64,000 bases of DNA, from positions 1 through 64,000 of the forward strand of contig NZ_JAERUC010000012.1 of NCBI RefSeq assembly GCF_016745505.1. The letters run 5' to 3'. A model generated the notes under the pieces. It was not told the DNA's origin. It made no database searches and saw only the letters and a program-made list of their open reading frames with translations. The position numbers were made by a program, and so were the translations under genes. Below, one piece after another: positions 1 to 64,000 of the stretch. The first letter of the stretch is position 1. Every line of letters starts with the position of its first letter. Source of the DNA: Streptomyces silvae (GTDB lineage: Bacteria; Actinomycetota; Actinomycetes; Streptomycetales; Streptomycetaceae).

Positions 1-565
1 CGGCCGTCCCGAAGAACAGCGCCCACAGCGACCACAGGAATGCGGCCGACGTACCGACCGAGATCAGCGTGTCCATGGTGGCCGCGCCGTGCTTGGCATT
101 GGTGAACGCGGCGCGGTGGAAGGGCCAGGCCGCGTAGGTGACGACGGGCGCGGCAAGGGTGAGGGAGAGCCACTGCCAGTACTCGATCTGCAGAGCCGGG
201 ATCATCGCCATCGCGATGACGGGTACGGCGAGAACAACGGCGGTGACGAGCCGCTGGCGAAGGGGCCGTAGCTCGATGTCCGCGCGCTCGTCCTCGCTCG
301 GACCGCCCGTCGCTCCGTCCTGTTCGGCCCGCGGAAGGGCGGGCTCCTGGGCGGAGTAACCGGTCGCTTCGACGGTGGCGATCAGGTCCTGCACCGAGAT
401 GTCATCGGCGAAGCTGACCTTGGCTTTCTCGGTGGCGTAGTTGACGGTGGCCTCGACCCCGTCCATACGGTTGAGCTTCTTCTCGATACGGGCCGCGCAC
501 GAGGCGCAGGTCATGCCGCCGATGGCGAGCTCGACCTGGGCGGTGCCCTGAGTCGTGGTGGACAT
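1..565 (-). CDS. copA: Copper-translocating P-type ATPase, N-terminal part (cut by window edge)
   Basis: Partial: the ATG is at 563-565 and the frame stays open to base 1, giving the first 188 residues. A heavy-metal-associated domain comes first, with the metal-binding GMTCASC motif (Cys20 and Cys23). A charged linker follows, then hydrophobic stretches (about 105-125, 128-147 and 163-188) matching the first membrane helices of P1B-type ATPases. The phosphorylation DKTG and CPC motifs would lie outside the window. In the family this pump exports Cu(I) from the cytoplasm using ATP. It lies 91 bp downstream of copZ on the same strand and is probably co-transcribed from the CsoR-like control region at 959-1057. 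The RBS is AGCAGGAA. Confidence 0.93.
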   Translation of the reverse strand, partial: MSTTTQGTAQVELAIGGMTCASCAARIEKKLNRMDGVEATVNYATEKAKVSFADDISVQDLIATVEATGYSAQEPALPRAEQDGATGGPSEDERADIELRPLRQRLVTAVVLAVPVIAMAMIPALQIEYWQWLSLTLAAPVVTYAAWPFHRAAFTNAKHGAATMDTLISVGTSAAFLWSLWALFFGTA

Positions 566-656
566 TTCCTGCTCCTCGTTCGGACGGAACTACGGGGCGG
601 TGGCCGGGGCCCGGCCTGCGAACAGGGCCCCGGCGGCCGGTGGACTGTGGCGCGGG

Positions 657-938
657 TCAGGCGCGGCCGGAGAGCTCGTAACCGGCGTCGTCGACCGCTG
701 CCGCGATCGCTGCGTCGTCGGACGTGCTCTTGGTGGTGACGGTGACCAGGCCGGCGGTCACGTCCACGTCGACGGCCAGGACCTCGTCCAGCTCGCCGAC
801 CGCCTTCGTGATGGCGGTCTTGCAGTGCCCGCAGGTCATGCCTGAGACGCGGTAGACGGTGACGGTGGCGTCCGTGACGGCGGTCGCAGCCTCGCCGGTG
901 CTGGTCGAGCAGGTGCCATCAGGAGTACAGCAGGACAT
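657..938 (-). CDS. copZ: CopZ-type copper chaperone (HMA domain)
   Basis: 93 aa, one heavy-metal-associated domain with the GMTCGHC motif (Cys36, Cys39) and the usual ferredoxin-like pattern. The N-terminus carries extra cysteines (Cys3, Cys4, Cys10) before the domain, unlike the shortest CopZ proteins, and these could add metal ligands. In the family it carries Cu(I) to the exporter CopA, here encoded just downstream. The ATG has a strong GAGGAGG ribosome site. A perfect CsoR-like palindrome lies about 20 bp upstream of the start, so copper-inducible expression is expected. Confidence 0.93.
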   Translation of the reverse strand: MSCCTPDGTCSTSTGEAATAVTDATVTVYRVSGMTCGHCKTAITKAVGELDEVLAVDVDVTAGLVTVTTKSTSDDAAIAAAVDDAGYELSGRA

Positions 939-958
939 GAGTTCCTCCTCGGATCCTT

Positions 959-975
959 ATACCCCTAGGGGGTAT
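959..975. promoter_or_regulatory. CsoR-like operator 1
   Basis: Perfect palindrome ATACCCC-TAG-GGGGTAT, with 7-bp arms and a 3-bp centre. It matches the TACCC-N-GGGTA type bound by CsoR-family copper repressors. It sits directly upstream of copZ (minus strand). No csoR gene is present in the window, so the repressor would be encoded elsewhere. Confidence 0.82.
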
Positions 976-992
976 CAGTGCTGATTCCATGT

Positions 993-1009
993 ATACCCCC
1001 AGGGTGTAT
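993..1009. promoter_or_regulatory. CsoR-like operator 2 (imperfect)
   Basis: ATACCCC-CAG-GGTGTAT, the same 7-3-7 layout as the flanking sites but with one mismatched pair. It lies midway between the divergent copZ and secreted-protein genes, so it may serve both promoters. Confidence 0.65.
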
Positions 1010-1040
1010 TTCTGGCAAGCGCCACGAGAGACGGTCGCTT

Positions 1041-1057
1041 ATACCCCCTAGGGGTAT
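1041..1057. promoter_or_regulatory. CsoR-like operator 3
   Basis: Perfect palindrome ATACCCC-CTA-GGGGTAT, about 60 bp upstream of the ATG at 1119. It is probably the operator for the rightward gene. Confidence 0.8.
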
Positions 1058-1118
1058 AAGCTCGTGAGTGCGAGGCCACCCAGAGGCCCGCCGGGTACGA
1101 ACCCCAGAGGGAGCAGCC

Positions 1119-2084
1119 ATGAACACCGCAGTGAAGATCACCGCATTCACCGCCGCACTCGCAGCGTCGTTCGGCGCCGCGTACGGGCTCGGCGGCTCCG
1201 TGGACCCGATCGCGGGTGGCACCGAACCCGCCACCCATGCCGGGCATGCGAAGGACGCCCCACCGGAGAGCGGGAGCGGCGACGGCGGCCACACGGCCCC
1301 ACCGGCGGGAGGGCTCCAGATTTCCGAGGCCGGATACACCCTCGATCTCAAAACCCCTCGCGTGCAGGCGGCACAGACAAGTGAACTGCGCTTCGCCATA
1401 CGCGACAGGTCCGGCCGACAGGTCACCGCCTACCAGCGAGAGCACGACAAGGAACTCCACCTCATCGTCGCCTCACGCGACCTGGCCACATACCAGCACC
1501 TGCACCCCACCAGGGCCAAGGACGGCGTCTGGAGCACCCCCGTCGACCTCCCCGCCGCCGGCGACTACCGGGTCTTCGCGGACTTCACCCCCACGGCGAA
1601 GAACGCCACCAACCTCACACTCGGGGCCGACCTCGCCGTCTCCGGGGCGTACAAGCCCGCAGAACTGCCCAAGCCATCCCGCACCGCCACGGTCGACGGG
1701 TACTCCGTGACGCTGAACGGCAACCTCCGTCCCGATACAGCGGAAGAACTCACGCTCAGGGTCAGCAAGGACGGGCGCCCGGTCACCGACCTCCAGCCCT
1801 ATCTGGGCGCGTACGGGCACCTTGTGGCGCTGCGCGACGGTGACCTCGCCTACCTGCACGTCCACCCCCACGGCGAACCCGGCGACGGCACCACCGAGTC
1901 CGGCCCGGAAGTCTCCTTCACCGCGACTGCGCCCAGCCCTGCGGCCTATCGCCTCTTCCTCGACTTCAAGCACAAGGGCACCGTTCGCACCGCGGCGTTC
2001 ACCGTCCACGCCGGAGCGCCAGCCGACACCTCTCAGCTTGACGAGCCGGCGGCCGAGACCGAAGTCGGCGGCCATCAGCACTGA
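1119..2084 (+). CDS. Exported His-rich protein, probable copper-related
   Basis: 321 aa from the ATG at 1119, chosen over the GTG at 1068 because AGAGGGAG lies 7 bp upstream and a hydrophobic N-terminal segment (about 5-25) follows at once. The mature part has His-rich patches: HAGHAKD near the N-terminus, HLH after QHLHP, a YLHVHPHG stretch and a GGHQH C-terminus. These suggest periplasm- or wall-side metal binding. Two similar beta-rich halves are visible, each with a (H/Y)LH-type motif followed by a Y-R-(V/L)-F-x-D-F strand. It diverges from copZ across three CsoR-like boxes, so copper induction is likely. Homologues in Streptomyces are usually left as secreted proteins of unknown function. 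Confidence 0.8.
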   Translation: MNTAVKITAFTAALAASFGAAYGLGGSVDPIAGGTEPATHAGHAKDAPPESGSGDGGHTAPPAGGLQISEAGYTLDLKTPRVQAAQTSELRFAIRDRSGRQVTAYQREHDKELHLIVASRDLATYQHLHPTRAKDGVWSTPVDLPAAGDYRVFADFTPTAKNATNLTLGADLAVSGAYKPAELPKPSRTATVDGYSVTLNGNLRPDTAEELTLRVSKDGRPVTDLQPYLGAYGHLVALRDGDLAYLHVHPHGEPGDGTTESGPEVSFTATAPSPAAYRLFLDFKHKGTVRTAAFTVHAGAPADTSQLDEPAAETEVGGHQH

Positions 2085-2170
2085 GCATCAAAACGACATG
2101 CGAGGTCACAAGACGCCCACGGCCTGCCAGTAGCGCGCGTCGCGTAGAGCAGCCGCGTAACACCAGCGCG

Positions 2171-2893
2171 TCAGTGGCTGTGCCCGTCATCGATTCCAGA
2201 TTCCGCTGGGGTTTCCCCTGCTGCCGGCGAGACACTCCCCTCCGGGGATCCGGCGGGGCCCGGCCGATCAGGCTGCGACTGCTGCTCTTCGGACTGAGGT
2301 TCCGTGCCGCCCCCGTGGCTGTGGCCACCTGCGCCAGGCTGCTCGGACAGCGCGGACGCCAGTTGGCGCAGTCCGAAGAAGCTGATGAGTACCACCATGA
2401 GGACGGAGAGGCCGGCCAGGCCGAAGACGCGGCGCCAAGAGGTTCCTTCGTCCTTGATCACGTATGCCAGGAAGGACAGTGCGATGCCGGCCGGTATGAG
2501 GACGGCCGCGCGTGCGGGGAAGTCCTCGAAGTGCTGGAGACCGCCGCTCAGCATGCCGATTCCGAAGGACAGCAGCAGCGAGGCTCCTATGACGACGAGC
2601 ATCCGCGGCAGGGCCGGCTTGTGCCGGGCGAGGACGAATTCGTTGAGGACTGTGGCGGCGAGGAAGACCAAGACTCCGTACCCGGCGATGCGGGTGTAAC
2701 GGGTGGGGTCGAGTGGGTGGTGGACCACGGCGCCGCTGATCAGTCCGGCCCCGACGAAGTAGCCAACGTAGCCGAGGTATCGCGCAAGCAGGGCGCTCTT
2801 CCGTGAACGGGCCTTGCGCAGGGCCGCTCGCCCGGGTCTCTGTGCGGGACCTTCGAGCGTGGCAGGGCGGTCCGCGAGCTGGGAGGTGGGCAC
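2171..2893 (-). CDS. Integral membrane protein with His-rich tail
   Basis: 240 aa from the GTG at 2893, which has AAGGAG about 6 bp upstream; the longer open frame to 3229 lacks such a site. About five membrane helices are visible, including YVGYFVGAGLISGAVV, YGVLVFLAATVLNEFV, MLVVIGASLLLSFGIG, AGIALSFLAYVI and LSVLMVVLISFFGL. The hydrophilic C-terminal tail contains GHSHGGG and ends in DDGHSH, so metal binding on one membrane face is plausible. I do not recognise a named family. It is convergent with the preceding gene and separated from the upstream MFS gene by a strong hairpin (3055-3093), so it probably has its own promoter. Confidence 0.72.
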   Translation of the reverse strand: MPTSQLADRPATLEGPAQRPGRAALRKARSRKSALLARYLGYVGYFVGAGLISGAVVHHPLDPTRYTRIAGYGVLVFLAATVLNEFVLARHKPALPRMLVVIGASLLLSFGIGMLSGGLQHFEDFPARAAVLIPAGIALSFLAYVIKDEGTSWRRVFGLAGLSVLMVVLISFFGLRQLASALSEQPGAGGHSHGGGTEPQSEEQQSQPDRPGPAGSPEGSVSPAAGETPAESGIDDGHSH

Positions 2894-3015
2894 CAGTTGC
2901 TCCTTGTTAGGTGGGGTCGTTGAGGCCAGGCGTGGGCGCCCAGGCGGCCTAAAAGGCGGGATTTCGCTACCGCTCGGCGCTGCGGCGCCCAGGGTTCGCA
3001 GTAACCGGCTGGGCA

Positions 3016-3035
3016 GGGGGCACATCAGTGCCCCC
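3016..3035. repeat. Small hairpin
   Basis: GGGGGCAC-ATCA-GTGCCCCC, an 8-bp perfect stem with a 4-base loop, close to the larger terminator hairpin. It may contribute to termination downstream of the MFS gene. Confidence 0.5.
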
Positions 3036-3054
3036 GAGGTGGGGGGTCGACCCG

Positions 3055-3093
3055 GTGCGGGGGAGGTCGGGTGGCACCCGGCCTCCCCCGCAC
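3055..3093. terminator. Hairpin terminator after the MFS gene
   Basis: Long stem GTGCGGGGGAGG / CCTCCCCCGCAC with an inner CGGGT/ACCCG extension, 19 bp past the stop of the minus-strand MFS gene. There is no T-run, as is usual in Streptomyces. Confidence 0.7.
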
Positions 3094-3111
3094 TTGCCAC
3101 GACCGTTCGGG

Positions 3112-4413
3112 TCAGGCGGTTGCAGGTACGGACTCGGATGCGGACTTTGGCGTTGCGAGGCGGCCGGTGCGGTCGAGTCCGTACAGCGCTGCTGCGCAGC
3201 CGAGGCCCAGCAGGGACAGGACGATCCACGGCAGCGCGGACATCCCGGCGTTGCGGGCAGCGTCAAGGGCGGCTCCGGTAAGGAGGTTCCCGACGGTGAT
3301 GCCGATACCGCAGATGGTGTTGTACAGGCCGTAGTGGGTGGCGACGAGGCGGTTGCCGGAGAGACGGACGATGGTGTCCATCTCGAACGGGTAGGCGATC
3401 ATCGTGCCCAGGGCGAGCAGCAGTGCGGACAGCGCGGGTGGCACCGCGGCAAGCAGCCACAGGCCAAGCCCGCCGTCCGGAACCGGCACAGCCGTGGCCA
3501 GCAGCAGCGGTACGAACGCCAGCCCCATGGCCAGCAGGCCCCACACGAGTGCGCGGCCGGGCTCCATACGGGCCTTGCACCAGGCAGTCACCCGCGTCTG
3601 GCCCAGGATGGTGCTGAGCCCGGACACGGCGAACAGCACCGCCACCGCAGCCGTGCCGAACTGGCCCTCGCCGCCCAGACGTCGCACCTCCAGCGGCAGC
3701 GCGAGATAGACCTGGAAGGTCATGACGTACGAGCCGACCATGGCGAGCGAGAACAGCAGGAACGGCCGGTTGGCCAGGATGCCGCGCCACTGCACCAGGA
3801 CACCCCGGCGGCTGTCCGCCCCGGACTTCGTGTCGTCGGCCCTGCGCGCGGGCAGAGCCCGGATCTGCACGATGCTCAGGACCGCGAAAATCCCGGCGGC
3901 TGTGAGACAGGTGACGCGGAAGTCGATGCCGGTCAGCGCCATTCCCACCAGCGGGCCGAGGAGGATTCCGGCCTGGTAGAAGACGTTGAACAGCGCGAAC
4001 GCCTCCACTCGCCGTTCCCCCGCGTCCGCCGCCAGGTAGGCGCGGGTGGCCGGGTTGAACAGCGCACCAGCCAGACCGGTGGCGGCGGAGGCGGCGATCA
4101 GCGCGGGGACCGACTCCACGAGCCCTAGGGTCGCGAAGCCGACGATGCGCAGCACCATACCGGCGATGATCATCGGCTTGTACCCGAACCGGTCGGCCAG
4201 GGTCCCGCCGACCAGGAACATGCCCTGCTGGCTGAAGTTGCGGACACCGAGGATCAGACCGACGAGCCACCCGGCCAGCCCGAGGGGCCCGGCCAGGTGG
4301 GTGGCGAGGTACGGCATGAGCATGTAGAAGCCGAGGTTGATGGTGAACTGGTTGACCATCAACAGCTGGACACTGCGCTCGTAGGTGCGGACCTGCGCGA
4401 GGGTGCTCTTCAC
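3112..4413 (-). CDS. MFS transporter (DHA1-like, 12 TM)
   Basis: 433 aa. Hydrophobic segments run the full length and fit a 12-helix MFS fold. The loop between helices 2 and 3 carries the family motif as [11 protein letters not shown]. The GTG start overlaps the stop of the upstream cysteine-synthase-like gene by 4 bases (GTGA), so the two are translationally coupled. Coupling to a PLP enzyme suggests export of an amino-acid-like product made by that enzyme, but the substrate cannot be read from sequence. A general drug exporter is the alternative. Confidence 0.85.
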
Positions 4414-5531
4414 CGCGCCTCCCCTGCACCGGTCCGGTCACGCACGTCGTCGCTGCTGAGGGTGAGCGGGTCGACCACGCTCGTACACCGGGCCCATCGG
4501 GTGACTTCCTTCTCGTCCAGGCGGCCGATCACGTCGGGCTCGGCAGCAGGCGGGCTGTCGAGCAGACCATGGGCCGCGCAGTAGTCGTCGTCGTAGACGG
4601 TGCCGAGGTAGCGCTGAGGCCCGTCGGGGAAGATCGCCGCGATCCGGGTGTCCTCGGGCATCTCGCGGGCGAGCCATCCGGCGACCAGGGCGACCGCGCC
4701 GACGCTCCATCCGCCGGTCGCGTAGTGCGAGGCAGCCAGCTGACGGCAGGACCACACCGCTTCGGCCGGGGCGACCCAGTGCACTTCGGAAAAACTGTCG
4801 TAGGCGACGTTGCGCGGGTAGATGCTGGATCCGAGCCCGCGCATCAGCCGTGGCCGGGCGGGCTGGCCGAAGATCGTGGAGCCGACGGTGTCCACGCCCA
4901 CGACTTTCAGATCCGGGTAGAGCTGCCGCAGCACCCGGGAGACGCCTGCAGAGTGGCCGCCGGTACCGACACTGCACACCAGAACGTCGATGTGAGCGAG
5001 CTCGGTAGCCAGTTCCAGCGCGAGCGGCGTGTAGGCCGTGGTGTTGTCGGGGTTGTTGTACTGGTCCGGGCACCAGGAATCCGGGTACTGCTTCATGAGT
5101 TGGGTGACGCGGTCGCGGCGGGCCTGTTGCCAGCCGCCGGTGGGGTGGGGCTCGGAGACAACGTTGACCTGGGCGCCGTAAGCGGTGAGCAGCCGGGTCA
5201 TGGACATCTCCAGGCCCGGGTCGGTGACCAGGGTGACCGGGTGGCCGTGGACCATGCCCGCCAGGGCCAGGCCGAGGCCGAGGGTGCCACTGGTGGACTC
5301 GATGATCCGCGCTCCGGGCTTCAGATCGCCACGGGCTCGGGCGCGTTCGACCATGTACAGACCGGGGCGGTCCTTTATGCCGCCGGGGTTGAAGCCTTCC
5401 AGCTTCGCCCAGAACCCCCGTCCGACCGGAGCGAAGGGCTCGCTGACGTGCAGGAGCGGCGTGTTGCCGACCAGGCCGGACAGGGCGGCGTGGCCGGGCT
5501 TGGGGGGATGGGTGACGTTCGGAGAGTGCAT
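4410..5531 (-). CDS. Cysteine-synthase-like PLP enzyme
   Basis: 373 aa from the ATG at 5531 (GAGGGC upstream). It is a fold-type II PLP enzyme of the cysteine synthase / cystathionine beta-synthase family. The Schiff-base Lys lies in NPGGIKDRP, the usual NPGGSxKDR motif with one residue missing. A phosphate-binding GTGGHSAG is present, with a C-terminal FPDG. The acceptor-binding TSGNTG loop is replaced by STSGTLG, so the substrate may not be O-acetylserine. It is coupled to the MFS exporter (4-base overlap). Relatives of this kind include enzymes making 2,3-diaminopropionate or other modified amino acids as well as cysteine. Confidence 0.82.
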
Positions 5532-5662
5532 CAGTCGGCCCTCATCATTCGGTGAATGGCGCGTCGGGTACTGGTCTCTCGCACGCCGCCCGGCCCCGAA
5601 CCGGTGATCCGGTCCCACGGGCGGAGCGACGGCCGCGGCATGCTGCGGCGGGAAGAGGCGGC

Positions 5663-6109
5663 CTACCTCCGCCACCGGCAGAGCGAACACAAGGTTTCTC
5701 GGCCTGAGCCAGCTCCTGGCACCGCCACCTGTGCCTGCCGAACGCCGGCGTCAGCTGACGGCGAGCACCCCGTTGTCGCTTCGGGGGCGGTGGCGGCGGA
5801 CGTCGGCGTACGCGTCTGCTGGCCGGCGACCACAGCGGTGTCCGCGCCGGCCGGCGAGCAGGACGAGTCAGCGGGTGCGGCAGCGTGCGGCAGTTGCTCA
5901 ACGCCCTGCTGGGCAGCCGAGACCGCGCGGGGCACGCCGTGAGCATCGCTGGGCTCGTGGAGCGGTAGCGCACAGCCGAGGATGCTCAGGAGCAAGCCGC
6001 TCAGGAGCAGGGCCATGAGCCGTTGCTGTACCGGTGCGATCACGGGACGTCGGCGAATACGGGTGGGGGACGGCACAGTTCCTCCGCAGGCGGCCGTCGC
6101 GCGCCCCAA
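5663..6109 (-). CDS. DUF6153-like small exported/membrane protein
   Basis: 148 aa. A basic N-terminus precedes one hydrophobic helix ([19 protein letters not shown]), followed by an Ala/Pro/Ser-rich tail with scattered Cys and His. The layout matches the DUF6153-like protein at 12340 and, more loosely, the one at 6303. The start is uncertain: a GTG about 20 codons downstream (VIAPVQQ) would give a more typical short N-terminus. No function is known for the family; here it sits among copper genes. Confidence 0.5.
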
Positions 6110-6302
6110 GGGCAGCGCAGCGGCGGGCGGGACGTTCCATGGCAGGGGCGACGTCGCAGGAACCTGCCTCGCGACACAACGCGGCGCGTCGGAGCAAGGA
6201 GAGAGACAGCGACGACCGGCCTCATCGCGCCCACAGCCGCAGAGGGCTGCCCGAAGTCATGTCACACGGGAAGGCGTGGAAGGCCGGGGAAGGTCGCCGG
6301 TG

Positions 6303-6731
6303 CTAGATCTGCAGGACTGTGGCTCTTATCGACGTGCTCGGCAACTGCTTGGCTGCCGCGACGTCACCGAAGGCGATCGGAGTAGGTCGCGGCAGTGCAG
6401 GAGCGTCTGCCACGACCAGGGCGCAGAGGCTCGGGACATCCAGAGTCGGTGCCTGCTGCGGCTGACCGGGTACGCACTCCGCAGCCGTATGAGACGAGCC
6501 GTCATGCTCACCACCATGGTGATCAGCCGGCCCGTCCTCGACAGCGAGGCCGTGGCCCACGTCCACAGCGGACGCAGTCACGCTAGCGTCCAGGTGAGCG
6601 CTGACCGCTTCCTGGCTCACCCCGTGCGCGTATACGAAGGTGAACAGCGTGACGGCCACCCACAGCATGCGCAGCGGACCCGCTGACGAGCGGGCCCGTG
6701 CCACACGGGGAGACGACCAAGCCGTGACCAT
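6303..6731 (-). CDS. DUF6153-like small membrane protein
   Basis: 142 aa. A basic N-terminus, one hydrophobic segment (LWVAVTLFTFVYAHGVS), then a His-containing stretch (GPADHHGGEHDGSSH), a Cys, and a Pro-rich tail. The order helix, short spacer, His-rich segment, Cys-Val-Pro is that seen in DUF6153 proteins of Streptomyces. It lies 193 bp upstream of a similar gene on the same strand. Function is unknown; the His-rich exported part suggests metal contact. Confidence 0.55.
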   Translation of the reverse strand: MVTAWSSPRVARARSSAGPLRMLWVAVTLFTFVYAHGVSQEAVSAHLDASVTASAVDVGHGLAVEDGPADHHGGEHDGSSHTAAECVPGQPQQAPTLDVPSLCALVVADAPALPRPTPIAFGDVAAAKQLPSTSIRATVLQI

Positions 6732-7363
6732 GCCGTGATCCTAGTCGCTCATGCTGCCGTCCATTCGCCGCCCCGGCCTCGAACAGAGCCCGAACAGACG
6801 GTCCTGTCCGGACACGCGTATCGGCAACAGCACAGGTGATGAGCAGACGACGGCTTCCGTGAGGGGTCCGAGACGAGCGCAAAAATAGGACGTGCGTCAC
6901 ACCCGGCCTGGGGCGCCACCCATCGGCGCGCTCACGACTGCCTTGGAGTACCGAACGGTCTGCTAGTCGTGCAACGGAGCCGGGCCTCACCGCCCACTCC
7001 GGGGAGCGGCAGGCGGCCCCGGGTGCCCAGGCCCGCCCGTCAACAGCTGTTCAGCTATGTCTCTTTGCCCGATACGAGGGCCACCAGGATGTCAGCGACC
7101 GGTCGTTCGGCCGCATGCGCCTCCGGCGCTCGGCAAGCAGGCAGAAGGTACGGCCTTGGTCGGAGCTGATCACCAGGCGATCCGCAGTGCCGACTCGTAC
7201 CTGCGTCCTTATCGACCTCCCGCCGGCCTGCGGACTGACCGGTCACCGAGGGGTGGCGCAGACGGAGCAAGAGCTCGCGCAGGGGCGGAAAGCGAGTGCC
7301 CGGGCGGGCTCTCCTAGGGACCCGCAGGGGCGTGGTTGCCGTCGGTTCAAGCGCCGTGCCTGG
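6732..7363. other. Intergenic stretch without a supported gene
   Basis: Several short overlapping frames exist on both strands (for example 7055-7270 minus), but none has a good ribosome site or a recognisable domain. It may hold the promoter of the 6303 gene and the end of the MFS unit. I see no clear repeat. Confidence 0.4.
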
Positions 7364-8749
7364 TCACGGGGAAGGCTTCTTCGGGGTCAGGAAGAAGGTC
7401 AGGAGCGCGGCTACGGCAGCGACGACCGCGCCCGCGGCGAACCCGGGGGCGAAAGCAGCTGCGTCACCTCCGGCGATACCGGCTGCGGCCATGCTTGAGA
7501 CCACAGCAGCTCCCAGCGATGCGCCAAACTCGTGGAACGTGCTGAGAATGCCCGAAGCAAGGCCCGCTTCGTGCGGTTCGATCTGGCCCAGCGCAGTGGC
7601 GGAGGCGACCACGAAGAGCACTCCCGTGCCCGCGGCAGCCACCGCGATACCCGCAACCGTGGCTGCCGTGTTCTCCCACAGGGCGGGAGCAGTCATCCCG
7701 GCGGCGGCGACCAGCAGGCCCGCCACTCCCAGCGTCCTGGATCCGGTCCGCCCGATGACGCGGCCGGCGGCGTTCGCGCCGATCATGGTTGCCAGTGCCA
7801 CGGGCAGGAAGAACAGGCCGGTTGCCAGCGGCCCGTGTCCGCGGTGGTCCTGGAGGTAGAAGGTGCCGAGGAAGAACACCATGATCATCAGAGCTGTGGC
7901 CACCAGGATCAGCAGCGTGCCCGTGGCCACCGGCCGACGCGTCAGAAGGCGGATGTCCATCAGAGGCGTCGCCGTCCGCCGCTGCCAGGCCGCGAAGGCC
8001 CAGTACAGCAGCAGAGCCGCAACCACCAGACCCGCCGTCGCCATGGTGATCCACCCCTTGTCGCCGGCGCGTATCAGCGCATAGGTCAGGGTGCCGGTGG
8101 CAGCGGTGACCAGGATCGCGCCCACGGCATCCAGGCGCCCCGAGGTGGCACGCCGCTGTGGCGGCAGGTAGGCCCTCAGTGCGACGACCAGCGCCAAGCC
8201 CACGGGGACGTTGACGAAGAACACCCACGGCCAGCCTGGCCCCGCGGTCAGCAGGCCACCCAGCAGCACGCCCAGGGCGGCGCCGCTGCCACCGAGGGAC
8301 GACCAGATCCCCAGGGCCTTGTTGCGCTCCTCGCCCTCGAAGAGCGTCACGACCAACGACAGGGCCGCCGGGGACAGCATGGCCGCGGAGAGGCCCTGGA
8401 TCACCCGGCCGGCGAGCAGCATGCCTCCCGATTCCGCAAGACCCGCCAGCAGGGAGGCGCCGGCGAACAGTACGAGGCCGAGAAGGACGAGGCGCCGCGC
8501 GCCGAACAGGTCCGCAGCCCGGCCCCCCAGCAGGAGAAGACCTCCGAAGGCCAGGGTGTACCCGCTCACGACCCAGGTCAGCGCCTCGCGCTCCAGACCG
8601 AGGTCCGCTCCCAGGTGCGGCAACGCGATGGCCACGACCGTGACGTCCAGGATGAGCATCAGCTGCGCGACGCCGACCAGGCCAAGAATCTTCCACCGAC
8701 GTGGATCCGGTGTGCGGGTGGGACTGGTGGAGATCTCTGCTTCGCTCAC
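7364..8749 (-). CDS. MFS drug transporter, DHA2 (14-TM) type
   Basis: 461 aa from the GTG at 8749, preceded by AAGGGGG; the open frame extends to 8992 but that part runs through the operator and into the divergent gene. DHA2 signatures are clear: LDVTVVAIALPHLG in helix 1, GGRAADLFGARR after helix 2 and GRVIQGLSAAMLSPAA in helix 4. Length and hydropathy fit 14 helices. It is transcribed divergently from a TetR regulator across a long inverted repeat, the standard arrangement for a repressor-controlled efflux pump. The substrate is unknown. Confidence 0.9.
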   Translation of the reverse strand: MSEAEISTSPTRTPDPRRWKILGLVGVAQLMLILDVTVVAIALPHLGADLGLEREALTWVVSGYTLAFGGLLLLGGRAADLFGARRLVLLGLVLFAGASLLAGLAESGGMLLAGRVIQGLSAAMLSPAALSLVVTLFEGEERNKALGIWSSLGGSGAALGVLLGGLLTAGPGWPWVFFVNVPVGLALVVALRAYLPPQRRATSGRLDAVGAILVTAATGTLTYALIRAGDKGWITMATAGLVVAALLLYWAFAAWQRRTATPLMDIRLLTRRPVATGTLLILVATALMIMVFFLGTFYLQDHRGHGPLATGLFFLPVALATMIGANAAGRVIGRTGSRTLGVAGLLVAAAGMTAPALWENTAATVAGIAVAAAGTGVLFVVASATALGQIEPHEAGLASGILSTFHEFGASLGAAVVSSMAAAGIAGGDAAAFAPGFAAGAVVAAVAALLTFFLTPKKPSP

Positions 8750-8770
8750 GACGGTCTGCCCCCTTGCAGG

Positions 8771-8834
8771 TAAGTCGAACAGGCTTGTACGAGTTATGGA
8801 CGCTACTATAACTCGTACAAGCCTGTTCGACTTA
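8771..8834. promoter_or_regulatory. 27-bp perfect inverted repeat, TetR operator
   Basis: Arms 8771-8797 and 8808-8834 are perfect reverse complements with a 10-bp spacer, exactly between the divergent MFS and TetR starts. Each arm is itself an imperfect dyad (AACTCGTACAAG against CCTGTTCGACTT, 9 of 12 positions symmetric). The site may therefore bind two repressor dimers and control both promoters. Confidence 0.85.
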
Positions 8835-8843
8835 TGGAGTGAA

Positions 8844-9446
8844 ATGCCTCGCTCGACACGGCCAGGAGCGCGTCGCGCCGACGCGCAGCACAGCGTCGAG
8901 AAGATCTTGGACGCGGCCATCGACTGCCTCAGCCGCAACCACGACGCGAGCGTCGTACAGATCGCGCAGGCCGCGGGCGTCGGCCGAGTCACCCTCTACG
9001 GCCACTTCCCCTCCCGGGAGGGTCTCGTCGAAGCCGCCCTGGCACATCTGCTGGAACGCGGCGAAGAGGTCCTGTCCGGGCTGGACCTGACGGGCGAGCC
9101 GGCCCAGTCGTTGCGCGAGCTCATCGACTCCAGCTGGCTGCTCATCGCGCAGTCCGGTGCGATGCTGGAGGCCGCTCAGAAGGTCCTGCCTCCCGGACGC
9201 ATCCATGAACTGCACGCCGGACCCGAACAGCGTGTGCGCGAACTCATCGTGCGAGGGCAGGCACAGGGCGCGTTCCGTGACGACCTTCCCGCCGCCTGGC
9301 TGGCCAGCGCCCTCCACCACGTCCTCAAGGGCACGGCCGCGGACGTCAGGAGCGGCGCCATGACCGCGGAACAGGCCCCGGAGTTCATCGCACAGATCAC
9401 TCTCGCCGCCTACGCGCCCCAGCCGAGCTGCTCGAACAGGCCATGA
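8844..9446 (+). CDS. TetR-family repressor
   Basis: 200 aa from the ATG at 8844, with GGAG in front. The N-terminal TetR helix-turn-helix is clear (VVQIAQAAGVGRVTLYGHFP, about residues 37-56), followed by an all-helical ligand domain. It diverges from the MFS gene and should repress both across the 27-bp inverted repeat until the pump substrate binds. It is clearly related to the TetR at 11474: the HTH and the RxLIxRGQxxxAxRxDLxAxWL stretch agree, so the two regulator/pump modules are likely sisters. Confidence 0.9.
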   Translation: MPRSTRPGARRADAQHSVEKILDAAIDCLSRNHDASVVQIAQAAGVGRVTLYGHFPSREGLVEAALAHLLERGEEVLSGLDLTGEPAQSLRELIDSSWLLIAQSGAMLEAAQKVLPPGRIHELHAGPEQRVRELIVRGQAQGAFRDDLPAAWLASALHHVLKGTAADVRSGAMTAEQAPEFIAQITLAAYAPQPSCSNRP

Positions 9447-9887
9447 CCTGCGTACCCCCCTCCCGTTGGGCGCAAGTGGCACTTCACCGGCTGACCCGAT
9501 GGGACATCCATCCAGGGTGCGGACTCGTGGGGGTGACGCTCGGACCAGTGACTGGTGGTACGCGCGAGCCGAGCCTCCGACCGATGGTCGGCGCTCCGGC
9601 CAGACGACCCAACCTGCTGCAACTGACCCCCAGACGCCGGGTGGATAGGTCCACCTCATGGATCTTGACCGCTTCGGCGACGCAGCGGAGGCTCACGGAC
9701 GGGATGCGTATACCGCGCAGGTCGCATCGAAAGGACGGGTCCTCCGCGAGGGCGAGGCCCGATCTTCCGCCCAGAGGGGTTCGCGCGCCCGCCGCCACCT
9801 GGTCGGCCGCGTTCGGTGCAGCCCACCGGCGAATGCTGATCATGCGCCGACCCGCTGTGCAGCGACGATCGACGGTTTAGTGCTGGT
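9447..9887. other. Intergenic stretch without a supported gene
   Basis: Short open frames on both strands (9658-9891 plus, 9484-9843 minus) lack ribosome sites and known domains. A short direct repeat GGTTTAGTGC/GGTTTAGTGC lies at the right end, next to the stop of the following MFS gene. Nothing else is recognisable. Confidence 0.4.
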
Positions 9888-11360
9888 TTAGTGCGCCATA
9901 ACGCGGCCCTGCGAGAGGTCCGGCCGACCGGCGGGAAGAAGGAACCAGCCGGAGATCCCCGCAGCCACGGCGATGACGGCGGATGTCGTGAAGGCGGCTG
10001 CGTAGCCGCTCAGGTCGCCCGCCCCTTCCAGGCTCGCCCCCGCGACCATCGCGATGACGGCGACTCCAAGGGCGGCGCCGAGTTCGTGTGCGGTGGTGAC
10101 AAGGCCGGACGCCAGACCGGTGTCCTGGTGGCCGAGGCCGTTCATGGCGGCGGTGGTGGCGCAGACGAAGGTGGTGCCGAGGCCGAAGGACATGAGAGAG
10201 AAGCCCGGGGTGAGGCCCGTCCACAGTCCGCTGTCGGCCGTGAGGCCGGCGAGGAGGAGTGCGCCCAGCGCTGTCAGGGCGAATCCCGCCACTGCGGTGA
10301 GGCGCCAGCCGATGCGGCCGACCGTTGTTCCGCCGAGGTGGGCGCCCAGGGTGACGGCGACGGCGACGGGGAGGAAGGCCAGTCCGGTGGTGAGGGCGTT
10401 CTCGCCGAGGATGTGCTGGACGTAGAAGGAGTTGAGGAAGAAGGCGGAGATGAGCAGGCCGCTTGCGGCCAGCATCACCAGCGCGCCGGCGAGCAGGCTG
10501 CGCCGGGCGAGAACTTCCAGGCGTACGAGCGGCACCGCGACGCGGCGTTCCACGGCAAAGAAGGCGACGGTGAAGACAGCCGCGCCAACCAGGGGTAGCC
10601 AGACGTGGGCGGTGTCGAAGCCTCGGTCGCGAGACTCCACGAGGCCGTAGATCAGGAGAGCGGGGGCCGTGGTCAGGGTCAGAGCACCCAGCGGGTCAAG
10701 GCGCTTACGGGAAGGGGCCGGAGTTGCCGCGCGGTGCGTCCCACCGAGCAGCGCCGGTACCGCGACGAGGGCGAACAGGCCCACGGGGATGTTGATGAAG
10801 AAGATCCACGCCCAGCCGGGTCCGGACACCAGTACCCCGCCGAGCAGCACGCCCGCGGCGGCGCCCGCGCCGCCGATCGCCGCCCAGAGACCGAGGGCTT
10901 TGTGCCGGGCGGGGCCGTCGAACAGGACGGTGACCAGCGCCATCGCGGCCGGGGAAAGGAGGGCCGCCCCGACGCCCTGGACGGATCGTGCGGTGATGAG
11001 TGCAGGACCGCTCGCGGCAAGGCCCGAAGCGAGGGAGGCGGCGGTGAAGAGGGACAGTCCGACGAGGTACATGCGGAGTTTGCCCAGGGTGTCCGCGAGG
11101 CGTCCGCCCAGGAGCAGGAGGCTGCCGAAGAACAGCGTGTACGCGGTGACGATCCACGTCAGCGCGGAGCCGGAGAGGGAGAGTTCGGCACCGATCGTGG
11201 GCAGGGCAACGTTCACCACCGTCACGTCAGCGATCAGCATGAACTGTGCGAGGCAGAGCAGAGCGAGCACCCACCAGCGATGCCGGTGAACAGGCGACGG
11301 CGGCCCCTCGTGTGGGTGGTGCACGTGCTGTGACGCCGATGTGGTGTGCCGTGGGTCCAC
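9888..11360 (-). CDS. MFS drug transporter, DHA2 (14-TM) type
   Basis: 490 aa from the GTG at 11360, with GGGAG upstream. Motifs match DHA2 pumps: DVTVVNVALPTIG in helix 1, GGRLADTLGKLR in the 2-3 loop and ARSVQGVGAALLSPAAM in helix 4. A His-rich N-terminus (QHVHHPH) precedes the first helix. It is divergent from a TetR gene across an inverted repeat and is organised like the 7364-9446 module, pointing to a duplicated efflux cassette with diverged specificity. Confidence 0.9.
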   Translation of the reverse strand: MDPRHTTSASQHVHHPHEGPPSPVHRHRWWVLALLCLAQFMLIADVTVVNVALPTIGAELSLSGSALTWIVTAYTLFFGSLLLLGGRLADTLGKLRMYLVGLSLFTAASLASGLAASGPALITARSVQGVGAALLSPAAMALVTVLFDGPARHKALGLWAAIGGAGAAAGVLLGGVLVSGPGWAWIFFINIPVGLFALVAVPALLGGTHRAATPAPSRKRLDPLGALTLTTAPALLIYGLVESRDRGFDTAHVWLPLVGAAVFTVAFFAVERRVAVPLVRLEVLARRSLLAGALVMLAASGLLISAFFLNSFYVQHILGENALTTGLAFLPVAVAVTLGAHLGGTTVGRIGWRLTAVAGFALTALGALLLAGLTADSGLWTGLTPGFSLMSFGLGTTFVCATTAAMNGLGHQDTGLASGLVTTAHELGAALGVAVIAMVAGASLEGAGDLSGYAAAFTTSAVIAVAAGISGWFLLPAGRPDLSQGRVMAH

Positions 11361-11373
11361 GGAGGATCTCCCT

Positions 11374-11442
11374 AAACTTTACACTTCTGTCAGGGATAAG
11401 GTACGCGCCGCTCGACCGAATGTGAACAGCACTGTAAAGTTT
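11374..11442. promoter_or_regulatory. Inverted-repeat operator for second TetR/MFS pair
   Basis: Arms AAACTTTACACTTCTGT (11374-11390) and its near reverse complement at 11426-11442 match at 15 of 17 positions, with the outer AAACTTTACA perfect. They flank the shared promoter region of the divergent MFS and TetR genes, so TetR binding there should control both. Confidence 0.75.
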
Positions 11443-11473
11443 GGCGCCGACGACTACTTCAACGGAGGTGCCG

Positions 11474-12067
11474 ATGGCGGACGAGAGTTCCCCCCGTCGG
11501 AGGGCGGACGCAGAGCGCAATGCGACAGCGATCATCGACGCGGGGGTGGAGTGCCTGCTGGTGGACCCGCAGTCGAGCATGGCGGCCGTCGCACGAGCGG
11601 CGGGGGTGAGCCGGGTGACGCTCTACTCCCACTTCCCCACACGCGAGAGCCTCCTCGAGGCAGCACTGGAGCGCTCCGTCGCGCAAGCCGTTCACGCTTT
11701 CGACGCCGAAGCGGGTGACGTCGGGCTCGCCGATGAGGCACTGGCGCGGCTGATGCGCTCGTCCTGGCAGGTGCTCGACCGGAACTTCTCCGCTTTCGCA
11801 GCCGCCGCGGCGGCTCTACCCCCGGATGTCATTCGCGGCCGACACGACCGCATCCTCCGCCCCGTGCGCGACCTGATCCTGCGCGGTCAGCAAGAAGACG
11901 CGATCCGCAGGGACCTGTCGGCGGACTGGCTGGTCACCGTCGTCTATCAGCTGATGCACGCCGCTGCGGGCGAAGTCCAGGCGGGGCGGCTCACCAGCGC
12001 GGCGGCCCCCGACGTTCTGACGGCAACCGTCCTGGCGGCGTTGCGGACCACAGACGGGCAGCAATGA
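11474..12067 (+). CDS. TetR-family repressor
   Basis: 197 aa from the ATG at 11474, with GGAGG 5 bp upstream. The TetR DNA-binding domain is clear (MAAVARAAGVSRVTLYSHFP). The C-terminal domain resembles that of the TetR at 8844. It presumably represses itself and the divergent MFS pump through the 11374-11442 repeat. The ligand is unknown. Confidence 0.9.
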   Translation: MADESSPRRRADAERNATAIIDAGVECLLVDPQSSMAAVARAAGVSRVTLYSHFPTRESLLEAALERSVAQAVHAFDAEAGDVGLADEALARLMRSSWQVLDRNFSAFAAAAAALPPDVIRGRHDRILRPVRDLILRGQQEDAIRRDLSADWLVTVVYQLMHAAAGEVQAGRLTSAAAPDVLTATVLAALRTTDGQQ

Positions 12068-12339
12068 CCATCTCCGCGAGAGGTCAGCCGACTGAGAGCG
12101 TCTCTCGACGGCGGCGCATCCCGCAGAACGGTCAAGCACCGCCGACGAGTCAGCGAACACCGCACCCTGACCCGCCTGGTCGCGTCCTGGTGAAGGGCGG
12201 TGTGAGCAGCTCGCGGTGCGAGCGGCGTCGCGCCGCCCAGGCAGAGTCCAGCCGCCCGTCACGCCCTCGCCCCGGCTCTTGCCGTAGCATCCGGCCGGCC
12301 AGTAAGCGGTTCGTGGGCAGCTGCTCATAGGATGGGCGC

Positions 12340-12741
12340 ATGACCGGCAGCACAGGATCCAGCCGCCGCCCCACCGGGCGGCTGTTCGTGCTGCTCATGC
12401 TGGCCGTGCTGACCGGCCTGCTCGGCATGCATGCCCTGGGCCCCGGAGGGGCACCGGCAGGCCGATCGGATGCCACGCACGAGATGGCGATGGCTCAAGT
12501 GGCCGACGCACCGCACCTGAGCAGTGGGTGCTCCCACACAGACGGCGGCAACGACCATCTCGACCACGCGGACGGGACATGCGCGGCGGCCGGAATCGGC
12601 TCCGCGTACGCGCCGCCCGCACTGACCAGCGCCCTCATGGACACGCCTGCCGCTTGCACTCCGGTGGCGGGCACGGCGCGGCTCGCCGAAGGCTGCCGAG
12701 CGCCTCCCGACCTGTCCGAGCTGCAACTCCTGCGGATATAG
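12340..12741 (+). CDS. DUF6153 family protein
   Basis: 133 aa. One N-terminal helix (LFVLLMLAVLTGLLGMHALG) is followed by a short exported region with Met, His and Cys: THEMAMAQ, CSHTDGGNDHLDHADGTC and a later CTPV. This is the clearest DUF6153 member in the window. The gene lies just upstream of a DUF305 lipoprotein in the same direction (124-bp gap). Function is unknown, but the Met/His/Cys-rich tail suits metal binding outside the membrane. Confidence 0.72.
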   Translation: MTGSTGSSRRPTGRLFVLLMLAVLTGLLGMHALGPGGAPAGRSDATHEMAMAQVADAPHLSSGCSHTDGGNDHLDHADGTCAAAGIGSAYAPPALTSALMDTPAACTPVAGTARLAEGCRAPPDLSELQLLRI

Positions 12742-12864
12742 AGCGGCCCGCACGGCACCCCGATGCCCGGATGTTCCCGGGACCGGTGCCGCGCCTTCGT
12801 ACGCCCTCATCCCAGATCCCTCGCGCGCCGCCGCGCAACAGCCGCGCGCACAAGGAGTTGCACC

Positions 12865-13491
12865 ATGACCAGCAAGCGATCCCTCGTCCGTCGTACCGCC
12901 GCTGTGGCCGCTTCGGCAGCCGCCGCCCTCGTCCTCGCCGCCTGCGGTGGGAACGGTGACAGCTCGGCCGGACACGACGGGCACAGCAAGGAGTCCCCGT
13001 CTGCCTCGGCGTCGGCCTCACAGGGCCAGCAGAACGCGGCCGACGTAGCCTTCGCCAAGGGGATGATCCCCCACCACCGCCAAGCGGTCGAGATGGCCGA
13101 CCTCGCGCCGTCCCGGGCCGGGTCGGCTGAGGTGAAGGCGCTCGCCGAGCAGATCAAGAAGGCCCAGGACCCGGAGATCAAGACGCTGTCCGGCTGGCTG
13201 ACTTCGTGGGGCGAGGAGGTGCCCGCGGAAGGTGCCATGGACCACTCCGAGCACGGCATGAGCGGCATGATGACGGCCGAGGACATGGACAAGCTCAAGG
13301 ACTCCTCGGGCAAGGCGTTCGACACCGCCTTCATGGAGATGATGATCAAGCACCACGAAGGTGCCGTATCGATGGCCGAGACCGAGAAGGCCGACGGTTC
13401 CTACGAGCCGGCCAAGAAGATGGCAGACGCGATCATCACGTCCCAGACAGCCGAGATCACCCAGATGAACGAGCTGCTCGGCAAGAACTGA
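12865..13491 (+). CDS. DUF305 lipoprotein
   Basis: 208 aa from the ATG at 12865 with AAGGAG upstream. A signal peptide ends in a lipobox (LVLAAC), so it is membrane-anchored outside the cell. The DUF305 domain is clear, with both halves of its duplicated pattern: FAKGMIPHHRQAVEMA and FMEMMIKHHEGAVSMAE. The repeated Met and His residues are typical ligands in copper-linked members of this family. A hairpin terminator follows. Confidence 0.92.
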   Translation: MTSKRSLVRRTAAVAASAAAALVLAACGGNGDSSAGHDGHSKESPSASASASQGQQNAADVAFAKGMIPHHRQAVEMADLAPSRAGSAEVKALAEQIKKAQDPEIKTLSGWLTSWGEEVPAEGAMDHSEHGMSGMMTAEDMDKLKDSSGKAFDTAFMEMMIKHHEGAVSMAETEKADGSYEPAKKMADAIITSQTAEITQMNELLGKN

Positions 13492-13500
13492 CCGCACCTC

Positions 13501-13536
13501 GGCAGGGGCGGGCGCCCACCGACGTCCGCCCTTGCC
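13501..13536. terminator. Hairpin terminator after the DUF305 gene
   Basis: GGCAGGGGCGG (13501-13511) pairs with CCGCCCTTGCC (13526-13536) except for one G-T pair, starting 10 bp past the stop codon. It has no T-run. Confidence 0.6.
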
Positions 13537-13585
13537 CGTGCAGCCCCATCCGCCTTCGGCTTCCCCTCAACAGCTTGGATCGCAC

Positions 13586-14482
13586 GTGATCGCCTCCGTA
13601 CACATACCCCGGCGCCGCGGGCGCGCCGCGCTTCTGGCCGCAGCCTCCCTGCTGCTCGCCGCCTGCACCGGCCCCGAAACGGACGCCGGCACTCCGGCCG
13701 CCGATCCTGGGACCGGGCATCTGCACGGCCTCGGCGTCGACCCGGCCGACGGCACCGTCTATGCCGCGGGCCATCTCGGAGTCTTCCGCCTCAGCGACGG
13801 CGAGGCGGTTCGGGCGGCCGACCGCTACCAGGACACCATGGGCTTCACCGTCACCGGTCCGTCCACCTTTCTGGCCAGCGGCCACCCCTCCCCGACCGAC
13901 CCGGATGCCCGCTCGCCCCACCTGGGCCTGATCCGCAGCACCGATGCTGGCCGCACCTGGAAGACCCTCTCCGCCGAAGGTGAGGCAGACTTCCACGCCC
14001 TCCAACAGGCCGGCGCGTCCCTCTACGGATTCGACAGCCAGAGCGGTCGACTGTGGGCCAGCGCCGACCACGGCCGCACCTGGAACAAGCGCGCCAAACA
14101 GCCGCTTCTCGACCTCGCCGCCTACAGAAAAACCCCCGAGACGGTGTGGGCCGCCACGGGAAAGGGCCTTGAGCGCAGCACAGACGGCGGGCGCACCTTC
14201 GACGCCGTTCCCGGTGCCCCCGCCCTCATCGCCGTCGACGCAACCGGGCCCGGCATGCTCGTCGCCCTCGCGGCGGACGGCCGCGTGCTCAGCAGTCAAG
14301 GCGGTCGCAACTGGACCGAGCACGGCCGCCTTCCCGGCGGTGGTGTTCCCACCGTGTTGACCGCAGTGACCACGCAGCGGCTGCTGGCCGCCGACAGCAC
14401 CGACACCATCTATCACTCCAGCGACGCCGGGCGCACCTGGAAGATCCTCCACCAGTCGACACAGGCGGCAGAAGACCACTAG
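13586..14482 (+). CDS. Lipoprotein with BNR/Asp-box repeats (F510_1955 type)
   Basis: 298 aa from the GTG at 13586; the ribosome site is weak, and a start further upstream (13532) is possible but would put charged residues ahead of the signal. The signal peptide has a lipobox (LLLAAC). Repeated Asp-box motifs (STDAGRTW, SADHGRTW, STDGGRTF, SSDAGRTW) indicate a beta-propeller of the sialidase/VPS10 type. Relatives are labelled F510_1955 family glycosylhydrolases, although no catalytic role is shown. It lies among copper genes and may be a surface metal or ligand sensor. Confidence 0.8.
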   Translation: MIASVHIPRRRGRAALLAAASLLLAACTGPETDAGTPAADPGTGHLHGLGVDPADGTVYAAGHLGVFRLSDGEAVRAADRYQDTMGFTVTGPSTFLASGHPSPTDPDARSPHLGLIRSTDAGRTWKTLSAEGEADFHALQQAGASLYGFDSQSGRLWASADHGRTWNKRAKQPLLDLAAYRKTPETVWAATGKGLERSTDGGRTFDAVPGAPALIAVDATGPGMLVALAADGRVLSSQGGRNWTEHGRLPGGGVPTVLTAVTTQRLLAADSTDTIYHSSDAGRTWKILHQSTQAAEDH

Positions 14483-14486
14483 AGGA

Positions 14487-14503
14487 ATACCCCTAGGGGG
14501 TAT
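14487..14503. promoter_or_regulatory. CsoR-like operator 4
   Basis: Perfect ATACCCC-TAG-GGGGTAT, identical to operator 1. It starts 5 bp after the preceding stop and about 50-70 bp before the DUF4396 gene, so that gene (and perhaps the copper-storage gene after it) should respond to copper. Confidence 0.8.
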
Positions 14504-14554
14504 ACGGTTGATATGTGGAGCCCGGCGAACGGACCACACTGGACGGGAATGGGG

Positions 14555-15094
14555 ATGAAGGTCATGGACCACAGCACTCACCGAACCGGCACCGGACACG
14601 ACCCGGCCACCCACGAGGGCCACCACGCGCACGCCGATCACCACGGAAAGTACGCGCAGGGCGCGTCTTGGCCGATGGCCGCGAAGGCCACCCTGCACTG
14701 CCTGACCGGCTGCGCCATCGGCGAGATCCTCGGCATGGTGATCGGCACCGCGCTGCTGTGGGGCAACGTGGAGACCATGGTCCTGGCAATCTCGCTGGCG
14801 TTCCTTTTCGGCTACTCGTTCACGCTGTTCGCGGTTCTCCGGGCGGGCCTGGACCTCAAGAGCGCAGTCAAGGTGGCACTGGCCGCCGACACCGTCTCGA
14901 TCGCCGTGATGGAGCTGGTCGACAACGGCATCATCGCCCTGACCCCCGGCGCGATGGAGGCCCACCTGTCGGACGGGCTGTTCTGGTCGGCGCTCCTGGG
15001 CGGATTCGTCGTCGCGTTCCTGATCACGACGCCGGTGAACAAGTGGATGATCGGGCGCGGCAAGGGCCACGCCGTCGTCCACGCCTACCACTGA
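14555..15094 (+). CDS. DUF4396 membrane protein
   Basis: 179 aa from the ATG at 14555; ATGs at 14513 and 14564 are alternatives. A His-rich cytosolic N-terminus (HEGHHAHADHHGK) precedes about four membrane helices. CLTGCAIGEILGMVIG carries a Cys pair in the first helix, a later helix has Asp/Glu-containing DTVSIAVMELVDNG, and PVNKWMIGRGKGH ends the domain. DUF4396 proteins often sit in copper loci. A CsoR-like box is immediately upstream. It may move or sense copper, but the role is not established. Confidence 0.82.
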   Translation: MKVMDHSTHRTGTGHDPATHEGHHAHADHHGKYAQGASWPMAAKATLHCLTGCAIGEILGMVIGTALLWGNVETMVLAISLAFLFGYSFTLFAVLRAGLDLKSAVKVALAADTVSIAVMELVDNGIIALTPGAMEAHLSDGLFWSALLGGFVVAFLITTPVNKWMIGRGKGHAVVHAYH

Positions 15095-15234
15095 CCTCTT
15101 ACCCGCAACGCGCCCGGTGCACCTCACATGCGCCGGGCGCGTTCGCGCTGATGGGAGTTAGCTGGAGGTATACCGGGGACTCGCGAGGCGACCAACCGGA
15201 TCCGCCGGTCCCACGGAGAGACAGAGGCATCCTT

Positions 15235-15645
15235 ATGTCCACCACCGTGAAGGACATGCTCGCCACATACCCGGCCGACCTGGGCGACGTCGACCGCAAG
15301 AAGCTCACCCGTTGCATCGAAGAATGCATCGCCTGCGCCCAAGCGTGTACCGCGTGCGCGGACGCCTGCCTATCGGAGGGCATGGTCGGCGATCTCACCA
15401 AGTGCATCCGCACCGACATGGACTGCGCCGACATCTGCAACGCCACCGCGTCCGTACTTTCCCGGCACACCGGCTACGACGCCAACGTCACCCGCGCCAT
15501 GCTCACCGCCTGCGCCACCGCGTGCAGAGCCTGCGCCGACGAATGCTCCTCACACGCCAGCATGCACGAACACTGCCGCCTGTGCGCCGAAACCTGTCAC
15601 TCCTGCGAACAAGCGTGCAACGAACTGCTCCAGGCCCTCGGCTGA
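15235..15645 (+). CDS. Cytosolic Cys-rich four-helix copper-storage protein (Csp3-like, DUF326)
   Basis: 136 aa from the ATG at 15235. It has 18 cysteines arranged as CxxxC/CxxC along predicted helices (CIEECIACAQACTACADAC, CATACRACADEC, CRLCAETCHSCEQAC), the pattern of Csp proteins, which line a four-helix bundle with Cys thiolates and store many Cu(I) ions. No signal peptide is present, so it should be the cytosolic Csp3 type. It is the last gene of the copper set before a convergent merR gene. Confidence 0.88.
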   Translation: MSTTVKDMLATYPADLGDVDRKKLTRCIEECIACAQACTACADACLSEGMVGDLTKCIRTDMDCADICNATASVLSRHTGYDANVTRAMLTACATACRACADECSSHASMHEHCRLCAETCHSCEQACNELLQALG

Positions 15646-15781
15646 CGGCCCCAGGGCTCCCCGGCCAGACGGGCAACCCGCCCTTCTGCGTATCGCCCTG
15701 TCAAGGCGATGGGAATCCTTGGAAACGGCAAGGGATGCTCCTCGCCTCACTCGCTCCGGGGGTTCAACGAAGTGGGGAGTT

Positions 15782-16201
15782 TCAACGATCGACCTTCGGG
15801 TCGTCGGCTGGGGCGAGGATGGTGCAGATCTCGTCCTCGGTGCAGGCGGCGGGGTCGGTAGCGGCGGCACGCCGGGCGAGCCCGCGCAGTGCCTCGCGGG
15901 TGACGGTCAGTTCGGCCAAGCGGCATTCGATGTCGGCGAGGTGCTGGTCGATAAGCGCGGTGACGTGTGCGCAAGGGGCCTGGCCTCCGTCACGCAGGGC
16001 GAGGACGGACCGGATTTCGGCGAGGCTGAGGCCGGCCCCCTGGGCGTCGCGGATGAAGTCGAGCCGGGCTTTCGCCTGCTCGGGGTAGTCGCGGTAGCCG
16101 CTCGGGGTGCGGGGCGGGCCGGGCATCAGGCCGGTCTGCTCGTAGAAGCGGATGGTCTTGGTGGTCAGCCCGCTGGCCGCCGCGAGCTCGCCGATGCGCA
16201 T
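15782..16201 (-). CDS. merR: MerR-family metal-responsive regulator
   Basis: 139 aa. N-terminal winged helix of the MerR type (MRIGELAAASGLTTKTIRFYE), a dimer helix, and cysteines at 77, 93, 120 and 126. Cys77, Cys120 and Cys126 roughly match the three mercury ligands of MerR (82, 117, 126 in Tn501), although the last two are closer together here (C-x5-C). It is divergent from an organomercurial lyase gene with an overlong-spacer promoter between them. Mercury is therefore the likely inducer; another soft metal is possible. Confidence 0.8.
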   Translation of the reverse strand: MRIGELAAASGLTTKTIRFYEQTGLMPGPPRTPSGYRDYPEQAKARLDFIRDAQGAGLSLAEIRSVLALRDGGQAPCAHVTALIDQHLADIECRLAELTVTREALRGLARRAAATDPAACTEDEICTILAPADDPKVDR

Positions 16202-16217
16202 GCCTCCACGTTACTGC

Positions 16218-16249
16218 TTGACCTTCCAGTGCGCTGGAAGGTCTAGCAT
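16218..16249 (+). promoter_or_regulatory. MerR-type promoter/operator for merB
   Basis: -35 TTGACC and -10 TAGCAT are 20 bp apart, too far for normal sigma-70 use but typical of MerR-activated promoters. The spacer holds a perfect dyad ACCTTCCAG-TGCG-CTGGAAGGT (16221-16242). It lies between the divergent merR and merB-like genes. Confidence 0.85.
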
Positions 16250-16283
16250 CGGGGCAGGATGATGAGCTGGGAGGGTGAGCAGG

Positions 16284-17258
16284 ATGCGGATCACGGTGCT
16301 GACGGTTCCGGAGTGCCCGAACGCCCCACTGGCCTTGGAGCGGATCACCGTGGCCCTGGCGGGGCGGGCGGCGCAGACGGAACTGGTCGAGATCCACGAC
16401 CCGGACCAGGCCGCCACGCGAGGGATGAACGGCTCGCCGACAATCCTTCTAGACGGCGTGGACCCCTTCGCGTCAGCCGGGGCGGTGCCGAGCGTGTCGT
16501 GCCGCCTGTACCGGGACGCCGGCGGCGAAGTTACCGGCGCCCCCAGCGTGGCCGCGCTGCGCGAGGCCCTCACCGGTGCCAGCCAGGTGAGCGCTGCCGC
16601 ACCGGTGGACTGCTGTGAGAGAGACGCTCTCGATGCGGTCGGGCGGGCCGGGCGGGGACGCCGTGCACCCGCCGAGCAGGGCCTGCGGGCGGTGCACCAG
16701 GCGGTGCTGCGGTACTTCGCCGAAACCGGGACGGCCCCCGGTCCCGAGGTGCTGGAGCCGGTAGCCGAACAGGCGGGCCGGACGGCCAGAGAGCTGCTGG
16801 CCGAGTTGGCCGCCGAGGACTTCCTGACCCTGGACGAGGCCGGGCAGATCCACGCGGCGTACCCCTTCTGCGCCGTACCGACCCGCCACCGCGTACAGAT
16901 CGATGGCGGTGTAAAAGTGTGGTCCATGTGCGCGATCGACGCACTCGGAATTCCCCCCATGCTGGAAGCGGATGCGGTGATCACTTCCTCGGACCCGGTG
17001 AATGGCGAGCAGGTCACCATCACGACCCGGGGCGAGGCGGCCACCTGGGAGCCGGAAGACGCGGTGGTGTTCGTCGGTCAGCGACCAGGCGGCGGGCCCG
17101 CGGCTACCGCATGCTGCGACGCGCTGAACTTCTTCACCTCCACCGCCTCCGCCCAAACCTGGATCAACGGTCACCCGGGTATCCCCGGCCGTGTAGTCAC
17201 CCAGGCGCAGGCCGAGGAGATCGCACAGCAGACTTTCGGTCCGCTGCTCGCCCCCTGA
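16284..17258 (+). CDS. merB: Organomercurial lyase (MerB) with N-terminal thioredoxin-like domain
   Basis: 324 aa; the ATG at 16284 has GGGAGG 9 bp upstream, while the GTG at 16275 is too close to it. Residues 1-95 resemble a thioredoxin-like fold (MRITVLTVPECPNAP, then SPTILLDGVDPF) but lack a CxxC. Residues 130-324 are MerB: MCAID (Cys216, Asp219) and CC (277-278) match the catalytic Cys-x2-Asp and the second Cys about 62 residues later. MerB breaks carbon-mercury bonds to release Hg(II). No merA reductase is in the window, so Hg(II) would have to be dealt with elsewhere. Confidence 0.88.
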   Translation: MRITVLTVPECPNAPLALERITVALAGRAAQTELVEIHDPDQAATRGMNGSPTILLDGVDPFASAGAVPSVSCRLYRDAGGEVTGAPSVAALREALTGASQVSAAAPVDCCERDALDAVGRAGRGRRAPAEQGLRAVHQAVLRYFAETGTAPGPEVLEPVAEQAGRTARELLAELAAEDFLTLDEAGQIHAAYPFCAVPTRHRVQIDGGVKVWSMCAIDALGIPPMLEADAVITSSDPVNGEQVTITTRGEAATWEPEDAVVFVGQRPGGGPAATACCDALNFFTSTASAQTWINGHPGIPGRVVTQAQAEEIAQQTFGPLLAP

Positions 17259-17365
17259 ACTCGCGCCTATTGGTCACGGTGATGCGGCGGCCCCGCTCTA
17301 ACCGTCGTGAGTGGGGAGATCCATCGAGCAGGTCTTGGCTCACCCCGAGTGGGTGGTGGGGATTT

Positions 17366-17662
17366 TCAAGGAGCCCCATCAAAGGCGCGCGGGCCGTGCC
17401 ATTCGCAGACATGGACGGTGGCGTCGTCCTCCAGTCGTCCCTGGTGGTAGTCCATGACGGCGTCCTTGAGACAGCGCAGCGTCTCGTCCACGGGGAGGTT
17501 GTCGGTGTGGTGTCGGATGATGAAGTCGATGAAGGGCTCCACGCTGAACGCGCGGGCTTCGGTGATGCCGTCGGTGAACAGCAGCCGGTCGCCGAGCTCC
17601 AACTGCTCGGTACTTTGTTGGATCGGCAGATTGAATGCACTGCCGTAGCGGTCGCCGTAGCA
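17366..17662 (-). pseudogene. Remnant of a SpoIIE/PP2C-type phosphatase (C-terminal part)
   Basis: About 98 codons are open, beginning right after an in-frame TGA. They read like the C-terminal end of an actinobacterial SpoIIE-family phosphatase: LELGDRLLFTDGITEAR, then DETLRCL and LEDDATVHVCEW with the metal-binding DD. One residue is missing in LLFYTDG, and there is no start codon or upstream catalytic half. The sequence upstream does not continue the domain in any frame I can follow. Probably a decayed fragment. Confidence 0.7.
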
Positions 17663-17930
17663 TCATCGGTCCCAGAGCCGACCTCGGGCGAACGAGGAAG
17701 CGATCCCGATGGGCGCCCGGTCAGGACACCGGCCAGCGATTCAGGCAACATGCCCAGCACGGTGTCCGTGGCGAAAAAGAGATTCGTCTCCTTGACCAAG
17801 TGCCGTGGGTTACCCATGCAAGTCGCTGAGCGCGCACAGGAGATGGTGCCAGCCCAAGCCGCTGAGCCCGGTGCCCTGAAGACTCGGCGGCACAGGGTGT
17901 GCATATGCCTATGTCGTGGATCGCTCGACG

Positions 17931-18368
17931 CTACGCAGCGGCCTGGGCTGGCTGGGGTCGGGCGCCCAAGGTCTGGCCCAACACCCGTTCGACCGAGACC
18001 AGGATGACGACCCGCTCCGGGTCCGGAGCCGGCGTACGGCCATATCGCTTTCCGTAACGGGCAACCGCGTCTTCGACCACATCGTCGTCGGTACACACCT
18101 CCGCCACCCCTTCGAGGGTGGCCCACCGGCCTCCGTCGACCTGACACAGGGCCACGCGGGCTTCGCCCCCACCCGCGAGAATGTTGGCCACTTTACGACT
18201 CGATTTGCGGGTGATAACCCGGGCCATTCCAGCGTCGACATCCACCGTCACACCGACGGGCACGACATGCGGTCGCCCATTGGGCCGCAGCGTGGTCAAT
18301 GTGCACAGATGGTACTCATTCCAGAACTCCAGGTAACTATCCGGCTGGGTGGATATCGCGTTCGACAT
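17931..18368 (-). CDS. Pyridoxamine-phosphate-oxidase-like (F420/FMN-dependent) protein
   Basis: 145 aa from the ATG at 18368. It has the PPOX split-barrel pattern: LCTLTTLRPNGRPHVVPVGV near the N-terminus, TRKSSRKVANI, then RVALCQVDGGRWATLEGVAEV. Small actinobacterial members of this group bind F420 or FMN and reduce varied substrates, or act on haem breakdown products. It lies alone on the minus strand between the phosphatase remnant and a non-coding stretch. The exact substrate is unknown. Confidence 0.82.
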   Translation of the reverse strand: MSNAISTQPDSYLEFWNEYHLCTLTTLRPNGRPHVVPVGVTVDVDAGMARVITRKSSRKVANILAGGGEARVALCQVDGGRWATLEGVAEVCTDDDVVEDAVARYGKRYGRTPAPDPERVVILVSVERVLGQTLGARPQPAQAAA

Positions 18369-18938
18369 GGCTGAAAGCGTAAACGCCCCAGTTGCCCGAA
18401 CTGCCCCAGAGTGACCGCCGCCACACCCCTTCCCGTCAGCCATTTTGTCCACTTCGCCGCCGTTTGCGCGCCCCCTCGCCTGACCTAAAGTCTCAGCTTG
18501 ATAACGGAGTCGCCCATCGACTCGCAAAAGTTGATCCGTTCACGCCAGACATTAAAAACGCAGTTCAGAGGCTCGTACGGGATTGAACAAGGTTGTTTTA
18601 CGTCACTTTGACCGGTCGAAATTACCTGCCGTCTACACGAATCGATCATGTTCTTCAGGCCATGTCTTGCCTGAAGCGTCACGTACTGTCCAAAGAGGTT
18701 CCCGGGAGCTCCACGGGGCAGCCCCGCTCGGGATGTCAGCGCGTATTCGCATACGTGACATCCGAGAGCGGCGGGAAGCCCTGGATGCCCTGGCATCCCT
18801 TCCCCTGCGAGGGGGTCTGGTGGGGCGCAGGAGCACCGACCGCGGTCGGTTCCGGCGCCGGGAGCCGGTCGTCATCGACATGGGCGCGGTGTCGCCCGGC
18901 TCGGGGGAGCCATCAGAGCCGGTTGGAGGTATTACTCA
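18369..18938. other. Long non-coding stretch, lower GC, likely boundary region
   Basis: No frame here is convincing: those on either strand lack domains and ribosome sites. The part at about 18485-18720 is visibly less GC-rich than its surroundings, with runs such as TTAAAAACGCAG and GGTTGTTTTACG. It separates the metal-resistance region from the element backbone and presumably holds the promoter for the ImmA gene. No tRNA or clear direct repeat marking an attachment site was found. Confidence 0.45.
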
Positions 18939-19625
18939 GTGTGGTTGGATAAGAGTGGTCGAGACACGTCGGAGCCCAAGGTTCCCGCTCAGGACGGAGT
19001 CAACCGCCGTCGCCTTGGGCGCTGGCGTACAGCCACAGCCCGGACGGTGGAGAAGGATCTGCACCGTCTGATTCGGCGGGAGCTGCAAGACCTCGGGGTG
19101 ACTCCCCCGCTCGACGTTCACGACCTTTGCGAGAAGCTGAGCCGACGGCGCGGGCGCCCGCTGTTTCTGCGTGCAGCTCCGCTGCCCAAGCCCGGCCCCT
19201 CGGGCATGTGGGCGGAGTACGACACCTACGACGTGATCCTCTACCAGCAGGAGACGACCGAGCTGCACCAGGATGGGATCATCCTGCACGAGGTCGGACA
19301 CATCCTCGTGGCGGAGAACGAGAGGGCAGCCGAGGACTCCGCCCGCGAGGTGGAGACGGATACGCCAGATACCGCCCCTGACGAAGACGCGGCGGCCGTC
19401 GACGTGGAGGGGTGGGCCACCCTGCTGCCGGTCTTCGGGACCGAGGCGATCAAGCGTGTCGCCCAGCGTTGCTCGTACGACGACGGCGAGGAGTGCTCCG
19501 TCGAACTCGTGGCGACGATCATCCTGGAGTGGTCGGCCCTGCTCGCAAACGCCACTCCTCCGGCTGACGACCCCGCCCTGCGTCGGGTCGAGGCGGCTTT
19601 TGGCGACCGGCGAGGATGGCTGTAA
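18939..19625 (+). CDS. ImmA/IrrE-family metallopeptidase
   Basis: 228 aa from the GTG at 18939 with GGAGG 9 bp upstream. The zinc-protease motif HEVGH is at 117-121 in IILHEVGHILVAEN. ImmA/IrrE proteases cleave XRE-type repressors to switch on mobile-element or stress genes. The protein has no fused HTH. An XRE regulator is encoded about 3 kb downstream on the other strand and is a candidate target. Three bases separate this gene from the next membrane-protein gene, so they form an operon. Confidence 0.86.
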   Translation: MWLDKSGRDTSEPKVPAQDGVNRRRLGRWRTATARTVEKDLHRLIRRELQDLGVTPPLDVHDLCEKLSRRRGRPLFLRAAPLPKPGPSGMWAEYDTYDVILYQQETTELHQDGIILHEVGHILVAENERAAEDSAREVETDTPDTAPDEDAAAVDVEGWATLLPVFGTEAIKRVAQRCSYDDGEECSVELVATIILEWSALLANATPPADDPALRRVEAAFGDRRGWL

Positions 19626-19628
19626 CTC

Positions 19629-20744
19629 GTGGAACTCCTGCTCCTGGGGCTCCTGACCGCACTGGTCTGGAAGCTCTACCAGTGGAAGCGAAGCCCGCAT
19701 GACGCACCTCTTCGCGCGGTCACCCTCTGCCTGCTCTGCGCTGCGCTCTCGTATCCCGTAGCGATGCCCGGCGGTGCGTCCGGAGTCGACACCGTCGCCG
19801 GCCACGGCACGGCGAAGCTGATCCAGAACGTGCTGCTGCTCCTGACGGTCTACTTCCTCATGTGCTTCTACCTCTACTCCGCCGCTGACGAAGAAGCGGG
19901 ACGTCGGCGGGCACGCAAGGAAGCCGTACTCGTCGGAATCGTCGCAGTCGCGATCACCGTGGCTGCGGTATCGGTGCCACACGAGGTCTTCGCCGGCAGC
20001 TTCAGCACAGCCGACATGACGATTCCCCAGATCGCCTTCTTCTACGGCGGCGCTGGCCTCTACCTCATGTACGCCCTCGGCATGGCGTTCCGGTGGACTC
20101 GCCAATACGCCCGCATGTCCCGACGCCCGCACTCCACCGGGCTCTGGATGACCGCCGTCGGCCTGGGAGCGATGGCCGTAGCGTGCGCGATTCGAGCCGT
20201 CATCGTCGCCGTCCGCTCAGCAGATGTGGACGTGCCACACCCCCTTATGGTGGCCGTGGCCTTCCTCTTGGTCGCATCAATCCTGCTGTTCGCCGCAGGT
20301 GTCACCTACTCCGGAGCCCGAGCGCGAATCTCCTCCCTACGACTCTGGCTTCGACACCGGCGTGATCATCGTCGCCTCTCGCCTCTGTGGGAGCTGCTGG
20401 CGGAGGCATATCCGGACAACGTGCTGAGGCCGGCATCCCCTGCTCCACTGGACCGATGGCGGGCCCGTGGCGTGCACCGGCGCTACCACCGCCGCATCAT
20501 GGAGTGCCGCGACGGCCTGGTGGACATCAGCCCGTACCTGCTGGACGAGGGTGACGACAGCACAGTCCTCAACCTCGACTCCGCCGAGCTTGCCGCCCGT
20601 CTCCGCCGGGCCTCCGCTCGGATCGAGAAGGGAGTCCCCGCGCCCCGCCGCGCGGTCCCACTCGCGATGGCGCTGGGGAGCGACCGCGAGTCGGATGTGA
20701 AACAACTGATTGCGGTATCCGACGAACTGCGCGCAGCCGCATGA
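19629..20744 (+). CDS. Multi-pass membrane protein (MAB_1171c-like)
   Basis: 371 aa from a GTG three bases after the previous stop. The N-terminal two thirds has about seven hydrophobic helices, including ELLLLGLLTALVWKLYQW, IQNVLLLLTVYFLMCFYLY, VAVAITVAAVSV, IAFFYGGAGLYLMYALGM and VAVAFLLVASILLFAAGV. A cytosolic C-terminal domain follows (about residues 240-371). It resembles the MAB_1171c putative transporter group that commonly neighbours ImmA/IrrE genes in Streptomyces. A sensor or signal-transducing role with the protease is possible. The next gene overlaps its stop. Confidence 0.78.
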   Translation: MELLLLGLLTALVWKLYQWKRSPHDAPLRAVTLCLLCAALSYPVAMPGGASGVDTVAGHGTAKLIQNVLLLLTVYFLMCFYLYSAADEEAGRRRARKEAVLVGIVAVAITVAAVSVPHEVFAGSFSTADMTIPQIAFFYGGAGLYLMYALGMAFRWTRQYARMSRRPHSTGLWMTAVGLGAMAVACAIRAVIVAVRSADVDVPHPLMVAVAFLLVASILLFAAGVTYSGARARISSLRLWLRHRRDHRRLSPLWELLAEAYPDNVLRPASPAPLDRWRARGVHRRYHRRIMECRDGLVDISPYLLDEGDDSTVLNLDSAELAARLRRASARIEKGVPAPRRAVPLAMALGSDRESDVKQLIAVSDELRAAA

Positions 20745-20767
20745 CCTCGCAAGATCAAGGAGTCACG

Positions 20768-21955
20768 ATGCTGATTACCGGTGGACGAGTGCTCGTCGAC
20801 TCGGGGACCTATCTGGAAGACGGTGCCGTTCTCATCGAGGGCGACTCGATCTCTGCCGTCGGGCCGCGCAAGGAGATCGAGGAGCGGGCCGGGGCCGACG
20901 TGCCTCGATTCGAGTTCGGCGGAACCGTGCTGCCGGGGCTCATCGACGCTCACGTTCACCTGGCCTTCGATGGCGGGCCGGACCCTGTGTCCACCCTCCA
21001 GGGCTCGACGGATGAAGCCCTGTTCGAGGACATGCGGCGGCGCAGCGAACAGCTCCTGCGCAGTGGCGTTACCACCGTCCGCGATCTCGGCGACCGCGGC
21101 GGACTGGCGCTTCGTCTGGCTGCGGAGATCAGCGATCGGCGCACACCAGGACCGAGGATCGTCTCCGCGGGCACCCCGGCCACCACCGTGGGCGGACACT
21201 GCCACTTCCTCGGCGGCGAAGTCTCCGGCGAAACCGAGATCCGCGAGCTCGTACGGCGCAACCTCGCGGCCGGGGCAGGCGTCATCAAGGCAATGGTCAC
21301 CGGCGGCGGTCTCACGAAGGACGGCCCCAGGAGCCATCAGTCACAGTTCACGGCGGAGGAACTGGCCGCCCTTGTGGAGGAAGCCCACAAAGCGGGCGTC
21401 CCTGTCGCGGCCCACGCGCACGGTGCCGACGGCATCGCCTCAGCCGTAGAGGCCGGCGTCGACACCATCGAGCACTGCACTTGGATGTCGAGCGATGGCC
21501 TGGACTTCCGGCCCGACGTGGTTCAGCAGATCATCGCGAAGGACATCACCGTCTGCCCTGCCGTAAGCCCGCACTGGCAGATGCTCCCGCGCTTCTTCGG
21601 CGAGGAGCGCGCCAACGCGATGTTCGACCTGGTGCGGCAGATGGCCGACGCCGGAGTCCGCCTGATCGCGGGGACAGATGCAGGCGTACAGCGTGCCGGC
21701 TTCGACGGGCTTGCTCAGGCCCTGTCGTTCTACTCGCACCTGGGGCTGTCGAACGCCTCGATCATCGACATGGCGACGTCGCAAGCGGCTGCTGCCCTGG
21801 GCCTGGGCGAGATCACGGGGAAGGTCGCTCCCGGCTTCCGAGCGGATCTCCTCCTGGTGGACGGTGACCCGCTCGCGGATCTCTCCGCACTGAGCGGAGT
21901 CCAAACCGTGTTCGCCTCCGGTGTGCGCCACGAACCGAACAGCACGGGACAGTAA
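20768..21955 (+). CDS. Amidohydrolase-family metal-dependent hydrolase (prolidase/imidazolonepropionase-like)
   Basis: 395 aa from the ATG at 20768, chosen for its AAGGAG 5 bp upstream; the ATG at 20741 overlaps the previous stop and is an alternative. Metal ligands are visible: HVH in GLIDAHVHL (His62, His64), a candidate carboxylated Lys in GVIKAMVTGGG, later His in AAHAHG and IEHCTW, and Asp in AGTDAG. This is the layout of the cytosolic Xaa-Pro dipeptidase/imidazolonepropionase-like branch. The substrate is unknown. Its place in an ImmA/membrane-protein operon is notable. A hairpin terminator follows. Confidence 0.85.
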   Translation: MLITGGRVLVDSGTYLEDGAVLIEGDSISAVGPRKEIEERAGADVPRFEFGGTVLPGLIDAHVHLAFDGGPDPVSTLQGSTDEALFEDMRRRSEQLLRSGVTTVRDLGDRGGLALRLAAEISDRRTPGPRIVSAGTPATTVGGHCHFLGGEVSGETEIRELVRRNLAAGAGVIKAMVTGGGLTKDGPRSHQSQFTAEELAALVEEAHKAGVPVAAHAHGADGIASAVEAGVDTIEHCTWMSSDGLDFRPDVVQQIIAKDITVCPAVSPHWQMLPRFFGEERANAMFDLVRQMADAGVRLIAGTDAGVQRAGFDGLAQALSFYSHLGLSNASIIDMATSQAAAALGLGEITGKVAPGFRADLLLVDGDPLADLSALSGVQTVFASGVRHEPNSTGQ

Positions 21956-21966
21956 GAACCTCACCC

Positions 21967-22013
21967 TGGTGCCCTGTTTCCTGACCCTCGCGGGTCCGGG
22001 GAACAGGGCACCA
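21967..22013. terminator. Hairpin terminator after the amidohydrolase gene
   Basis: TGGTGCCCTGTT pairs with GAACAGGGCACCA, with an inner GACCC-TCGC-GGGTC stem. It lies 12 bp past the stop and closes the ImmA operon. Confidence 0.8.
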
Positions 22014-22075
22014 GTGCCACTCCAGGAACAATTGGCGATTAGATGCGTATTAGGTCGGCTTGTACGGTAGACGGC

Positions 22076-22630
22076 ATGTCTGTGGATATCCGTACTGTAT
22101 TGCGTAAGCAGGAGGATGAGCTGCGGCGCTTTCGCCGGAACCTGTTCTCTACGGAGCCGGCTGATAGCGGCCTGGCCTCTGTACTGCCCAAAGACGTGCT
22201 GGAGCAGTTGCGGGCGGAGGGAAAGACGGTGCCGCACCGCTTCGGACCGGTGCGCTCGGTGATCGACCGGCATGCCGTCCTCACCATCGTCGGGGACATC
22301 ATCGACCAGGCCGTACTCCTGGACCGTCCTGGCCGGGAAGGGGCTGTGCTGACACTGTCGGTCGCCGCGCGGCACAAGCAGCTCGGCACTCGCCAGGAAG
22401 TCGACCCGGGGGAGGCGCGGGCCTGGGTGGAAGCGATCGTGGGCCCCAAGTGGCTGCCGCACTTCTACTCTGCTGGGGCCCTGAGCGGCTCCGCTGCGGG
22501 CGAGACTTCGCGGTCGAGGCCGTTGACGACGCAGTACTTCTATCTGTTCCTCGGCGCGGACGGTGTCCCGCACGGTGAGCCAGAACATCAGCTCGGCGTG
22601 CAGTTGACCCTGCTCACCTATACGCCCTGA
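22076..22630 (+). CDS. Hypothetical protein, 184 aa
   Basis: 184 aa from the ATG at 22076; an in-frame ATG at 22043 is possible and neither has a strong ribosome site. The N-terminus is charged and helical (LRKQEDELRRFRRNL). The C-terminal part is more hydrophobic, with TQYFYLFLGADG and VQLTLLTYTP. No membrane segment, signal peptide or known motif is seen. It follows the terminator of the ImmA operon and converges on the XRE gene, so it may be an independent member of the same cassette. Confidence 0.65.
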   Translation: MSVDIRTVLRKQEDELRRFRRNLFSTEPADSGLASVLPKDVLEQLRAEGKTVPHRFGPVRSVIDRHAVLTIVGDIIDQAVLLDRPGREGAVLTLSVAARHKQLGTRQEVDPGEARAWVEAIVGPKWLPHFYSAGALSGSAAGETSRSRPLTTQYFYLFLGADGVPHGEPEHQLGVQLTLLTYTP

Positions 22631-22636
22631 CGATCA

Positions 22637-22662
22637 CCAGATCCCAGGGCGAACGTCGCCTG
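22637..22662. terminator. Possible shared hairpin between convergent genes
   Basis: GGCGA-ACG-TCGCC, extended outward by CCA/TGG with one bulged base, between the stops of the hypothetical gene and the convergent XRE gene. Suggestive only. Confidence 0.4.
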
Positions 22663-22670
22663 GTGCGGCA

Positions 22671-23537
22671 CTAGTTGTTGGTGCTTGGGCCGGCCTTCTT
22701 GTCCAGCTCGCTGGCGAGGTCGTTCAGGATCGAGAGGACATCGGCCGGCAGGCCCTCGGCGCTCAGTCCGCGGGCCCGGACTCGGCCCACCTTGCCCTGC
22801 TTGGCCGCCGACATGAGGCGGAGTCCTTCATAGACCTGCCGGGCGACGGACTCGTTCGGCTCGAAGTACAGCTTGGAGACATCGAAGAAGTTGGCCAGAC
22901 CTTCGAGGACCACGGGCACCGGTGCGTCATCTCCACCCGTCCGCAGGGCCTCGATGTCCTCGGCCGATGTGACCTGGGAGCCCGCGTAGGCGTTCACCGA
23001 GTCCGCGATCTCCTGATCCCCCGGAGCGCTTCTGCCCGGATAGGAGCGCTCCAGCAGGAGAGTGATCTTCTCTGCCAGCGTCTCCGGCACCTTCTCGGCC
23101 TCGGCGGCGTCCTCGTCAGCCTCTCCGAAAGACCGGTCCTGGGCGCGCTTCAGCTCGTCCTCGGTCACCCCATATGCAGCCGCCAGGAGAGGGACGTACC
23201 GGTCCTTGAGCCGTCGTACGCCCTGCTCAGCTCCAGCCACCGGCCCATCGCTCTTGGTTCCGATGACCGCCCGCGTCTCGTACCGGTAGAGGCCAGCGTC
23301 GCACCGTAGGTCGGTCAGATCGGGCAAGCCCTCGCGCGGGAACAGGTCGTCCAGACCCCGGTTCAGCACCCTGGCGAGAGCAGGCAACTTCTCCTGATCG
23401 GGTGTCGTCGCTCCCGACTCCCACCCCGCCACGGTCGAGTCCGCAGCACCGAGGGCGGACGCCACGTCGGCCTGCGAGACGTCGGCGGCTCGACGTACCG
23501 CACGCACACGTTCTCTGTCGAAACGGCGAGCTGGCAT
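22671..23537 (-). CDS. XRE-family regulator with two HTH-like regions
   Basis: 288 aa. The N-terminal XRE helix-turn-helix is clear (SQADVASALGAADSTVAGWE, about 20-39). A second helical region (about 145-225, ETLAEKITLLLERSY to VPVVLEGLANFFDVSKLYF) resembles the XRE-like segment found in Streptomyces regulators that end in a dimer domain. It is divergent from the replication operon, and the intergenic region holds an inverted repeat and TTCGCA(C/T) repeats. It is a natural candidate for element maintenance control and for cleavage by the ImmA/IrrE protease nearby. Confidence 0.85.
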   Translation of the reverse strand: MPARRFDRERVRAVRRAADVSQADVASALGAADSTVAGWESGATTPDQEKLPALARVLNRGLDDLFPREGLPDLTDLRCDAGLYRYETRAVIGTKSDGPVAGAEQGVRRLKDRYVPLLAAAYGVTEDELKRAQDRSFGEADEDAAEAEKVPETLAEKITLLLERSYPGRSAPGDQEIADSVNAYAGSQVTSAEDIEALRTGGDDAPVPVVLEGLANFFDVSKLYFEPNESVARQVYEGLRLMSAAKQGKVGRVRARGLSAEGLPADVLSILNDLASELDKKAGPSTNN

Positions 23538-23881
23538 CGGACCTCGTTTTTTGGGTGACCCGAGGAATCCTCGGACTGTTGACTTTTGATGCGAACCAAG
23601 ATAGTTTCATCTTAGCGAAAAACGAGGGGGTTCGCACCCCTCTCAGCCTTCGCACACCTGCGGTTCGCATCGTGGACCGACTTGGTGGAGAGGGGCTACC
23701 GCGCATCACTCGGGCGCGGTTCCTCCCTCAAAACGCCATCGGCGTCCGAGAGTTCGCACCTCTCGGACGCCAGACAGCTCGTGATCCGCGGCCCCCGACA
23801 AGGGCGCTGGTCACTCGCACGGCCACTCCGTGTCCTTTCGCACGGCACGACGGAGCGGCGTACCACATAAAGGAGTGTCGC
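23538..23881. promoter_or_regulatory. Divergent control region with TTCGCA(C/T) repeats
   Basis: Between the XRE gene and the replication operon. A 15-bp dyad CCGAGGA-A-TCCTCGG is at 23560-23574. A rightward promoter is likely: TTGACT at 23579-23584, 17-bp spacer, TAGTTT at 23602-23607. GATGCGAACC (23588-23597) inside the spacer is the exact inverse of GGTTCGCATC at 23662-23671. Further TTCGCAC copies occur at 23631, 23649, 23753 and 23837. The region around 23575-23625 is AT-rich for this genome. No gene is seen. Confidence 0.65.
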
Positions 23882-24196
23882 ATGTCCCCTACTACGGGCT
23901 GCAACCCGAAGGTGGAGATCCCTTCGGGCCCGGCCGAACGGCTGGCGGCGCAACTGTCGTCCATGCTGCCGGAAGCCGCTGTCGTACAAGTTCGACTTCA
24001 GGGGCCTCGAACCCTGTGGCCCCACCTCGGGCTGACCGCCGTGAACGCCCGTGGACGAACCCTTCGTGTCCCTCGGGCGAAGGCGCTGACCATCGCCCGG
24101 TGGATCATTCGCTCGTTCCCCCAGGCCGGATGGGCGGCCTCCGGCGGGCATGCCTTCGACCTGCGGACCGCCGAACTGCGCGGGCTGGAGGCGTGA
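23882..24196 (+). CDS. Small hypothetical protein (plasmid backbone)
   Basis: 104 aa from the ATG at 23882 with AAGGAG upstream; the longer open frame to 23402 is not coding. The sequence is mixed alpha/beta with a basic centre (VNARGRTLRVPRAKALTIARWIIRSF) and ends AFDLRTAELRGLEA. No known domain was recognised. It is the first gene of the rightward replication/regulation operon and overlaps the next gene (TGATG). Confidence 0.72.
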   Translation: MSPTTGCNPKVEIPSGPAERLAAQLSSMLPEAAVVQVRLQGPRTLWPHLGLTAVNARGRTLRVPRAKALTIARWIIRSFPQAGWAASGGHAFDLRTAELRGLEA

Positions 24197-24570
24197 TGGC
24201 GGCCGTGGCACCGGCGAACGCGGGCCCGGCCGTGGACTTGCAGGGACTCGCGGCCATGGTCGGTCTCTTGGCTCAGGCCGGCGGCCTGGACGCCTTGTTG
24301 GGCAGTCAGGCTACGGAGTCCCGCGACAAGCGTCTGCACATCGGGTACAGCGAAGCCGCTGAACGGTTGAACATTCCCGAGAAGTGGCTTCGTGAGCGTA
24401 TATCGACGCTCCCGCACCGGAAGTTCGGGAAATTCGTGCAGTTCACGGAGGACGACCTCCACGCGATTTCCGATATGCACTTCGTCAGCCCTGGCGCAAG
24501 GACCCAGAGGGATGACGAGTCGGTACTGATGGCGCTTCAGCCGTCCAAGCGCTCTCGTAAGCGTTCCTGA
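24196..24570 (+). CDS. Small excisionase-like HTH protein
   Basis: 124 aa, starting at an ATG that overlaps the previous stop. The C-terminal half carries a MerR/excisionase-type HTH: IGYSEAAERLNIPEKWLRER, followed by LPHRKFGKFVQFTEDDLHAI. It ends in a basic tail (SKRSRKRS). Such proteins in actinobacterial elements act as DNA-binding accessory factors; without an integrase in the window, a replication or regulatory role is just as likely. Confidence 0.75.
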   Translation: MAAVAPANAGPAVDLQGLAAMVGLLAQAGGLDALLGSQATESRDKRLHIGYSEAAERLNIPEKWLRERISTLPHRKFGKFVQFTEDDLHAISDMHFVSPGARTQRDDESVLMALQPSKRSRKRS

Positions 24571-24626
24571 TCTCCTCTCGCGCCCGATGGAACAATTCGC
24601 GGCGCTGCGAACATCGCGAGACACAA

Positions 24627-25208
24627 ATGAGCACTGACATATCCAGCCTTATCAAGGCTGTGCACCAGGGAAACTGGCTGCCCCTCCTGGAGGAGTCGAA
24701 GAGAGCTCCGGGTAAGCACTGGGCCGAATCAGCCCGATGCGCCAACCAGGACATCAACATGTTCGTCCCTCTCGCAGACGGCCCGCGGGAAGACCCCGAC
24801 GTGGTGAAAGCCAAGTTGGGAATCTCCCTCAATCGTCCTCGCAATTTCTGCGCGTCATGCCCTGTGGCCGTCGCTGCCCGGTGCCTGGTGGAATCCCTCA
24901 AGGATGACGACGAGTACGGCATTCGGGGCGGCCTTCTGGCTTCGGAGCGCTCAGAGTTGCGGCGTGCTTGGCAAGACCGGGACACCGAGAAAGCCGTAGA
25001 AGGCGCCCTTAGAGGGTGCACCTCACCTCTGACAAAGCCCGCCCGGGACGCGGTGATTGCGCGGTTCGCCACTGATCCCTCACTGGACGCTGCCGCCGTC
25101 GCCCGCGGGCTTGGCGTGACGCACGAGTATCTGCTGAAACTCGCCCGTCGCTACCGAAAGTCTCAGGCCGGGCAGGGCACGCCCCTGCTCCACGTCGTAG
25201 CTGCCTGA
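24627..25208 (+). CDS. WhiB-family protein with C-terminal extension
   Basis: 193 aa. The iron-sulfur cluster Cys pattern is complete: ARCANQD, then CASCPVAVAARC, followed by the G(I/V)xGG turn (YGIRGGLL). WhiB-like proteins bind a 4Fe-4S cluster and alter sigma-factor-dependent transcription. This one has about 80 extra residues including a possible HTH (LDAAAVARGLGVTHEYLLKL), unlike the 80-130-aa chromosomal family members. Plasmid-borne WhiB homologues are known in Streptomyces and phages. It lies in the replication operon. Confidence 0.88.
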   Translation: MSTDISSLIKAVHQGNWLPLLEESKRAPGKHWAESARCANQDINMFVPLADGPREDPDVVKAKLGISLNRPRNFCASCPVAVAARCLVESLKDDDEYGIRGGLLASERSELRRAWQDRDTEKAVEGALRGCTSPLTKPARDAVIARFATDPSLDAAAVARGLGVTHEYLLKLARRYRKSQAGQGTPLLHVVAA

Positions 25209-25269
25209 CTCCGCTCCCGAAGATACGATTTTTCCGCACGGCGGACCCTGCGCTTACGGGAGTTCTCCC

Positions 25270-25629
25270 ATGCTTCAGAACAGCCCCTACGGATTTCGCC
25301 GTACGAACATCGGTGCTGAGATCCGAGGAATTGCACCTACGGCCGTCCTCGTGCGGGTCTTTCCCGTACGTCGGTCTGTTACCCACCTCTTCGAATCGGA
25401 TTTTTACCGCATGCTCATCGACCGCAGGACCGAAGAGGAAGTGGCGCGAATGGTCAGGCGCGGTTTCGGCAGAGCAGCCGACTGGCGTCGCGCCCACGAT
25501 TTCTACCTCCCCACCGAAACGCTGTATCTCACCCCGGAGCCGCATCAAAACGGCTACGTCCCGGAAGACGACCAGTCTTTTGGTCTTTCCCTCAGCCGTC
25601 GCATATTCATAGGCTGCGGTGAACGCTGA
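25270..25629 (+). CDS. Hypothetical protein
   Basis: 119 aa from the ATG at 25270 (GGGAG upstream). It is basic, with FRRTNIGAEIRG near the start and an Arg-rich centre (EEEVARMVRRGFGRAADWRRAH). No recognised domain. It is coupled to the following gene by a TGATG overlap, so it probably works with the Rep-like protein. Confidence 0.62.
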   Translation: MLQNSPYGFRRTNIGAEIRGIAPTAVLVRVFPVRRSVTHLFESDFYRMLIDRRTEEEVARMVRRGFGRAADWRRAHDFYLPTETLYLTPEPHQNGYVPEDDQSFGLSLSRRIFIGCGER

Positions 25630-26489
25630 TGAGCGACATAGCGACCGAACTAGTCTGGTCACAGTCAAAGTCGTGCCGGGGTTCGCGCCTCGTCATGCTG
25701 GCGCTGGCCCGTGAGGCGAGCGACGACGGCAAGGCGACGCTGACCCTGGAAGAGATATCGACGCTTACCCGTCTTACTCCCCGTTCGATAACAAAGTGCC
25801 TCGGAGAGCTGGCGAAGCTCGGAGAACTGAGCCACGAGCGGGGAGGGGGTGCTTCCAACCCGAATGCCTACTCGATACTGCTGTGCAGCAATGGCGTTGG
25901 CCATGTCGGTTCAGAGAAAGAACTTCCTACTCCCAACCCTGAAGATTCAGAAGAGGGAACTAGGTTCCAGGAACTTCCCTCCCAATACTCCGCTCCGGAA
26001 GCCGGAAGTGGGAAGTTTCACCACGCAGATTTGGAAGTTTCTTCCTCGCGCGTGCGTGGTGGTAATACTCCCTACGGGAGTATTACCACCACCAAAGAGC
26101 AAGCTAGCTTGCTGGGGTCGTACCGAGAGAACAGCACCGTCAAGCAGGACTCGGTGAAGGTTCCGGACGGAGCCAAGGACCTGGTAACAGCCATAACAAG
26201 CGCTGGAATGCTCGTCGGCTGGCGACTGACCGAATCGGAATGGGATCGGGTAACAGCTCTCGCAGCACGTTGGGGAAATGAACGGCTGGTCGAGATGGTG
26301 GCGCGGCGATGGAACGCCGACCGCCCGCCACAGTCCGCCCGCTATCTGCTGCGTATCTGGGCTGATCTGCCCTCGCACGCTCCCGCAGCAGCCTCCCCGG
26401 GGAATGTCGTGCCGTTGCGTCGGCAGTCCGGAGGCTGGATTCCCTTTCAGAACACCGCTGCCCCCAGCGCTTACCAGAACGGATTTTGA
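25629..26489 (+). CDS. Winged-helix replication-initiator-like protein
   Basis: 286 aa. The N-terminal winged HTH is of the plasmid Rep/DnaD type (SRLVMLALAREASDDGKATL, then EEISTLTRLTPRSITKCLGE). A low-complexity linker (about 95-160) follows, then a helical C-terminal domain (LTESEWDRVTALAARWGNERLVEMVARRWN). The linker DNA is unusually GC-poor and contains a perfect hairpin and GGAAGTT-like repeats. Directly downstream is a DnaC-like ATPase, a pairing like initiator plus helicase loader. It is a candidate replication initiator; a plain regulator is possible. Confidence 0.65.
   Translation: MSDIATELVWSQSKSCRGSRLVMLALAREASDDGKATLTLEEISTLTRLTPRSITKCLGELAKLGELSHERGGGASNPNAYSILLCSNGVGHVGSEKELPTPNPEDSEEGTRFQELPSQYSAPEAGSGKFHHADLEVSSSRVRGGNTPYGSITTTKEQASLLGSYRENSTVKQDSVKVPDGAKDLVTAITSAGMLVGWRLTESEWDRVTALAARWGNERLVEMVARRWNADRPPQSARYLLRIWADLPSHAPAAASPGNVVPLRRQSGGWIPFQNTAAPSAYQNGF
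25915..26110. repeat. Repeat-rich, lower-GC segment, candidate origin
   Basis: Lies inside the Rep-like gene. Copies of GAACTTCC/GGAAGTTT occur at about 25920, 25970, 26010 and 26030, with GGAAG and CTTCC half-sites between. It contains the hairpin at 26056-26092. Iteron-like repeats in an initiator gene are consistent with an internal origin of replication; this is inference. Confidence 0.4.
26056..26092. repeat. Perfect 17-bp inverted repeat within the Rep-like gene
   Basis: GTGGTGGTAATACTCCC, loop TAC, then its exact reverse complement. The two arms are in the coding frame, so the encoded peptide there is a linker. Such symmetry is not explained by coding and suggests a protein-binding or single-strand initiation site. 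Confidence 0.75.
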
Positions 26490-26491
26490 TC

Positions 26492-27220
26492 ATGGCAGAG
26501 CCGGAACGCGCGGGCAGCGCCAGGTCGATGCGCGCAATGGAACGAATACTCGCTGCGAAAGGACTTCAGGCCGTGCCGGACGTCAACCCCGCCGACGAGG
26601 CACCGGAAGAGAACCCGGGAGACCGCGAGTGGCACTGCCGGGCTCGGGCCGACTACGCCGTGAGCCGCTGGCAGCGGGCAACCCCTCCCCGCTTCCGTGA
26701 TGCTGAGGCCACGCTGCCGGAGGTCGTCAGCTGGGCGGACCGGGCACTCACGGACAACGCTGCCGCTGGCGCTCTGCTCCTCACCGGTCTCACGGGGACG
26801 GGCAAGACGCACCAGGCGTACGGGGCCTTGCGGAGGATCGCGGCCGGCGGACCGGACCGGTTCGAGCTGATCGCCGTGAACTCAGCGGACATGTACGGCA
26901 ACCTGCGCCCGTCACAGGTCATGGGGGCAGCAGAACACGAGCTGCAACGGCTCAGCCGGGTTCAGTACCTGCTCCTCGATGACCTCGGCACGGCGAAGAC
27001 CTCGGAATGGACCGAAGAGGTCACGTACCGGCTGATCAACTTCAGGTACAACCACTGCTTGCCAACGATCATCACGTCCAACCTTCCGGCCCGTGATGAG
27101 AACGGCCCGGACCTGAGCGACTTCGTCGGGGCCCGCGTAGCGAGCCGTCTGGCCGAGATGGTCACGACCCTCGTGCCGATGATCGGCGCCGATCGGCGCC
27201 GTGGTGGGAGGGCGGCGTAA
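26492..27220 (+). CDS. DnaC-like AAA+ ATPase (helicase loader)
   Basis: 242 aa from the ATG at 26492, just after the previous stop. Walker A GLTGTGKTH (about 99-107), Walker B YLLLDDLG, sensor-1 TIITSNLP and an Arg-finger-like GARVASRL are in the order of DnaC/DnaI/IstB proteins. In plasmids and phages these load the replicative helicase at the origin. Adjacency to the winged-helix protein supports a replication role. The next gene overlaps its stop (TAATG). Confidence 0.88.
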   Translation: MAEPERAGSARSMRAMERILAAKGLQAVPDVNPADEAPEENPGDREWHCRARADYAVSRWQRATPPRFRDAEATLPEVVSWADRALTDNAAAGALLLTGLTGTGKTHQAYGALRRIAAGGPDRFELIAVNSADMYGNLRPSQVMGAAEHELQRLSRVQYLLLDDLGTAKTSEWTEEVTYRLINFRYNHCLPTIITSNLPARDENGPDLSDFVGARVASRLAEMVTTLVPMIGADRRRGGRAA

Positions 27221-27567
27221 TGCCCGTCCGCCTCCGCGGAGCCTCCCGCGACGCCGCAGCGCTGTCCACAGCCTGTGCATACGTCGGTCCTCGCAGCCGG
27301 TACGCGAACCCGTTCACAGCCGGGGTGCGGTCCCCGCTCGGTCCTCCGATGGACGCTGCGGAGTCGGTGGACCTCTTCGCCGCCACGCTCCGGGGCCCGG
27401 TCGGACGTCACTACGCCGCCCGCTTCGCCCGAGTCCTGCGCGGGCTCGACTTGATGTGCACATGCCCCCTTGACGCTCCGTGCCACGCGGACGTTCTCCT
27501 CCGCCTCGCCAATGAGCCCGGCGGCAGCACCGCACCCTGCACTACCGATCTTCTGGAAGGCCCCTGA
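27220..27567 (+). CDS. DUF4326 protein
   Basis: 115 aa. The C-terminal pattern LMCTCPLDAPCHADVLLRLAN is the DUF4326 signature, and YVGPRSRYANPFTAG is near the N-terminus. The Cys and His residues could bind metal. The family is common on phages and plasmids but has no proven activity. It is coupled to both neighbours by overlapping stop/start codons. Confidence 0.82.
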   Translation: MPVRLRGASRDAAALSTACAYVGPRSRYANPFTAGVRSPLGPPMDAAESVDLFAATLRGPVGRHYAARFARVLRGLDLMCTCPLDAPCHADVLLRLANEPGGSTAPCTTDLLEGP

Positions 27568-27986
27568 TGAGTCACCCGATCATGCTTGCTGCGGCCAAGC
27601 ACCTCACCACCGCAAAGGAGCGGCGCAAGACCGCTCGGGAGGCCGCGTTCCGCACCTGGGGTCCGAGGTCGATCACCGCAGCGTCCAAGTACGCACGCAC
27701 CCTCCTGGGGGACGCCGCAGTCACGCTCGACTGGGAGGTACTGGGGCTTCTCAGCTTCGAGGAACACCTGCAAGCCTTCGCGTCGCTCGACACGACCGGG
27801 GGCCAGCACCTGGAGCTGTACTACACCGATCAGGGCGGCGCGGAACGAATCTCGCTGCGGGTGTCGTGCGTGAGCTGCCCGAGTCAGCACGTGCACGAGG
27901 TCACGTCTTTGGAACAGCTCGGACAGCTCCTCTCGCAGACCCCTGCCTGGCAGGACATCAGCCCGCGCGACGGGGGCAACCTCTGA
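27567..27986 (+). CDS. Hypothetical protein with CxxC
   Basis: 139 aa, starting at an ATG that overlaps the previous stop. It has a basic helical N-terminus and a beta-rich centre with VSCVSCPSQHVHEV, whose CVSC plus His could form a small zinc site. Family not recognised (DUF6195-like is possible). It belongs to the replication/spread operon. Confidence 0.65.
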   Translation: MSHPIMLAAAKHLTTAKERRKTAREAAFRTWGPRSITAASKYARTLLGDAAVTLDWEVLGLLSFEEHLQAFASLDTTGGQHLELYYTDQGGAERISLRVSCVSCPSQHVHEVTSLEQLGQLLSQTPAWQDISPRDGGNL

Positions 27987-29104
27987 TGTCACACGCGCAC
28001 ATAGACACGGCGGCGGGAACCGAACAGCAGGAGGGCTACAGCCTGCGCGGAATGACGGCCTGGGACCGCAGTGCGATCATCCTGCTCGGCGCGGCCGGCT
28101 TCGCCTTCTCGTACGACGCACTGCGTCAGATCGCCCTCGCGATCCACGCCAGGGAGACCTTGTCCTACCTCTTCCCGGTGTTCATCGACGGGTTCATTGC
28201 CTACGGCGTGCGGGCGATCGTGCTCCTTCGGCACCAGCGGTTCGCCGCACGGCTCTACGCCTGGTTCTTGTTTCTCGCGGCGACCGGGGCGAGCCTCGGC
28301 GCGAACGCTCTGCACGCCATCACGTTGAACGATTCTCCGCAGGCCGGACGGTCCGCGCTGCACCTTACGGACAGCGTCGTCGGTGTGCTGTCGATGCTCG
28401 CGCCCCTCGCACTGGCCGGATCGGTCCACCTCTACATCCTGATGGCGCGGACGGCTGAGCGGGCGGTCCCGGACCGGGCTGACACTGGTCCCGGACCGGT
28501 CCGCGAGGAGTCTCCGACGCTCGAACGCGTCACGGTCCAGCAGGGTCCTCGTCCGCTGGAAGCACCGGCACCGATGCCTCTGCGGCGGTTGACGAGCGGT
28601 CCGTCCGCGCCGCAGGATGCCGCCGCAGTAACCGTTGACCTGCGGAAAGCCGAGCCCCTGCCCGACGTGGAACCACGTACGGAGGACGCTGCGGCTCACC
28701 CGTCTGCGGGAGCGGACGGAGAGGAGACGGAGGGTAGGAGCGCGGACGGACCGGGCGGCGGACCTGCGGACCACGCGCCGGCCACAGCAGTGCCGGAGAG
28801 CACGAAATCCTCCGGCCCCACGGCGGTCCGGACCCCTACGGACGGCGAAAAGCCGTCCGTCCCGGACGACTCGGAGTGCCCCCAGGACCGGGAGGCGGAC
28901 GACGACTGGTTGGCAGAGTTGCTGCCGATCGCGCGGGCCGCTACCGAGCGGGCCGGACGGACCAGTCGCGAGGTTGTCGGGGACGCCGTCCGCAAGCACC
29001 AGGCGATCAGCAACGACCGTCTTGGTGTGCTGCTGGCCCGGCTGAAGGAAGAGGACGACGAGGCTACGAGGACACCCGCCGCTGCCTCCACCGCCCTCTG
29101 GTGA
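27986..29104 (+). CDS. DUF2637 membrane protein (SpdB-like spread protein)
   Basis: 372 aa from an ATG overlapping the previous stop. Four membrane helices fill the first 150 residues (AIILLGAAGFAFSYDALRQI, LFPVFIDGFIAYGVRAIVL, YAWFLFLAATGASLGANAL, LSMLAPLALAGSVHLYIL), the DUF2637 domain. A long Pro/Glu-rich linker follows, then a C-terminal HTH-like region (RTSREVVGDAVRKHQAISND). DUF2637 proteins are encoded on Streptomyces plasmids next to spread (spd) genes, which help plasmids move between mycelial compartments. Confidence 0.82.
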   Translation: MSHAHIDTAAGTEQQEGYSLRGMTAWDRSAIILLGAAGFAFSYDALRQIALAIHARETLSYLFPVFIDGFIAYGVRAIVLLRHQRFAARLYAWFLFLAATGASLGANALHAITLNDSPQAGRSALHLTDSVVGVLSMLAPLALAGSVHLYILMARTAERAVPDRADTGPGPVREESPTLERVTVQQGPRPLEAPAPMPLRRLTSGPSAPQDAAAVTVDLRKAEPLPDVEPRTEDAAAHPSAGADGEETEGRSADGPGGGPADHAPATAVPESTKSSGPTAVRTPTDGEKPSVPDDSECPQDREADDDWLAELLPIARAATERAGRTSREVVGDAVRKHQAISNDRLGVLLARLKEEDDEATRTPAAASTALW

Positions 29105-29187
29105 TCTCATCTCATGACGGGCCCGGGGCCTGCGTGGCTCGCGCCGTGCATGCCCCGGCCGGTCAGCTTGATCAGGAAGGAACGACG

Positions 29188-29739
29188 ATGTGGTCTCGCC
29201 GACGCGACCGGGCGGAGGACGCCGTCCGCGCCGATGCCGTACAGGCAGCGTCCGCCCTCACGGTTCACCTCCAGGGCGGCGGCAATCTTGTGCCGGTCCA
29301 AGCGGACGGCGTTGCACTTGCGGCCGGTGAAGTCGCCTTCGCGGACGTGGCGTGCTCCGCCGCCCGCTTCTACGGGACAGAGGTCGACTACCCGACCTCG
29401 GCCAGCGGGTATTTCGAGGATCACCCGACCTTCGGCCGGCGGTGGGTGAGCAACGGTCGTCTCGATGCCCGTCGGCACCAGGAAGCGGAGGATGCCGCCC
29501 TTCCGCAGTGGCGCGATCACACCGCCGCCCGAGTGGTGCTCACCTCAACCGGGGTCCGGCTCCTGCCGCTGAGGGCTCGTGAGTGGATGCCGTTCGAGCA
29601 CACCCTTCTGACCGGAGTCGCTGCTGAGCCGTCCGCTGTCGTCCTCTCGTACAGCACGTGCGCACCCCTGCTTCTTTCCGGCCCGGCCGCGCCATGGCTC
29701 GGCGTGGCGATTGAGCACCTGCGCCACGGGGCCGCATAG
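29188..29739 (+). CDS. Hypothetical protein
   Basis: 183 aa from the ATG at 29188 (GGAAGG upstream). Mixed alpha/beta; WMPFEHTLLTGVAAEPSAVVLSYS near the end looks like a buried core. No known motif or membrane segment. It is the last gene before a strong terminator, so it ends the replication/spread operon. Confidence 0.65.
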   Translation: MWSRRRDRAEDAVRADAVQAASALTVHLQGGGNLVPVQADGVALAAGEVAFADVACSAARFYGTEVDYPTSASGYFEDHPTFGRRWVSNGRLDARRHQEAEDAALPQWRDHTAARVVLTSTGVRLLPLRAREWMPFEHTLLTGVAAEPSAVVLSYSTCAPLLLSGPAAPWLGVAIEHLRHGAA

Positions 29740-29764
29740 GGCCCGCAAAGCCTCCCCCTGAGCG

Positions 29765-29803
29765 AAAGCCGGAACTTAATTCCTGGAATTAAGTTCCGGC
29801 TTT
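29765..29803. terminator. Strong intrinsic terminator
   Basis: A 19-bp perfect stem (AAAGCCGGAACTTAATTCC and its inverse) with a minimal loop, followed by T6. It is GC-poor for this genome and nearly symmetrical. It isolates the replication operon from the transfer operon. Confidence 0.92.
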
Positions 29804-30178
29804 TTTCGTGATTCGAGTTGTCCGCGGACCCCTGCAAGGATTCAGGCACGGCCAACGCCACAAGGCGTTTTCCGGCCGTAGAGATCTGCTCACGATCTCG
29901 CCCGAATCACGGAAGGGGCTGATGACCTTGATATGAGTAACGCGCCCGTCAGCTCAACCGTCTCGCAGATGCGAAACAAGATCGAACTCTCTCGCAGATG
30001 AGACAGGCAGATAGAGCTATACGCTCCGGCCTGCTTTGCGATTTCCCCGGCATTCGCCGGTAAAGCCCGCAGGAGGAATCCCCCTCCTTCCTGCGAAGGG
30101 GCGGCGCGGCCCCCAGCCCCCGCGGGACCGCGCCGCTCGCACTTCCGAAATCTCTTGCACCAAGGTTGTGGTTCCCGC
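29804..30178. promoter_or_regulatory. Leader of the transfer operon with a direct repeat
   Basis: No convincing gene. TCTCGCAGATG occurs twice (29961-29971 and 29990-30000), 29 bp apart, near other short AT-rich patches. A small hairpin GCATTCGCCGGT-like segment follows at about 30050. It probably contains the promoter and operator for the transfer genes. Confidence 0.45.
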
Positions 30179-30787
30179 ATGCCTCGATCCACCCGTTTCA
30201 TACCCATATCAGCCGCAATAGGTGTGGCTGGTTCCCTGGCCCTTCTGTCGACCGGCTGCTCCAGCTCGACCAACGACGCCTCCGCGGCCTCGACCGTGTC
30301 CGCGCAGCCGCACTCCGTCTCGGCGGGCATCCCCGACACGGCCACGCCGCACAGCAGCGCTACCTCCTCCTCGTCAGCTACCGGACTCCCCAAGGACGTT
30401 GAGCGGACGGCGCGGGCCTTCACTACGGCCTACGCGGAGCACGATGCCCGCGACGGTGCCGACAGCTCGTACGCGGATGCCGGCGCTCGGGCAGCCCGGC
30501 TCGCCTCGGGGGAACTCGCTGGCGTGCTCGCCCAGAAGCGGCCGAGTCAAGACGCCGCCTGGGCCGCCCTGCGGGCCGAGAAGGCACATCAGACGGCCAA
30601 GATCACGTCAGCAGTCGTCCCCGACGGCGCACCTGCGGCAACGGCCTCCTCCGCTCTCGTCCGCGTGAGCTACACCCTCACGACCGCCCCGAAGTCCGGT
30701 CACACGCGCAGCAGTAGCGAACAGCTCGCGCTCCGCCTGGAGCACACCTCCATGGGCTGGCGCGTCACCGCCTTGCCCTGGGCGTGA
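30179..30787 (+). CDS. Lipoprotein of the transfer operon
   Basis: 202 aa from the ATG at 30179; an in-frame TTG at 30155 is an alternative. The signal peptide has a lipobox (LALLSTGC), then a Ser/Thr/Ala-rich spacer, then a domain from about 75 with an NTF2-like pattern (VERTARAFTTAYAEHD at the start, SSEQLALRLEHTSMGWRVTAL at the end). This resembles a single copy of the repeat in the VirB8-like protein encoded three genes on. It may be a surface-anchored part of the transfer machine. Confidence 0.78.
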   Translation: MPRSTRFIPISAAIGVAGSLALLSTGCSSSTNDASAASTVSAQPHSVSAGIPDTATPHSSATSSSSATGLPKDVERTARAFTTAYAEHDARDGADSSYADAGARAARLASGELAGVLAQKRPSQDAAWAALRAEKAHQTAKITSAVVPDGAPAATASSALVRVSYTLTTAPKSGHTRSSSEQLALRLEHTSMGWRVTALPWA

Positions 30788-30797
30788 CGGGGCCGCG

Positions 30798-31775
30798 ATG
30801 AACAAGGGCACGCAAGCTGGCCTGGGACTCGTCACGGCCGGGCTCATCACCGGTGTCGCCATGCTGACCACGTTCGGAGGGGCCGACAGCGCCTCCGCGC
30901 AGGAAGCCGGACCGGGTGGCGGCATCACGACGGACGCTCCCGTGCCGGGCTGGGTCCGTGAGCTGATCAACAAGCACGCGGGCGAGTGCCCGCAGGTCAC
31001 AGCCTCGCTCCTGGCGGCTCAGCTCTACACGGAAAGCCACTTCAACTCCGGCGCGACGTCACCCGTCGGCGCTCTCGGGATCGCCCAGTTCATGCCGGGG
31101 ACCTGGGCCCAGCACGGCAAGGACGGCGACGGCGACGGGGTCAAGGACGTCCGCAACCCCGCCGACGCCATCGCCGCGCAGGCCGCGTACGACTGCACCT
31201 TGGCAAACGAGGTCAAGAAGGTGCCGGGCGACTCGACGGACAACATGCTGGCCGCGTACAACGCGGGCGGCGGAGCGGTGATCAAGTACGGCGGCATCCC
31301 CCCGTACCCCGAGACCCGCAACTACGTGCGCAGCATCCGCGCTCTGGCCTCGAAATGGGCCGACGCCGTCAGCCCGGACGCACCGGCCGGCAAGGGCGCC
31401 GCCCGCGCGATCTCGGCCGCGAAGACGGCCCTGGGCACTTGGTACCGGTGGGGCGGCAGTTGCGTCATGCCGTACGAGGGTGTGGGCGGCTGCGACTGCT
31501 CCTCGCTCACCAAGATGGCCTGGTCAGCGGCGGGAGTGAACCTGCCGCGAACCACGTACGACCAGGTCCACGCAGGGACCGCCGTCAAGGCCGTCTCCCA
31601 ACTCGTCCCGGGCGACCTGCTGTTCAGCGTCCCGGGCAGCGCCGGCCCTGAGCACGTCGGCATGTACATCGGCGGCGGCCAGGTCATCGACGCACCGCAC
31701 ACCGGGGCTCAGGTGCGGATCAAGCCGCTCAGCTACTGGAAACCGCAGATCATCGCGATGCGGCACGTCGGCTAA
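30798..31775 (+). CDS. Bifunctional SLT/NlpC-P60 peptidoglycan hydrolase (VirB1-like)
   Basis: 325 aa with an N-terminal signal. A lytic transglycosylase domain (about 50-190) has the catalytic Glu in YTESHFNS and GALGIAQFMPGTW, NMLAAYNAGGG and the following Tyr. An NlpC/P60 endopeptidase domain (about 205-325) has catalytic Cys in CDCSSLTK and His in EHVGMYIGGG. Such two-domain enzymes open the wall locally for Gram-positive conjugation machines, matching its place in this operon. Confidence 0.93.
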   Translation: MNKGTQAGLGLVTAGLITGVAMLTTFGGADSASAQEAGPGGGITTDAPVPGWVRELINKHAGECPQVTASLLAAQLYTESHFNSGATSPVGALGIAQFMPGTWAQHGKDGDGDGVKDVRNPADAIAAQAAYDCTLANEVKKVPGDSTDNMLAAYNAGGGAVIKYGGIPPYPETRNYVRSIRALASKWADAVSPDAPAGKGAARAISAAKTALGTWYRWGGSCVMPYEGVGGCDCSSLTKMAWSAAGVNLPRTTYDQVHAGTAVKAVSQLVPGDLLFSVPGSAGPEHVGMYIGGGQVIDAPHTGAQVRIKPLSYWKPQIIAMRHVG

Positions 31776-31825
31776 TCACGCCAAAGCATCCCAAACCATT
31801 CCTCACAGCACCAAGGGGCTAAACC

Positions 31826-32164
31826 ATGCACAACCTCCTTTCTGCCGCTGCCGATCCCTCCCTGCACACGACCCTCGCCGCCGGAGCCGATGTTGTGTCC
31901 GGCGTGAAGCCGGACTGGGGCCCCTTCGGGAAGCTCGGCGGCACGGCGAAGGTCATCCTGGGTGTCATCGCCGCCGTCGTCCTCGTCGTCGGCGCCGGTG
32001 CCTTCCTCGCCGGTGTCGGCAAGTCGAAGGGGTGGTTCGGTGAGGGCCACTCCACGATGGACAGCTCGCGCGGCAAGGGCATGATGGTCGGCGGCCTGAC
32101 CTGCGTCTTCCTCGTGGCCAGCTTCGGCACCATCTTCGCCATCACGTACGGCATGGGTGTGTAA
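31826..32164 (+). CDS. Small two-helix membrane protein (VirB2-like position)
   Basis: 112 aa. Two hydrophobic helices (VILGVIAAVVLVVGAGAFLAGV and MVGGLTCVFLVASFGTIFAIT) are joined by a short polar loop. Size, topology and operon position suit a pilin- or VirB2/VirB3-like component, but there is no diagnostic motif. AAGGGG lies upstream. Confidence 0.72.
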   Translation: MHNLLSAAADPSLHTTLAAGADVVSGVKPDWGPFGKLGGTAKVILGVIAAVVLVVGAGAFLAGVGKSKGWFGEGHSTMDSSRGKGMMVGGLTCVFLVASFGTIFAITYGMGV

Positions 32165-32167
32165 CCC

Positions 32168-33478
32168 ATGCCTATCCGATCCCGGAGGAACGTTTCCTCC
32201 TCGAAAGCCAGCGGAGCGCGCCGCTCGTCGGCCAAGCTCTGGGGCATCGCGGCTGGCGGCGCAGCCGTGGTCACCGCGGCCGGGGTGGTCGTCAGCATGA
32301 CGACGGGCACCCCTCCGGCCACGGCACCCTCCGAGTCGGCACCCGCCCACTCGGCTCCGCAGGCGAGCGGGGAAGGCGTGCGGGAGCTGCACGGCGTCCC
32401 CGTCGGCTACCCGCACACTCGATCCGGCGCCAAGGCGGCAGCGGCCAACTACACGACGGTCAGCGGGAGCTCGCAGTTTCTCGCGGACAAGGACGCGCGG
32501 CACCGTGCGGTGGCAGTTATGGCGGCCAAGGGCTCGGCTGATGCGGCGGTGAAGAAGGCCGACCACGCTGCCGAGGACGCGGTCGCCTCCCTGCGGGGCG
32601 ACACCTCCAAGGTCTCCGTGAAGAAGACCGTCGCGCGTACCGGTGTCCTCTCGGCGCATGTCCTGGGCTTCGACGCCCACGGGGCGATGGTGCGGCTGTG
32701 GACGACGACGGTTCGCGGCAGCACGGCCGGGCACGCGACACCGAAGACGGGTTTCCAGTCGGTGACGGTCACCCTCACCTGGGAGTCCGACGACTGGAAG
32801 CTGAAGGACAGTTCGGCCTCGACGGGACTGGTCGCTCCGATCGACGTGCGGCAGGCATCCAACGTACCGGGCGACTTCTCGGACTACGTTCCGGCCGCTG
32901 CAGAAGACCCCGTGCTGAGCGGCGCCGAAGACCGCAGTGGATTCCCGGCACCGTACGGACACAACGAGCGCGGCGCGCGTGCCGCTGCCGTCAGCGCCAC
33001 CATGCTCTACGGCGACCCTCGGTTCTTCACCGATGAGGACTGGCGGCACCGGATGCTGTCGGCCACGGCCGCGTCGAGCGTGCTGCACTCGGTCACCTCG
33101 GACACCGACTCGACGGCTCGTCTGGTCATGGAGAACCGCGGTGTCGGCGCGGACGGGACGACCGTCGACGGCAGCGAGCTGATCACGCGGACGGCGGCGC
33201 TCGCCACCCGCTCGATCTCCTACTCCGACCAGGCCGCGAGCGTGGAGCTGTGGACGGCGTCGGTGGGGGGCGTCGCCGGGAAGGACGAGACGCAGCGCCC
33301 GCAGGTCGCCTTCCTGCGGATGACCGTGGATCTGGTCTGGGAGGACGGCACCTGGAAGACGACGGCCGTCACGCCGTCCGAACCGCTCGTGCCGTCTCCG
33401 CCGGCCATGCAGGAGGCGGCCCCGGCCGACAGCTTCGCGGACGTGGGGGGTGCCAGCAATGCGCCTGCGACTGCGTGA
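32168..33478 (+). CDS. VirB8/TcpC-like transfer protein with duplicated domain
   Basis: 436 aa. Short basic N-terminus, one membrane helix (KLWGIAAGGAAVVTAAGVVV), then two homologous extracellular domains. They start GVPVGYPHTRSGAKAAAANY and GFPAPYGHNERGARAAAVSA, and each ends in a strand pair (VTLTWESDDWKLKD, VDLVWEDGTWKTTA). This NTF2-like double domain is seen in Gram-positive VirB8 relatives such as TcpC. It is likely to be a scaffold in the membrane-spanning channel. Confidence 0.72.
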   Translation: MPIRSRRNVSSSKASGARRSSAKLWGIAAGGAAVVTAAGVVVSMTTGTPPATAPSESAPAHSAPQASGEGVRELHGVPVGYPHTRSGAKAAAANYTTVSGSSQFLADKDARHRAVAVMAAKGSADAAVKKADHAAEDAVASLRGDTSKVSVKKTVARTGVLSAHVLGFDAHGAMVRLWTTTVRGSTAGHATPKTGFQSVTVTLTWESDDWKLKDSSASTGLVAPIDVRQASNVPGDFSDYVPAAAEDPVLSGAEDRSGFPAPYGHNERGARAAAVSATMLYGDPRFFTDEDWRHRMLSATAASSVLHSVTSDTDSTARLVMENRGVGADGTTVDGSELITRTAALATRSISYSDQAASVELWTASVGGVAGKDETQRPQVAFLRMTVDLVWEDGTWKTTAVTPSEPLVPSPPAMQEAAPADSFADVGGASNAPATA

Positions 33479-35090
33479 CGACGCCCCCGGCCTGCTGACC
33501 ATCGAGCGGGGAGCGCCGGGTCGCTGGCGCCGCCGCCTCCAGGCGGTGGCGATGGTCAACGTGGTCATCGGGTTCGTGTTCGTGCCCTCGGCGGTGGCCA
33601 ATCCCTTCTGCTACATCCCGATGGTGTGTGAGGCGAAGGCGGCCATCGACTTCGTCAAGGACCCGCTGGGGTTCCTGCTCCAGAAGCTCACCGAGGCGAA
33701 CATCTGGTTCCTGCGCAAGATGCTGGAGCTGATCCAGAACACCACGAAGATCGACCTGACGAGCCCCGGCTTCCTGAAGCAGTACGCGATCATCTTCGCG
33801 GCCTCCAGCCTGCTCACCGTGGCCCTCTGGTTGATCGCCGTGGCCAAGCGAGCGGTCCGCGGAGTCGCCCTGACCACCGCCGTGTCCGAGGCGATTGGCT
33901 TCCTGCTCCTCCAGTTCGTGGTCAACGCCCTGACGCCGGGCGCGATCGCGCTGCTGATGAAGGCCATCGACGAAGTCACGGCCGTCTTCGAGCCGTACGC
34001 GACGAGCAACTTCAAACCGTTCCTGGAGAACATCCTCAAGGTCATGGCGGCCAACCCCACGGAGGGTGTGGGACAGCTGCTGGTCGTCAACCTCATCATG
34101 ATGTGCGGCGCCCTGCTGATGTGGATCGAGCTGCTGATCCGCAGCGCGGCCATCTACGTGGCCGTCGCGCTCGGGCCGATCGTTAACGCCGGGCTGGTCG
34201 ATCGCGACCTGTGGGGCAAGTCGAAGAAGTGGTTCGGCGCCATCTTCGCCATCGGCCTGAGTAAGCCGATCTTGTTCGCTCTGCTGGGCCTGGGCGGCGC
34301 GATCCTCAGCGACACCTCGGGGAGCATGTCCGACGCGGTCTCCAAGACCCTGGTCGGCGCGTTGATCCTCCTGCTCGCCGTCTTCGCGTCCGCCACGCTC
34401 TACAAGTGGGTGCCCGCATTCGGCGACGAGATGGCCAGCCTCCACCATGACCGGAAGAGTGCACAGTCCTCCGGCCCGGCCGCCGCGATCGACGGCCCCG
34501 CCCAGCACGCCAACAGGGCGATGGGTGCTCGTGTCCAGGACTCCTTGGTGGGCGGCTCCAAGACCGCTGGCGCGAAGACCGCTGGCGCGAAGATGGGCGG
34601 CGGAACTGCTGTGGCCGGACCGGTCGCGGCCGGGGCCGCCATTGCCAAGGCCGGCGTCGACATGGCGAAGAACAAGGCCACCAGCTCCCCGGGTGCGCAG
34701 GGCACCGACGCCGCAGGCGGCGGCAAGCCCGAACAGCCCGAAAGCCAGCAGGGCGGCGAGGACACCGCCGGAACGTCCGGCGCACCGGCCGCCGCTCGTC
34801 CCCAGGGAGCGACCTCCGACCCGGTCGTCAGCTCTTCTCCGGACTGGTCCTCGGCCGGTGGCCACGCCTCGGCCGGACGCGCACCGGAAGCCAGCGGGGC
34901 ACCGAGCACAGCACAGCTGTCCTTCCCGCCGTCAACCGGCGCGGGAACCTCGGGCCCGCCAGCGCCCGCCTCCCTGTCCCCCGCATCAGGAACCACCTCG
35001 GGCTCCGGGCCCTCCGTCACGCCCCCGCCGCCGTCGCGGCCCTCGGGCGGCCAGGCACCCGGACGACCGAACCCCAGCAAGGATCAGTGA
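33459..35090 (+). CDS. VirB6/TrbL-like multi-pass transfer protein
   Basis: 543 aa from the ATG at 33459, which overlaps the previous gene by 20 bp. After a leader-like helix there are about six helices, among them AIIFAASSLLTVALWLIAV, AIGFLLLQFVVNALT, LLVVNLIMMCGALLMWIELL, AAIYVAVALGPIVNAGLV and TLVGALILLLAVFASATLY. A long low-complexity C-terminus (Ser/Pro/Gly/Ala, about residues 330-543) follows, with direct KTAGA repeats. Topology matches VirB6-like inner-membrane components. Confidence 0.8.
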   Translation: MRLRLRDDAPGLLTIERGAPGRWRRRLQAVAMVNVVIGFVFVPSAVANPFCYIPMVCEAKAAIDFVKDPLGFLLQKLTEANIWFLRKMLELIQNTTKIDLTSPGFLKQYAIIFAASSLLTVALWLIAVAKRAVRGVALTTAVSEAIGFLLLQFVVNALTPGAIALLMKAIDEVTAVFEPYATSNFKPFLENILKVMAANPTEGVGQLLVVNLIMMCGALLMWIELLIRSAAIYVAVALGPIVNAGLVDRDLWGKSKKWFGAIFAIGLSKPILFALLGLGGAILSDTSGSMSDAVSKTLVGALILLLAVFASATLYKWVPAFGDEMASLHHDRKSAQSSGPAAAIDGPAQHANRAMGARVQDSLVGGSKTAGAKTAGAKMGGGTAVAGPVAAGAAIAKAGVDMAKNKATSSPGAQGTDAAGGGKPEQPESQQGGEDTAGTSGAPAAARPQGATSDPVVSSSPDWSSAGGHASAGRAPEASGAPSTAQLSFPPSTGAGTSGPPAPASLSPASGTTSGSGPSVTPPPPSRPSGGQAPGRPNPSKDQ

Positions 35091-35096
35091 CCTTCC

Positions 35097-36623
35097 ATGT
35101 CGACTCGTACGTATCAGTTCGGAAAGCACCGCCCCACAGGGCTGGTCGGCCGCCGAGACCTCGGCGAACAGGTCGTCCTCGGCGGCGGCGCCGTCACCGG
35201 CATCCTCTTCGGCTACCTCTTCAACGGCGTGACGGCCATCGCCGCAACGTGCCTGGTCCTGCCGATCCTGCTCGCCCTGGTCATCGTGTACGCCCCGTAC
35301 CGGCCCAAGGGCACGTCCCAGCGGCGCACCTTCTACCGCTGGTGGCGGATCAACCGCTACCACCGCAAGGCGCTCCGCCGTACCGGCGGCGTGTGGGTGT
35401 CCCCGGCCGTCGAAGCCGGCGTGCGCCGCAACGGCACGCCCCCGGACGCCGCTCTTGTGGAACCGGAAGGCGTCACGGGCATGACGTGGGTTCCTGTCAC
35501 GGTCCGCGGTCAGCAGGCCGTCGTAGTCCTCCAGCCGGAGGCCGGGTGCGTCACAGCCACTCTGGAGATCGCTTCGCCCGGCCTCGGCGGCAAGGAAGTC
35601 GGTGAGCAGATCGTGGCCCTGGAGCGCTGGGGCGAACTCCTCGACGCGTTCGGGAACGTCGAAGAACACCCGGTGAAGCGCATCCAGGTCCTGGCCCGGC
35701 AGATGAAGTCGGACCCCTACGCCCACCAGCGTTACATCGCGCAGCGCGACGAGTCGGCCGCGACGACGGACGCCCCGCAGTGGCTGAAGGACTCGTACGA
35801 CGTACTGGCCAACGCCGTCTCCACCAGCGCCGAGGAACACCGCTACTACATCACCATCCACGCCCGGTTCACCCGCGACCTGGCGGCCGAGGGCGCCGCC
35901 CGCGGCACTGGTGACGAAGGGATCGCCGCGGCCATGGCCGCGTACCTGGATGAGCTGTGGTCCCGCGCGGAGGACGCCGACCTCTCCGTGATCGCACCCC
36001 TGGACGAAGGCCGGATGACCGCGTTCATCCGCAACTCCTACGACCCTGACCACGCCATCTGGGACACCGACCTCCGACAGGCGCACGCCTTCCCCCGCAA
36101 CGTCGACGTCCGCGACGGTGCCCACGTTGCCACCCGCGCGGCAGGCTCCACGGACAGCTGGTACCACGCCACGGCCGCCGTCGTCGGATGGCCCACGAGC
36201 CCTGTCGGCCCCGACTTCCTCTCGCCTCTGCTGATCGGGATGCCCGACGTCATCCGCACCATCTCCATCACGCAGCAGCTCGAACCTAACGACAAGGCCG
36301 TGGAGCGGATGCTCGCGGAGGACACGAACAACCAGGCCGAGATCGACCGCGACCGGAAGCGCGGCAAGAACATCGACCCGCGGGACCAGATCGCCGCCAG
36401 CGCTACCGGGTCACGCGGCATGACCCTGGCCTCCTCCGGCGCGGCCGGCTCCGCCGTCGTCGGCTACATCACCATCTCCTCGCGCAGCGCCGAAGAGCTG
36501 GAGCGCACCAAGCGCACCACCGCCTCCCGCGCCCGCAACGCGCACCTGCGGATCGAATGGCTTGACCTCGAACACGCCCGTGCCTTCGCCACGACCCTTC
36601 CCCTCGCTGGAGGCATCAAGTGA
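35097..36623 (+). CDS. SCO6880-family transfer protein
   Basis: 508 aa, matching the SCO6880 family known from actinobacterial transfer loci. Two membrane helices near the N-terminus (VVLGGGAVTGILFGYLF and AATCLVLPILLALVIVY), then a large cytosolic part with no Walker motifs. Family members sit before VirB4-like ATPases and may combine VirB3-like and VirB4 N-terminal functions. The next gene starts at a GTG overlapping its stop. Confidence 0.85.
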   Translation: MSTRTYQFGKHRPTGLVGRRDLGEQVVLGGGAVTGILFGYLFNGVTAIAATCLVLPILLALVIVYAPYRPKGTSQRRTFYRWWRINRYHRKALRRTGGVWVSPAVEAGVRRNGTPPDAALVEPEGVTGMTWVPVTVRGQQAVVVLQPEAGCVTATLEIASPGLGGKEVGEQIVALERWGELLDAFGNVEEHPVKRIQVLARQMKSDPYAHQRYIAQRDESAATTDAPQWLKDSYDVLANAVSTSAEEHRYYITIHARFTRDLAAEGAARGTGDEGIAAAMAAYLDELWSRAEDADLSVIAPLDEGRMTAFIRNSYDPDHAIWDTDLRQAHAFPRNVDVRDGAHVATRAAGSTDSWYHATAAVVGWPTSPVGPDFLSPLLIGMPDVIRTISITQQLEPNDKAVERMLAEDTNNQAEIDRDRKRGKNIDPRDQIAASATGSRGMTLASSGAAGSAVVGYITISSRSAEELERTKRTTASRARNAHLRIEWLDLEHARAFATTLPLAGGIK

Positions 36624-38056
36624 CCGACCTCCTCGGCCTCGCCCCGCTGTCGCCGATGTACGAGACGGTGCGCCGTCCCCTCTACACCGAGACGACCACC
36701 AGCCAGGCCCTGTACCTGCCGATCGCCCCGCCGACCCTCGGCACGGCGGGCGCGATCATCGGCCGGGAGCTGTACTCGGGCAAGGCGTTCATCTACTGCC
36801 CGTTCTCGGCGTTCGGTGACTGTCTGCCCGGCGGCAACATGATCGTCATGGGGGACACGGGCCGGGGCAAGTCGGCCCTGACCAAGACGTACGCGGCCCG
36901 GCAGATCCGCCTCGGGCGTCAGGTCGTCGTCCTCGACACCAAGGAGCAGAAGGAGCGCGAGGAAGGCGAGTGGGCCGCGCTCGGCCGCTCGCTGACCGGC
37001 AAGGCCCCGGTGAAGTTCGCGCCCGGTGGCGGCCGTGGTGCCTCGTGTATCAACCCGATGGACCCGGCCATCGCGGGCAAGCGGCAAGTCGAGCTGGTGC
37101 GGACGATCGTTGAACTCGGTCTCGGCAAGGCCCTGGACGAGTTCGCCGGCTCTGCCCTGCGGATCGCGATCCGCAGGGCCCACCAGCGGGCGGGAGAACT
37201 CGGCCGCACCCCGGTCCTGGCCGACGTCTCCGCCGCGCTGCGATCCCCGGAGGAGTCCGACGCGACGGCCAAGAAGCGTACGCGGGACGAACTGCTCGGT
37301 GACGGCCTGGAGGCGTCCTACGTCCTGGACCGGCTCTGCGGCAGCGAACAGGACGACACCGGCGACCTGACGGGCATGCTCGACGGCCCGACCAGCCTGG
37401 GCGTGGATCTCGACGCCGACATGATCGTTTTTGACCTGACCAAGGTTCCGTCGGGCGGCGTCGCCATGACCATCCTCGTCGCCGTGATCTCGGTCTTCCT
37501 CGAAGAGGTCTGGCTGCGCCCGCTGTGCGAATGCGGGACGGAGCCGGGGCAGCACGACCGCGTCGTGGTCGACGCGAACTCCGGGGCCTGGGAGCTGGGG
37601 CCGAACCCCGGCTCCGGCTGCCGCCGCTACACGCAGCGCAAGCGCATCCTCGTCTGCGAGGAAGCCTGGCACATCCTCGGGACCCCTCAACTCGCTTCGC
37701 TGCTTGAGAAGTTCCTGAAATTCGCGCGGGGATACGGGCTGAGCTGCATCTTCATCGTCCATCACCTGTCCGACATCGACGACAGCCCAGAGACCCAAGC
37801 GGCGTTGAAGATGGCCGACACCATCGTGATCTACAGCCAGAAGAAGGCTGAGGCGGAAGCGACGGTGGCCCGGCTGGGTCTGCCGTCCTGGACGGCCGAG
37901 CACATCATGCGCCTGCGCCGTGGGATCGCGCTGTGGAAGGTCGGCGAGGTGATCTACCCCGGCGTCCAGCACCTCTTGGTGGAGGCAGAACAGCACCTGT
38001 GCTTCTCCTCCGGCTCGATGACCGACCTGACCAGCACCTCCCCGGACGCCGAATGA
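36620..38056 (+). CDS. VirB4-like ATPase of the transfer machine
   Basis: 478 aa. Walker A GDTGRGKS (78-85), Walker B with catalytic Glu RILVCEEAWHIL, and a downstream FIVHHLSDI/ADTIVIYSQ segment typical of VirB4/TraC-type ATPases. It is shorter than full VirB4 because the N-terminal half is supplied by the preceding SCO6880-type protein. Expected to power pilus assembly or substrate movement. Confidence 0.9.
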   Translation: MTDLLGLAPLSPMYETVRRPLYTETTTSQALYLPIAPPTLGTAGAIIGRELYSGKAFIYCPFSAFGDCLPGGNMIVMGDTGRGKSALTKTYAARQIRLGRQVVVLDTKEQKEREEGEWAALGRSLTGKAPVKFAPGGGRGASCINPMDPAIAGKRQVELVRTIVELGLGKALDEFAGSALRIAIRRAHQRAGELGRTPVLADVSAALRSPEESDATAKKRTRDELLGDGLEASYVLDRLCGSEQDDTGDLTGMLDGPTSLGVDLDADMIVFDLTKVPSGGVAMTILVAVISVFLEEVWLRPLCECGTEPGQHDRVVVDANSGAWELGPNPGSGCRRYTQRKRILVCEEAWHILGTPQLASLLEKFLKFARGYGLSCIFIVHHLSDIDDSPETQAALKMADTIVIYSQKKAEAEATVARLGLPSWTAEHIMRLRRGIALWKVGEVIYPGVQHLLVEAEQHLCFSSGSMTDLTSTSPDAE

Positions 38057-38439
38057 GCGGATACCACCGCCCCTCGACCGCCGACCCCTTCCACACAGAC
38101 TCGGAACGAGCCCCCGCCATGACCGCCACCACCGACCACACCACGCTTCCCGCCGACGAGCGCGCGGTGCGACAGGACATCGACCAGCTGCACGCCGAAG
38201 CGCTCGACCTCGCACGGCGCATGAAGGAACTGGCCCTCGTCCTGGACCACGGCGACTACTCCGCCGCTGGAGGACGCGTACGTACGGCCGTCGCCCACAT
38301 CTGGCGAGCCGCCGAGGACCTACACAGCGCCTTCCACACCGCGCCCCCGCGCTGTGCCGGGCCCGACGCGTCGATGTCGCGGCTGTGCGGCCGGCGGATG
38401 CGCTACCTGGCGGCCCGCGTCGCCCGGAGGGCCGAGTAA
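38053..38439 (+). CDS. Small hypothetical protein (transfer operon)
   Basis: 128 aa; the ATG overlaps the previous stop (ATGA), and an in-frame ATG at 38119 is an alternative. Mostly helical, with DERAVRQDIDQLHAEALDLA suggesting a coiled coil and a basic C-terminus (CGRRMRYLAARVARRAE). Possibly DUF6238. Function unknown. Confidence 0.65.
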   Translation: MSGYHRPSTADPFHTDSERAPAMTATTDHTTLPADERAVRQDIDQLHAEALDLARRMKELALVLDHGDYSAAGGRVRTAVAHIWRAAEDLHSAFHTAPPRCAGPDASMSRLCGRRMRYLAARVARRAE

Positions 38440-38702
38440 TGGACATCATGCCCGGCGGCATCTCCCTTGTCCTGTACGCCGTGACGGCCGTGTGCGCGGT
38501 AGCCCTGGTGACGCTCTGGTTCCTGCTGAACCGCGGACGGCGCAACGCCGGATTCGCGAGCAAGGGACAGCTCAAGCGCCAGATGTCGGCCAAAGCAGTC
38601 CTGAAGGCCACCGAGATCCGCCCCTCCCTCACCAGCGACGACCGCCACCCCAGCCGCGCAACCGGGGTGAGCTTCGCGAAGGACCGCCCCGCCGGTCGCT
38701 GA
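38439..38702 (+). CDS. Small single-helix membrane protein
   Basis: 87 aa. One N-terminal membrane helix (ISLVLYAVTAVCAVALVTLWFLL), then a basic cytosolic tail (RGRRNAGFASKGQLKRQ). It lies directly before the coupling ATPase, which lacks its own membrane helices, so it may anchor that ATPase to the membrane. Confidence 0.7.
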   Translation: MDIMPGGISLVLYAVTAVCAVALVTLWFLLNRGRRNAGFASKGQLKRQMSAKAVLKATEIRPSLTSDDRHPSRATGVSFAKDRPAGR

Positions 38703-38745
38703 CCCTCTTTCCTTGTCACCCGCCCACCTCCCTCCGGAGTACGTC

Positions 38746-40194
38746 ATGCACCACCCCCTCGATCCTCACGATTTCGGCTACTCGCTGGGCACGTCGCAGC
38801 GCCCGAAGGGCGTCGAGCTGTGGTCCCGCGCCGACAAGGCATGCCGGGTCATCGGCCCGATGGGCAGTGGAAAGACTCTGCGGTTCTTCGCCCCGCTCGT
38901 CCGCCGCTGGGCCGGGCCGGTCCTGGCCACCTCGACCAAGCCCGATCTGGTCGAACTGACCCTCGACGCGCGGCAGCGGGACGGTCGCCCCGTCGCCGTC
39001 TTCGACCCGCAGAACATCGCGCCGAGCCTCCCGCGCTTCCGGTGGACGCCGATCAACGGCGCAGCCGACACGGAGGTGGCGATGATGCGCGGGAAGGCGT
39101 TCGTCGCGGGGTCGCGCACCCCCAACGGTGCGGCACAGTCCAGCGAGGGCAGCGCCTTCTACAAGGGGCAGGCGTCCAAGATCCTCGCCGCCTTCTTCCA
39201 CGCCGCCGCCCTCGACGGCGCCTCACTCGACTGGGTTCTGCGTTGGGCCCGCAAGCTGACCGACCCGGCACCCCTCGGCATCCTCAACGCTCACCCGGGC
39301 GCCGGCCCCGGCTGGGCGGACATGCTTCGCACGGCCACCACTGGCGACAGCCGCACCGTCGGCAACACCGCCTCGACCCTCGACGCGGCTCTCGAACCCT
39401 TCATGCACCAGTCGGTGATCAATGCCCTTCAGGGAGACGGAGGGGACCCCACGGACTTCGGCGCGTTCCTCGACGCCGGGGGCACCCTCTATCTCCTCGG
39501 CAAGGACAGCGAGGTGAACAGCGTCGCGCCGCTGACCACCGCGATAGCCGAAGACCTTCTGGATTTCGCGGAGGCACACGCCCTCGCGTCCCCGGCCGGG
39601 CGGCTCGACCCCGCACTGCTCGCGGCCTTGGACGAGGCGCCGAACATCGCGCCTATCCCCTCCCTCCGCCAACGCGTCGCCGACGGTCGGGGCCGAGGCA
39701 TCACAGTGGTCTACGGCCTCCAGGCGTGGGCGTCGGCTCGTGCCCGTTTCGGCGAGGACACCGCCAAGGAGCTGGCGGCCTTCACCAACAACGTCATCGT
39801 CCTGCCCGGGGACAAGGACCCGGACTTCCTGAAGGACATGTCCGACCTGTGTGGTCAGGTCGAGCGAGAGCGCACGACGAAGACCACGTCCGGCGGAGAC
39901 CGCGGCGGCCACTCGACGGCCACGCACATGGCGCTCGAACCCGTCCTTCGAGGAGACGAGATCAAGGGCCTCCCCGAGGGGCACGCCCTGGTCCTCGCGG
40001 ACAACCTCCCGCCGATCGTCTCCCGGCTCGACGGCATGTGGACCTGGGATTCCTGGGCCGAGATCGAGGGTCACGTCCGTGACCTTCGAGCCGCCAATGA
40101 AGCCGAGCGGACCCGGCGGGCTACGGAGAAGAGGAACCAGGCCAAGGCCCACGCGGTGGCGTGGGCCGGCCGTGAAGGAGCGGCTGCCGCATGA
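38746..40194 (+). CDS. VirD4/TraG-like coupling ATPase
   Basis: 482 aa from the ATG at 38746 with GGAG upstream (the TTG at 38713 is weaker). Walker A GPMGSGKT (37-44), Walker B LLAALDEAPNI and a later VVYGLQAWASARARFG segment are those of type IV coupling proteins, which bring the relaxase-DNA complex to the channel. There is no N-terminal membrane domain; the small membrane protein encoded just before may supply it. Confidence 0.9.
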   Translation: MHHPLDPHDFGYSLGTSQRPKGVELWSRADKACRVIGPMGSGKTLRFFAPLVRRWAGPVLATSTKPDLVELTLDARQRDGRPVAVFDPQNIAPSLPRFRWTPINGAADTEVAMMRGKAFVAGSRTPNGAAQSSEGSAFYKGQASKILAAFFHAAALDGASLDWVLRWARKLTDPAPLGILNAHPGAGPGWADMLRTATTGDSRTVGNTASTLDAALEPFMHQSVINALQGDGGDPTDFGAFLDAGGTLYLLGKDSEVNSVAPLTTAIAEDLLDFAEAHALASPAGRLDPALLAALDEAPNIAPIPSLRQRVADGRGRGITVVYGLQAWASARARFGEDTAKELAAFTNNVIVLPGDKDPDFLKDMSDLCGQVERERTTKTTSGGDRGGHSTATHMALEPVLRGDEIKGLPEGHALVLADNLPPIVSRLDGMWTWDSWAEIEGHVRDLRAANEAERTRRATEKRNQAKAHAVAWAGREGAAAA

Positions 40195-40694
40195 TCGAGA
40201 CCCTGACCCACTTCGAGCCCTTTCCCGAACCGCCCGCACTGATCTTGGAGTACATCGCGGAACGGAGCACGGAGGAGTCCGTGGCCGCCGACGGTCCCGT
40301 CCCGTGGGACATCGGCGCCCTGTCAGCAGAGCTGATCAAGCCGATGCCCGCGTGGCTCGATTCCGTGTGCCGCTGGCTGAACCGGACGTACGCCTGGCAG
40401 CCGCAGGACGTCATCCCGCCCTGCTGGGCGAAGCACGAGGGCCTGGCATACGAGATCGCGGCCCTGGCCTTCGCCAGGGGAGACGCGTACGCGGAGGCGG
40501 GCTCGTCCGTGATCTGGCACGAGCAGTACGACCGCTTCCTCACCCGAATGAACAAGTCGTTGGGCAAAGCAGGCGACGAATGCCGCGTCGGCAGGCACGA
40601 CGACCGTCCGGCGCGTTTCCAGCTCGCGGCCTGGCCCACGGCCAAGGACGAGAGGGCGGGAGTTTCGGAACGAGTCCAGGAGATGGCCGGATGA
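40191..40694 (+). CDS. Hypothetical protein of the transfer operon
   Basis: 167 aa, overlapping the coupling-protein stop by 4 bp. The pattern PCWAKHEGLAYEIAALAFAR followed by WHEQYDRFLTRM recalls DUF4913-like transfer-linked proteins, without a firm match. Soluble, acidic first half. Function unknown. Confidence 0.65.
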   Translation: MIETLTHFEPFPEPPALILEYIAERSTEESVAADGPVPWDIGALSAELIKPMPAWLDSVCRWLNRTYAWQPQDVIPPCWAKHEGLAYEIAALAFARGDAYAEAGSSVIWHEQYDRFLTRMNKSLGKAGDECRVGRHDDRPARFQLAAWPTAKDERAGVSERVQEMAG

Positions 40695-41125
40695 TGGCGG
40701 ACCCGAGCATGGTCTTCTCGACCGACCCGCGTTACGGACTGGTGGCGCGAAGCGGCTGGGAGCAGGAGGAGGCTCGAACCGTCCTCCGCGATTTGGGATG
40801 GGTCTGGGAGGAGGAACTGCACGCACTCGTTCAGCCGGACAACGTGTCGGCGGTCGAGGCCGGCGTTCAGGCCGTGGAAGAGCTGCACCTACACGGCCAC
40901 CACACTGGCTATTCGATGGGTCCGTACGGCCCAATGCTGCTGACTCTGGATCGTGCCGAGACTGTCATCACCAAGGAGGTTGGTTGCGACACCCTCGACG
41001 GGCCGACGCCTGAAATGGTGACGACGGGCTCGCGCGATGGGTCCCACCTAGCGTCGACCGATGCCGTGGCCCTCCCGCCTCAAGAGCCGGATGTTGCAGA
41101 TGAGTTCGAAGGGCCCAGTCTGTAG
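40691..41125 (+). CDS. Hypothetical protein, end of transfer operon
   Basis: 144 aa, starting at ATGATG overlapping the previous stop. WEQEEARTVLRDLGWVWEEE forms a helical segment that resembles a small DNA- or protein-binding fold. The C-terminus is acidic. No family recognised. Confidence 0.62.
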   Translation: MMADPSMVFSTDPRYGLVARSGWEQEEARTVLRDLGWVWEEELHALVQPDNVSAVEAGVQAVEELHLHGHHTGYSMGPYGPMLLTLDRAETVITKEVGCDTLDGPTPEMVTTGSRDGSHLASTDAVALPPQEPDVADEFEGPSL

Positions 41126-41180
41126 CGCCCCCATGTGGAAGACCACTTGCCAGCCAGCCGAAGCCTCCCGTGCGGCCGAT

Positions 41181-41654
41181 TCAGCTCCTTCTTGCCCAGT
41201 AGTCCACCAGCATCTCGCTCGGCCAGACGGGCTCGCGGACTGGGCCGCGCGGCCCCATCTCGCTGAAGAACGGGGACACGTCGTAAATCTTCGTCCCGAC
41301 CACCGCGTCCAGATCGGTCACTCGGAGCCGAAGGCCGTCGACCTCCAACAAGCGAGGGAAGCTCTGCGCAAGCTGGTTAGGGCGCCGATGGTTGCGGTGC
41401 GCGAACGTTCCCGTGGCAGGCCACTGCGCGTTACCGCGCGGGCTCCGGGCGTGGTACTCGACGTCGTCGGGCGACGACTGATCGAAGTGCCACACCACCA
41501 CCAAGTGGGAGAACTCCTCCAGGCCCTGAACGGAGTCGATGGGGAACTCGTCCTTGTTGAGCTGGATCACGGACTCGACTCCGCCCCAGTAGTCATCGGC
41601 CACCTCGCTGCGACCAGCGATGACTTCCCCGATCGGCTGGATCTCCAAGGCCAC
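41181..41654 (-). CDS. trmO: TrmO-like tRNA methyltransferase
   Basis: 157 aa from the GTG at 41654. TrmO (UPF0066) motifs are clear: LEEFSHLVVVWHF, SPRGN, GTFAHRNHRRPN and GTKIYDVSPF. TrmO methylates N6-threonylcarbamoyl-adenosine at position 37 of some tRNAs, using S-adenosylmethionine. Full-length bacterial enzymes are larger; this is a minimal version. It lies 40 bp downstream of an XRE/TPR regulator on the same strand, in the cargo region. Confidence 0.82.
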   Translation of the reverse strand: MALEIQPIGEVIAGRSEVADDYWGGVESVIQLNKDEFPIDSVQGLEEFSHLVVVWHFDQSSPDDVEYHARSPRGNAQWPATGTFAHRNHRRPNQLAQSFPRLLEVDGLRLRVTDLDAVVGTKIYDVSPFFSEMGPRGPVREPVWPSEMLVDYWARRS

Positions 41655-41694
41655 GGGCCCGTCCCCCTCGACTCGAATGCACAGACGCTGGCGA

Positions 41695-43086
41695 TCAATC
41701 TACTTGGGCAAGATACGAGGCAGCTCGGGCATCGAGTACCCCGACCACGGGGATGCCGCGCTTGCGGTAGGGCGACAGCAGGTGTCGCATGTCGATGACT
41801 CTCTGCCGCGCGCGGCCGGAGTAGATCCCGTCCTCCATCGCGTCCAGGACGCTGGTCCACGTTGCGCACGCCTCTTCCACGCCGCCCTGGGCGATCTGCG
41901 TCGCGCCCATGTACCCGAGGGTGACCGCGTGCGTGCGCCGGAACGCAGCACCGCGTGTACGCACGGAGCGGCGAAATTCTTTCACTGCCCGCCGCTGATC
42001 GCCCATGTCCCTTAATGTGCAGGCCGTCTCATGGGCGAGGGACGCCTCTCCGAAGAAGAACGTCCGGTCGGGCTCCTTGATCCCGTCGTGTGCGTTGGAG
42101 AGGTCATCTTCGGCTCGCAACAGGGCCTTCGCCGCCCGGTCGTTGTGTCGGTTCGCTGCGAGAGCCCGCGCGTGCACCACGCCCAGGAGCGCTCGCTCTC
42201 GCGGGGTGGCGGCTGCGTACCGCTGCCCGTGCACCGAAGCCCGCGCGAGTTGGAGAGCTTCGTGGCGAAACCCCATGTCGAGGGCTTGGTGGGCCATGGC
42301 TCTCAGGATGTGCCCGCTCAAGGGTGCGTCGCCGGACCGGGCTGCCAGTTTTACCGCGATGTTGAATCGCTGGAGCGCAATGGCGTGCTCGCTGTTGTCA
42401 AAGGCCATCCAGCCCGACACGTAGGCCAGTTCTGCCGAGGCAGAGAACATGGCGCGCCGGGTCCCGTCGTCGGCGAAGCGTCCTCGGAGGAAGCTGTGAA
42501 CGTCGTTCTTCAGGTACTCGTCGACGGCCCGCCGGCCATGTCCGCCTCCGCGCCGTTGGTCCATGCGCGAGAACGCGAGGGTCAGTTCCCGTACGGTCTC
42601 GACGTCCCCGTGGCCGACCCGCTTCCGAGCCGCGGTCTCCTCGACCGGTGGCTCGGCCATGGCCTGCCACCACTCCGCGTCCGGCAAGATCAGAGACGCC
42701 GCAGAGTACACGCCGCCTGCCAGCAGTCGACGCCGGTCCGTGTTCACGCCATTCCCCAAGTCGCTCAGCGCGATCAGAGGATCGACGCGCCAGTCCAGCG
42801 CCTCCTGCGCTGGCGAGGTGGCGGCTGCGAACCCGATCTCTTGTGGCGTGATCTCACGCTTCAATCGACGGGACAGCGCCTGGCACAAGATAGCGGGAGC
42901 GACCCCTGATGCCTGGACGCCTCCCACCCACATGCTCACGTGGGAGCGTCCGATCTTGGAGTTCTCCAGCACTTCGCCGTTCAGCGTTTCGGCGGCGACA
43001 CGGTTGTATGCGGCGGTGGCCTGAGCCCGTGACCAGCCCGCTTCCAAGAGGAGCGAGGCCAGCCGCTCATTTCTCTCGCGCGCCAT
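41695..43086 (-). CDS. XRE-type regulator with TPR-like C-terminal domain (A)
   Basis: 463 aa from the ATG at 43086; the upstream open frame to 43167 is not needed. N-terminal HTH region (about 1-90, with SKIGRSHVSMWVGG), then about 300 residues of helical repeats like the TPR sensor domains of Streptomyces regulators that bind peptide or small-molecule signals. It carries a TTA codon (42013-42015). The tandem TTGACC motif at 43109-43129 lies just upstream of its start and is shared with regulator B's region. Confidence 0.75.
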   Translation of the reverse strand: MARERNERLASLLLEAGWSRAQATAAYNRVAAETLNGEVLENSKIGRSHVSMWVGGVQASGVAPAILCQALSRRLKREITPQEIGFAAATSPAQEALDWRVDPLIALSDLGNGVNTDRRRLLAGGVYSAASLILPDAEWWQAMAEPPVEETAARKRVGHGDVETVRELTLAFSRMDQRRGGGHGRRAVDEYLKNDVHSFLRGRFADDGTRRAMFSASAELAYVSGWMAFDNSEHAIALQRFNIAVKLAARSGDAPLSGHILRAMAHQALDMGFRHEALQLARASVHGQRYAAATPRERALLGVVHARALAANRHNDRAAKALLRAEDDLSNAHDGIKEPDRTFFFGEASLAHETACTLRDMGDQRRAVKEFRRSVRTRGAAFRRTHAVTLGYMGATQIAQGGVEEACATWTSVLDAMEDGIYSGRARQRVIDMRHLLSPYRKRGIPVVGVLDARAASYLAQVD

Positions 43087-43108
43087 TCTGCGCCCCCGAA
43101 CCAGAAAA

Positions 43109-43129
43109 CGATCTTTGACCACGTTGACC
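43109..43129. promoter_or_regulatory. Tandem TTGACCAC motif upstream of regulator A
   Basis: CGATCTTTGACCACGTTGACC: two TTGACC units 9 bp apart. A near-identical block (one mismatch over 20 bases) occurs at 45230-45250. Spacing suits an operator on one DNA face or overlapping -35 elements. Confidence 0.6.
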
Positions 43130-43244
43130 GACCCGCCCCGCCGGGTAGCACGGGGAGGGGCAGACACTCAACGTAGTGCTCAACTAAGCACTGGCGCAGA
43201 GAAGATGTCGCAAAGTCACCCGGTCTGAAGCCCGTGCCTCGGCG

Positions 43245-43784
43245 CTAGGAACGGAGATCCCGAACCATCACGGCATAGACCGGAGAGTCGGCGAACGGCT
43301 GCTGCTCACCGGTCTTGCGGTAACCCCACCGTTCGTAGAGGTCCTGCACCTTTGGGTGAGTCACGTCGACCAGGAGTACAGCAAGATCCTCGTTACGCCT
43401 GCTCAGCAGCGCCTCGTGCAGTCGATCCGCGATTCCTTGCTTGCGCCACTTCGGCCGCACCATGACCTCGGAGACTGCGTAGGTCGCGGTGTAGCCGTTG
43501 TTCGGTTCGAACGCAGTCGAGCGCCACCACTCGCGGCCGACTTGCAGCGGCGCGCCGTACGCGAACCCCGTCGGCTCCTCATCCTCGAAGGCGACGACGC
43601 ACGTGAAGCCGTCCATGCCGGACCAGTGGTCGACGAACCACGGGAATCGTTGGTTGAACTCGTTGTCCATCGCTTCGGCATAGGAATCGGCGTGCACGTC
43701 GATCAGCATCTGCTTGAAGCCCTCGGGGAGGCTTCCATGGTTGTAGTGGCGCAGGTCGATCAGCCTGGTCACACTCGACTCCAT
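43245..43784 (-). CDS. GNAT-family N-acetyltransferase
   Basis: 179 aa. The acetyl-CoA-binding motif is VSEVMVRPKWRKQGIADRLH, with LYERWGYRKTGE near the C-terminus. The start overlaps the end of regulator B (16 bp), so the two are coupled. The substrate is unknown; an antibiotic, peptide or small amine is possible. Confidence 0.88.
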   Translation of the reverse strand: MESSVTRLIDLRHYNHGSLPEGFKQMLIDVHADSYAEAMDNEFNQRFPWFVDHWSGMDGFTCVVAFEDEEPTGFAYGAPLQVGREWWRSTAFEPNNGYTATYAVSEVMVRPKWRKQGIADRLHEALLSRRNEDLAVLLVDVTHPKVQDLYERWGYRKTGEQQPFADSPVYAVMVRDLRS

Positions 43785-45022
43785 TCTTCTCGCATACGGT
43801 CTGCCCAGTCCCGTGCGTACGCCGTGGAGGGCGCCAGCCGGAACAGGTCTCGGTGGAAATCCCCGATCAGGGTGCGCATCCGTCCTGGAAGAGGAGCGCC
43901 ATCCATGGTCTGGAAGACAGTGGCCGCGGTCTCCGTTGCCCGCTCGGGCTCACCTTGGCGGAGCTGCGCGAGGGCGAGTTGGCATGTCGCCAGGGCTCGG
44001 TTGCGCTGGAACTCCGCCGGGATCTTGGCGAGGGCTCGATGGGCCATGGCCTCGGCGGGGGCCGCTTCTCCGTTGCGGTTGAGGATGACGGCGGCAAGAT
44101 GGTTGAGCTCAGCTGGACCGTAGAACGCAGTCCAGCGAGGCCGCTCGTCCGGTGCCGCTTTCCGCAGGGTCTCCTGCGCTGATTCCAGAGCCCGTTTAGC
44201 CGCTCTTGGATCGCCGAGTGATGAGTGAGCAAGCGCGAGACGTACCCGCCCCATGGAGCTGAAGAAGGGGTCCCTACGAGCCGCCTTCGAGGCGTTGGCC
44301 GCCTGGGCAGCCGCTAGTTGCTCAGGCCAGTTCTTCCGCTGGTAGGCGAGCATCGCAACGTTGATCCACACCCGCATTCCGGTCGCGGAATCCTGGGACA
44401 GTCCCGCGAAGGTAGTGGACTCGTGGAGGTGTGCCTGCGCTGTGTCCAGCTCCCTCAGGTCGATGCAGGCCCAGGCCGCGATAGTCGTGTACTCGGCGGC
44501 GAGGGCGTACAAGGCGCGGCGCACACTTTCGCTGGCGTTTCGCTGTTGAAGTTCCAGGATCTTGGCCCGGCCGTCGATGGCTGCGGCAGCAAGGGATCGG
44601 TGTCCGCCCTGACGGTCGTCCGCTTCGACGAGCTTGTTCATGCCGGCGGAGGCTCGATCCACGTCCGTCATGCTTACCGAACGACGCTGTTTTCCGAGGG
44701 GTACAGCGCTGGCCGCCGTTCCTGTGGTGGCAACGATGAAGTCACGACGCCGCACGGGGCCCTCCGGAGGATGTTGCATGGTGCTGGGGGTGTGGAACCC
44801 CAGGTCCGCCACGGGGCAGCCGAACACACGCTCAAGTGCAGCGCAAGTACGGCCGATTGGCCGCCGAGTCGTCCCGTTGAGCAGGTTCCGGATCGTGCGC
44901 GACGACATGTCCCCAGGCCTGCCTGCGATCTCCAGAAGTGCCTGGTTGCAGCGATCAGCCAACTCGTCCTGGGTTAAGTCGAGTTCATCCATCCGCTTCT
45001 TCAGGATGACGTTCACTCCCAT
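43769..45022 (-). CDS. XRE-family regulator with TPR-like C-terminal domain (B)
   Basis: 417 aa. N-terminal XRE HTH (MDELDLTQDELADRCNQALL, SSRTIRNLLNG), then a linker and about 290 residues of helical repeats (SLGDPRAAKRALESAQETL and similar). It has the same layout as regulator A. Codon 16 is TTA (44975-44977), so translation should need the bldA tRNA. It overlaps the GNAT gene downstream. Confidence 0.85.
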   Translation of the reverse strand: MGVNVILKKRMDELDLTQDELADRCNQALLEIAGRPGDMSSRTIRNLLNGTTRRPIGRTCAALERVFGCPVADLGFHTPSTMQHPPEGPVRRRDFIVATTGTAASAVPLGKQRRSVSMTDVDRASAGMNKLVEADDRQGGHRSLAAAAIDGRAKILELQQRNASESVRRALYALAAEYTTIAAWACIDLRELDTAQAHLHESTTFAGLSQDSATGMRVWINVAMLAYQRKNWPEQLAAAQAANASKAARRDPFFSSMGRVRLALAHSSLGDPRAAKRALESAQETLRKAAPDERPRWTAFYGPAELNHLAAVILNRNGEAAPAEAMAHRALAKIPAEFQRNRALATCQLALAQLRQGEPERATETAATVFQTMDGAPLPGRMRTLIGDFHRDLFRLAPSTAYARDWADRMREEWSRV

Positions 45023-45432
45023 GCACTGAAAGTAGTACCGCCACTACCGAGCTGCCCAGAAACTTGGCAATGGGAACGCAAAGTCTTCCGGTCTATAGGG
45101 ATGCACGAACCTCGGACTATTCCTGTCGCTCGGTCACCGAGAGTCGTTGACTGAGTATCAGCCGTCACACCGCACATCGGCGTAGAAGGCAACTCAGCAC
45201 GGCGACGTACCAACCTGGTGGTCATTGTTGATCTTTGACCACCTTGACCACCTCCAAGCCCTTGACCCCATTCCGGGCTCAGCGGATTGGCGGTTCGCTC
45301 TTGTAGGCCAGCTACCAGACGAGCGGGAGCACTCCACATGAACGCCTCCACTGGCACAACCGACACAGCGAGCGCCGACCGCTTGGCCAGCATCGGCCTG
45401 CCGTGGAACCGCTTCACCCTGGGGAGGTCGTA
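45023..45432. other. Intergenic region between regulator B and the small-gene operon
   Basis: No gene supported. The right half has the TTGACC tandem motif (45230-45250) plus a third TTGACC at 45262. The rest shows no strong repeat. It probably holds divergent promoters for regulator B and the rightward operon. Confidence 0.5.
45230..45250. promoter_or_regulatory. Tandem TTGACCAC motif upstream of small-gene operon
   Basis: GATCTTTGACCACCTTGACCA, with TTGACC at 45235 and 45244 and a third copy 18 bp further on. It matches the motif upstream of regulator A, suggesting shared control. Confidence 0.6.
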
Positions 45433-46164
45433 ATGCCGCTCGCTCTTGCCGACAGGCTGACGGAGTACCTGGACAGAGCCGCTTATGTCTACCAGTGGCC
45501 GCTGTATGCGCCTCCGGAACCGTGGAGCCCGGAGCCCGCCCGACCGCGCAAAGCGCCGGCATGGATGGAAGCCGAGCGTCGGGCCTCTCTGCGGTGGCGC
45601 ACGGACGAGATCCGCATCACGCCCGATCCGATCGTGAGGCTCGGGGTCGCGCGTCGTGAAGTCCTTGACCACCGTCTCGCGCACCTCGAAGCTCACGGCC
45701 GAACCCCCCGTGTCTGCCTGTACTCCTTAAACCCGTTGCGGGAGCGGCCAGCGCCCTCGTTCGCTGCGCCCCGTGCCTATGCCACCGACGAGGGCTGGCG
45801 GATCGGCGCCGATCTATGCATTGCGGACCGGCTCCGCAAGACGGACCCGATGCACCGCCCCGGCTGGCGCTGGGTGCTGCATCTGGTGCACGCCGGGCAC
45901 ATTGATGGCGTCGTGGCTCTGGCTCACACGGACATCAGCCCGCACCTGGACGAGTACGAACTCCAGCTCGACCTGATGGCTCACTACGGCGGGTTCGTGG
46001 CGCTCGTGACGCCGGAGAGCGCAGGGGCGAAGCGTCGAGTGACACCGCCGGCGAAGGCACCCGAGCTCACGTACGGAGTGCCCGTCGGCGAGGTGCGAAG
46101 TGCGCGACGCAACAGCGCTGCACGACACATCCTCTCCCATTGCTCTCAACTGGGAGGAGCATGA
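45433..46164 (+). CDS. Hypothetical protein heading a small-gene operon
   Basis: 243 aa from the ATG at 45433 with GGGGAGG 5 bp upstream. Soluble; ARREVLDHRLAHLEAHGR and VVALAHTDISPHLDEYELQLDL suggest an alpha/beta fold, but no family is recognised. It contains a TTA codon (45727-45729). The next gene overlaps its stop (ATGA). Confidence 0.65.
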   Translation: MPLALADRLTEYLDRAAYVYQWPLYAPPEPWSPEPARPRKAPAWMEAERRASLRWRTDEIRITPDPIVRLGVARREVLDHRLAHLEAHGRTPRVCLYSLNPLRERPAPSFAAPRAYATDEGWRIGADLCIADRLRKTDPMHRPGWRWVLHLVHAGHIDGVVALAHTDISPHLDEYELQLDLMAHYGGFVALVTPESAGAKRRVTPPAKAPELTYGVPVGEVRSARRNSAARHILSHCSQLGGA

Positions 46165-46601
46165 TGGGCCCCGCAACGTCTGCAGTAGTCGTGACCGCGT
46201 GTGAAATGCAGCAGAGCATCGGCTCCGGATTCGCAGTCGCCTTCACCCCGGACGAGTGCCGCGTCTCAGACATGCGCAAGATCACTGCGGCCTACCTAAA
46301 ACTTTGGCGAGTACCGGAGTCGACCGCCGAGAACGTGATCCTCGCGGTGTCGGAACTCGTGACCAACGGCATCAGGCACGGACACGGCGACGTAGGGCTG
46401 AAAGCCGTCTGCGCCGACGGCGGACTCCGGATCGAGGTCACGGACGGCAACCCGAACCCGGCCCAGCTCGCCCAGGCGGAAGACGACGACCTGTCCGGCC
46501 GCGGCCTCTTCCTCGTCGCAGTCCTCGCCCACAACTGGGGAGTCAGCGACGACGGCCACACCACGTGGTGCGTCTTCCGCCTCTCCTCGGGGAGGAACTG
46601 A
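46161..46601 (+). CDS. Anti-sigma-factor-like HATPase (RsbW type)
   Basis: 146 aa. The HATPase N-box is clear (LAVSELVTNGIRHGHG), followed by IEVTDGNPNPAQ and the G-box GRGLFLVAVLAHNWGV. This kinase-like ATP-binding fold in Streptomyces controls sigma factors or antibiotic genes by binding partner proteins. It is coupled to both neighbours (ATGA, TGATG). Confidence 0.85.
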   Translation: MMGPATSAVVVTACEMQQSIGSGFAVAFTPDECRVSDMRKITAAYLKLWRVPESTAENVILAVSELVTNGIRHGHGDVGLKAVCADGGLRIEVTDGNPNPAQLAQAEDDDLSGRGLFLVAVLAHNWGVSDDGHTTWCVFRLSSGRN

Positions 46602-47020
46602 TGACCGCCCTGATGTACGAAAGCACTGCACCATTACCCGTCGCAGCATTCGCCAACGACGAGGAGACAGCCAGCCGAGTCGACCTCGGCCTGCGCCGCT
46701 TCCTCGCCTCCGACGCGGTCACCGTCGCCCTGTACGACGACCTGGAGACCGTCCTCGGCGAGAACGCTGCGCGCCTCTCCCCTGAGGACAGCGCGGTTAT
46801 CTCGGCCCGGCTGAGGGACGTGGCCCCGACGCTCAATGATGTGGTGGCGCGCCTGCTGAAGACCTACCCATCGGAGATGGACGACGTCATGGCCCGAAGC
46901 AGCGAGTTCCCCGGCCCGGAGGGTGCCCACGGGCACCTGGTGCGCTTCGCCAGCTCGATCCTCACCGTCCTCGACCTGATGGGCGAACTCGCCGTGCTGA
47001 GGGAGGTCGACCCCTCATGA
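46601..47020 (+). CDS. Small helical hypothetical protein (DUF6415-like layout)
   Basis: 139 aa, starting at an ATG overlapping the previous stop. Predominantly helical, with TVALYDDLETVLGENAARLSPEDS and a conserved-looking HLVRFASSILTVLDLMGEL end. Proteins of this layout accompany HATPase genes in Streptomyces natural-product loci. No direct function is known. Confidence 0.6.
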   Translation: MTALMYESTAPLPVAAFANDEETASRVDLGLRRFLASDAVTVALYDDLETVLGENAARLSPEDSAVISARLRDVAPTLNDVVARLLKTYPSEMDDVMARSSEFPGPEGAHGHLVRFASSILTVLDLMGELAVLREVDPS

Positions 47021-47322
47021 CGCATTCCCCCACCCCAGACGTCGGGCTGCTTCCCCCTGCGGCCCGACTCCCCGCCCGGCGCTGGGAAAACACGGCTCCA
47101 CACGTCCCCCGACGGGAGCCGCAGCGCCCCAGCGCTGGGCGGAACACCCTCCGCATCACCCTCGCTGCGATTCTCTGCGCGCTCATATCCGCTGGACTGC
47201 TTCGCTCCCCTCGCCGTCGGCCAGACCCCGCCATACACGACTTGGTAGCCGCTGATGAGGCGCGGTTCGTTGAGCTGTGCCTCCATATCGCTCGTACCCG
47301 CCAGAGAGGAGTACAGCAGTGA
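47017..47322 (+). CDS. Small hypothetical protein with one hydrophobic segment
   Basis: 101 aa, overlapping the previous stop (ATGA). A Pro/Arg-rich start, then a short hydrophobic segment (LRITLAAILCALISAGLL). No known family. It links to the next gene through a GTGA overlap, so it is part of the operon. Confidence 0.55.
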   Translation: MTHSPTPDVGLLPPAARLPARRWENTAPHVPRREPQRPSAGRNTLRITLAAILCALISAGLLRSPRRRPDPAIHDLVAADEARFVELCLHIARTRQRGVQQ

Positions 47323-47780
47323 CAACGATCGCGAGGATCACCCTCGCCCCCAGGGAACGACAGATCATCGAGGGTCTGCGCGATGGCAGCACCATCGCTG
47401 TCGTCGCCCACGGCCTCAAGATCCGGGAGGGCACGGCAGCCGGCTACCTCAAGTTGGCCAAGCGGAAGCTGCACGGAGTGAGCGATAACGCCACCGCTAT
47501 TGCCGTCGGCTACGCCACCGAAGCCATCGACCGCCCGGAGCTGCTCGCCCCAGAAGGGCTGTACCTGCCCCTTGCGCAGCGTCAACTCATCCCGTTCATC
47601 GCGAGGGGAATGCGCTCCGCGCAGATGGCCACCGAGCTGAAGCGGCCCGTCAACATCGTTCGCCGAGACGGGCGGGACCTGATGACCAACCTCGGATCCA
47701 AGAACCCCGCTCACATCGTCACGCGGGCGTGGCAGTGCCAGATCCTCACGGCAGATCAGGTGATCTCATGGCTCCGCTGA
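47319..47780 (+). CDS. Double LuxR-type HTH protein
   Basis: 153 aa from the GTG at 47319 with AGAGAGGA upstream. Two LuxR-like HTH segments are visible: LAPRERQIIEGLRDGSTIAV with LKIREGTAAGYLKLAKRKL, and LPLAQRQLIPFIARGMRSAQ with RDLMTNLGSKNPAHIV. No sensor domain is fused. It is probably a transcription factor for the adjacent regulatory genes or lanthipeptide cluster. Confidence 0.75.
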   Translation: MTTIARITLAPRERQIIEGLRDGSTIAVVAHGLKIREGTAAGYLKLAKRKLHGVSDNATAIAVGYATEAIDRPELLAPEGLYLPLAQRQLIPFIARGMRSAQMATELKRPVNIVRRDGRDLMTNLGSKNPAHIVTRAWQCQILTADQVISWLR

Positions 47781-48337
47781 TTCCACTACGTCATGAGATC
47801 CCTCGCAGCACGGGGCGGTGCCAGAGTCTGCGGACCGTAGCACGTAGCGCACAAATCGCTCTGTCCGCCTTGAACCTGCCGTCACCGAGATCTGAAAGTC
47901 CGCGGATTTCTGTGGGGTCGGGCCAAGCACATGAGCACACGACTTCACTCACCTCCCCGGTTCCCGACAAGGTCGAGGTCCTGGCCCTCGTGGAAGCAGC
48001 GCTGTCCTGGGACGTAGACAGCCCCGCTCTCCCTACGGTCAAGAACGCCCTCGCCATGGCACAGCAGTTCACGGACTTCGGCCGGATCGTCGCCGACGAC
48101 TTGGAAGCCAAGCTGCTCGGCCTCCCCGCGGACTTCTGCATCGGTGCACGGGCAACTCTTGGCGAGGCCAGCAGGCGCCTCTACCTAAGACCTCTCGCCC
48201 AGACCGCTGCCCCACGGTCAGCCGCCCACCGCGCACAGAATCTTGCTCGGCTCGTCCAGGCGCTGAGCCGCGCGTTCGGTGAGGTCTACCGCGAGCAAGT
48301 CCGCTCCCGCTCAGTCCAGGCACCACAACGGGAGTGA
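47768..48337 (+). CDS. DUF6415-like protein
   Basis: 189 aa from the ATG at 47768, overlapping the previous gene. The C-terminal pattern CIGARATLGEASRRLYL followed by ARLVQALSRAFGEVY fits the DUF6415 family of Streptomyces natural-product loci. No biochemical role is established. It ends the small-gene operon; a hairpin overlaps its stop. Confidence 0.6.
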   Translation: MAPLIPLRHEIPRSTGRCQSLRTVARSAQIALSALNLPSPRSESPRISVGSGQAHEHTTSLTSPVPDKVEVLALVEAALSWDVDSPALPTVKNALAMAQQFTDFGRIVADDLEAKLLGLPADFCIGARATLGEASRRLYLRPLAQTAAPRSAAHRAQNLARLVQALSRAFGEVYREQVRSRSVQAPQRE

Positions 48338-48355
48338 CCCCCAAGGACTGGGGTC
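48336..48355. terminator. Hairpin at the end of the small-gene operon
   Basis: GACCCC (48336-48341) pairs with GGGGTC (48350-48355) around an 8-base loop, immediately at the stop codon. A modest terminator. Confidence 0.45.
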
Positions 48356-48783
48356 TCCTCTCGGTCGCGTGGACCTTCGTGCCCGTGCACGAGGACCCGA
48401 GAGCGTCACGAGGAGGCGGCGCCGGGAGAGCGCGCCCCGGTCGCGTTCCGTGGGGGAGCTTACGGCCAGCCCTCTCGACCGCTCGCCAGTCGCAACGACA
48501 GGTGAGTGCACGACCCGGCTCCCAGCCTGAAAGGACGGCTCGGTGCCGGAGGAAGCGTGTGGGGAGGAGCCGTCTCCCTGTGGTCCCTCCCCGCACCGAA
48601 ATGATCAAGAACGAGAGAGAGAAGGGTAATGCCGCCTCATCTGGAACCCATATCGAGCCACTTCACGCGCTATCCGCGCCCGCGGCGCGTAGTCAGCCTC
48701 GGAAACCCGAGCCCTGACTAGCGTCCTTGCCGCAGCGCCATGCCGGCACCACGCCCCAGCCCTTCGACGAATCAGGTCATCGC
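48338..48783. other. Leader region of the lanthipeptide cluster
   Basis: No convincing gene: the plus-strand frame 48334-48717 lacks a domain and ribosome site. Besides the hairpin at its left end it holds a second one (48557-48597). The promoter for the methyltransferase gene probably lies in the last 150 bp, but I see no clear -10/-35. Confidence 0.45.
48557..48597. terminator. Hairpin upstream of the lanthipeptide cluster
   Basis: GTGTGGGGAGG pairs with CCTCCCCGCAC, one internal mismatch, separated by a long loop. It may insulate the cluster from the operon before it. Confidence 0.45.
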
Positions 48784-49989
48784 ATGACTACCACTGACAC
48801 CTCCGCCGTCCGCGATCCCGACGCACTGCGTGAGGACATGCTGCGCGCCCTGCATGAGCAAGACGGGATCAAGTCCGAGGCCGTCGCCGCCGCGTTCGCA
48901 GCGGTGCCGAGGCATCTGTTCGCCCCCGACGCACCGCCGGAGCTTGCCTACGATCTGCACAAGACCGTGCCGGTCAAGACGGACGAGAACGGTCTGAGCC
49001 TCAGCGTCATGTCTACGGCCCACCTCCAGGCCGTCATGCTGGAACAGGCCGAGGTCCGGCCCGGCATGAATGTCCTGGAAGTCGGGTCCGGTGGCGTCAA
49101 CGCCGCCTATCTGCAGGAGCTTGTCGGGAGTACGGGAAACGTCACCACCGTCGACATCGACAGCGACGTCATCGACCGGGCCCGCAAGTGCCTGGATACC
49201 ACCGGATACACCCAGGTCAAGACGGTAGTGGCTGATGGAGAGAACGGGGTTCCTGAGGGTGCCCCGTACGACCGGATCATCGTGACCGTCGAAGCCTGGG
49301 ACATCCCGCCGTCCTGGGTGGGCGGCCTGGCCGAGCAGGGACGGATCGTCGTGCCCCTCAAGGTCCGAGGCACCACTCGCTCGATCGCCTTCGACCGTGA
49401 GGGCAACAACCTGGTCAGCCGCTCCTACAGCTTGGCGCACTTCGTGCCCATGCAGGGCGAAGGCGCCGCCGCGGAGCGCAAGGTCATGCTGCGGGAAGGC
49501 GTCGCGTTGCAGACGGACGACGACCGTGTGCCCCTGGAGCGCGAAGCGCTCAGCGCGGCCCTGAGCATGCCCCGGCTGGAGCGTTGGTCCGGCGCTGCGT
49601 ATGACCTGCCCGACGAGCTGGAACTGTTTCTCACCCTGAACCTGCCGAGCCCGGCCCGGCTCCACGCTTCCGAGGACATCGTCGCGAGCGGGCTCGTGGA
49701 GGCGTCCGCACTCAAGGGCGTGCCCGCCCTGGTGAGCGGGGACAGCATCGCCTACCGCACCCGCCGCGAGAACAGCGAGACCGACGGGTTCGAGAGCGGC
49801 GTGATCGCCCACGGCCCGCAGGCCGAAGCGCTCGCCGAGGTGTACGCGGACCTGCTCCGCCGCTGGGCGCAGAACTACCGCCGGCGGGGAGCTGCGACGT
49901 TCCGCTACCTGCCGGGCCCTGCTCCCGCCCCCCTGCCCAAGGGCGCCGCACTGCGACGCCACGGCGTCGTCACGGCGACCTGGGCCTAA
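48784..49989 (+). CDS. FxLD-system methyltransferase (protein isoaspartyl O-methyltransferase-like)
   Basis: 401 aa from the ATG at 48784; the frame is open upstream to 48727. The N-terminal half is a PCMT-type SAM-dependent methyltransferase: VLEVGSGGVNAAYLQELVG (motif I), VTTVDIDSDVIDRARK, and the acceptor-side YDRIIVTVEAWDIP. A C-terminal extension of about 200 residues is typical of the methyltransferase, FxLD system group found with lanthipeptides. Related enzymes methylate an aspartate in the core peptide to form aspartimide or isoaspartate. It directly precedes the precursor gene. Confidence 0.9.
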   Translation: MTTTDTSAVRDPDALREDMLRALHEQDGIKSEAVAAAFAAVPRHLFAPDAPPELAYDLHKTVPVKTDENGLSLSVMSTAHLQAVMLEQAEVRPGMNVLEVGSGGVNAAYLQELVGSTGNVTTVDIDSDVIDRARKCLDTTGYTQVKTVVADGENGVPEGAPYDRIIVTVEAWDIPPSWVGGLAEQGRIVVPLKVRGTTRSIAFDREGNNLVSRSYSLAHFVPMQGEGAAAERKVMLREGVALQTDDDRVPLEREALSAALSMPRLERWSGAAYDLPDELELFLTLNLPSPARLHASEDIVASGLVEASALKGVPALVSGDSIAYRTRRENSETDGFESGVIAHGPQAEALAEVYADLLRRWAQNYRRRGAATFRYLPGPAPAPLPKGAALRRHGVVTATWA

Positions 49990-50052
49990 GACTCCGGGGC
50001 TCTCGGGCCTCGGGACCGTGCACTACCAGTCAACTGCCCAAGGAGGCAACGC

Positions 50053-50244
50053 ATGACCGTACAGATGGAGCGCCCGCTGACGCCCGCGCAGTCGGTCGTC
50101 ACCCCGAAGTCGTCCGGTGAGACGGCGGACTGGGAGCTCGACATCACCATCGTCGAAGGTGGCCCCGCCGCAGACCAGCTCATCCGCCTGACGGGCGACG
50201 GCTGCAACTCGACGTGCGCCACCGCGTGCACGAGCTGCCCGTAA
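50053..50244 (+). CDS. lanA: FxLD-family lanthipeptide precursor
   Basis: 63 aa with AAGGAGG 7 bp upstream. The leader carries DWELDITIVEGG, the FxLD-box position but with Trp in place of Phe. The core reads LTGDGCNSTCATACTSCP with four Cys and several Ser/Thr, fit for dehydration and lanthionine rings. A Gly-Asp-Gly lies just before the first Cys, a site where the neighbouring isoaspartyl-type methyltransferase could act. It is followed by a full set of class I modification genes. Confidence 0.92.
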   Translation: MTVQMERPLTPAQSVVTPKSSGETADWELDITIVEGGPAADQLIRLTGDGCNSTCATACTSCP

Positions 50245-50247
50245 GCA

Positions 50248-50271
50248 GCACCGACCCCCTTATTACGGTGC
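50248..50271. terminator. Weak hairpin between precursor and lanB
   Basis: GCACCG and CGGTGC pair around a 12-base loop that contains a pyrimidine run. It could act as a partial terminator, giving more precursor than enzyme mRNA, a common device in RiPP operons. Confidence 0.45.
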
Positions 50272-50324
50272 CCGGCCACGCCTGCACGGGCGAGGTCGGG
50301 CACTGCGCGGCCACAGGAGGGCAC

Positions 50325-53225
50325 ATGTACCGGCACGTCGATGCAGCGCTGATCCGAGCCGCTGCAGGAAGCCCTGAACCAGCCGACTGGCCGACCCTGG
50401 TCGGCACGAATGCAGGACCCGCATCATGGCGAGCGTGGCTTCACCAGACCTGGCAAAACCTCGAGTTCGCTGCCGCCGTCAACGCTGCCAGCCCGGACCT
50501 CGCGCGTCAGGTCGAACAGATCGGCGCCGACCACCCGCTGCCGGACTCCGAAGTACGCCGCACAGTGCTCGCTGTCCTGCGCTACCTGCTGCGCGCCCGC
50601 ACCCGCGCCACGCCGTTTGGTCTGTTCGCTGGAGTCGCGACCGCGCGAATAGATGCCGTGGGTTCGCTGCGCACCGGTTCCGCGCACCACCACACGGCCA
50701 GAGCAGACGCTGAACACAGCACGGCCCTCGTCGAACGCTTCGAGCAGCACCCCGCGCTGCAACCGCATCTGATGCTGCTCACCTCCACCCTCGCCGTCGA
50801 ACAGGACGGCCACGTGGTGATCGAGCACCGCCCCAGCGGAAAGCGCGACGTCGGCCCAGAGCACGTACGAGTACGACTGACCGGGCCCGTACGTGGAGCC
50901 CTGGACGGTGCACGCGCTCCGATCCGGTGGAGCGACCTCGCTGCGAAGCTCGCCACCGACTTCCCCGGCGCCCCCGCCGTGGCCATCAGCAAGCTCCTCG
51001 CGGGCTTGGTCGAGCAGCAGGTTCTCCTCACCGACCTGCGCCCGTCGATGACGACGCCTGACCCCCTCGCCGGGCTGACCGAGCACGTGCATCATCTGCC
51101 CGTCCACGAGCGGATCGAAGTCCATGCGGCGCCCATGACGGCGCTCGATCTCCGCCTGGACTGGGACCTGGCACTTCCCGAAAGCGTGCCCCACGAAGTG
51201 GCTGCGGCAGCGAGGGCGCTGACCCGGCTCGCACCACGAGCTGCGCTGACCGGCTGGACCGAATGGCACGCCCGGTTCCTCGACCGGTACGGGCCGCGCG
51301 CAGTCGTCCCCGTTCTGGACGCCATCGACGCCCTCGGGTACCCGCCCGGCTACCTCGGAGCCAACATCAAGCCGGAGTTCTCACCACTGCCCGATCGGGA
51401 CGCCCGCCTCATCAAGCTCGCCCAGGCCGCCGCCGCGCAGGGCAATGTCGAAGTCACCCTCGATGACGCCGAGCTGGAGGACCTGGCCACCACCGATCCC
51501 GGGCGTCCCGTCCAGCCCAGCACCGAGATGACCGTACGCATCGACGCCGAAGACATCTCCGCCCTGCAACGTGGCGAGTTCGCCCTGCACGTCGTGGGAG
51601 TGGCCCGGTCGGCGGGAGCGACCGCCGGGCGCTTTCTGCACCTGCTGCCCGCCGAAGACCGCCGTCGCATGTCCGACACGTACGCCGGACTGCCGGCAGT
51701 ACACCGCGGCGCGCTCGTCGCGCAGATCAGCGCCACCCCCCTGTCCGCGCGAGCCCAGAACGTCGCGCGTGCACCCCGAGTGGCCGACTTCGTGATCTCG
51801 CTGGGTGAGTACCAGAGCCAGGACACCACCATCATTCCCGTCACGGACCTGGCCGTCACTGCCGACACCCAACAAATCCACCTCGTCTCGCTCTCCCGGC
51901 GCCGGCCGGTACACACCCTGTTGCTGAACGCCGTAGACCTGGGCCTGCACTCTCACCCGCTCACCCGATTCCTGGCCGAGGCGCCCGTGGCACTGACGGT
52001 CCCCTGTACCGGATTCCTGTGGGGCACCGCCGCCTCGAACCTGCCGTTCCTGCCCGCGCTGCGCTACGGCCGCACGATCCTGTCCCCGGCCCGCTGGCGC
52101 CTCACCCGCGATGACCTTCCCGCCGGGCCGGCGTCATGGCCGCAGTGGGGAGAGGCCCTGGCCCGATGGTGCCGAGACGTTAACCTTCCCGAGCGGGTCT
52201 ACCTGGCCGAAGCAGACCAGGGCCTGGCCCTAGACCTGACGGAGCCCTCCCACCGGGCGCTCCTGCGGGCTCAGTTAGACCGCGACGGCACGGCGATCCT
52301 GCACCCCGCTCCCCGCGCCGTAGACCTGGGCTGGACCGGTGGCCGGGCCCACGAGGCTGTGATCCCGCTGGTCGCGCACCAGAAACGGGCCCCAGTGCGA
52401 CCGACAGCCCACGTCGTCAACCGTGAGCACGGGCACCTCCCCGGCAGCGGGAACCGTCTCTATCTTCAGCTGCATGGACGCCGTGACCGGCAAGATCCCA
52501 TCCTGACCCGGCACCTGCCAACGCTGCTCAGCGAGCTGGGTGACCCGCTCTGCTGGTTCATCCGCTATCCCGACCCTGACGAACACCTCCGCCTTCGCCT
52601 GACCTGCGCGCCTGGCACCCTGGGCACGGCCTTCGAGCACATCGGCGCTTGGACAGAACAACTTCGTCGCCACGATCTGATCACCCACACCAGCGTGGAG
52701 ACCTACCACCCGGAGACCGCACGGTTCGGGGGACCCGCGACCCTCGACGCGGCCGAGTCGTACTTCGCCGCCGATTCCGCCGCCGCGCTCGCCCAGCTCA
52801 CGGCCGAAGGAGCGAAGGGCGCACCGGACGCCCATGCGATGACCGCCGCGAGCATGGTGGACATCGCCACCGGCCTGCTCGGCGACCAGTCCACGGCGAT
52901 GCACTGGCTCATCGAGCACACCCGCACCGCGCCGGACCCGCCGCCCCGTACCCTCTACCGCCAAGCCGTCGACCTGGTGCACACGCACCCCGCGGGCTTG
53001 GACAAGCAGACCGCCGTGGCCTGGTCCAAGCGGCGGAGAGCACTGGCCGACTATGCCCACGTGCTCGCGGACTGCAACGAAGACCCCGGCGGCCTCCTGC
53101 CTGACCTGCTGCACCTCCACCACGTACGGATGTGCGGGCCCGGCCTGCCGGAAGAGATCACGCACCTTCACCTGGCCAGGGCCGCCGCCCTGAGCTGGAG
53201 GGCACGAGTAGGGAGAACACCGTGA
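50325..53225 (+). CDS. lanB: LanB lantibiotic dehydratase
   Basis: 966 aa from the ATG at 50325 (AGGAGGG upstream; start MYRHVDAALIRAA is typical), although the frame is open further upstream. The large N-terminal glutamylation domain includes RYLLRARTRATPFGLF and PRVADFVISLGEY. The C-terminal elimination (SpaB_C) domain begins near LYLQLHGRRDRQDPIL and includes PLCWFIRYPDPDEHLRLRL. Full-length LanB dehydrates core Ser/Thr using glutamyl-tRNA. Codon 651 is TTA (52275-52277), so bldA control is likely. The lanC start overlaps its stop (GTGA). Confidence 0.93.
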   Translation: MYRHVDAALIRAAAGSPEPADWPTLVGTNAGPASWRAWLHQTWQNLEFAAAVNAASPDLARQVEQIGADHPLPDSEVRRTVLAVLRYLLRARTRATPFGLFAGVATARIDAVGSLRTGSAHHHTARADAEHSTALVERFEQHPALQPHLMLLTSTLAVEQDGHVVIEHRPSGKRDVGPEHVRVRLTGPVRGALDGARAPIRWSDLAAKLATDFPGAPAVAISKLLAGLVEQQVLLTDLRPSMTTPDPLAGLTEHVHHLPVHERIEVHAAPMTALDLRLDWDLALPESVPHEVAAAARALTRLAPRAALTGWTEWHARFLDRYGPRAVVPVLDAIDALGYPPGYLGANIKPEFSPLPDRDARLIKLAQAAAAQGNVEVTLDDAELEDLATTDPGRPVQPSTEMTVRIDAEDISALQRGEFALHVVGVARSAGATAGRFLHLLPAEDRRRMSDTYAGLPAVHRGALVAQISATPLSARAQNVARAPRVADFVISLGEYQSQDTTIIPVTDLAVTADTQQIHLVSLSRRRPVHTLLLNAVDLGLHSHPLTRFLAEAPVALTVPCTGFLWGTAASNLPFLPALRYGRTILSPARWRLTRDDLPAGPASWPQWGEALARWCRDVNLPERVYLAEADQGLALDLTEPSHRALLRAQLDRDGTAILHPAPRAVDLGWTGGRAHEAVIPLVAHQKRAPVRPTAHVVNREHGHLPGSGNRLYLQLHGRRDRQDPILTRHLPTLLSELGDPLCWFIRYPDPDEHLRLRLTCAPGTLGTAFEHIGAWTEQLRRHDLITHTSVETYHPETARFGGPATLDAAESYFAADSAAALAQLTAEGAKGAPDAHAMTAASMVDIATGLLGDQSTAMHWLIEHTRTAPDPPPRTLYRQAVDLVHTHPAGLDKQTAVAWSKRRRALADYAHVLADCNEDPGGLLPDLLHLHHVRMCGPGLPEEITHLHLARAAALSWRARVGRTP

Positions 53226-54466
53226 CTACGACAGCCCACGCCCCCGTCGCGCTGTCGACCGCCGACAAACTGGCCGACGCATTGGCCGACCCGACCAGCA
53301 TCTGGCCGGGCGATCGCCCCAGCGGTGGCCGCGCCTGGCCCCAGTCGCTCGCCGGAGGTGCGTCAGGCATCGCCCTGCTGCACATCGAGCGGGCCCGTAC
53401 CGGACACGGCGACTGGGACACCGCGCACGCCTGGCTGGCTGCGGCTGTGGACGGCGCGATCAGTGCGGCGGCCAACGCGAACCTGTACTTCGGCGCTCCC
53501 GCCCTGGCGTTTATCACGCACCGCGCGGCGAGCGCATCAAGCCGCTACCTGCGGCTCCTGGAGCGCCTGGACGCAGCCACCCTCGCCGTCACCCGCTCCC
53601 GTCTCAGCGCCGCCCACCAACGCATCGACCGCGGTGAACGTCCTCCGATGGAGGAGTTCGACCTGATCCAGGGTCTTTCCGGGCTTGGCGCTTACCACCT
53701 CAGCCGTCACCCTCACCACGAGATCACCCGCGACACCCTCAGCTACCTGGTGCGGCTCACCGAGCCCCTGTCCGAACCGACCGGGCTGCCGCCCTGGTGG
53801 ATGAACGTCGCGCCCACCGGCGCACCCCATCCCGACTATCCGGGCGGCCACGGCAACTTCGGCCTCGCCCACGGCATCGGCTCAACCCTCGCCGTGCTCT
53901 CGCAGGCTCTGCTCTCCGGAGTGCCCGTGCCTGGCATGGCCAACGCTGTCCAGCGAATCTGCGCCTGGACCGACCATTGGCGGCAAGGTGACGACGCCCA
54001 GCCCTGGTGGCCCGGCCAGGTCACCGAGCAGCAAGTAGCCGACCGCCGAGTCCACTCCAGTCTTCGCCCGCGGCCCTCCTGGTGCTATGGGGTCAGCGGC
54101 ACCGCCCGCGCCCAGCAACTAGCCGGACTCGCTCTGGGAGACGCAGATCGGGTGCAGGCCGCCGAGCGCGCGATCCTTTCGGCGCTGCGCGACCCAGTGC
54201 AACAGGGCCAACTGCCGGAGATCGGGCTGTGCCATGGGATGGCCGGTCTTCTTCAGGCCGCGTGGCGGATAGGTGCCGACACGGGCAACCCCGAGGTCAC
54301 CGCCGAACTTCCTTATCTGGCTGCCCGGTTGATCCGCGCACTCGACGACGGACCACATGATCCGGAACTCCTCGACGGAGCCGCCGGTGCAGCGCTGGCC
54401 CTGCACACCCTCGGCACAGGCCGCGCACCGGCCCCGTACTGGGACACCTTCCTCGCCCTGGCGTGA
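53222..54466 (+). CDS. lanC: LanC-like lanthionine cyclase
   Basis: 414 aa from the GTG overlapping the lanB stop. LanC zinc ligands are present: Cys288 in SWCYGVSG, and Cys337 and His338 in GLCHGMAG. The HGNFGLAHGIGS motif is upstream, as in the family. LanC adds Cys thiols to dehydroalanine or dehydrobutyrine to form (methyl)lanthionine rings. Confidence 0.94.
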   Translation: MTTTAHAPVALSTADKLADALADPTSIWPGDRPSGGRAWPQSLAGGASGIALLHIERARTGHGDWDTAHAWLAAAVDGAISAAANANLYFGAPALAFITHRAASASSRYLRLLERLDAATLAVTRSRLSAAHQRIDRGERPPMEEFDLIQGLSGLGAYHLSRHPHHEITRDTLSYLVRLTEPLSEPTGLPPWWMNVAPTGAPHPDYPGGHGNFGLAHGIGSTLAVLSQALLSGVPVPGMANAVQRICAWTDHWRQGDDAQPWWPGQVTEQQVADRRVHSSLRPRPSWCYGVSGTARAQQLAGLALGDADRVQAAERAILSALRDPVQQGQLPEIGLCHGMAGLLQAAWRIGADTGNPEVTAELPYLAARLIRALDDGPHDPELLDGAAGAALALHTLGTGRAPAPYWDTFLALA

Positions 54467-54485
54467 CCACCCCGGAGGACCTTTC

Positions 54486-55316
54486 ATGAGCACACCTCAC
54501 TGGTGCCAGGCCAACGTCGCCTTCTCCCACTGGGAACAAGCCGAGGCCACGGCCATATCCCGCATTACCCCACTCCTGCGCGCGGCCGAGCGCGATGGCG
54601 CACTCGGCACATGGTTCATCATCCGTAAGCACCCCTGCTGGCGCATCCGCTATCAGAGCACCGCCACCGGACGCGACCACATGAGCACAGTTCTCGACGG
54701 CCTGACCGCTGAGGGGCACATCAAGAGCTGGACAGAGATCATCTACGAGCCTGAACACCACGCGTTCGGCGGCGACGAGGCCATGGCCTCCGCCCATCGC
54801 TTCTTTCACCGCGACACCCTCGGCCTCGTCGGGTTCCTGGAAAGCGACACCGGCCGACACCGCCGAGAGACCTCCCTGATGCTGTGCGGGCTCATGATGC
54901 GCTCCGCCCAACTGGACTGGTACGAGCAGGGCGACGTCTGGGCCCGCGTCGCCGCACACCGGCCGCAGTCTCCTCAGGCCGCCTCACTCCAGGGTGGACA
55001 GCTCCACGACGCCGTACACCGTCTGCTGCGCGTCGACCCACAGTACGCGATGCAGCCGGGCGGGCCGCTGGCCCATGCAGCTGAATGGGCTCGCGCATAC
55101 GTGGAGGTCGGCAGCGAACTGGCCTGCCTCAACGAGACCGGGCACCTCCACCGAGGGCTACGAGATGTGCTGGCTCACCACGTGTTCTTCGCTTGGAACC
55201 GACTCGGCCTGCCCTACACCACGCAGGCGACCCTCACGGCCGCCGCGAGAACCGTGATCTTCGGACAGGACCCAGCCATCGAGAGGAGCGCCGCAAACCA
55301 TGTGGAAGGCTCCTGA
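54486..55316 (+). CDS. Stand-alone SpaB_C-like (thiopeptide-type bacteriocin) protein
   Basis: 276 aa with GGAGGACC upstream. The start matches SpaB_C domains: WCQANVAFSHWEQAEATAIS, LGTWFIIRKHPCWRIRYQS and WTEIIYEPEHHAFGG. Because lanB already has an elimination domain, this second copy may have another job, such as acting on a different residue or as a cyclase, as small LanB-like proteins do in thiopeptide pathways. It overlaps the next gene. Confidence 0.85.
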   Translation: MSTPHWCQANVAFSHWEQAEATAISRITPLLRAAERDGALGTWFIIRKHPCWRIRYQSTATGRDHMSTVLDGLTAEGHIKSWTEIIYEPEHHAFGGDEAMASAHRFFHRDTLGLVGFLESDTGRHRRETSLMLCGLMMRSAQLDWYEQGDVWARVAAHRPQSPQAASLQGGQLHDAVHRLLRVDPQYAMQPGGPLAHAAEWARAYVEVGSELACLNETGHLHRGLRDVLAHHVFFAWNRLGLPYTTQATLTAAARTVIFGQDPAIERSAANHVEGS

Positions 55317-56421
55317 CACCCTCGCGAGACGATTCCCGCTCGTCGCCCGCCCACGCCCTTCGTGCCTTCCACTACCCCAGCGCATCCATGCGCTGTCCCT
55401 CCTCGCCGACTCCGCGACAGCTCACGGCGACCTCAGCACAGCGTCCACCGTCTACAACCAAGCTGCCTTGATCGCCTCCGACGTCGGCGACACGGAGGCG
55501 GCCCGTACCTGGTGCCGGCAGCACGCCGCCGTCTACCTGGGCGCCACCCCTCTCGAAGCGGCAGACGCGATCCGGGCCCTGGAACCCGTCGTCAACCTCG
55601 TTCGCCTCCAACTCAGGACCGGCAACGCGGACGCGGGACACCAACAGCTCGAATCTCTCTTCAACTCGGTCGCTGCTGACCGGTCCGCCCGCATCGACGG
55701 AGTGACCGTTCCCGCAAGCCTCGTGTCCACAGCACAGGACCGCCGCGAAGTCACCACCTGGTTGTGGGCTGTTGTACTGGCCGACGGGACCCGCTCCCTG
55801 ACCAGTGCCGGCCGCTGGGGCGAAGCACTGTCGCACGTTCAACGGCACCGAGGTCTCGGTCGCCGAATGCTCGACGGGCGCCAAGTAGCGGTCATTGCAG
55901 CGCTTTTGAGTGGAGAAACAACGCACGTCAAGTACCTCCTGGCCAACACGGAACCGGGCGACATCTGGGAAGCCGCTGTCACGGACTGCCTGACGGTCCT
56001 CTGCCTCCGCAGCAGTGACCTGGGGTGGCGGCGCCCCCTCCACAACCTCGTCGACACCTACCTCGCACTGCCTGAGCCGGAGGGACTGACGTCCTTCCGG
56101 TCTCGGCTTGGGTTGGCCGTACTGGATCTGGTCAGCTCACCAGAGGACTCCGCTGCCAGGAAGATCGTGACGGACCTCTGCCGCCGCGCCGCAAGGGCCG
56201 AGGACGGCTACGCCGCACGGGATGCGCTCTCCCACCCATGGACCCGCGAGTTGGCCACGGATGACGAGAGGAAGCAGTGCCTTCGGCTTCTCAGCTCCTG
56301 CGCTCTCCGAGCTGGCCAGCTACCCGCCCGGGAAGGGGTCCAGCTCACCGAGGCGGTGCGCCAAGGCGATCGAACAATCCGCGCGCGGGTTGGGCAGGCG
56401 ACGGCATCGGAAGCCATTTGA
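55300..56421 (+). CDS. Helical-repeat (TPR-like) protein in lanthipeptide cluster
   Basis: 373 aa from the ATG at 55300, overlapping the previous gene by 17 bp. Predominantly helical with TPR-like segments (SLLADSATAHGDLSTASTVY, SAGRWGEALSHVQRHRGLGR). No HTH. Similar proteins are present in FxLD clusters without known function; a role as adaptor or immunity-linked factor is possible. Confidence 0.7.
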   Translation: MWKAPDTLARRFPLVARPRPSCLPLPQRIHALSLLADSATAHGDLSTASTVYNQAALIASDVGDTEAARTWCRQHAAVYLGATPLEAADAIRALEPVVNLVRLQLRTGNADAGHQQLESLFNSVAADRSARIDGVTVPASLVSTAQDRREVTTWLWAVVLADGTRSLTSAGRWGEALSHVQRHRGLGRRMLDGRQVAVIAALLSGETTHVKYLLANTEPGDIWEAAVTDCLTVLCLRSSDLGWRRPLHNLVDTYLALPEPEGLTSFRSRLGLAVLDLVSSPEDSAARKIVTDLCRRAARAEDGYAARDALSHPWTRELATDDERKQCLRLLSSCALRAGQLPAREGVQLTEAVRQGDRTIRARVGQATASEAI

Positions 56422-56773
56422 TGACCGAGCACGCACCCGGCGGGCGTCTTGACCGCCGAGGGGCAGGTGATTGCCGCAATCACGATGCCCGGAGGCACCT
56501 CCCTCTCTCTAATCCAGCGCGTTTCATGCCCTCGCCCCTCGCGCTGGACAGTCCTCGAAGCCTCATCCGCCACAGGCGTTTCGGGCGTCGGCGATTCGGC
56601 CAACTCCCCGATGCCGCGCGCGGCTTCGTAGCGGCACGCACACGCGCACTCCGTTGCTGCATAAGGGCGCCGACGCGTCCGGAATCGAGCGCGTTCGATT
56701 CCTCGTCAGCGTCGTTATTCCGTGCACTGCCGGGCCATCCAGGCGCGGCATCAATCCCCACAGGAGGGACCAG
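56422..56773. other. Gap between helical-repeat gene and ABC transporter
   Basis: No supported gene and no second precursor peptide. It holds the inverted repeat at 56681-56702, and the ABC ribosome site GGAGGGACC at the right end. Otherwise nothing is recognisable. Confidence 0.45.
56681..56702. promoter_or_regulatory. 8-bp inverted repeat upstream of the ABC transporter
   Basis: GGAATCGA - GCGCGT - TCGATTCC, perfect 8-bp arms about 70 bp before the start. It may be an operator or a small hairpin. It mimics a tRNA T-arm, but no tRNA is present. Confidence 0.5.
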
Positions 56774-58663
56774 GTGACTGTGACTGCCGCCTCGACCGAA
56801 TCCCCCGAGACGCCGCCCCCTCCACCCCCGGCCACCATCACCTACAACGGCAAGCACGGCCAGAATCCGCTGGCAGACGCCAGTTTCAGCGCTATGTGCC
56901 GCCGCCTCCCATCGGTCCTGGGACGCACCGCGCGAATGGCGTGGGCCGTCGACAGAGTGGCCGCCCTACTCCTCCTCGCCTGCCAGTTCCTTACCGGCAT
57001 CGCGGCCGCTGTCGTCCTCGCGTTCACCGCACAGGCCATGACCCACATCCTCGGAAACGACGAGGTATCCGAACGCCTACACGACGCCTTGCCCGCCCTG
57101 ATCGTCGTCACGGCCGCTGCCGGCGTCGGCCGTATCAGCGGAGCCCTGTCCTCTTACGCCAACGGCCGGATCACTCCGCGGCTCATGACCGAGGCAGACG
57201 TCGCTCTGGTAGCCGCCGTGTGCCGAGTCGAATCTTCCGCCTACGGCCAAGACGGCTTCAAGGACAGGCAGGAAGCCGCAGAGATCGGTGTAACTCGCAC
57301 CTCGATGATGGTCCAGGACGCCCAGCGCTTCATGTCCGCGCTGATTCGGATGATCGCTGCCAGTTCCGTCATCACGGCTCTCCACCCCCTGATGCTGCCT
57401 CTGCTGCTCCTGGCCGTCATTCCGGCGGGCGCCGGGGCGGTCCTGTCCGCGCGCGTCGACTACGAGACCCACTACCTCAACGTCGGCGACCGTAACGTTC
57501 GCGCCCTCATGCGATCGTGGGCCACCTTCTCCCGCCACGGAGACGAAGTCCGGGCCAACGGCATGACCGGCTACCTCATCTACTGGTACCGCGCTCTCTC
57601 GGACCGCATCGACCAACGCACGCTCACCACCGCTCCCCGCCTGCTGCGCATCACTCTCGCCACGAGCGCCCTCGGCGGAGTCTTCCTGTGCGGCACATGG
57701 GCCACTCTCGCGTGGCTCGCCGCCACCGGTCGCGTGGGACTACCCGTCGCCGCTACCGCCGTCATCGCCGTGCAGACCACCCTCGCCGCCCTCAGCAACT
57801 TCGTGATCTACGGAGCCGCGCTGTTCCACACCTCGCTCTACCTGGCCGACATGCGCGCCTTCCTCGACATGGCCGAAGAATTGGCGCCCAAGCGCGGCGA
57901 GCTCATGATCCCAGAAGTCATCGAAGAGATCAGGATCGACGAGGCCGTCTATCAGTACCCCGGGAAGGACGAACCCGCTGTTGCAGGGGTGTCCCTCTCC
58001 CTGCGCCGCGGCGAAATCCTGGCCGTCGTCGGCGAGAACGGCTCGGGCAAGTCGACTCTGACCAAGCTGATCACCGGCATTCTGCTCCCCGACAAGGGCC
58101 GCGTCCTCTGGGACGACGTTGACTTGGCCCAAGCGGACCCCGACGCCGTGTGGAACCGGACGGCGCTCGTCCCGCAGAACTTTGCCTGCTGGCCCCTGCG
58201 AGTGCGCGAGAACATCACCCTCGGCCAGCCCCGCACCTTCAACGACGACGCGGTGTGGGACGTCGTCGACGCTGTGGGGATGCGCGACACCGTGCAGAAG
58301 CTGCCCCAACAGCTGGACACGCTCCTTACCAGGGAGATGTTCGGTGGCGCTGAACTGTCCGGCGGTCAGTGGCAGCGCCTTGTGTGCGGGCGAGCCCTGT
58401 ACCGCCAGACGCCGCTCCTGATCTTGGACGAGCCGACATCTCAGATGGACGCGCGGGGGGAGCACGCTCTCTTCCTTGAGATCAAGAGGATCGCTGCCGG
58501 CCGCATGACGATCGTCGTCACCCATCAACTCGAAAACACACGTCTCGCCGACCGAGTGCTTGTAATGGACAAAGGCCGCGTCATCGAACACGGGACATAT
58601 GACGACCTCGTGAGCGGCGGCGGATTGTTCGCTGAACTCGTCGCGCTGGCCAAGGATCGGTGA
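56774..58663 (+). CDS. ABC transporter (fused membrane and ATPase domains), likely lanthipeptide exporter
   Basis: 629 aa from the GTG at 56774 with GGAGGGACC upstream. Six helices fill about 60-400. The ATPase part has Walker A VGENGSGKSTL, a Q-loop (VPQNF), signature LSGGQWQR, Walker B LLILDEPT and the switch His in VVTHQLE. No Cys-protease (C39) domain is seen, so leader removal is done elsewhere. Position in the cluster suggests export or self-protection. Confidence 0.92.
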   Translation: MTVTAASTESPETPPPPPPATITYNGKHGQNPLADASFSAMCRRLPSVLGRTARMAWAVDRVAALLLLACQFLTGIAAAVVLAFTAQAMTHILGNDEVSERLHDALPALIVVTAAAGVGRISGALSSYANGRITPRLMTEADVALVAAVCRVESSAYGQDGFKDRQEAAEIGVTRTSMMVQDAQRFMSALIRMIAASSVITALHPLMLPLLLLAVIPAGAGAVLSARVDYETHYLNVGDRNVRALMRSWATFSRHGDEVRANGMTGYLIYWYRALSDRIDQRTLTTAPRLLRITLATSALGGVFLCGTWATLAWLAATGRVGLPVAATAVIAVQTTLAALSNFVIYGAALFHTSLYLADMRAFLDMAEELAPKRGELMIPEVIEEIRIDEAVYQYPGKDEPAVAGVSLSLRRGEILAVVGENGSGKSTLTKLITGILLPDKGRVLWDDVDLAQADPDAVWNRTALVPQNFACWPLRVRENITLGQPRTFNDDAVWDVVDAVGMRDTVQKLPQQLDTLLTREMFGGAELSGGQWQRLVCGRALYRQTPLLILDEPTSQMDARGEHALFLEIKRIAAGRMTIVVTHQLENTRLADRVLVMDKGRVIEHGTYDDLVSGGGLFAELVALAKDR

Positions 58664-58728
58664 CTCCCTATACCGCATAGGTGCGTCCACGCCCACCCAT
58701 CACCACAAGCAAAGAGCTACCACCGCCC

Positions 58729-59088
58729 ATGCAGAACGACACGTGGAACATCATTGACGCCTTGGCCGCCCGCTTCACCGCACACGACACGGAGCGGGGC
58801 CTGTCGCTGGAGGAGCAGTGGACGCTCCAAGTACTGAAGATTTCCGAGGAGACCGGGGAAGCGGCCCAGGCCGTCATGGGCGCCCGCGGGTTCAATCCAC
58901 GAAAGGGCAACAGCCACACCTGGCAGGACGCCCAGGATGAAATCGCGGACGTAGTCATCACCGGCATGGTCTCCCTGGCCCGAATGCGGCCCGACGACGC
59001 CCTCGGCTTCCTCCACGAGCAACTTGTGGCCAAGGCCGCAAAGTTTCTGCCCGCAGAACAGACTGACCCCGCCCGCGCGTCGTCGTGA
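58729..59088 (+). CDS. MazG-like nucleotide pyrophosphohydrolase
   Basis: 119 aa. LKISEETGEAAQAVMGARG and DAQDEIADVVITGMVSLA hold the EExxE and ExxD metal-binding motifs of MazG-like proteins. They hydrolyse abnormal or excess NTPs. A stand-alone actinobacterial type, perhaps a house-cleaning partner of the cargo. Confidence 0.85.
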   Translation: MQNDTWNIIDALAARFTAHDTERGLSLEEQWTLQVLKISEETGEAAQAVMGARGFNPRKGNSHTWQDAQDEIADVVITGMVSLARMRPDDALGFLHEQLVAKAAKFLPAEQTDPARASS

Positions 59089-59136
59089 TGTAGCAGAGTC
59101 CCGACTGACCAGCACTCGTCGAAAGGAACCGACCAG

Positions 59137-59745
59137 GTGACGCCCCCAAGCGATCCCTCGAAACCGTGGGCTGAATGGCATCAGGAAGGCATGGGACCTA
59201 CTCAGGAAGCCTTCCTTGAACTGGTCCGCCAGACCAAGGACACCAAGCAGTACTGCCAGAACATCGTCTGGGGAAATCTCCAGACTCCGGACTACGCTCG
59301 GGCCATCCTGCGCCTGGTGGTCGACTTCCACGGTTTCCCGGACGACATCGAAGACGGTGTGGCCGCCCGCACCGCCCGAGCCTCGCTTATCGGAACGGGA
59401 GAGCGCACGTATCACGTACTCCTCGGCGAAGGGGCCCTCAGGCGCAACATCGGAGGTGCCGAAGTCATGCGTGGCCAACTTGCACGGCTACTTGCAGCAT
59501 TCGCCCTCCCCGGGCTCACGCTGGGCGTGATCCCTGACCGCGCCCAGCTCGACATCTACCCCGGCAACAGCTTCGGGATCTTCGACGGTGCACGCGTCGA
59601 GATCGAGAACTTCGCCGACTCTCCAACCACCACCGACCCCGAGCATGTGGCGACCTACGGCAGGGCTTTCGACCTCTTGGCGCGCGGCGCGGTGTACGGA
59701 GGGGAGGCCAGCGCCATGGTCCAGAGCGAACTGCGTGCTCTGTAG
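59137..59745 (+). CDS. DUF5753 protein lacking an HTH
   Basis: 202 aa from the GTG at 59137 with GAAAGGA upstream. DUF5753 is normally the C-terminal part of Streptomyces XRE regulators, with the pattern GNLQTPDYARAIL near the start and TLGVIPDRAQL later. Here the N-terminal HTH is absent: there is only a short leading segment. It may act as a binding partner or decoy of an XRE protein. Confidence 0.82.
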   Translation: MTPPSDPSKPWAEWHQEGMGPTQEAFLELVRQTKDTKQYCQNIVWGNLQTPDYARAILRLVVDFHGFPDDIEDGVAARTARASLIGTGERTYHVLLGEGALRRNIGGAEVMRGQLARLLAAFALPGLTLGVIPDRAQLDIYPGNSFGIFDGARVEIENFADSPTTTDPEHVATYGRAFDLLARGAVYGGEASAMVQSELRAL

Positions 59746-59786
59746 AGCGCCTACTCAGATGGACTGGAAGACGCACCTAGCGAAGT

Positions 59787-62700
59787 TCACGGCGTGAGCT
59801 CATCTGGCGCATCGTCGCACGTTTGCGGTACATCGTCGTGGTGCAGCTGTGGGGCATAGAGGGCTAGGGTCAGGGGCTCGGATGCAGGTGTGGTCGTCAG
59901 TTCGTCGGCGTTGAGCTGAATGCCCATCTGAGCCCTTGAGGCCAACTCATTACGCAGGCCCGTCACCCGGTAGGTAGCGCCGTGAGCAGTGCTTCGAGCT
60001 TTGGTCGCCTCGGTCCGAAGGCGCTTGGCTGCTGCGTTGTCCTCCCCCGTGGCACGGTGTAGGAGTACGGCCTTTTCCTGCTGTGACATGTTCGCTTCGG
60101 TGAGCACGGGCTCGTGTTCGCCGGTGGGCCCGGCCATCTGGACAGCAGCCTGGAGTCGCGCGTTGATCTTCTCCAGTTTCCGACCGGTCTCTTCGTGGGT
60201 ACGAAGCAGTCCTTCGCGATCTGCCTCGACCGCAGCTCGATCGTCCCCACGGAGTGTCAGACGCCCGAAGCGCCCCGTCGCGGCCAGCTGCTGTTCGAGA
60301 CCTTCGATACGGGCCTGTGTGCCGTTCAGTCGGGCGGTGCGTTCAGCAATCGTGCTGTCCAGCGCTCGGAATTCGCGGATGGCTGCGGCCCGTTCGGCAA
60401 CGTCCTGATGGCGGCGGTGGAGTGCAAGCGAGTTCGGGCCTGATCCGGCAGCAGCCTCCCGTTCGGCACGGTCCGCAGCGGCCTCCGCCTTCTCGGCCGC
60501 CGTGCTGGTGGCGCGAGCCGCCGTCGCCGCCTTGCGCACAGCGTCGCGCAGGGCTGAGTTACTGAGGTGGGCGTACGGACGATCAGCCGTCGGCGCCGCT
60601 TCAGGAAGAGTAGTCAGCGCCTCCCGCCGCCCGGCCGTGGCCGGGGTAGATCGGACCTCGGGCTCCGCGCCCTCTCGGAGGGCGTCCGCGTCGTGTAGTT
60701 CTCCCGCACCGGGGCCGCGCGGGATCGGCAGATCCGCTACCGCCTGGCGAACATGGGCGGGCACCGCGTTCTTGGGGAGTTCGGAGAGGATCATGCGTTC
60801 CTCGGTGCCGTTCTCGATCTCGCGGATGAGGCCGGCGACGGCGCGGTCAAGCTGTTCCTGCTCGGTGAGTGCGTCGCCGCTGCGGGCGCGGTCGGCGTCG
60901 GTTTCGTAGACGGAGAGCGGCAGGAAGAGGTGGGACTCCTTCTTGTCGCGACTCATCATCGTGTAGAGCGCGTTCGCCTGGGCTCCGGGACCGTAGACCA
61001 GGGTCTCTTGCACGCTGAGCCCCTGCGACTTATGGCCGGTGATCGCGTATCCGAGGCTGAGTCCGCCCTGTGCGATGTAGTCGGCCTCGACCCATTCGGC
61101 AACGTCACGGTGGCCGTCGGCGGTCTTCTCCCGCCACTCGATCAACACCCGGCGTTCCTCGTCCACGGCCCGCACGATTCCGCGGAGGCCGTTCAGCACG
61201 TCTTCGTTCTCGCCTCGGGTCCGCTTGCCCCGGTAGTCGTTGATCCGAAGGAGGACCTGGTCACCGACGGACAGCATCAGCTCACCGCCGCCGGGCAGCG
61301 CGTAGGCGTGCTCGGGACCGGTGAGGTCGCCGTTCTCCTTCCGCAGGGCACGAGCCCCGACGTTCAGTTCCTCCACCACCTCGTTGGTGGCGGCGAGCAT
61401 GAGGAGCTGCTGCACGGCGGTGTGGTCGTCGGTGTGCGCGGCGCGCTTGTCGGCCCAGATGGTGAGCATCGCGGCGAGGGTGGCGTCCTTGTCCGCGAGG
61501 GCGTGCACGCGGCCGGTCCCGGCGAAGGTGCGGAGTGCTTCCACGCGGTTGTCGTCGCGCCACAGCTCCAGGGCCCGCCGCTCGATCGCGTCCTTCTGCC
61601 GGAAATTCTCGTTGAGACTGAGTCCGCCCACGATGTGGTGCACGGCGGCGAAGGAACCACCGATGCCGGGCGAGTGCAACTGCTTCGGGTCACCGATGCC
61701 GACGACCTTCGTGCCGGTCATCGCTGCGTGGCTGAGGAGTTCGGCGATGTCGCGGTCATCGCACATGGCGGCTTCGTCCACGACTAGCACGTCGACGCCG
61801 GTGAGGCCGGGGCCGCCGTTGCGGATGCCGGTGAGCCAGGACGCGAGGGTGCGCGACTCGATGCCTGCCTCGGCCTTCAGGTTCGCGGCGGCGACGGCGG
61901 CCGTGCTCAAGCCGGCGATGACGAGACCGTGGGCCTCCCATGCCTGCCGGGCGGTGTCCATGATCGTGGTTTTGCCCGCTCCGGCGATGCCCACGACTAC
62001 GTCGATTCCGTGCCCGGCCGTGAGCAGCCGTTCGAGGACGGCGCGCTGTTCGCCGGAGAACGCGAAGGTGCCACCGTGCTGGGCCTCGACGGTGGACAAG
62101 GTCATGTCGACCGTGTCGCGGCTGACGACGGCGGCCTGCGTGCCGAGCCGGTTCGTTGCCTCGGAGACGATCAGCGCTTCCGCCGCCACGATGTCCGCCG
62201 TGGTGTACCGGTCGGCGTGCGTGAAGTGTTGAGCGCCCTTCGGATTCAGCTGAACCACGTATCCGGCGTGACGGAGGACGGAGGTGGTGAGTTGTTCGGC
62301 TTCCTCGGCGTTCGCGACTCCGTACGGGAGGACGTCCAGCACGGCGGCGATGGCGGCGGCGTGGGTGAACTCCTTGGAGTGGCTGGTCAGGCCGGTCTTA
62401 GGGTCGAAGACCTGGGCGCACAGCTCGTCCAGAGAGGGGTTCTGGTCCGCTCGGTCCCGCTCCATCGCGCTCGCTGCGATGGCGTCGGGGTCGTCACCGA
62501 CAGCACGCCCCTCGGCCTGCCAGTAGGCGCGAAGGACGTCGTCCCCGACTCCGGCGGCCTCGCCGTTCTTCGCGGCCTTGGATGCGGTGGAGGCGGCGGT
62601 ACGCTCGCGGGTCGTGGCGCTGTCGTAGTCGATTCCCAGCTTCGTCAGCAGAGCCCGGACCTGGCTGTCGCGCTTGCTGAACAGGCGGATCGTCGCCTCG

Positions 62701-64000
62701 GGGATCGCTGCGATCTCCCATGCGCCGGTCCTCTCCTCGCGACGGAAGCTGATGCCGAAGTTGTCGGTCAGCTCTCGGCGGATACGGGCGTTCATGAGGG
62801 ACTGGGTCGCGCGGGTGTGTCGGTGGAGGTCACGGCCTCCGCTGGCCATGGTGGACCACTTGCCGTCGGCGCCCTTGACCATGTTGGCCAGGGTGAAGTG
62901 CAGGTGAAAGTGGGGGTCGCCGTACGGGGCACCGTCCACGGGCCGGGCGGCGCGGTGCACCATCATCCAGCCGGAGAACCCGCTCGTCTCCACGGTCTCC
63001 GCTTCGTCGCCGTCACCGTGGTGACCACGCATGGCGTAGGCGGTCCACCGTTCGAGGGCGGTGATGGACTCGCGGCCGGCGGAGGTGTAGATGCCCTCGA
63101 CCTGAGCGGCGATCTTTTCCGGGGCGTAGGCGAGGAACGCGGACTTCGACTTCGCGAGGTCCAAGGTGACGTCGGCGCCGAAGTTGCCGACCTGCACTCG
63201 GCCTTCGAGGAGAGCGGCCTTGATCTCCTCGGCGTCCCACACGTCCTCGGGCGAAAGTCCCGCTGCCTTGGCCATGGCGACGGCTTCGCGTACGTCCATC
63301 GGCAGATCCCGAAGACGGCGTTCGCCTTCGCCTTCAGTCTGGGTGTACCGCCGCTTCATCGACGCGGCGGTGAACAGGTCGCCGGGCTGTTGTCCGGTCT
63401 CGGTGGCGCGGGCCTCGACGGCGCGAAGCAGAGCACGGGCGTCCAGGTGGCCGCCCGCCTCAGCGGCCACGGCCTTCTCCAGCGTGTCTTCGCCGTACAG
63501 GTCGACGGCGTCGATGCCGACAGCATCGGCGAGCTTCAGCACGGTGGAGGCTGGGACGCGGTGCGATTCCCCGAACCGCTTGAGCTGGCTCTCCATCCTG
63601 CGAAAGGCGTCCTGCTTGCGCTTGGAGTCGAGCAGGGAGACGGGCTTCACGCTGCGTTCGGCGGCGGCGCGGCGGATGGCACGGGCCAGCGGGGCAGCGG
63701 GGAGCTTGGCGGCCGGCGCAATGGCGAGCTTGGGTTCTACGAGAGTCTGCCCGTTCCGGGGGTCCTCGCCATGCATGAGGCGTCGGGCGGCCTGGAAGTG
63801 CTCGGGGGCGAGGACGCTGCCGGGGGTGATGTCGAATGCGGTGAGGCCGTTTCCGATCCAGACCAGGGGGCGTTCGCTGGCATCGAGGTGGTACTCCACC
63901 TGTCCGTCGGTCGGCCGTGGGGGAAGGGCCTGTTCGCCGTAGAGGTCGCGGGCGTCGAGTCCGGCTGCGGCAGCGACTTCGACGGCGTCGAAGCCGGTGA
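59787..64000 (-). CDS. traA: MobF/TraA-type relaxase-helicase (5' end beyond window)
   Basis: More than 1,400 aa; the frame is open to the right edge, so the N-terminus is not seen. The relaxase metal site HFHLHF lies in GAPYGDPHFHLHFTLANM. A RecD/UvrD-type helicase follows: Walker A GIAGAGKTT, DEAAMC, GDPKQLHSP and a TGHKSQG motif near the end, then a coiled-coil-rich tail. MobF relaxases nick oriT and unwind the transferred strand. The catalytic Tyr is not identified in the visible part. Repeated AGLDARDLYGE-like motifs precede the relaxase core. It is on the opposite strand to the transfer operon. Confidence 0.92.
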   Translation of the reverse strand, partial: TGFDAVEVAAAAGLDARDLYGEQALPPRPTDGQVEYHLDASERPLVWIGNGLTAFDITPGSVLAPEHFQAARRLMHGEDPRNGQTLVEPKLAIAPAAKLPAAPLARAIRRAAAERSVKPVSLLDSKRKQDAFRRMESQLKRFGESHRVPASTVLKLADAVGIDAVDLYGEDTLEKAVAAEAGGHLDARALLRAVEARATETGQQPGDLFTAASMKRRYTQTEGEGERRLRDLPMDVREAVAMAKAAGLSPEDVWDAEEIKAALLEGRVQVGNFGADVTLDLAKSKSAFLAYAPEKIAAQVEGIYTSAGRESITALERWTAYAMRGHHGDGDEAETVETSGFSGWMMVHRAARPVDGAPYGDPHFHLHFTLANMVKGADGKWSTMASGGRDLHRHTRATQSLMNARIRRELTDNFGISFRREERTGAWEIAAIPEATIRLFSKRDSQVRALLTKLGIDYDSATTRERTAASTASKAAKNGEAAGVGDDVLRAYWQAEGRAVGDDPDAIAASAMERDRADQNPSLDELCAQVFDPKTGLTSHSKEFTHAAAIAAVLDVLPYGVANAEEAEQLTTSVLRHAGYVVQLNPKGAQHFTHADRYTTADIVAAEALIVSEATNRLGTQAAVVSRDTVDMTLSTVEAQHGGTFAFSGEQRAVLERLLTAGHGIDVVVGIAGAGKTTIMDTARQAWEAHGLVIAGLSTAAVAAANLKAEAGIESRTLASWLTGIRNGGPGLTGVDVLVVDEAAMCDDRDIAELLSHAAMTGTKVVGIGDPKQLHSPGIGGSFAAVHHIVGGLSLNENFRQKDAIERRALELWRDDNRVEALRTFAGTGRVHALADKDATLAAMLTIWADKRAAHTDDHTAVQQLLMLAATNEVVEELNVGARALRKENGDLTGPEHAYALPGGGELMLSVGDQVLLRINDYRGKRTRGENEDVLNGLRGIVRAVDEERRVLIEWREKTADGHRDVAEWVEADYIAQGGLSLGYAITGHKSQGLSVQETLVYGPGAQANALYTMMSRDKKESHLFLPLSVYETDADRARSGDALTEQEQLDRAVAGLIREIENGTEERMILSELPKNAVPAHVRQAVADLPIPRGPGAGELHDADALREGAEPEVRSTPATAGRREALTTLPEAAPTADRPYAHLSNSALRDAVRKAATAARATSTAAEKAEAAADRAEREAAAGSGPNSLALHRRHQDVAERAAAIREFRALDSTIAERTARLNGTQARIEGLEQQLAATGRFGRLTLRGDDRAAVEADREGLLRTHEETGRKLEKINARLQAAVQMAGPTGEHEPVLTEANMSQQEKAVLLHRATGEDNAAAKRLRTEATKARSTAHGATYRVTGLRNELASRAQMGIQLNADELTTTPASEPLTLALYAPQLHHDDVPQTCDDAPDELTP

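What the first reader, a model, noticed from the sequence alone, without database searches (positions are those of the whole stretch)
48784..58663. FxLD-class lanthipeptide cluster carried as cargo on a conjugative element
Methyltransferase (FxLD type), precursor, full LanB, LanC, a stand-alone SpaB_C-like protein, a helical-repeat protein and an ABC exporter sit between a type IV-like transfer operon and the relaxase gene. This places a complete, probably uncharacterised RiPP pathway on transferable DNA. That it is cargo is inferred from position; the family assignment rests on motifs seen in the sequence.
Basis: partly seen in the sequence, partly recalled or inferred. Interest (0 to 1): 0.75.

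Follow-up and report, generated by a model that had tools for sequence, protein, structure and literature searches.

The report
Lanthipeptide cluster in Streptomyces mobile-element slot
A soil bacterium carries a gene set for a small modified peptide (a lanthipeptide of a family found in nearly half of sampled Streptomyces species) on DNA built to move between cells, in a cargo slot where about half of the related mobile elements also carry some version of this peptide pathway.

Summary
48784-58663 encodes an FxLD-system methyltransferase (TIGR04364), an FxLD precursor (TIGR04363; here WELD, core TGDGC), full LanB, LanC, stand-alone SpaB_C, a TPR-like protein and an ABC exporter, between a T4SS operon and a MobF relaxase. 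The chemistry is of a known kind: class I lanthipeptides with LanS_A (OlvSA-like) methyltransferases; FxLD methyltransferases pass the curated cut-off in 91 of 199 sampled Streptomyces genomes.
The cargo reading is now supported by comparison. The element belongs to a family with a conserved integrase; a distant member is a circular plasmid. Backbone DNA identity stops at 40.96 kb and resumes at 59.95 kb, bounding a slot. Of 22 named relaxase relatives with a readable slot, 11 carry an FxLD cluster (2 decayed), from about five methyltransferase lineages; others carry a thymidylate-synthase/radical-SAM cluster. The window's nearest backbone (Streptomyces sp. ISL-100) has a 40%-identical FxLD cluster in the slot and a 92%-identical one on another contig. 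So slot contents are swapped. The ABC exporter is not specific to this cluster; leader protease, immunity and product function remain unknown. No paper found describes this slot.

The parts
17644..40976 (.). Left conserved backbone of the element, including the T4SS-like operon (30798-40694); homologous DNA starts at 17644-17970 in three relatives
   Evidence: blastn 94/92/85% to ISL-100, G025, CB03234; T4SS Pfam hits
40977..59955 (.). Variable cargo slot of the element (19 kb here)
   Evidence: backbone identity stops at 40956-40993 (five relatives) and resumes at 59943-60051
46150..59744 (+). Module also found, without this T4SS backbone, on another contig of Streptomyces sp. ISL-100 (G085:C68), 86-88% nt identity
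   Evidence: blastn; dN/dS 0.07-0.32, no stops
46140..48717 (+). Upstream regulatory-type genes: HATPase_c_2 46140-46601, LuxR-type HTH 47277-47780, DUF6415 47729-48337, small ORF 48334-48717
   Evidence: Pfam (HTH and DUF6415 below gathering cut-off); co-move with the cluster
48784..49989 (+). fxlM / LanS_A-type protein-aspartate O-methyltransferase
   Evidence: TIGR04364 E 9.8e-160; PCMT relatives incl. 1dl5
50053..50244 (+). Precursor peptide, leader motif WELD (27-30), core LTGDGCNSTCATACTSCP with Asp49-Gly50-Cys51
   Evidence: TIGR04363 E 3.6e-16; compared with about 30 relatives
50325..53225 (+). Full-length LanB dehydratase (glutamylation + elimination domains), 966 aa
   Evidence: PF04738 + PF14028; nearest solved structure 5ehk
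53132..54466 (+). LanC cyclase; zinc-ligand motifs WCYG and LCHG present
   Evidence: PF05147; aligned to NisC and 8byk
54357..55316 (+). Stand-alone SpaB_C / elimination-domain-like protein (ORF from first start; true start probably later)
   Evidence: TIGR03891 172 bits; own conserved motifs RKHPxWRxR and WYEQGDVW
55300..56421 (+). All-helical TPR-like protein, frequent partner of fxlM
   Evidence: homologs in 83 of 393 genomes, many beside fxlM; low-confidence all-alpha model, generic TPR matches
56654..58663 (+). ABC exporter (permease-ATPase, no C39 peptidase match); shared with other cargo types
   Evidence: found in TS/radical-SAM slots and with other clusters, absent from other window-type FxLD clusters
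59137..59745 (+). DUF5753 protein, right end of the co-moving module
   Evidence: 89% identity on G085:C68
59787..64000 (-). MobF (TrwC-type) relaxase-helicase, continues to 64244 of contig C102
   Evidence: PF08751, NF041492; ORF 1485 aa

Best explanation
This is an FxLD-system class I lanthipeptide cluster carried as exchangeable cargo by a T4SS/MobF conjugative element of Streptomyces. LanB dehydrates Ser/Thr of the core through glutamyl-tRNA-dependent glutamylation and elimination. LanC closes thioether rings with the four cysteines. FxlM then methylates the conserved core Asp49 (TGDGC), giving an aspartimide that relaxes mostly to isoaspartate. These chemical steps are inferred from family knowledge and the OlvA/OlvSA precedent, not shown here. 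The stand-alone SpaB_C and the TPR-like protein are recurrent accessory parts of unknown step. The ABC protein probably exports some product but is shared with unrelated cargo. The cluster sits in a variable slot between the transfer operon and mobF; comparison shows that the slot's contents are replaced between elements, most simply by recombination in the conserved flanks. The recurring FxLD occupancy suggests that the peptide benefits the element or its host, most likely as an antagonist of competitors or a signal. That last step is inference.
For: Curated HMM hits for the core genes. Precursor with TxDGC motif as in about 30 relatives. LanC ligands; open frames and dN/dS 0.07-0.32 against the ISL-100 copy. 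Collinear backbone in 8 other genomes and pMDJK44.2, with different slot contents. FxLD in the slot of 11 of 22 named relaxase relatives against about 0.0008 expected per slot. MobF tree places the window in a clade of FxLD-D carriers although it carries FxLD-A. fxlM tree: slot members fall in about five lineages mixed with non-slot ones. In all 15 pairs of D-type elements, cargo dS is below MobF dS, e.g. 0.03-0.06 against 0.34. Conserved integrase at the right end of four relatives, and a related integrase on G000 contig C31, whose end matches the element. Same core on two 125-134 kb circular plasmids with a different T4SS.
Against: No att repeats were found, and the window's contig ends before the right end of the element, so its integrated state is not shown. 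Most FxLD methyltransferases in Streptomyces do not lie near a MobF relaxase (about 7 of roughly 118 within 25 kb). Transfer, expression and product are untested. No leader protease or immunity gene was recognised.
Confidence: 0.87

Rival explanations
1. The cluster is an ordinary chromosomal biosynthetic locus, and the transfer genes are neighbours by chance or remnants of a dead element.
For: FxLD clusters are common (91 of 199 genomes) and mostly not near MobF. No att repeats were found.
Against: Sharp slot boundaries at the same backbone positions in several relatives; 11 of 22 slots occupied by FxLD clusters; the T4SS, relaxase and cluster frames are intact here; circular plasmids carry the same core.
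Confidence: 0.05
2. The FxLD cluster is a fixed, ancestral part of this element family, inherited vertically and lost in some lineages, rather than exchanged cargo.
For: About half of the elements carry one, and five FxLD-D carriers cluster in the MobF tree.
Against: Slot fxlM genes fall into about five lineages interleaved with non-slot genes; the window element sits among D carriers but has an A cluster whose nearest kin is on another contig of ISL-100; cargo dS is below backbone dS in all 15 D pairs.
Confidence: 0.08
3. The peptide and the TPR-like protein form a signalling pair that controls the element's transfer, like RapI-PhrI of ICEBs1, rather than an antagonist.
For: The TPR-like protein is a frequent neighbour; RapH is among the weak structural matches. 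ICEBs1 is cited from general knowledge.
Against: Low-confidence model (mean pLDDT 64) with generic TPR matches of E above 0.007. The protein also accompanies FxLD clusters outside the element and was not found in the D-type slot clusters.
Confidence: 0.07

Closest known systems
OlvA/OlvB/OlvC/OlvSA of Streptomyces olivaceus NRRL B-3009 (class I 'lanthimiditide', LanS_A type)
   Same: LanB, LanC and PIMT-type methyltransferase with a conserved core Asp in a TxDGC motif (PMC13001092, PMC7268733)
   Different: WELD leader, distinct core, stand-alone SpaB_C plus TPR-like partner, located on a conjugative element; no product known here
Class I precursor families I 1-4 of Actinobacteria (Walker et al. 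2020, PMC7268733)
   Same: Conserved core Asp, PF01135 methyltransferase, stand-alone elimination-domain proteins already reported
   Different: That survey does not mention conjugative elements or plasmids (term search)
T4SS-dependent ICEs of Streptomyces (Choufa et al. 2022, PMC9513070)
   Same: Integrase, relaxase, coupling protein and VirB4-type genes on chromosome or plasmid
   Different: No lanthipeptide or lantibiotic cargo mentioned there; not compared by sequence
pMDJK44.2 of Streptomyces alboflavus (NZ_CP023977.1)
   Same: Collinear MobF/T4SS backbone, about 70-84% nt identity, circular 88.7 kb
   Different: Slot holds thymidylate synthase/NDK/radical SAM genes instead of FxLD
Plasmids of Streptomyces sp. 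NBC_00239 and NBC_01310
   Same: Same six-gene FxLD core in the same order, about 70% nt, on plasmids with T4SS-type genes
   Different: T4SS proteins only about 25% identical; no ABC exporter next to the cluster

Membership tests
FxLD-system lanthipeptide (NCBIfam TIGR04363/TIGR04364) | Methyltransferase scoring above TIGR04364 cut-off | tested here: met
   531.9 bits against cut-off 320
FxLD-system lanthipeptide (NCBIfam TIGR04363/TIGR04364) | Precursor scoring above TIGR04363 cut-off | tested here: met
   58.9 bits against 30
FxLD-system lanthipeptide (NCBIfam TIGR04363/TIGR04364) | Literal F-x-L-D leader motif (not required by the model; membership is set by the HMM score) | tested here: not met
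   WELD here and in L036; the curated model still accepts the peptide, so this is a point variation of the motif, not exclusion from the family
Class I lanthipeptide | LanB with both domains plus LanC with zinc ligands | tested here: met
Class I lanthipeptide | Thioether rings in the product | not testable with these tools
   needs mass spectrometry or NMR
LanS_A lanthipeptide (lanthimiditide) | Conserved core Asp in TxDGC with a PIMT-type methyltransferase | tested here: met
   TGDGC; PF01135; motif as in PMC10787088/PMC13001092
LanS_A lanthipeptide (lanthimiditide) | Aspartimide/isoAsp formed at that Asp | not testable with these tools
   inferred from OlvSA
Integrative and conjugative element (T4SS type) | Relaxase, coupling protein and VirB4-like ATPase on the element | tested here: met
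   the VirB4 assignment rests on weak Pfam AAA hits and homology to annotated relatives
Integrative and conjugative element (T4SS type) | Site-specific integrase and att repeats | tested here: inconclusive
   Integrase conserved in four relatives and a 54-56% one on G000 contig C31; no att repeat found
Integrative and conjugative element (T4SS type) | Excision and transfer | not testable with these tools
   needs PCR and mating

The most novel reading that the evidence does not exclude
FxLD lanthipeptides are selected as functional partners of these conjugative elements, so that the slot is a module through which elements exchange peptide weapons or signals that favour element-bearing cells; the TPR-like protein may be a receptor or regulator for the peptide.
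Probability: 0.2. Interest if true: 0.8.

Novelty: new member of a known kind. Interest (0 to 1): 0.5.

Why it matters
FxLD/LanS_A lanthipeptides are among the most abundant class I lanthipeptides of Actinobacteria (PMC7268733), yet the function of the aspartimide/isoaspartate modification is unknown (PMC13001092, PMC10787088). Showing that one family of conjugative elements carries such clusters in an exchange slot, with several independent lineages and recent swaps, gives a natural system for testing what the peptide does: compare isogenic element-bearing and element-free strains, or elements that differ only in the slot.

Tried and rejected
Circular closure of contig C102: no terminal overlap. 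att direct repeats at the element ends in G000, ISL-100, CB03234 and G352: only chance-length matches. tRNA integration site: no normal tRNA near the ends. Treating the ABC exporter as cluster-specific: rejected, it occurs with other cargo and is missing from other window-type clusters. Function for the helical protein: no sequence match in the PDB, model of low confidence with only generic TPR matches. Homologs of the helical protein in viral contigs: none confirmed. One genus search with the relaxase failed on the server and was replaced by the genome-contig scan.

Full report
Observation. The methyltransferase passes TIGR04364 (532 bits, cut-off 320) and the 63-residue precursor passes TIGR04363 (59 bits, cut-off 30). 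LanB has both Lant_dehydr domains, and LanC matches PF05147 with the WCYG and LCHG zinc motifs aligned to NisC. A second elimination-domain protein matches TIGR03891 at 172 bits. The 373-residue helical protein matches no family and no PDB sequence. The leader motif is WELD; about 30 related precursors share an FxLD-type leader and a core T-x-D-[GN]-C motif (the script selected on this motif, so precursors lacking it would have been missed). Upstream lie a coupling protein, a VirB4-like ATPase and an SLT/NlpC hydrolase. Downstream lies a MobF relaxase, whose ORF runs to 64244 of contig C102, 244 bp beyond the window.

The family is common. 91 of 199 Streptomyces genomes carry an FxLD methyltransferase above the curated cut-off, and annotated fxlM genes occur on many Streptomyces plasmids. 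The chemistry has a precedent. Walker et al. [quoted passage not shown] OlvSA methylates such an Asp after LanB and LanC have acted, giving aspartimide and then isoAsp (PMC13001092). The biological function is not known.

The element. The window is 1-64000 of a 72,869-bp contig without terminal overlap. The 36620-38056 protein has eight relatives at 87-98% identity among 393 Streptomyces genomes; the other listed matches are near 48% over part of the protein, which I take as a housekeeping paralog. Those eight loci share the T4SS operon in order, then a variable region, then mobF on the minus strand; most also share the genes beyond mobF. Circular pMDJK44.2 of S. alboflavus is collinear as well. 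Backbone DNA identity stops at 40956-40993 of the window in five relatives and resumes at 59943-60051, giving a 19-kb slot here. A tyrosine integrase, 78-90% identical among four relatives, sits at the far right end. G000 contig C31 ends in DNA 91% identical to that arm and carries an integrase 54-56% identical to theirs, so the element probably continues there. I found no att repeats.

Slot contents. A scan of named genomes with the relaxase gave 25 loci, of which 22 have about 10 kb of readable slot. Eleven carry an FxLD cluster: nine intact-looking (MUM 2J, S. indicus, ISL-87, G-G2, UNOC14_S4, ISL-100, CB03234, H39-S7, S. jumonjinensis) and two decayed (S. caeruleatus, S. philanthi). G025 and G352, from the other genome set, add two more. 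At the density about 0.0008 would be expected per slot, and the binomial chance computed for 10 of 21 is of order 1e-26. These loci are related, so that number overstates independence. The trees address this. On the MobF tree the cargo labels need at least 10-12 changes. On the methyltransferase tree, slot members fall in about five lineages mixed with non-slot ones; both are quick trees with several open forks and some long branches. A second recurring content is thymidylate synthase, NDK, radical SAM, exonuclease, ATPase and aldo/keto reductase (pMDJK44.2, SID10853, S. monomycini in part); G023's slot looks the same from its ORF starts, but I did not search it with those proteins.

Swapping. 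The window's relaxase falls in a starred clade whose other five members all carry the D-type FxLD cluster, only about 40% identical at fxlM. The nearest kin of the window's cluster, 92% at fxlM and 95% at the ABC protein, lies on a different contig of ISL-100, whose own element holds a D-type cluster. That second copy spans window 46150-59744 and ends with the DUF5753 gene; its contig carries an FtsK/SpoIIIE-type gene and an integrase-like gene and may be another mobile replicon. Between these two copies dN/dS is 0.07-0.32 with no stops. Among the six D-type elements, fxlM and LanB dS are below MobF dS in all 15 pairs, most clearly ISL-100 against H39-S7 (0.03 and 0.06 against 0.34). Gene-specific codon bias could shift such values, but not easily by that much.

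Limits on the general claim. Around the FxLD loci of 91 genomes, about 7 of roughly 118 lie within 25 kb of a TrwC-type relaxase on the same contig, against about 0.4 expected (my count; Poisson). This is an enrichment, but most FxLD clusters are not beside a MobF relaxase. The six-gene core without the exporter also sits on two plasmids with a distant T4SS. The window genome's second FxLD cluster lies beside a T4SS of that second kind.

Mechanism. Shown: gene content, intact frames, purifying selection, slot boundaries, cargo discordance. Inferred from family knowledge: dehydration by LanB, cyclisation by LanC, Asp49 methylation and imide formation by FxlM. Unknown: the step of the stand-alone SpaB_C, the TPR-like protein, leader removal, immunity and product function. 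The AlphaFold model of the helical protein is weak (pLDDT 64) with generic TPR matches.

Verdict. A new member of a known lanthipeptide kind, in an exchange slot of a T4SS/MobF element family. I found no description of this slot in the papers searched; the library holds open-licence papers only, so absence there is weak evidence of novelty.

Noticed in passing
G000:C95:4218-19483 (L028): The window genome has a second, divergent FxLD-type cluster, about 3.4 kb from a T4SS operon of the NBC_00239-plasmid kind (TraG 56%, VirB4 72%, SCO6880 65%), with a TrwC relaxase 24 kb from its fxlM.
   Followed up: partly
NZ_CP023977.1:47614-53399 (L026), L115, L111: A second recurring slot cargo: thymidylate synthase, NDK, radical SAM, 3'-5' exonuclease, ATPase, aldo/keto reductase, perhaps a modified-nucleoside pathway; in L115 with the same ABC exporter as the window.
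   Followed up: partly
window 50053-50244: Precursor leader motif is W-E-L-D instead of F-x-L-D; the closest relative (L036) has the same Trp.
   Followed up: partly
window 56654-58663: ABC exporter has relatives beside unrelated biosynthetic genes (e.g. the NRPS-containing region of NBC_01244, L142), suggesting a promiscuous export gene.
   Followed up: partly
window 3112-17258: Left of the element: MFS transporters, PLP enzyme, DUF305, DUF4396 and an alkylmercury lyase (MerB) gene; chromosomal flank or further accessory DNA not decided.
   Followed up: no
G006:C9:268501-270950: Two integrase-family ORFs lie inside the slot of the CB03234 element, upstream of its fxlM, suggesting a nested insertion.
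   Followed up: no
L025:1659-11041: Plasmid pMDJK44.2 carries an annotated type I-E CRISPR-Cas system outside the slot.
   Followed up: no
G085:C78 right arm (reversed extended region 63784-64241 and 71330-71790): A repeat of about 460 bp occurs twice in the right arm of the elements and probably explains the contig break between C102 and C31 in the window genome.
   Followed up: no
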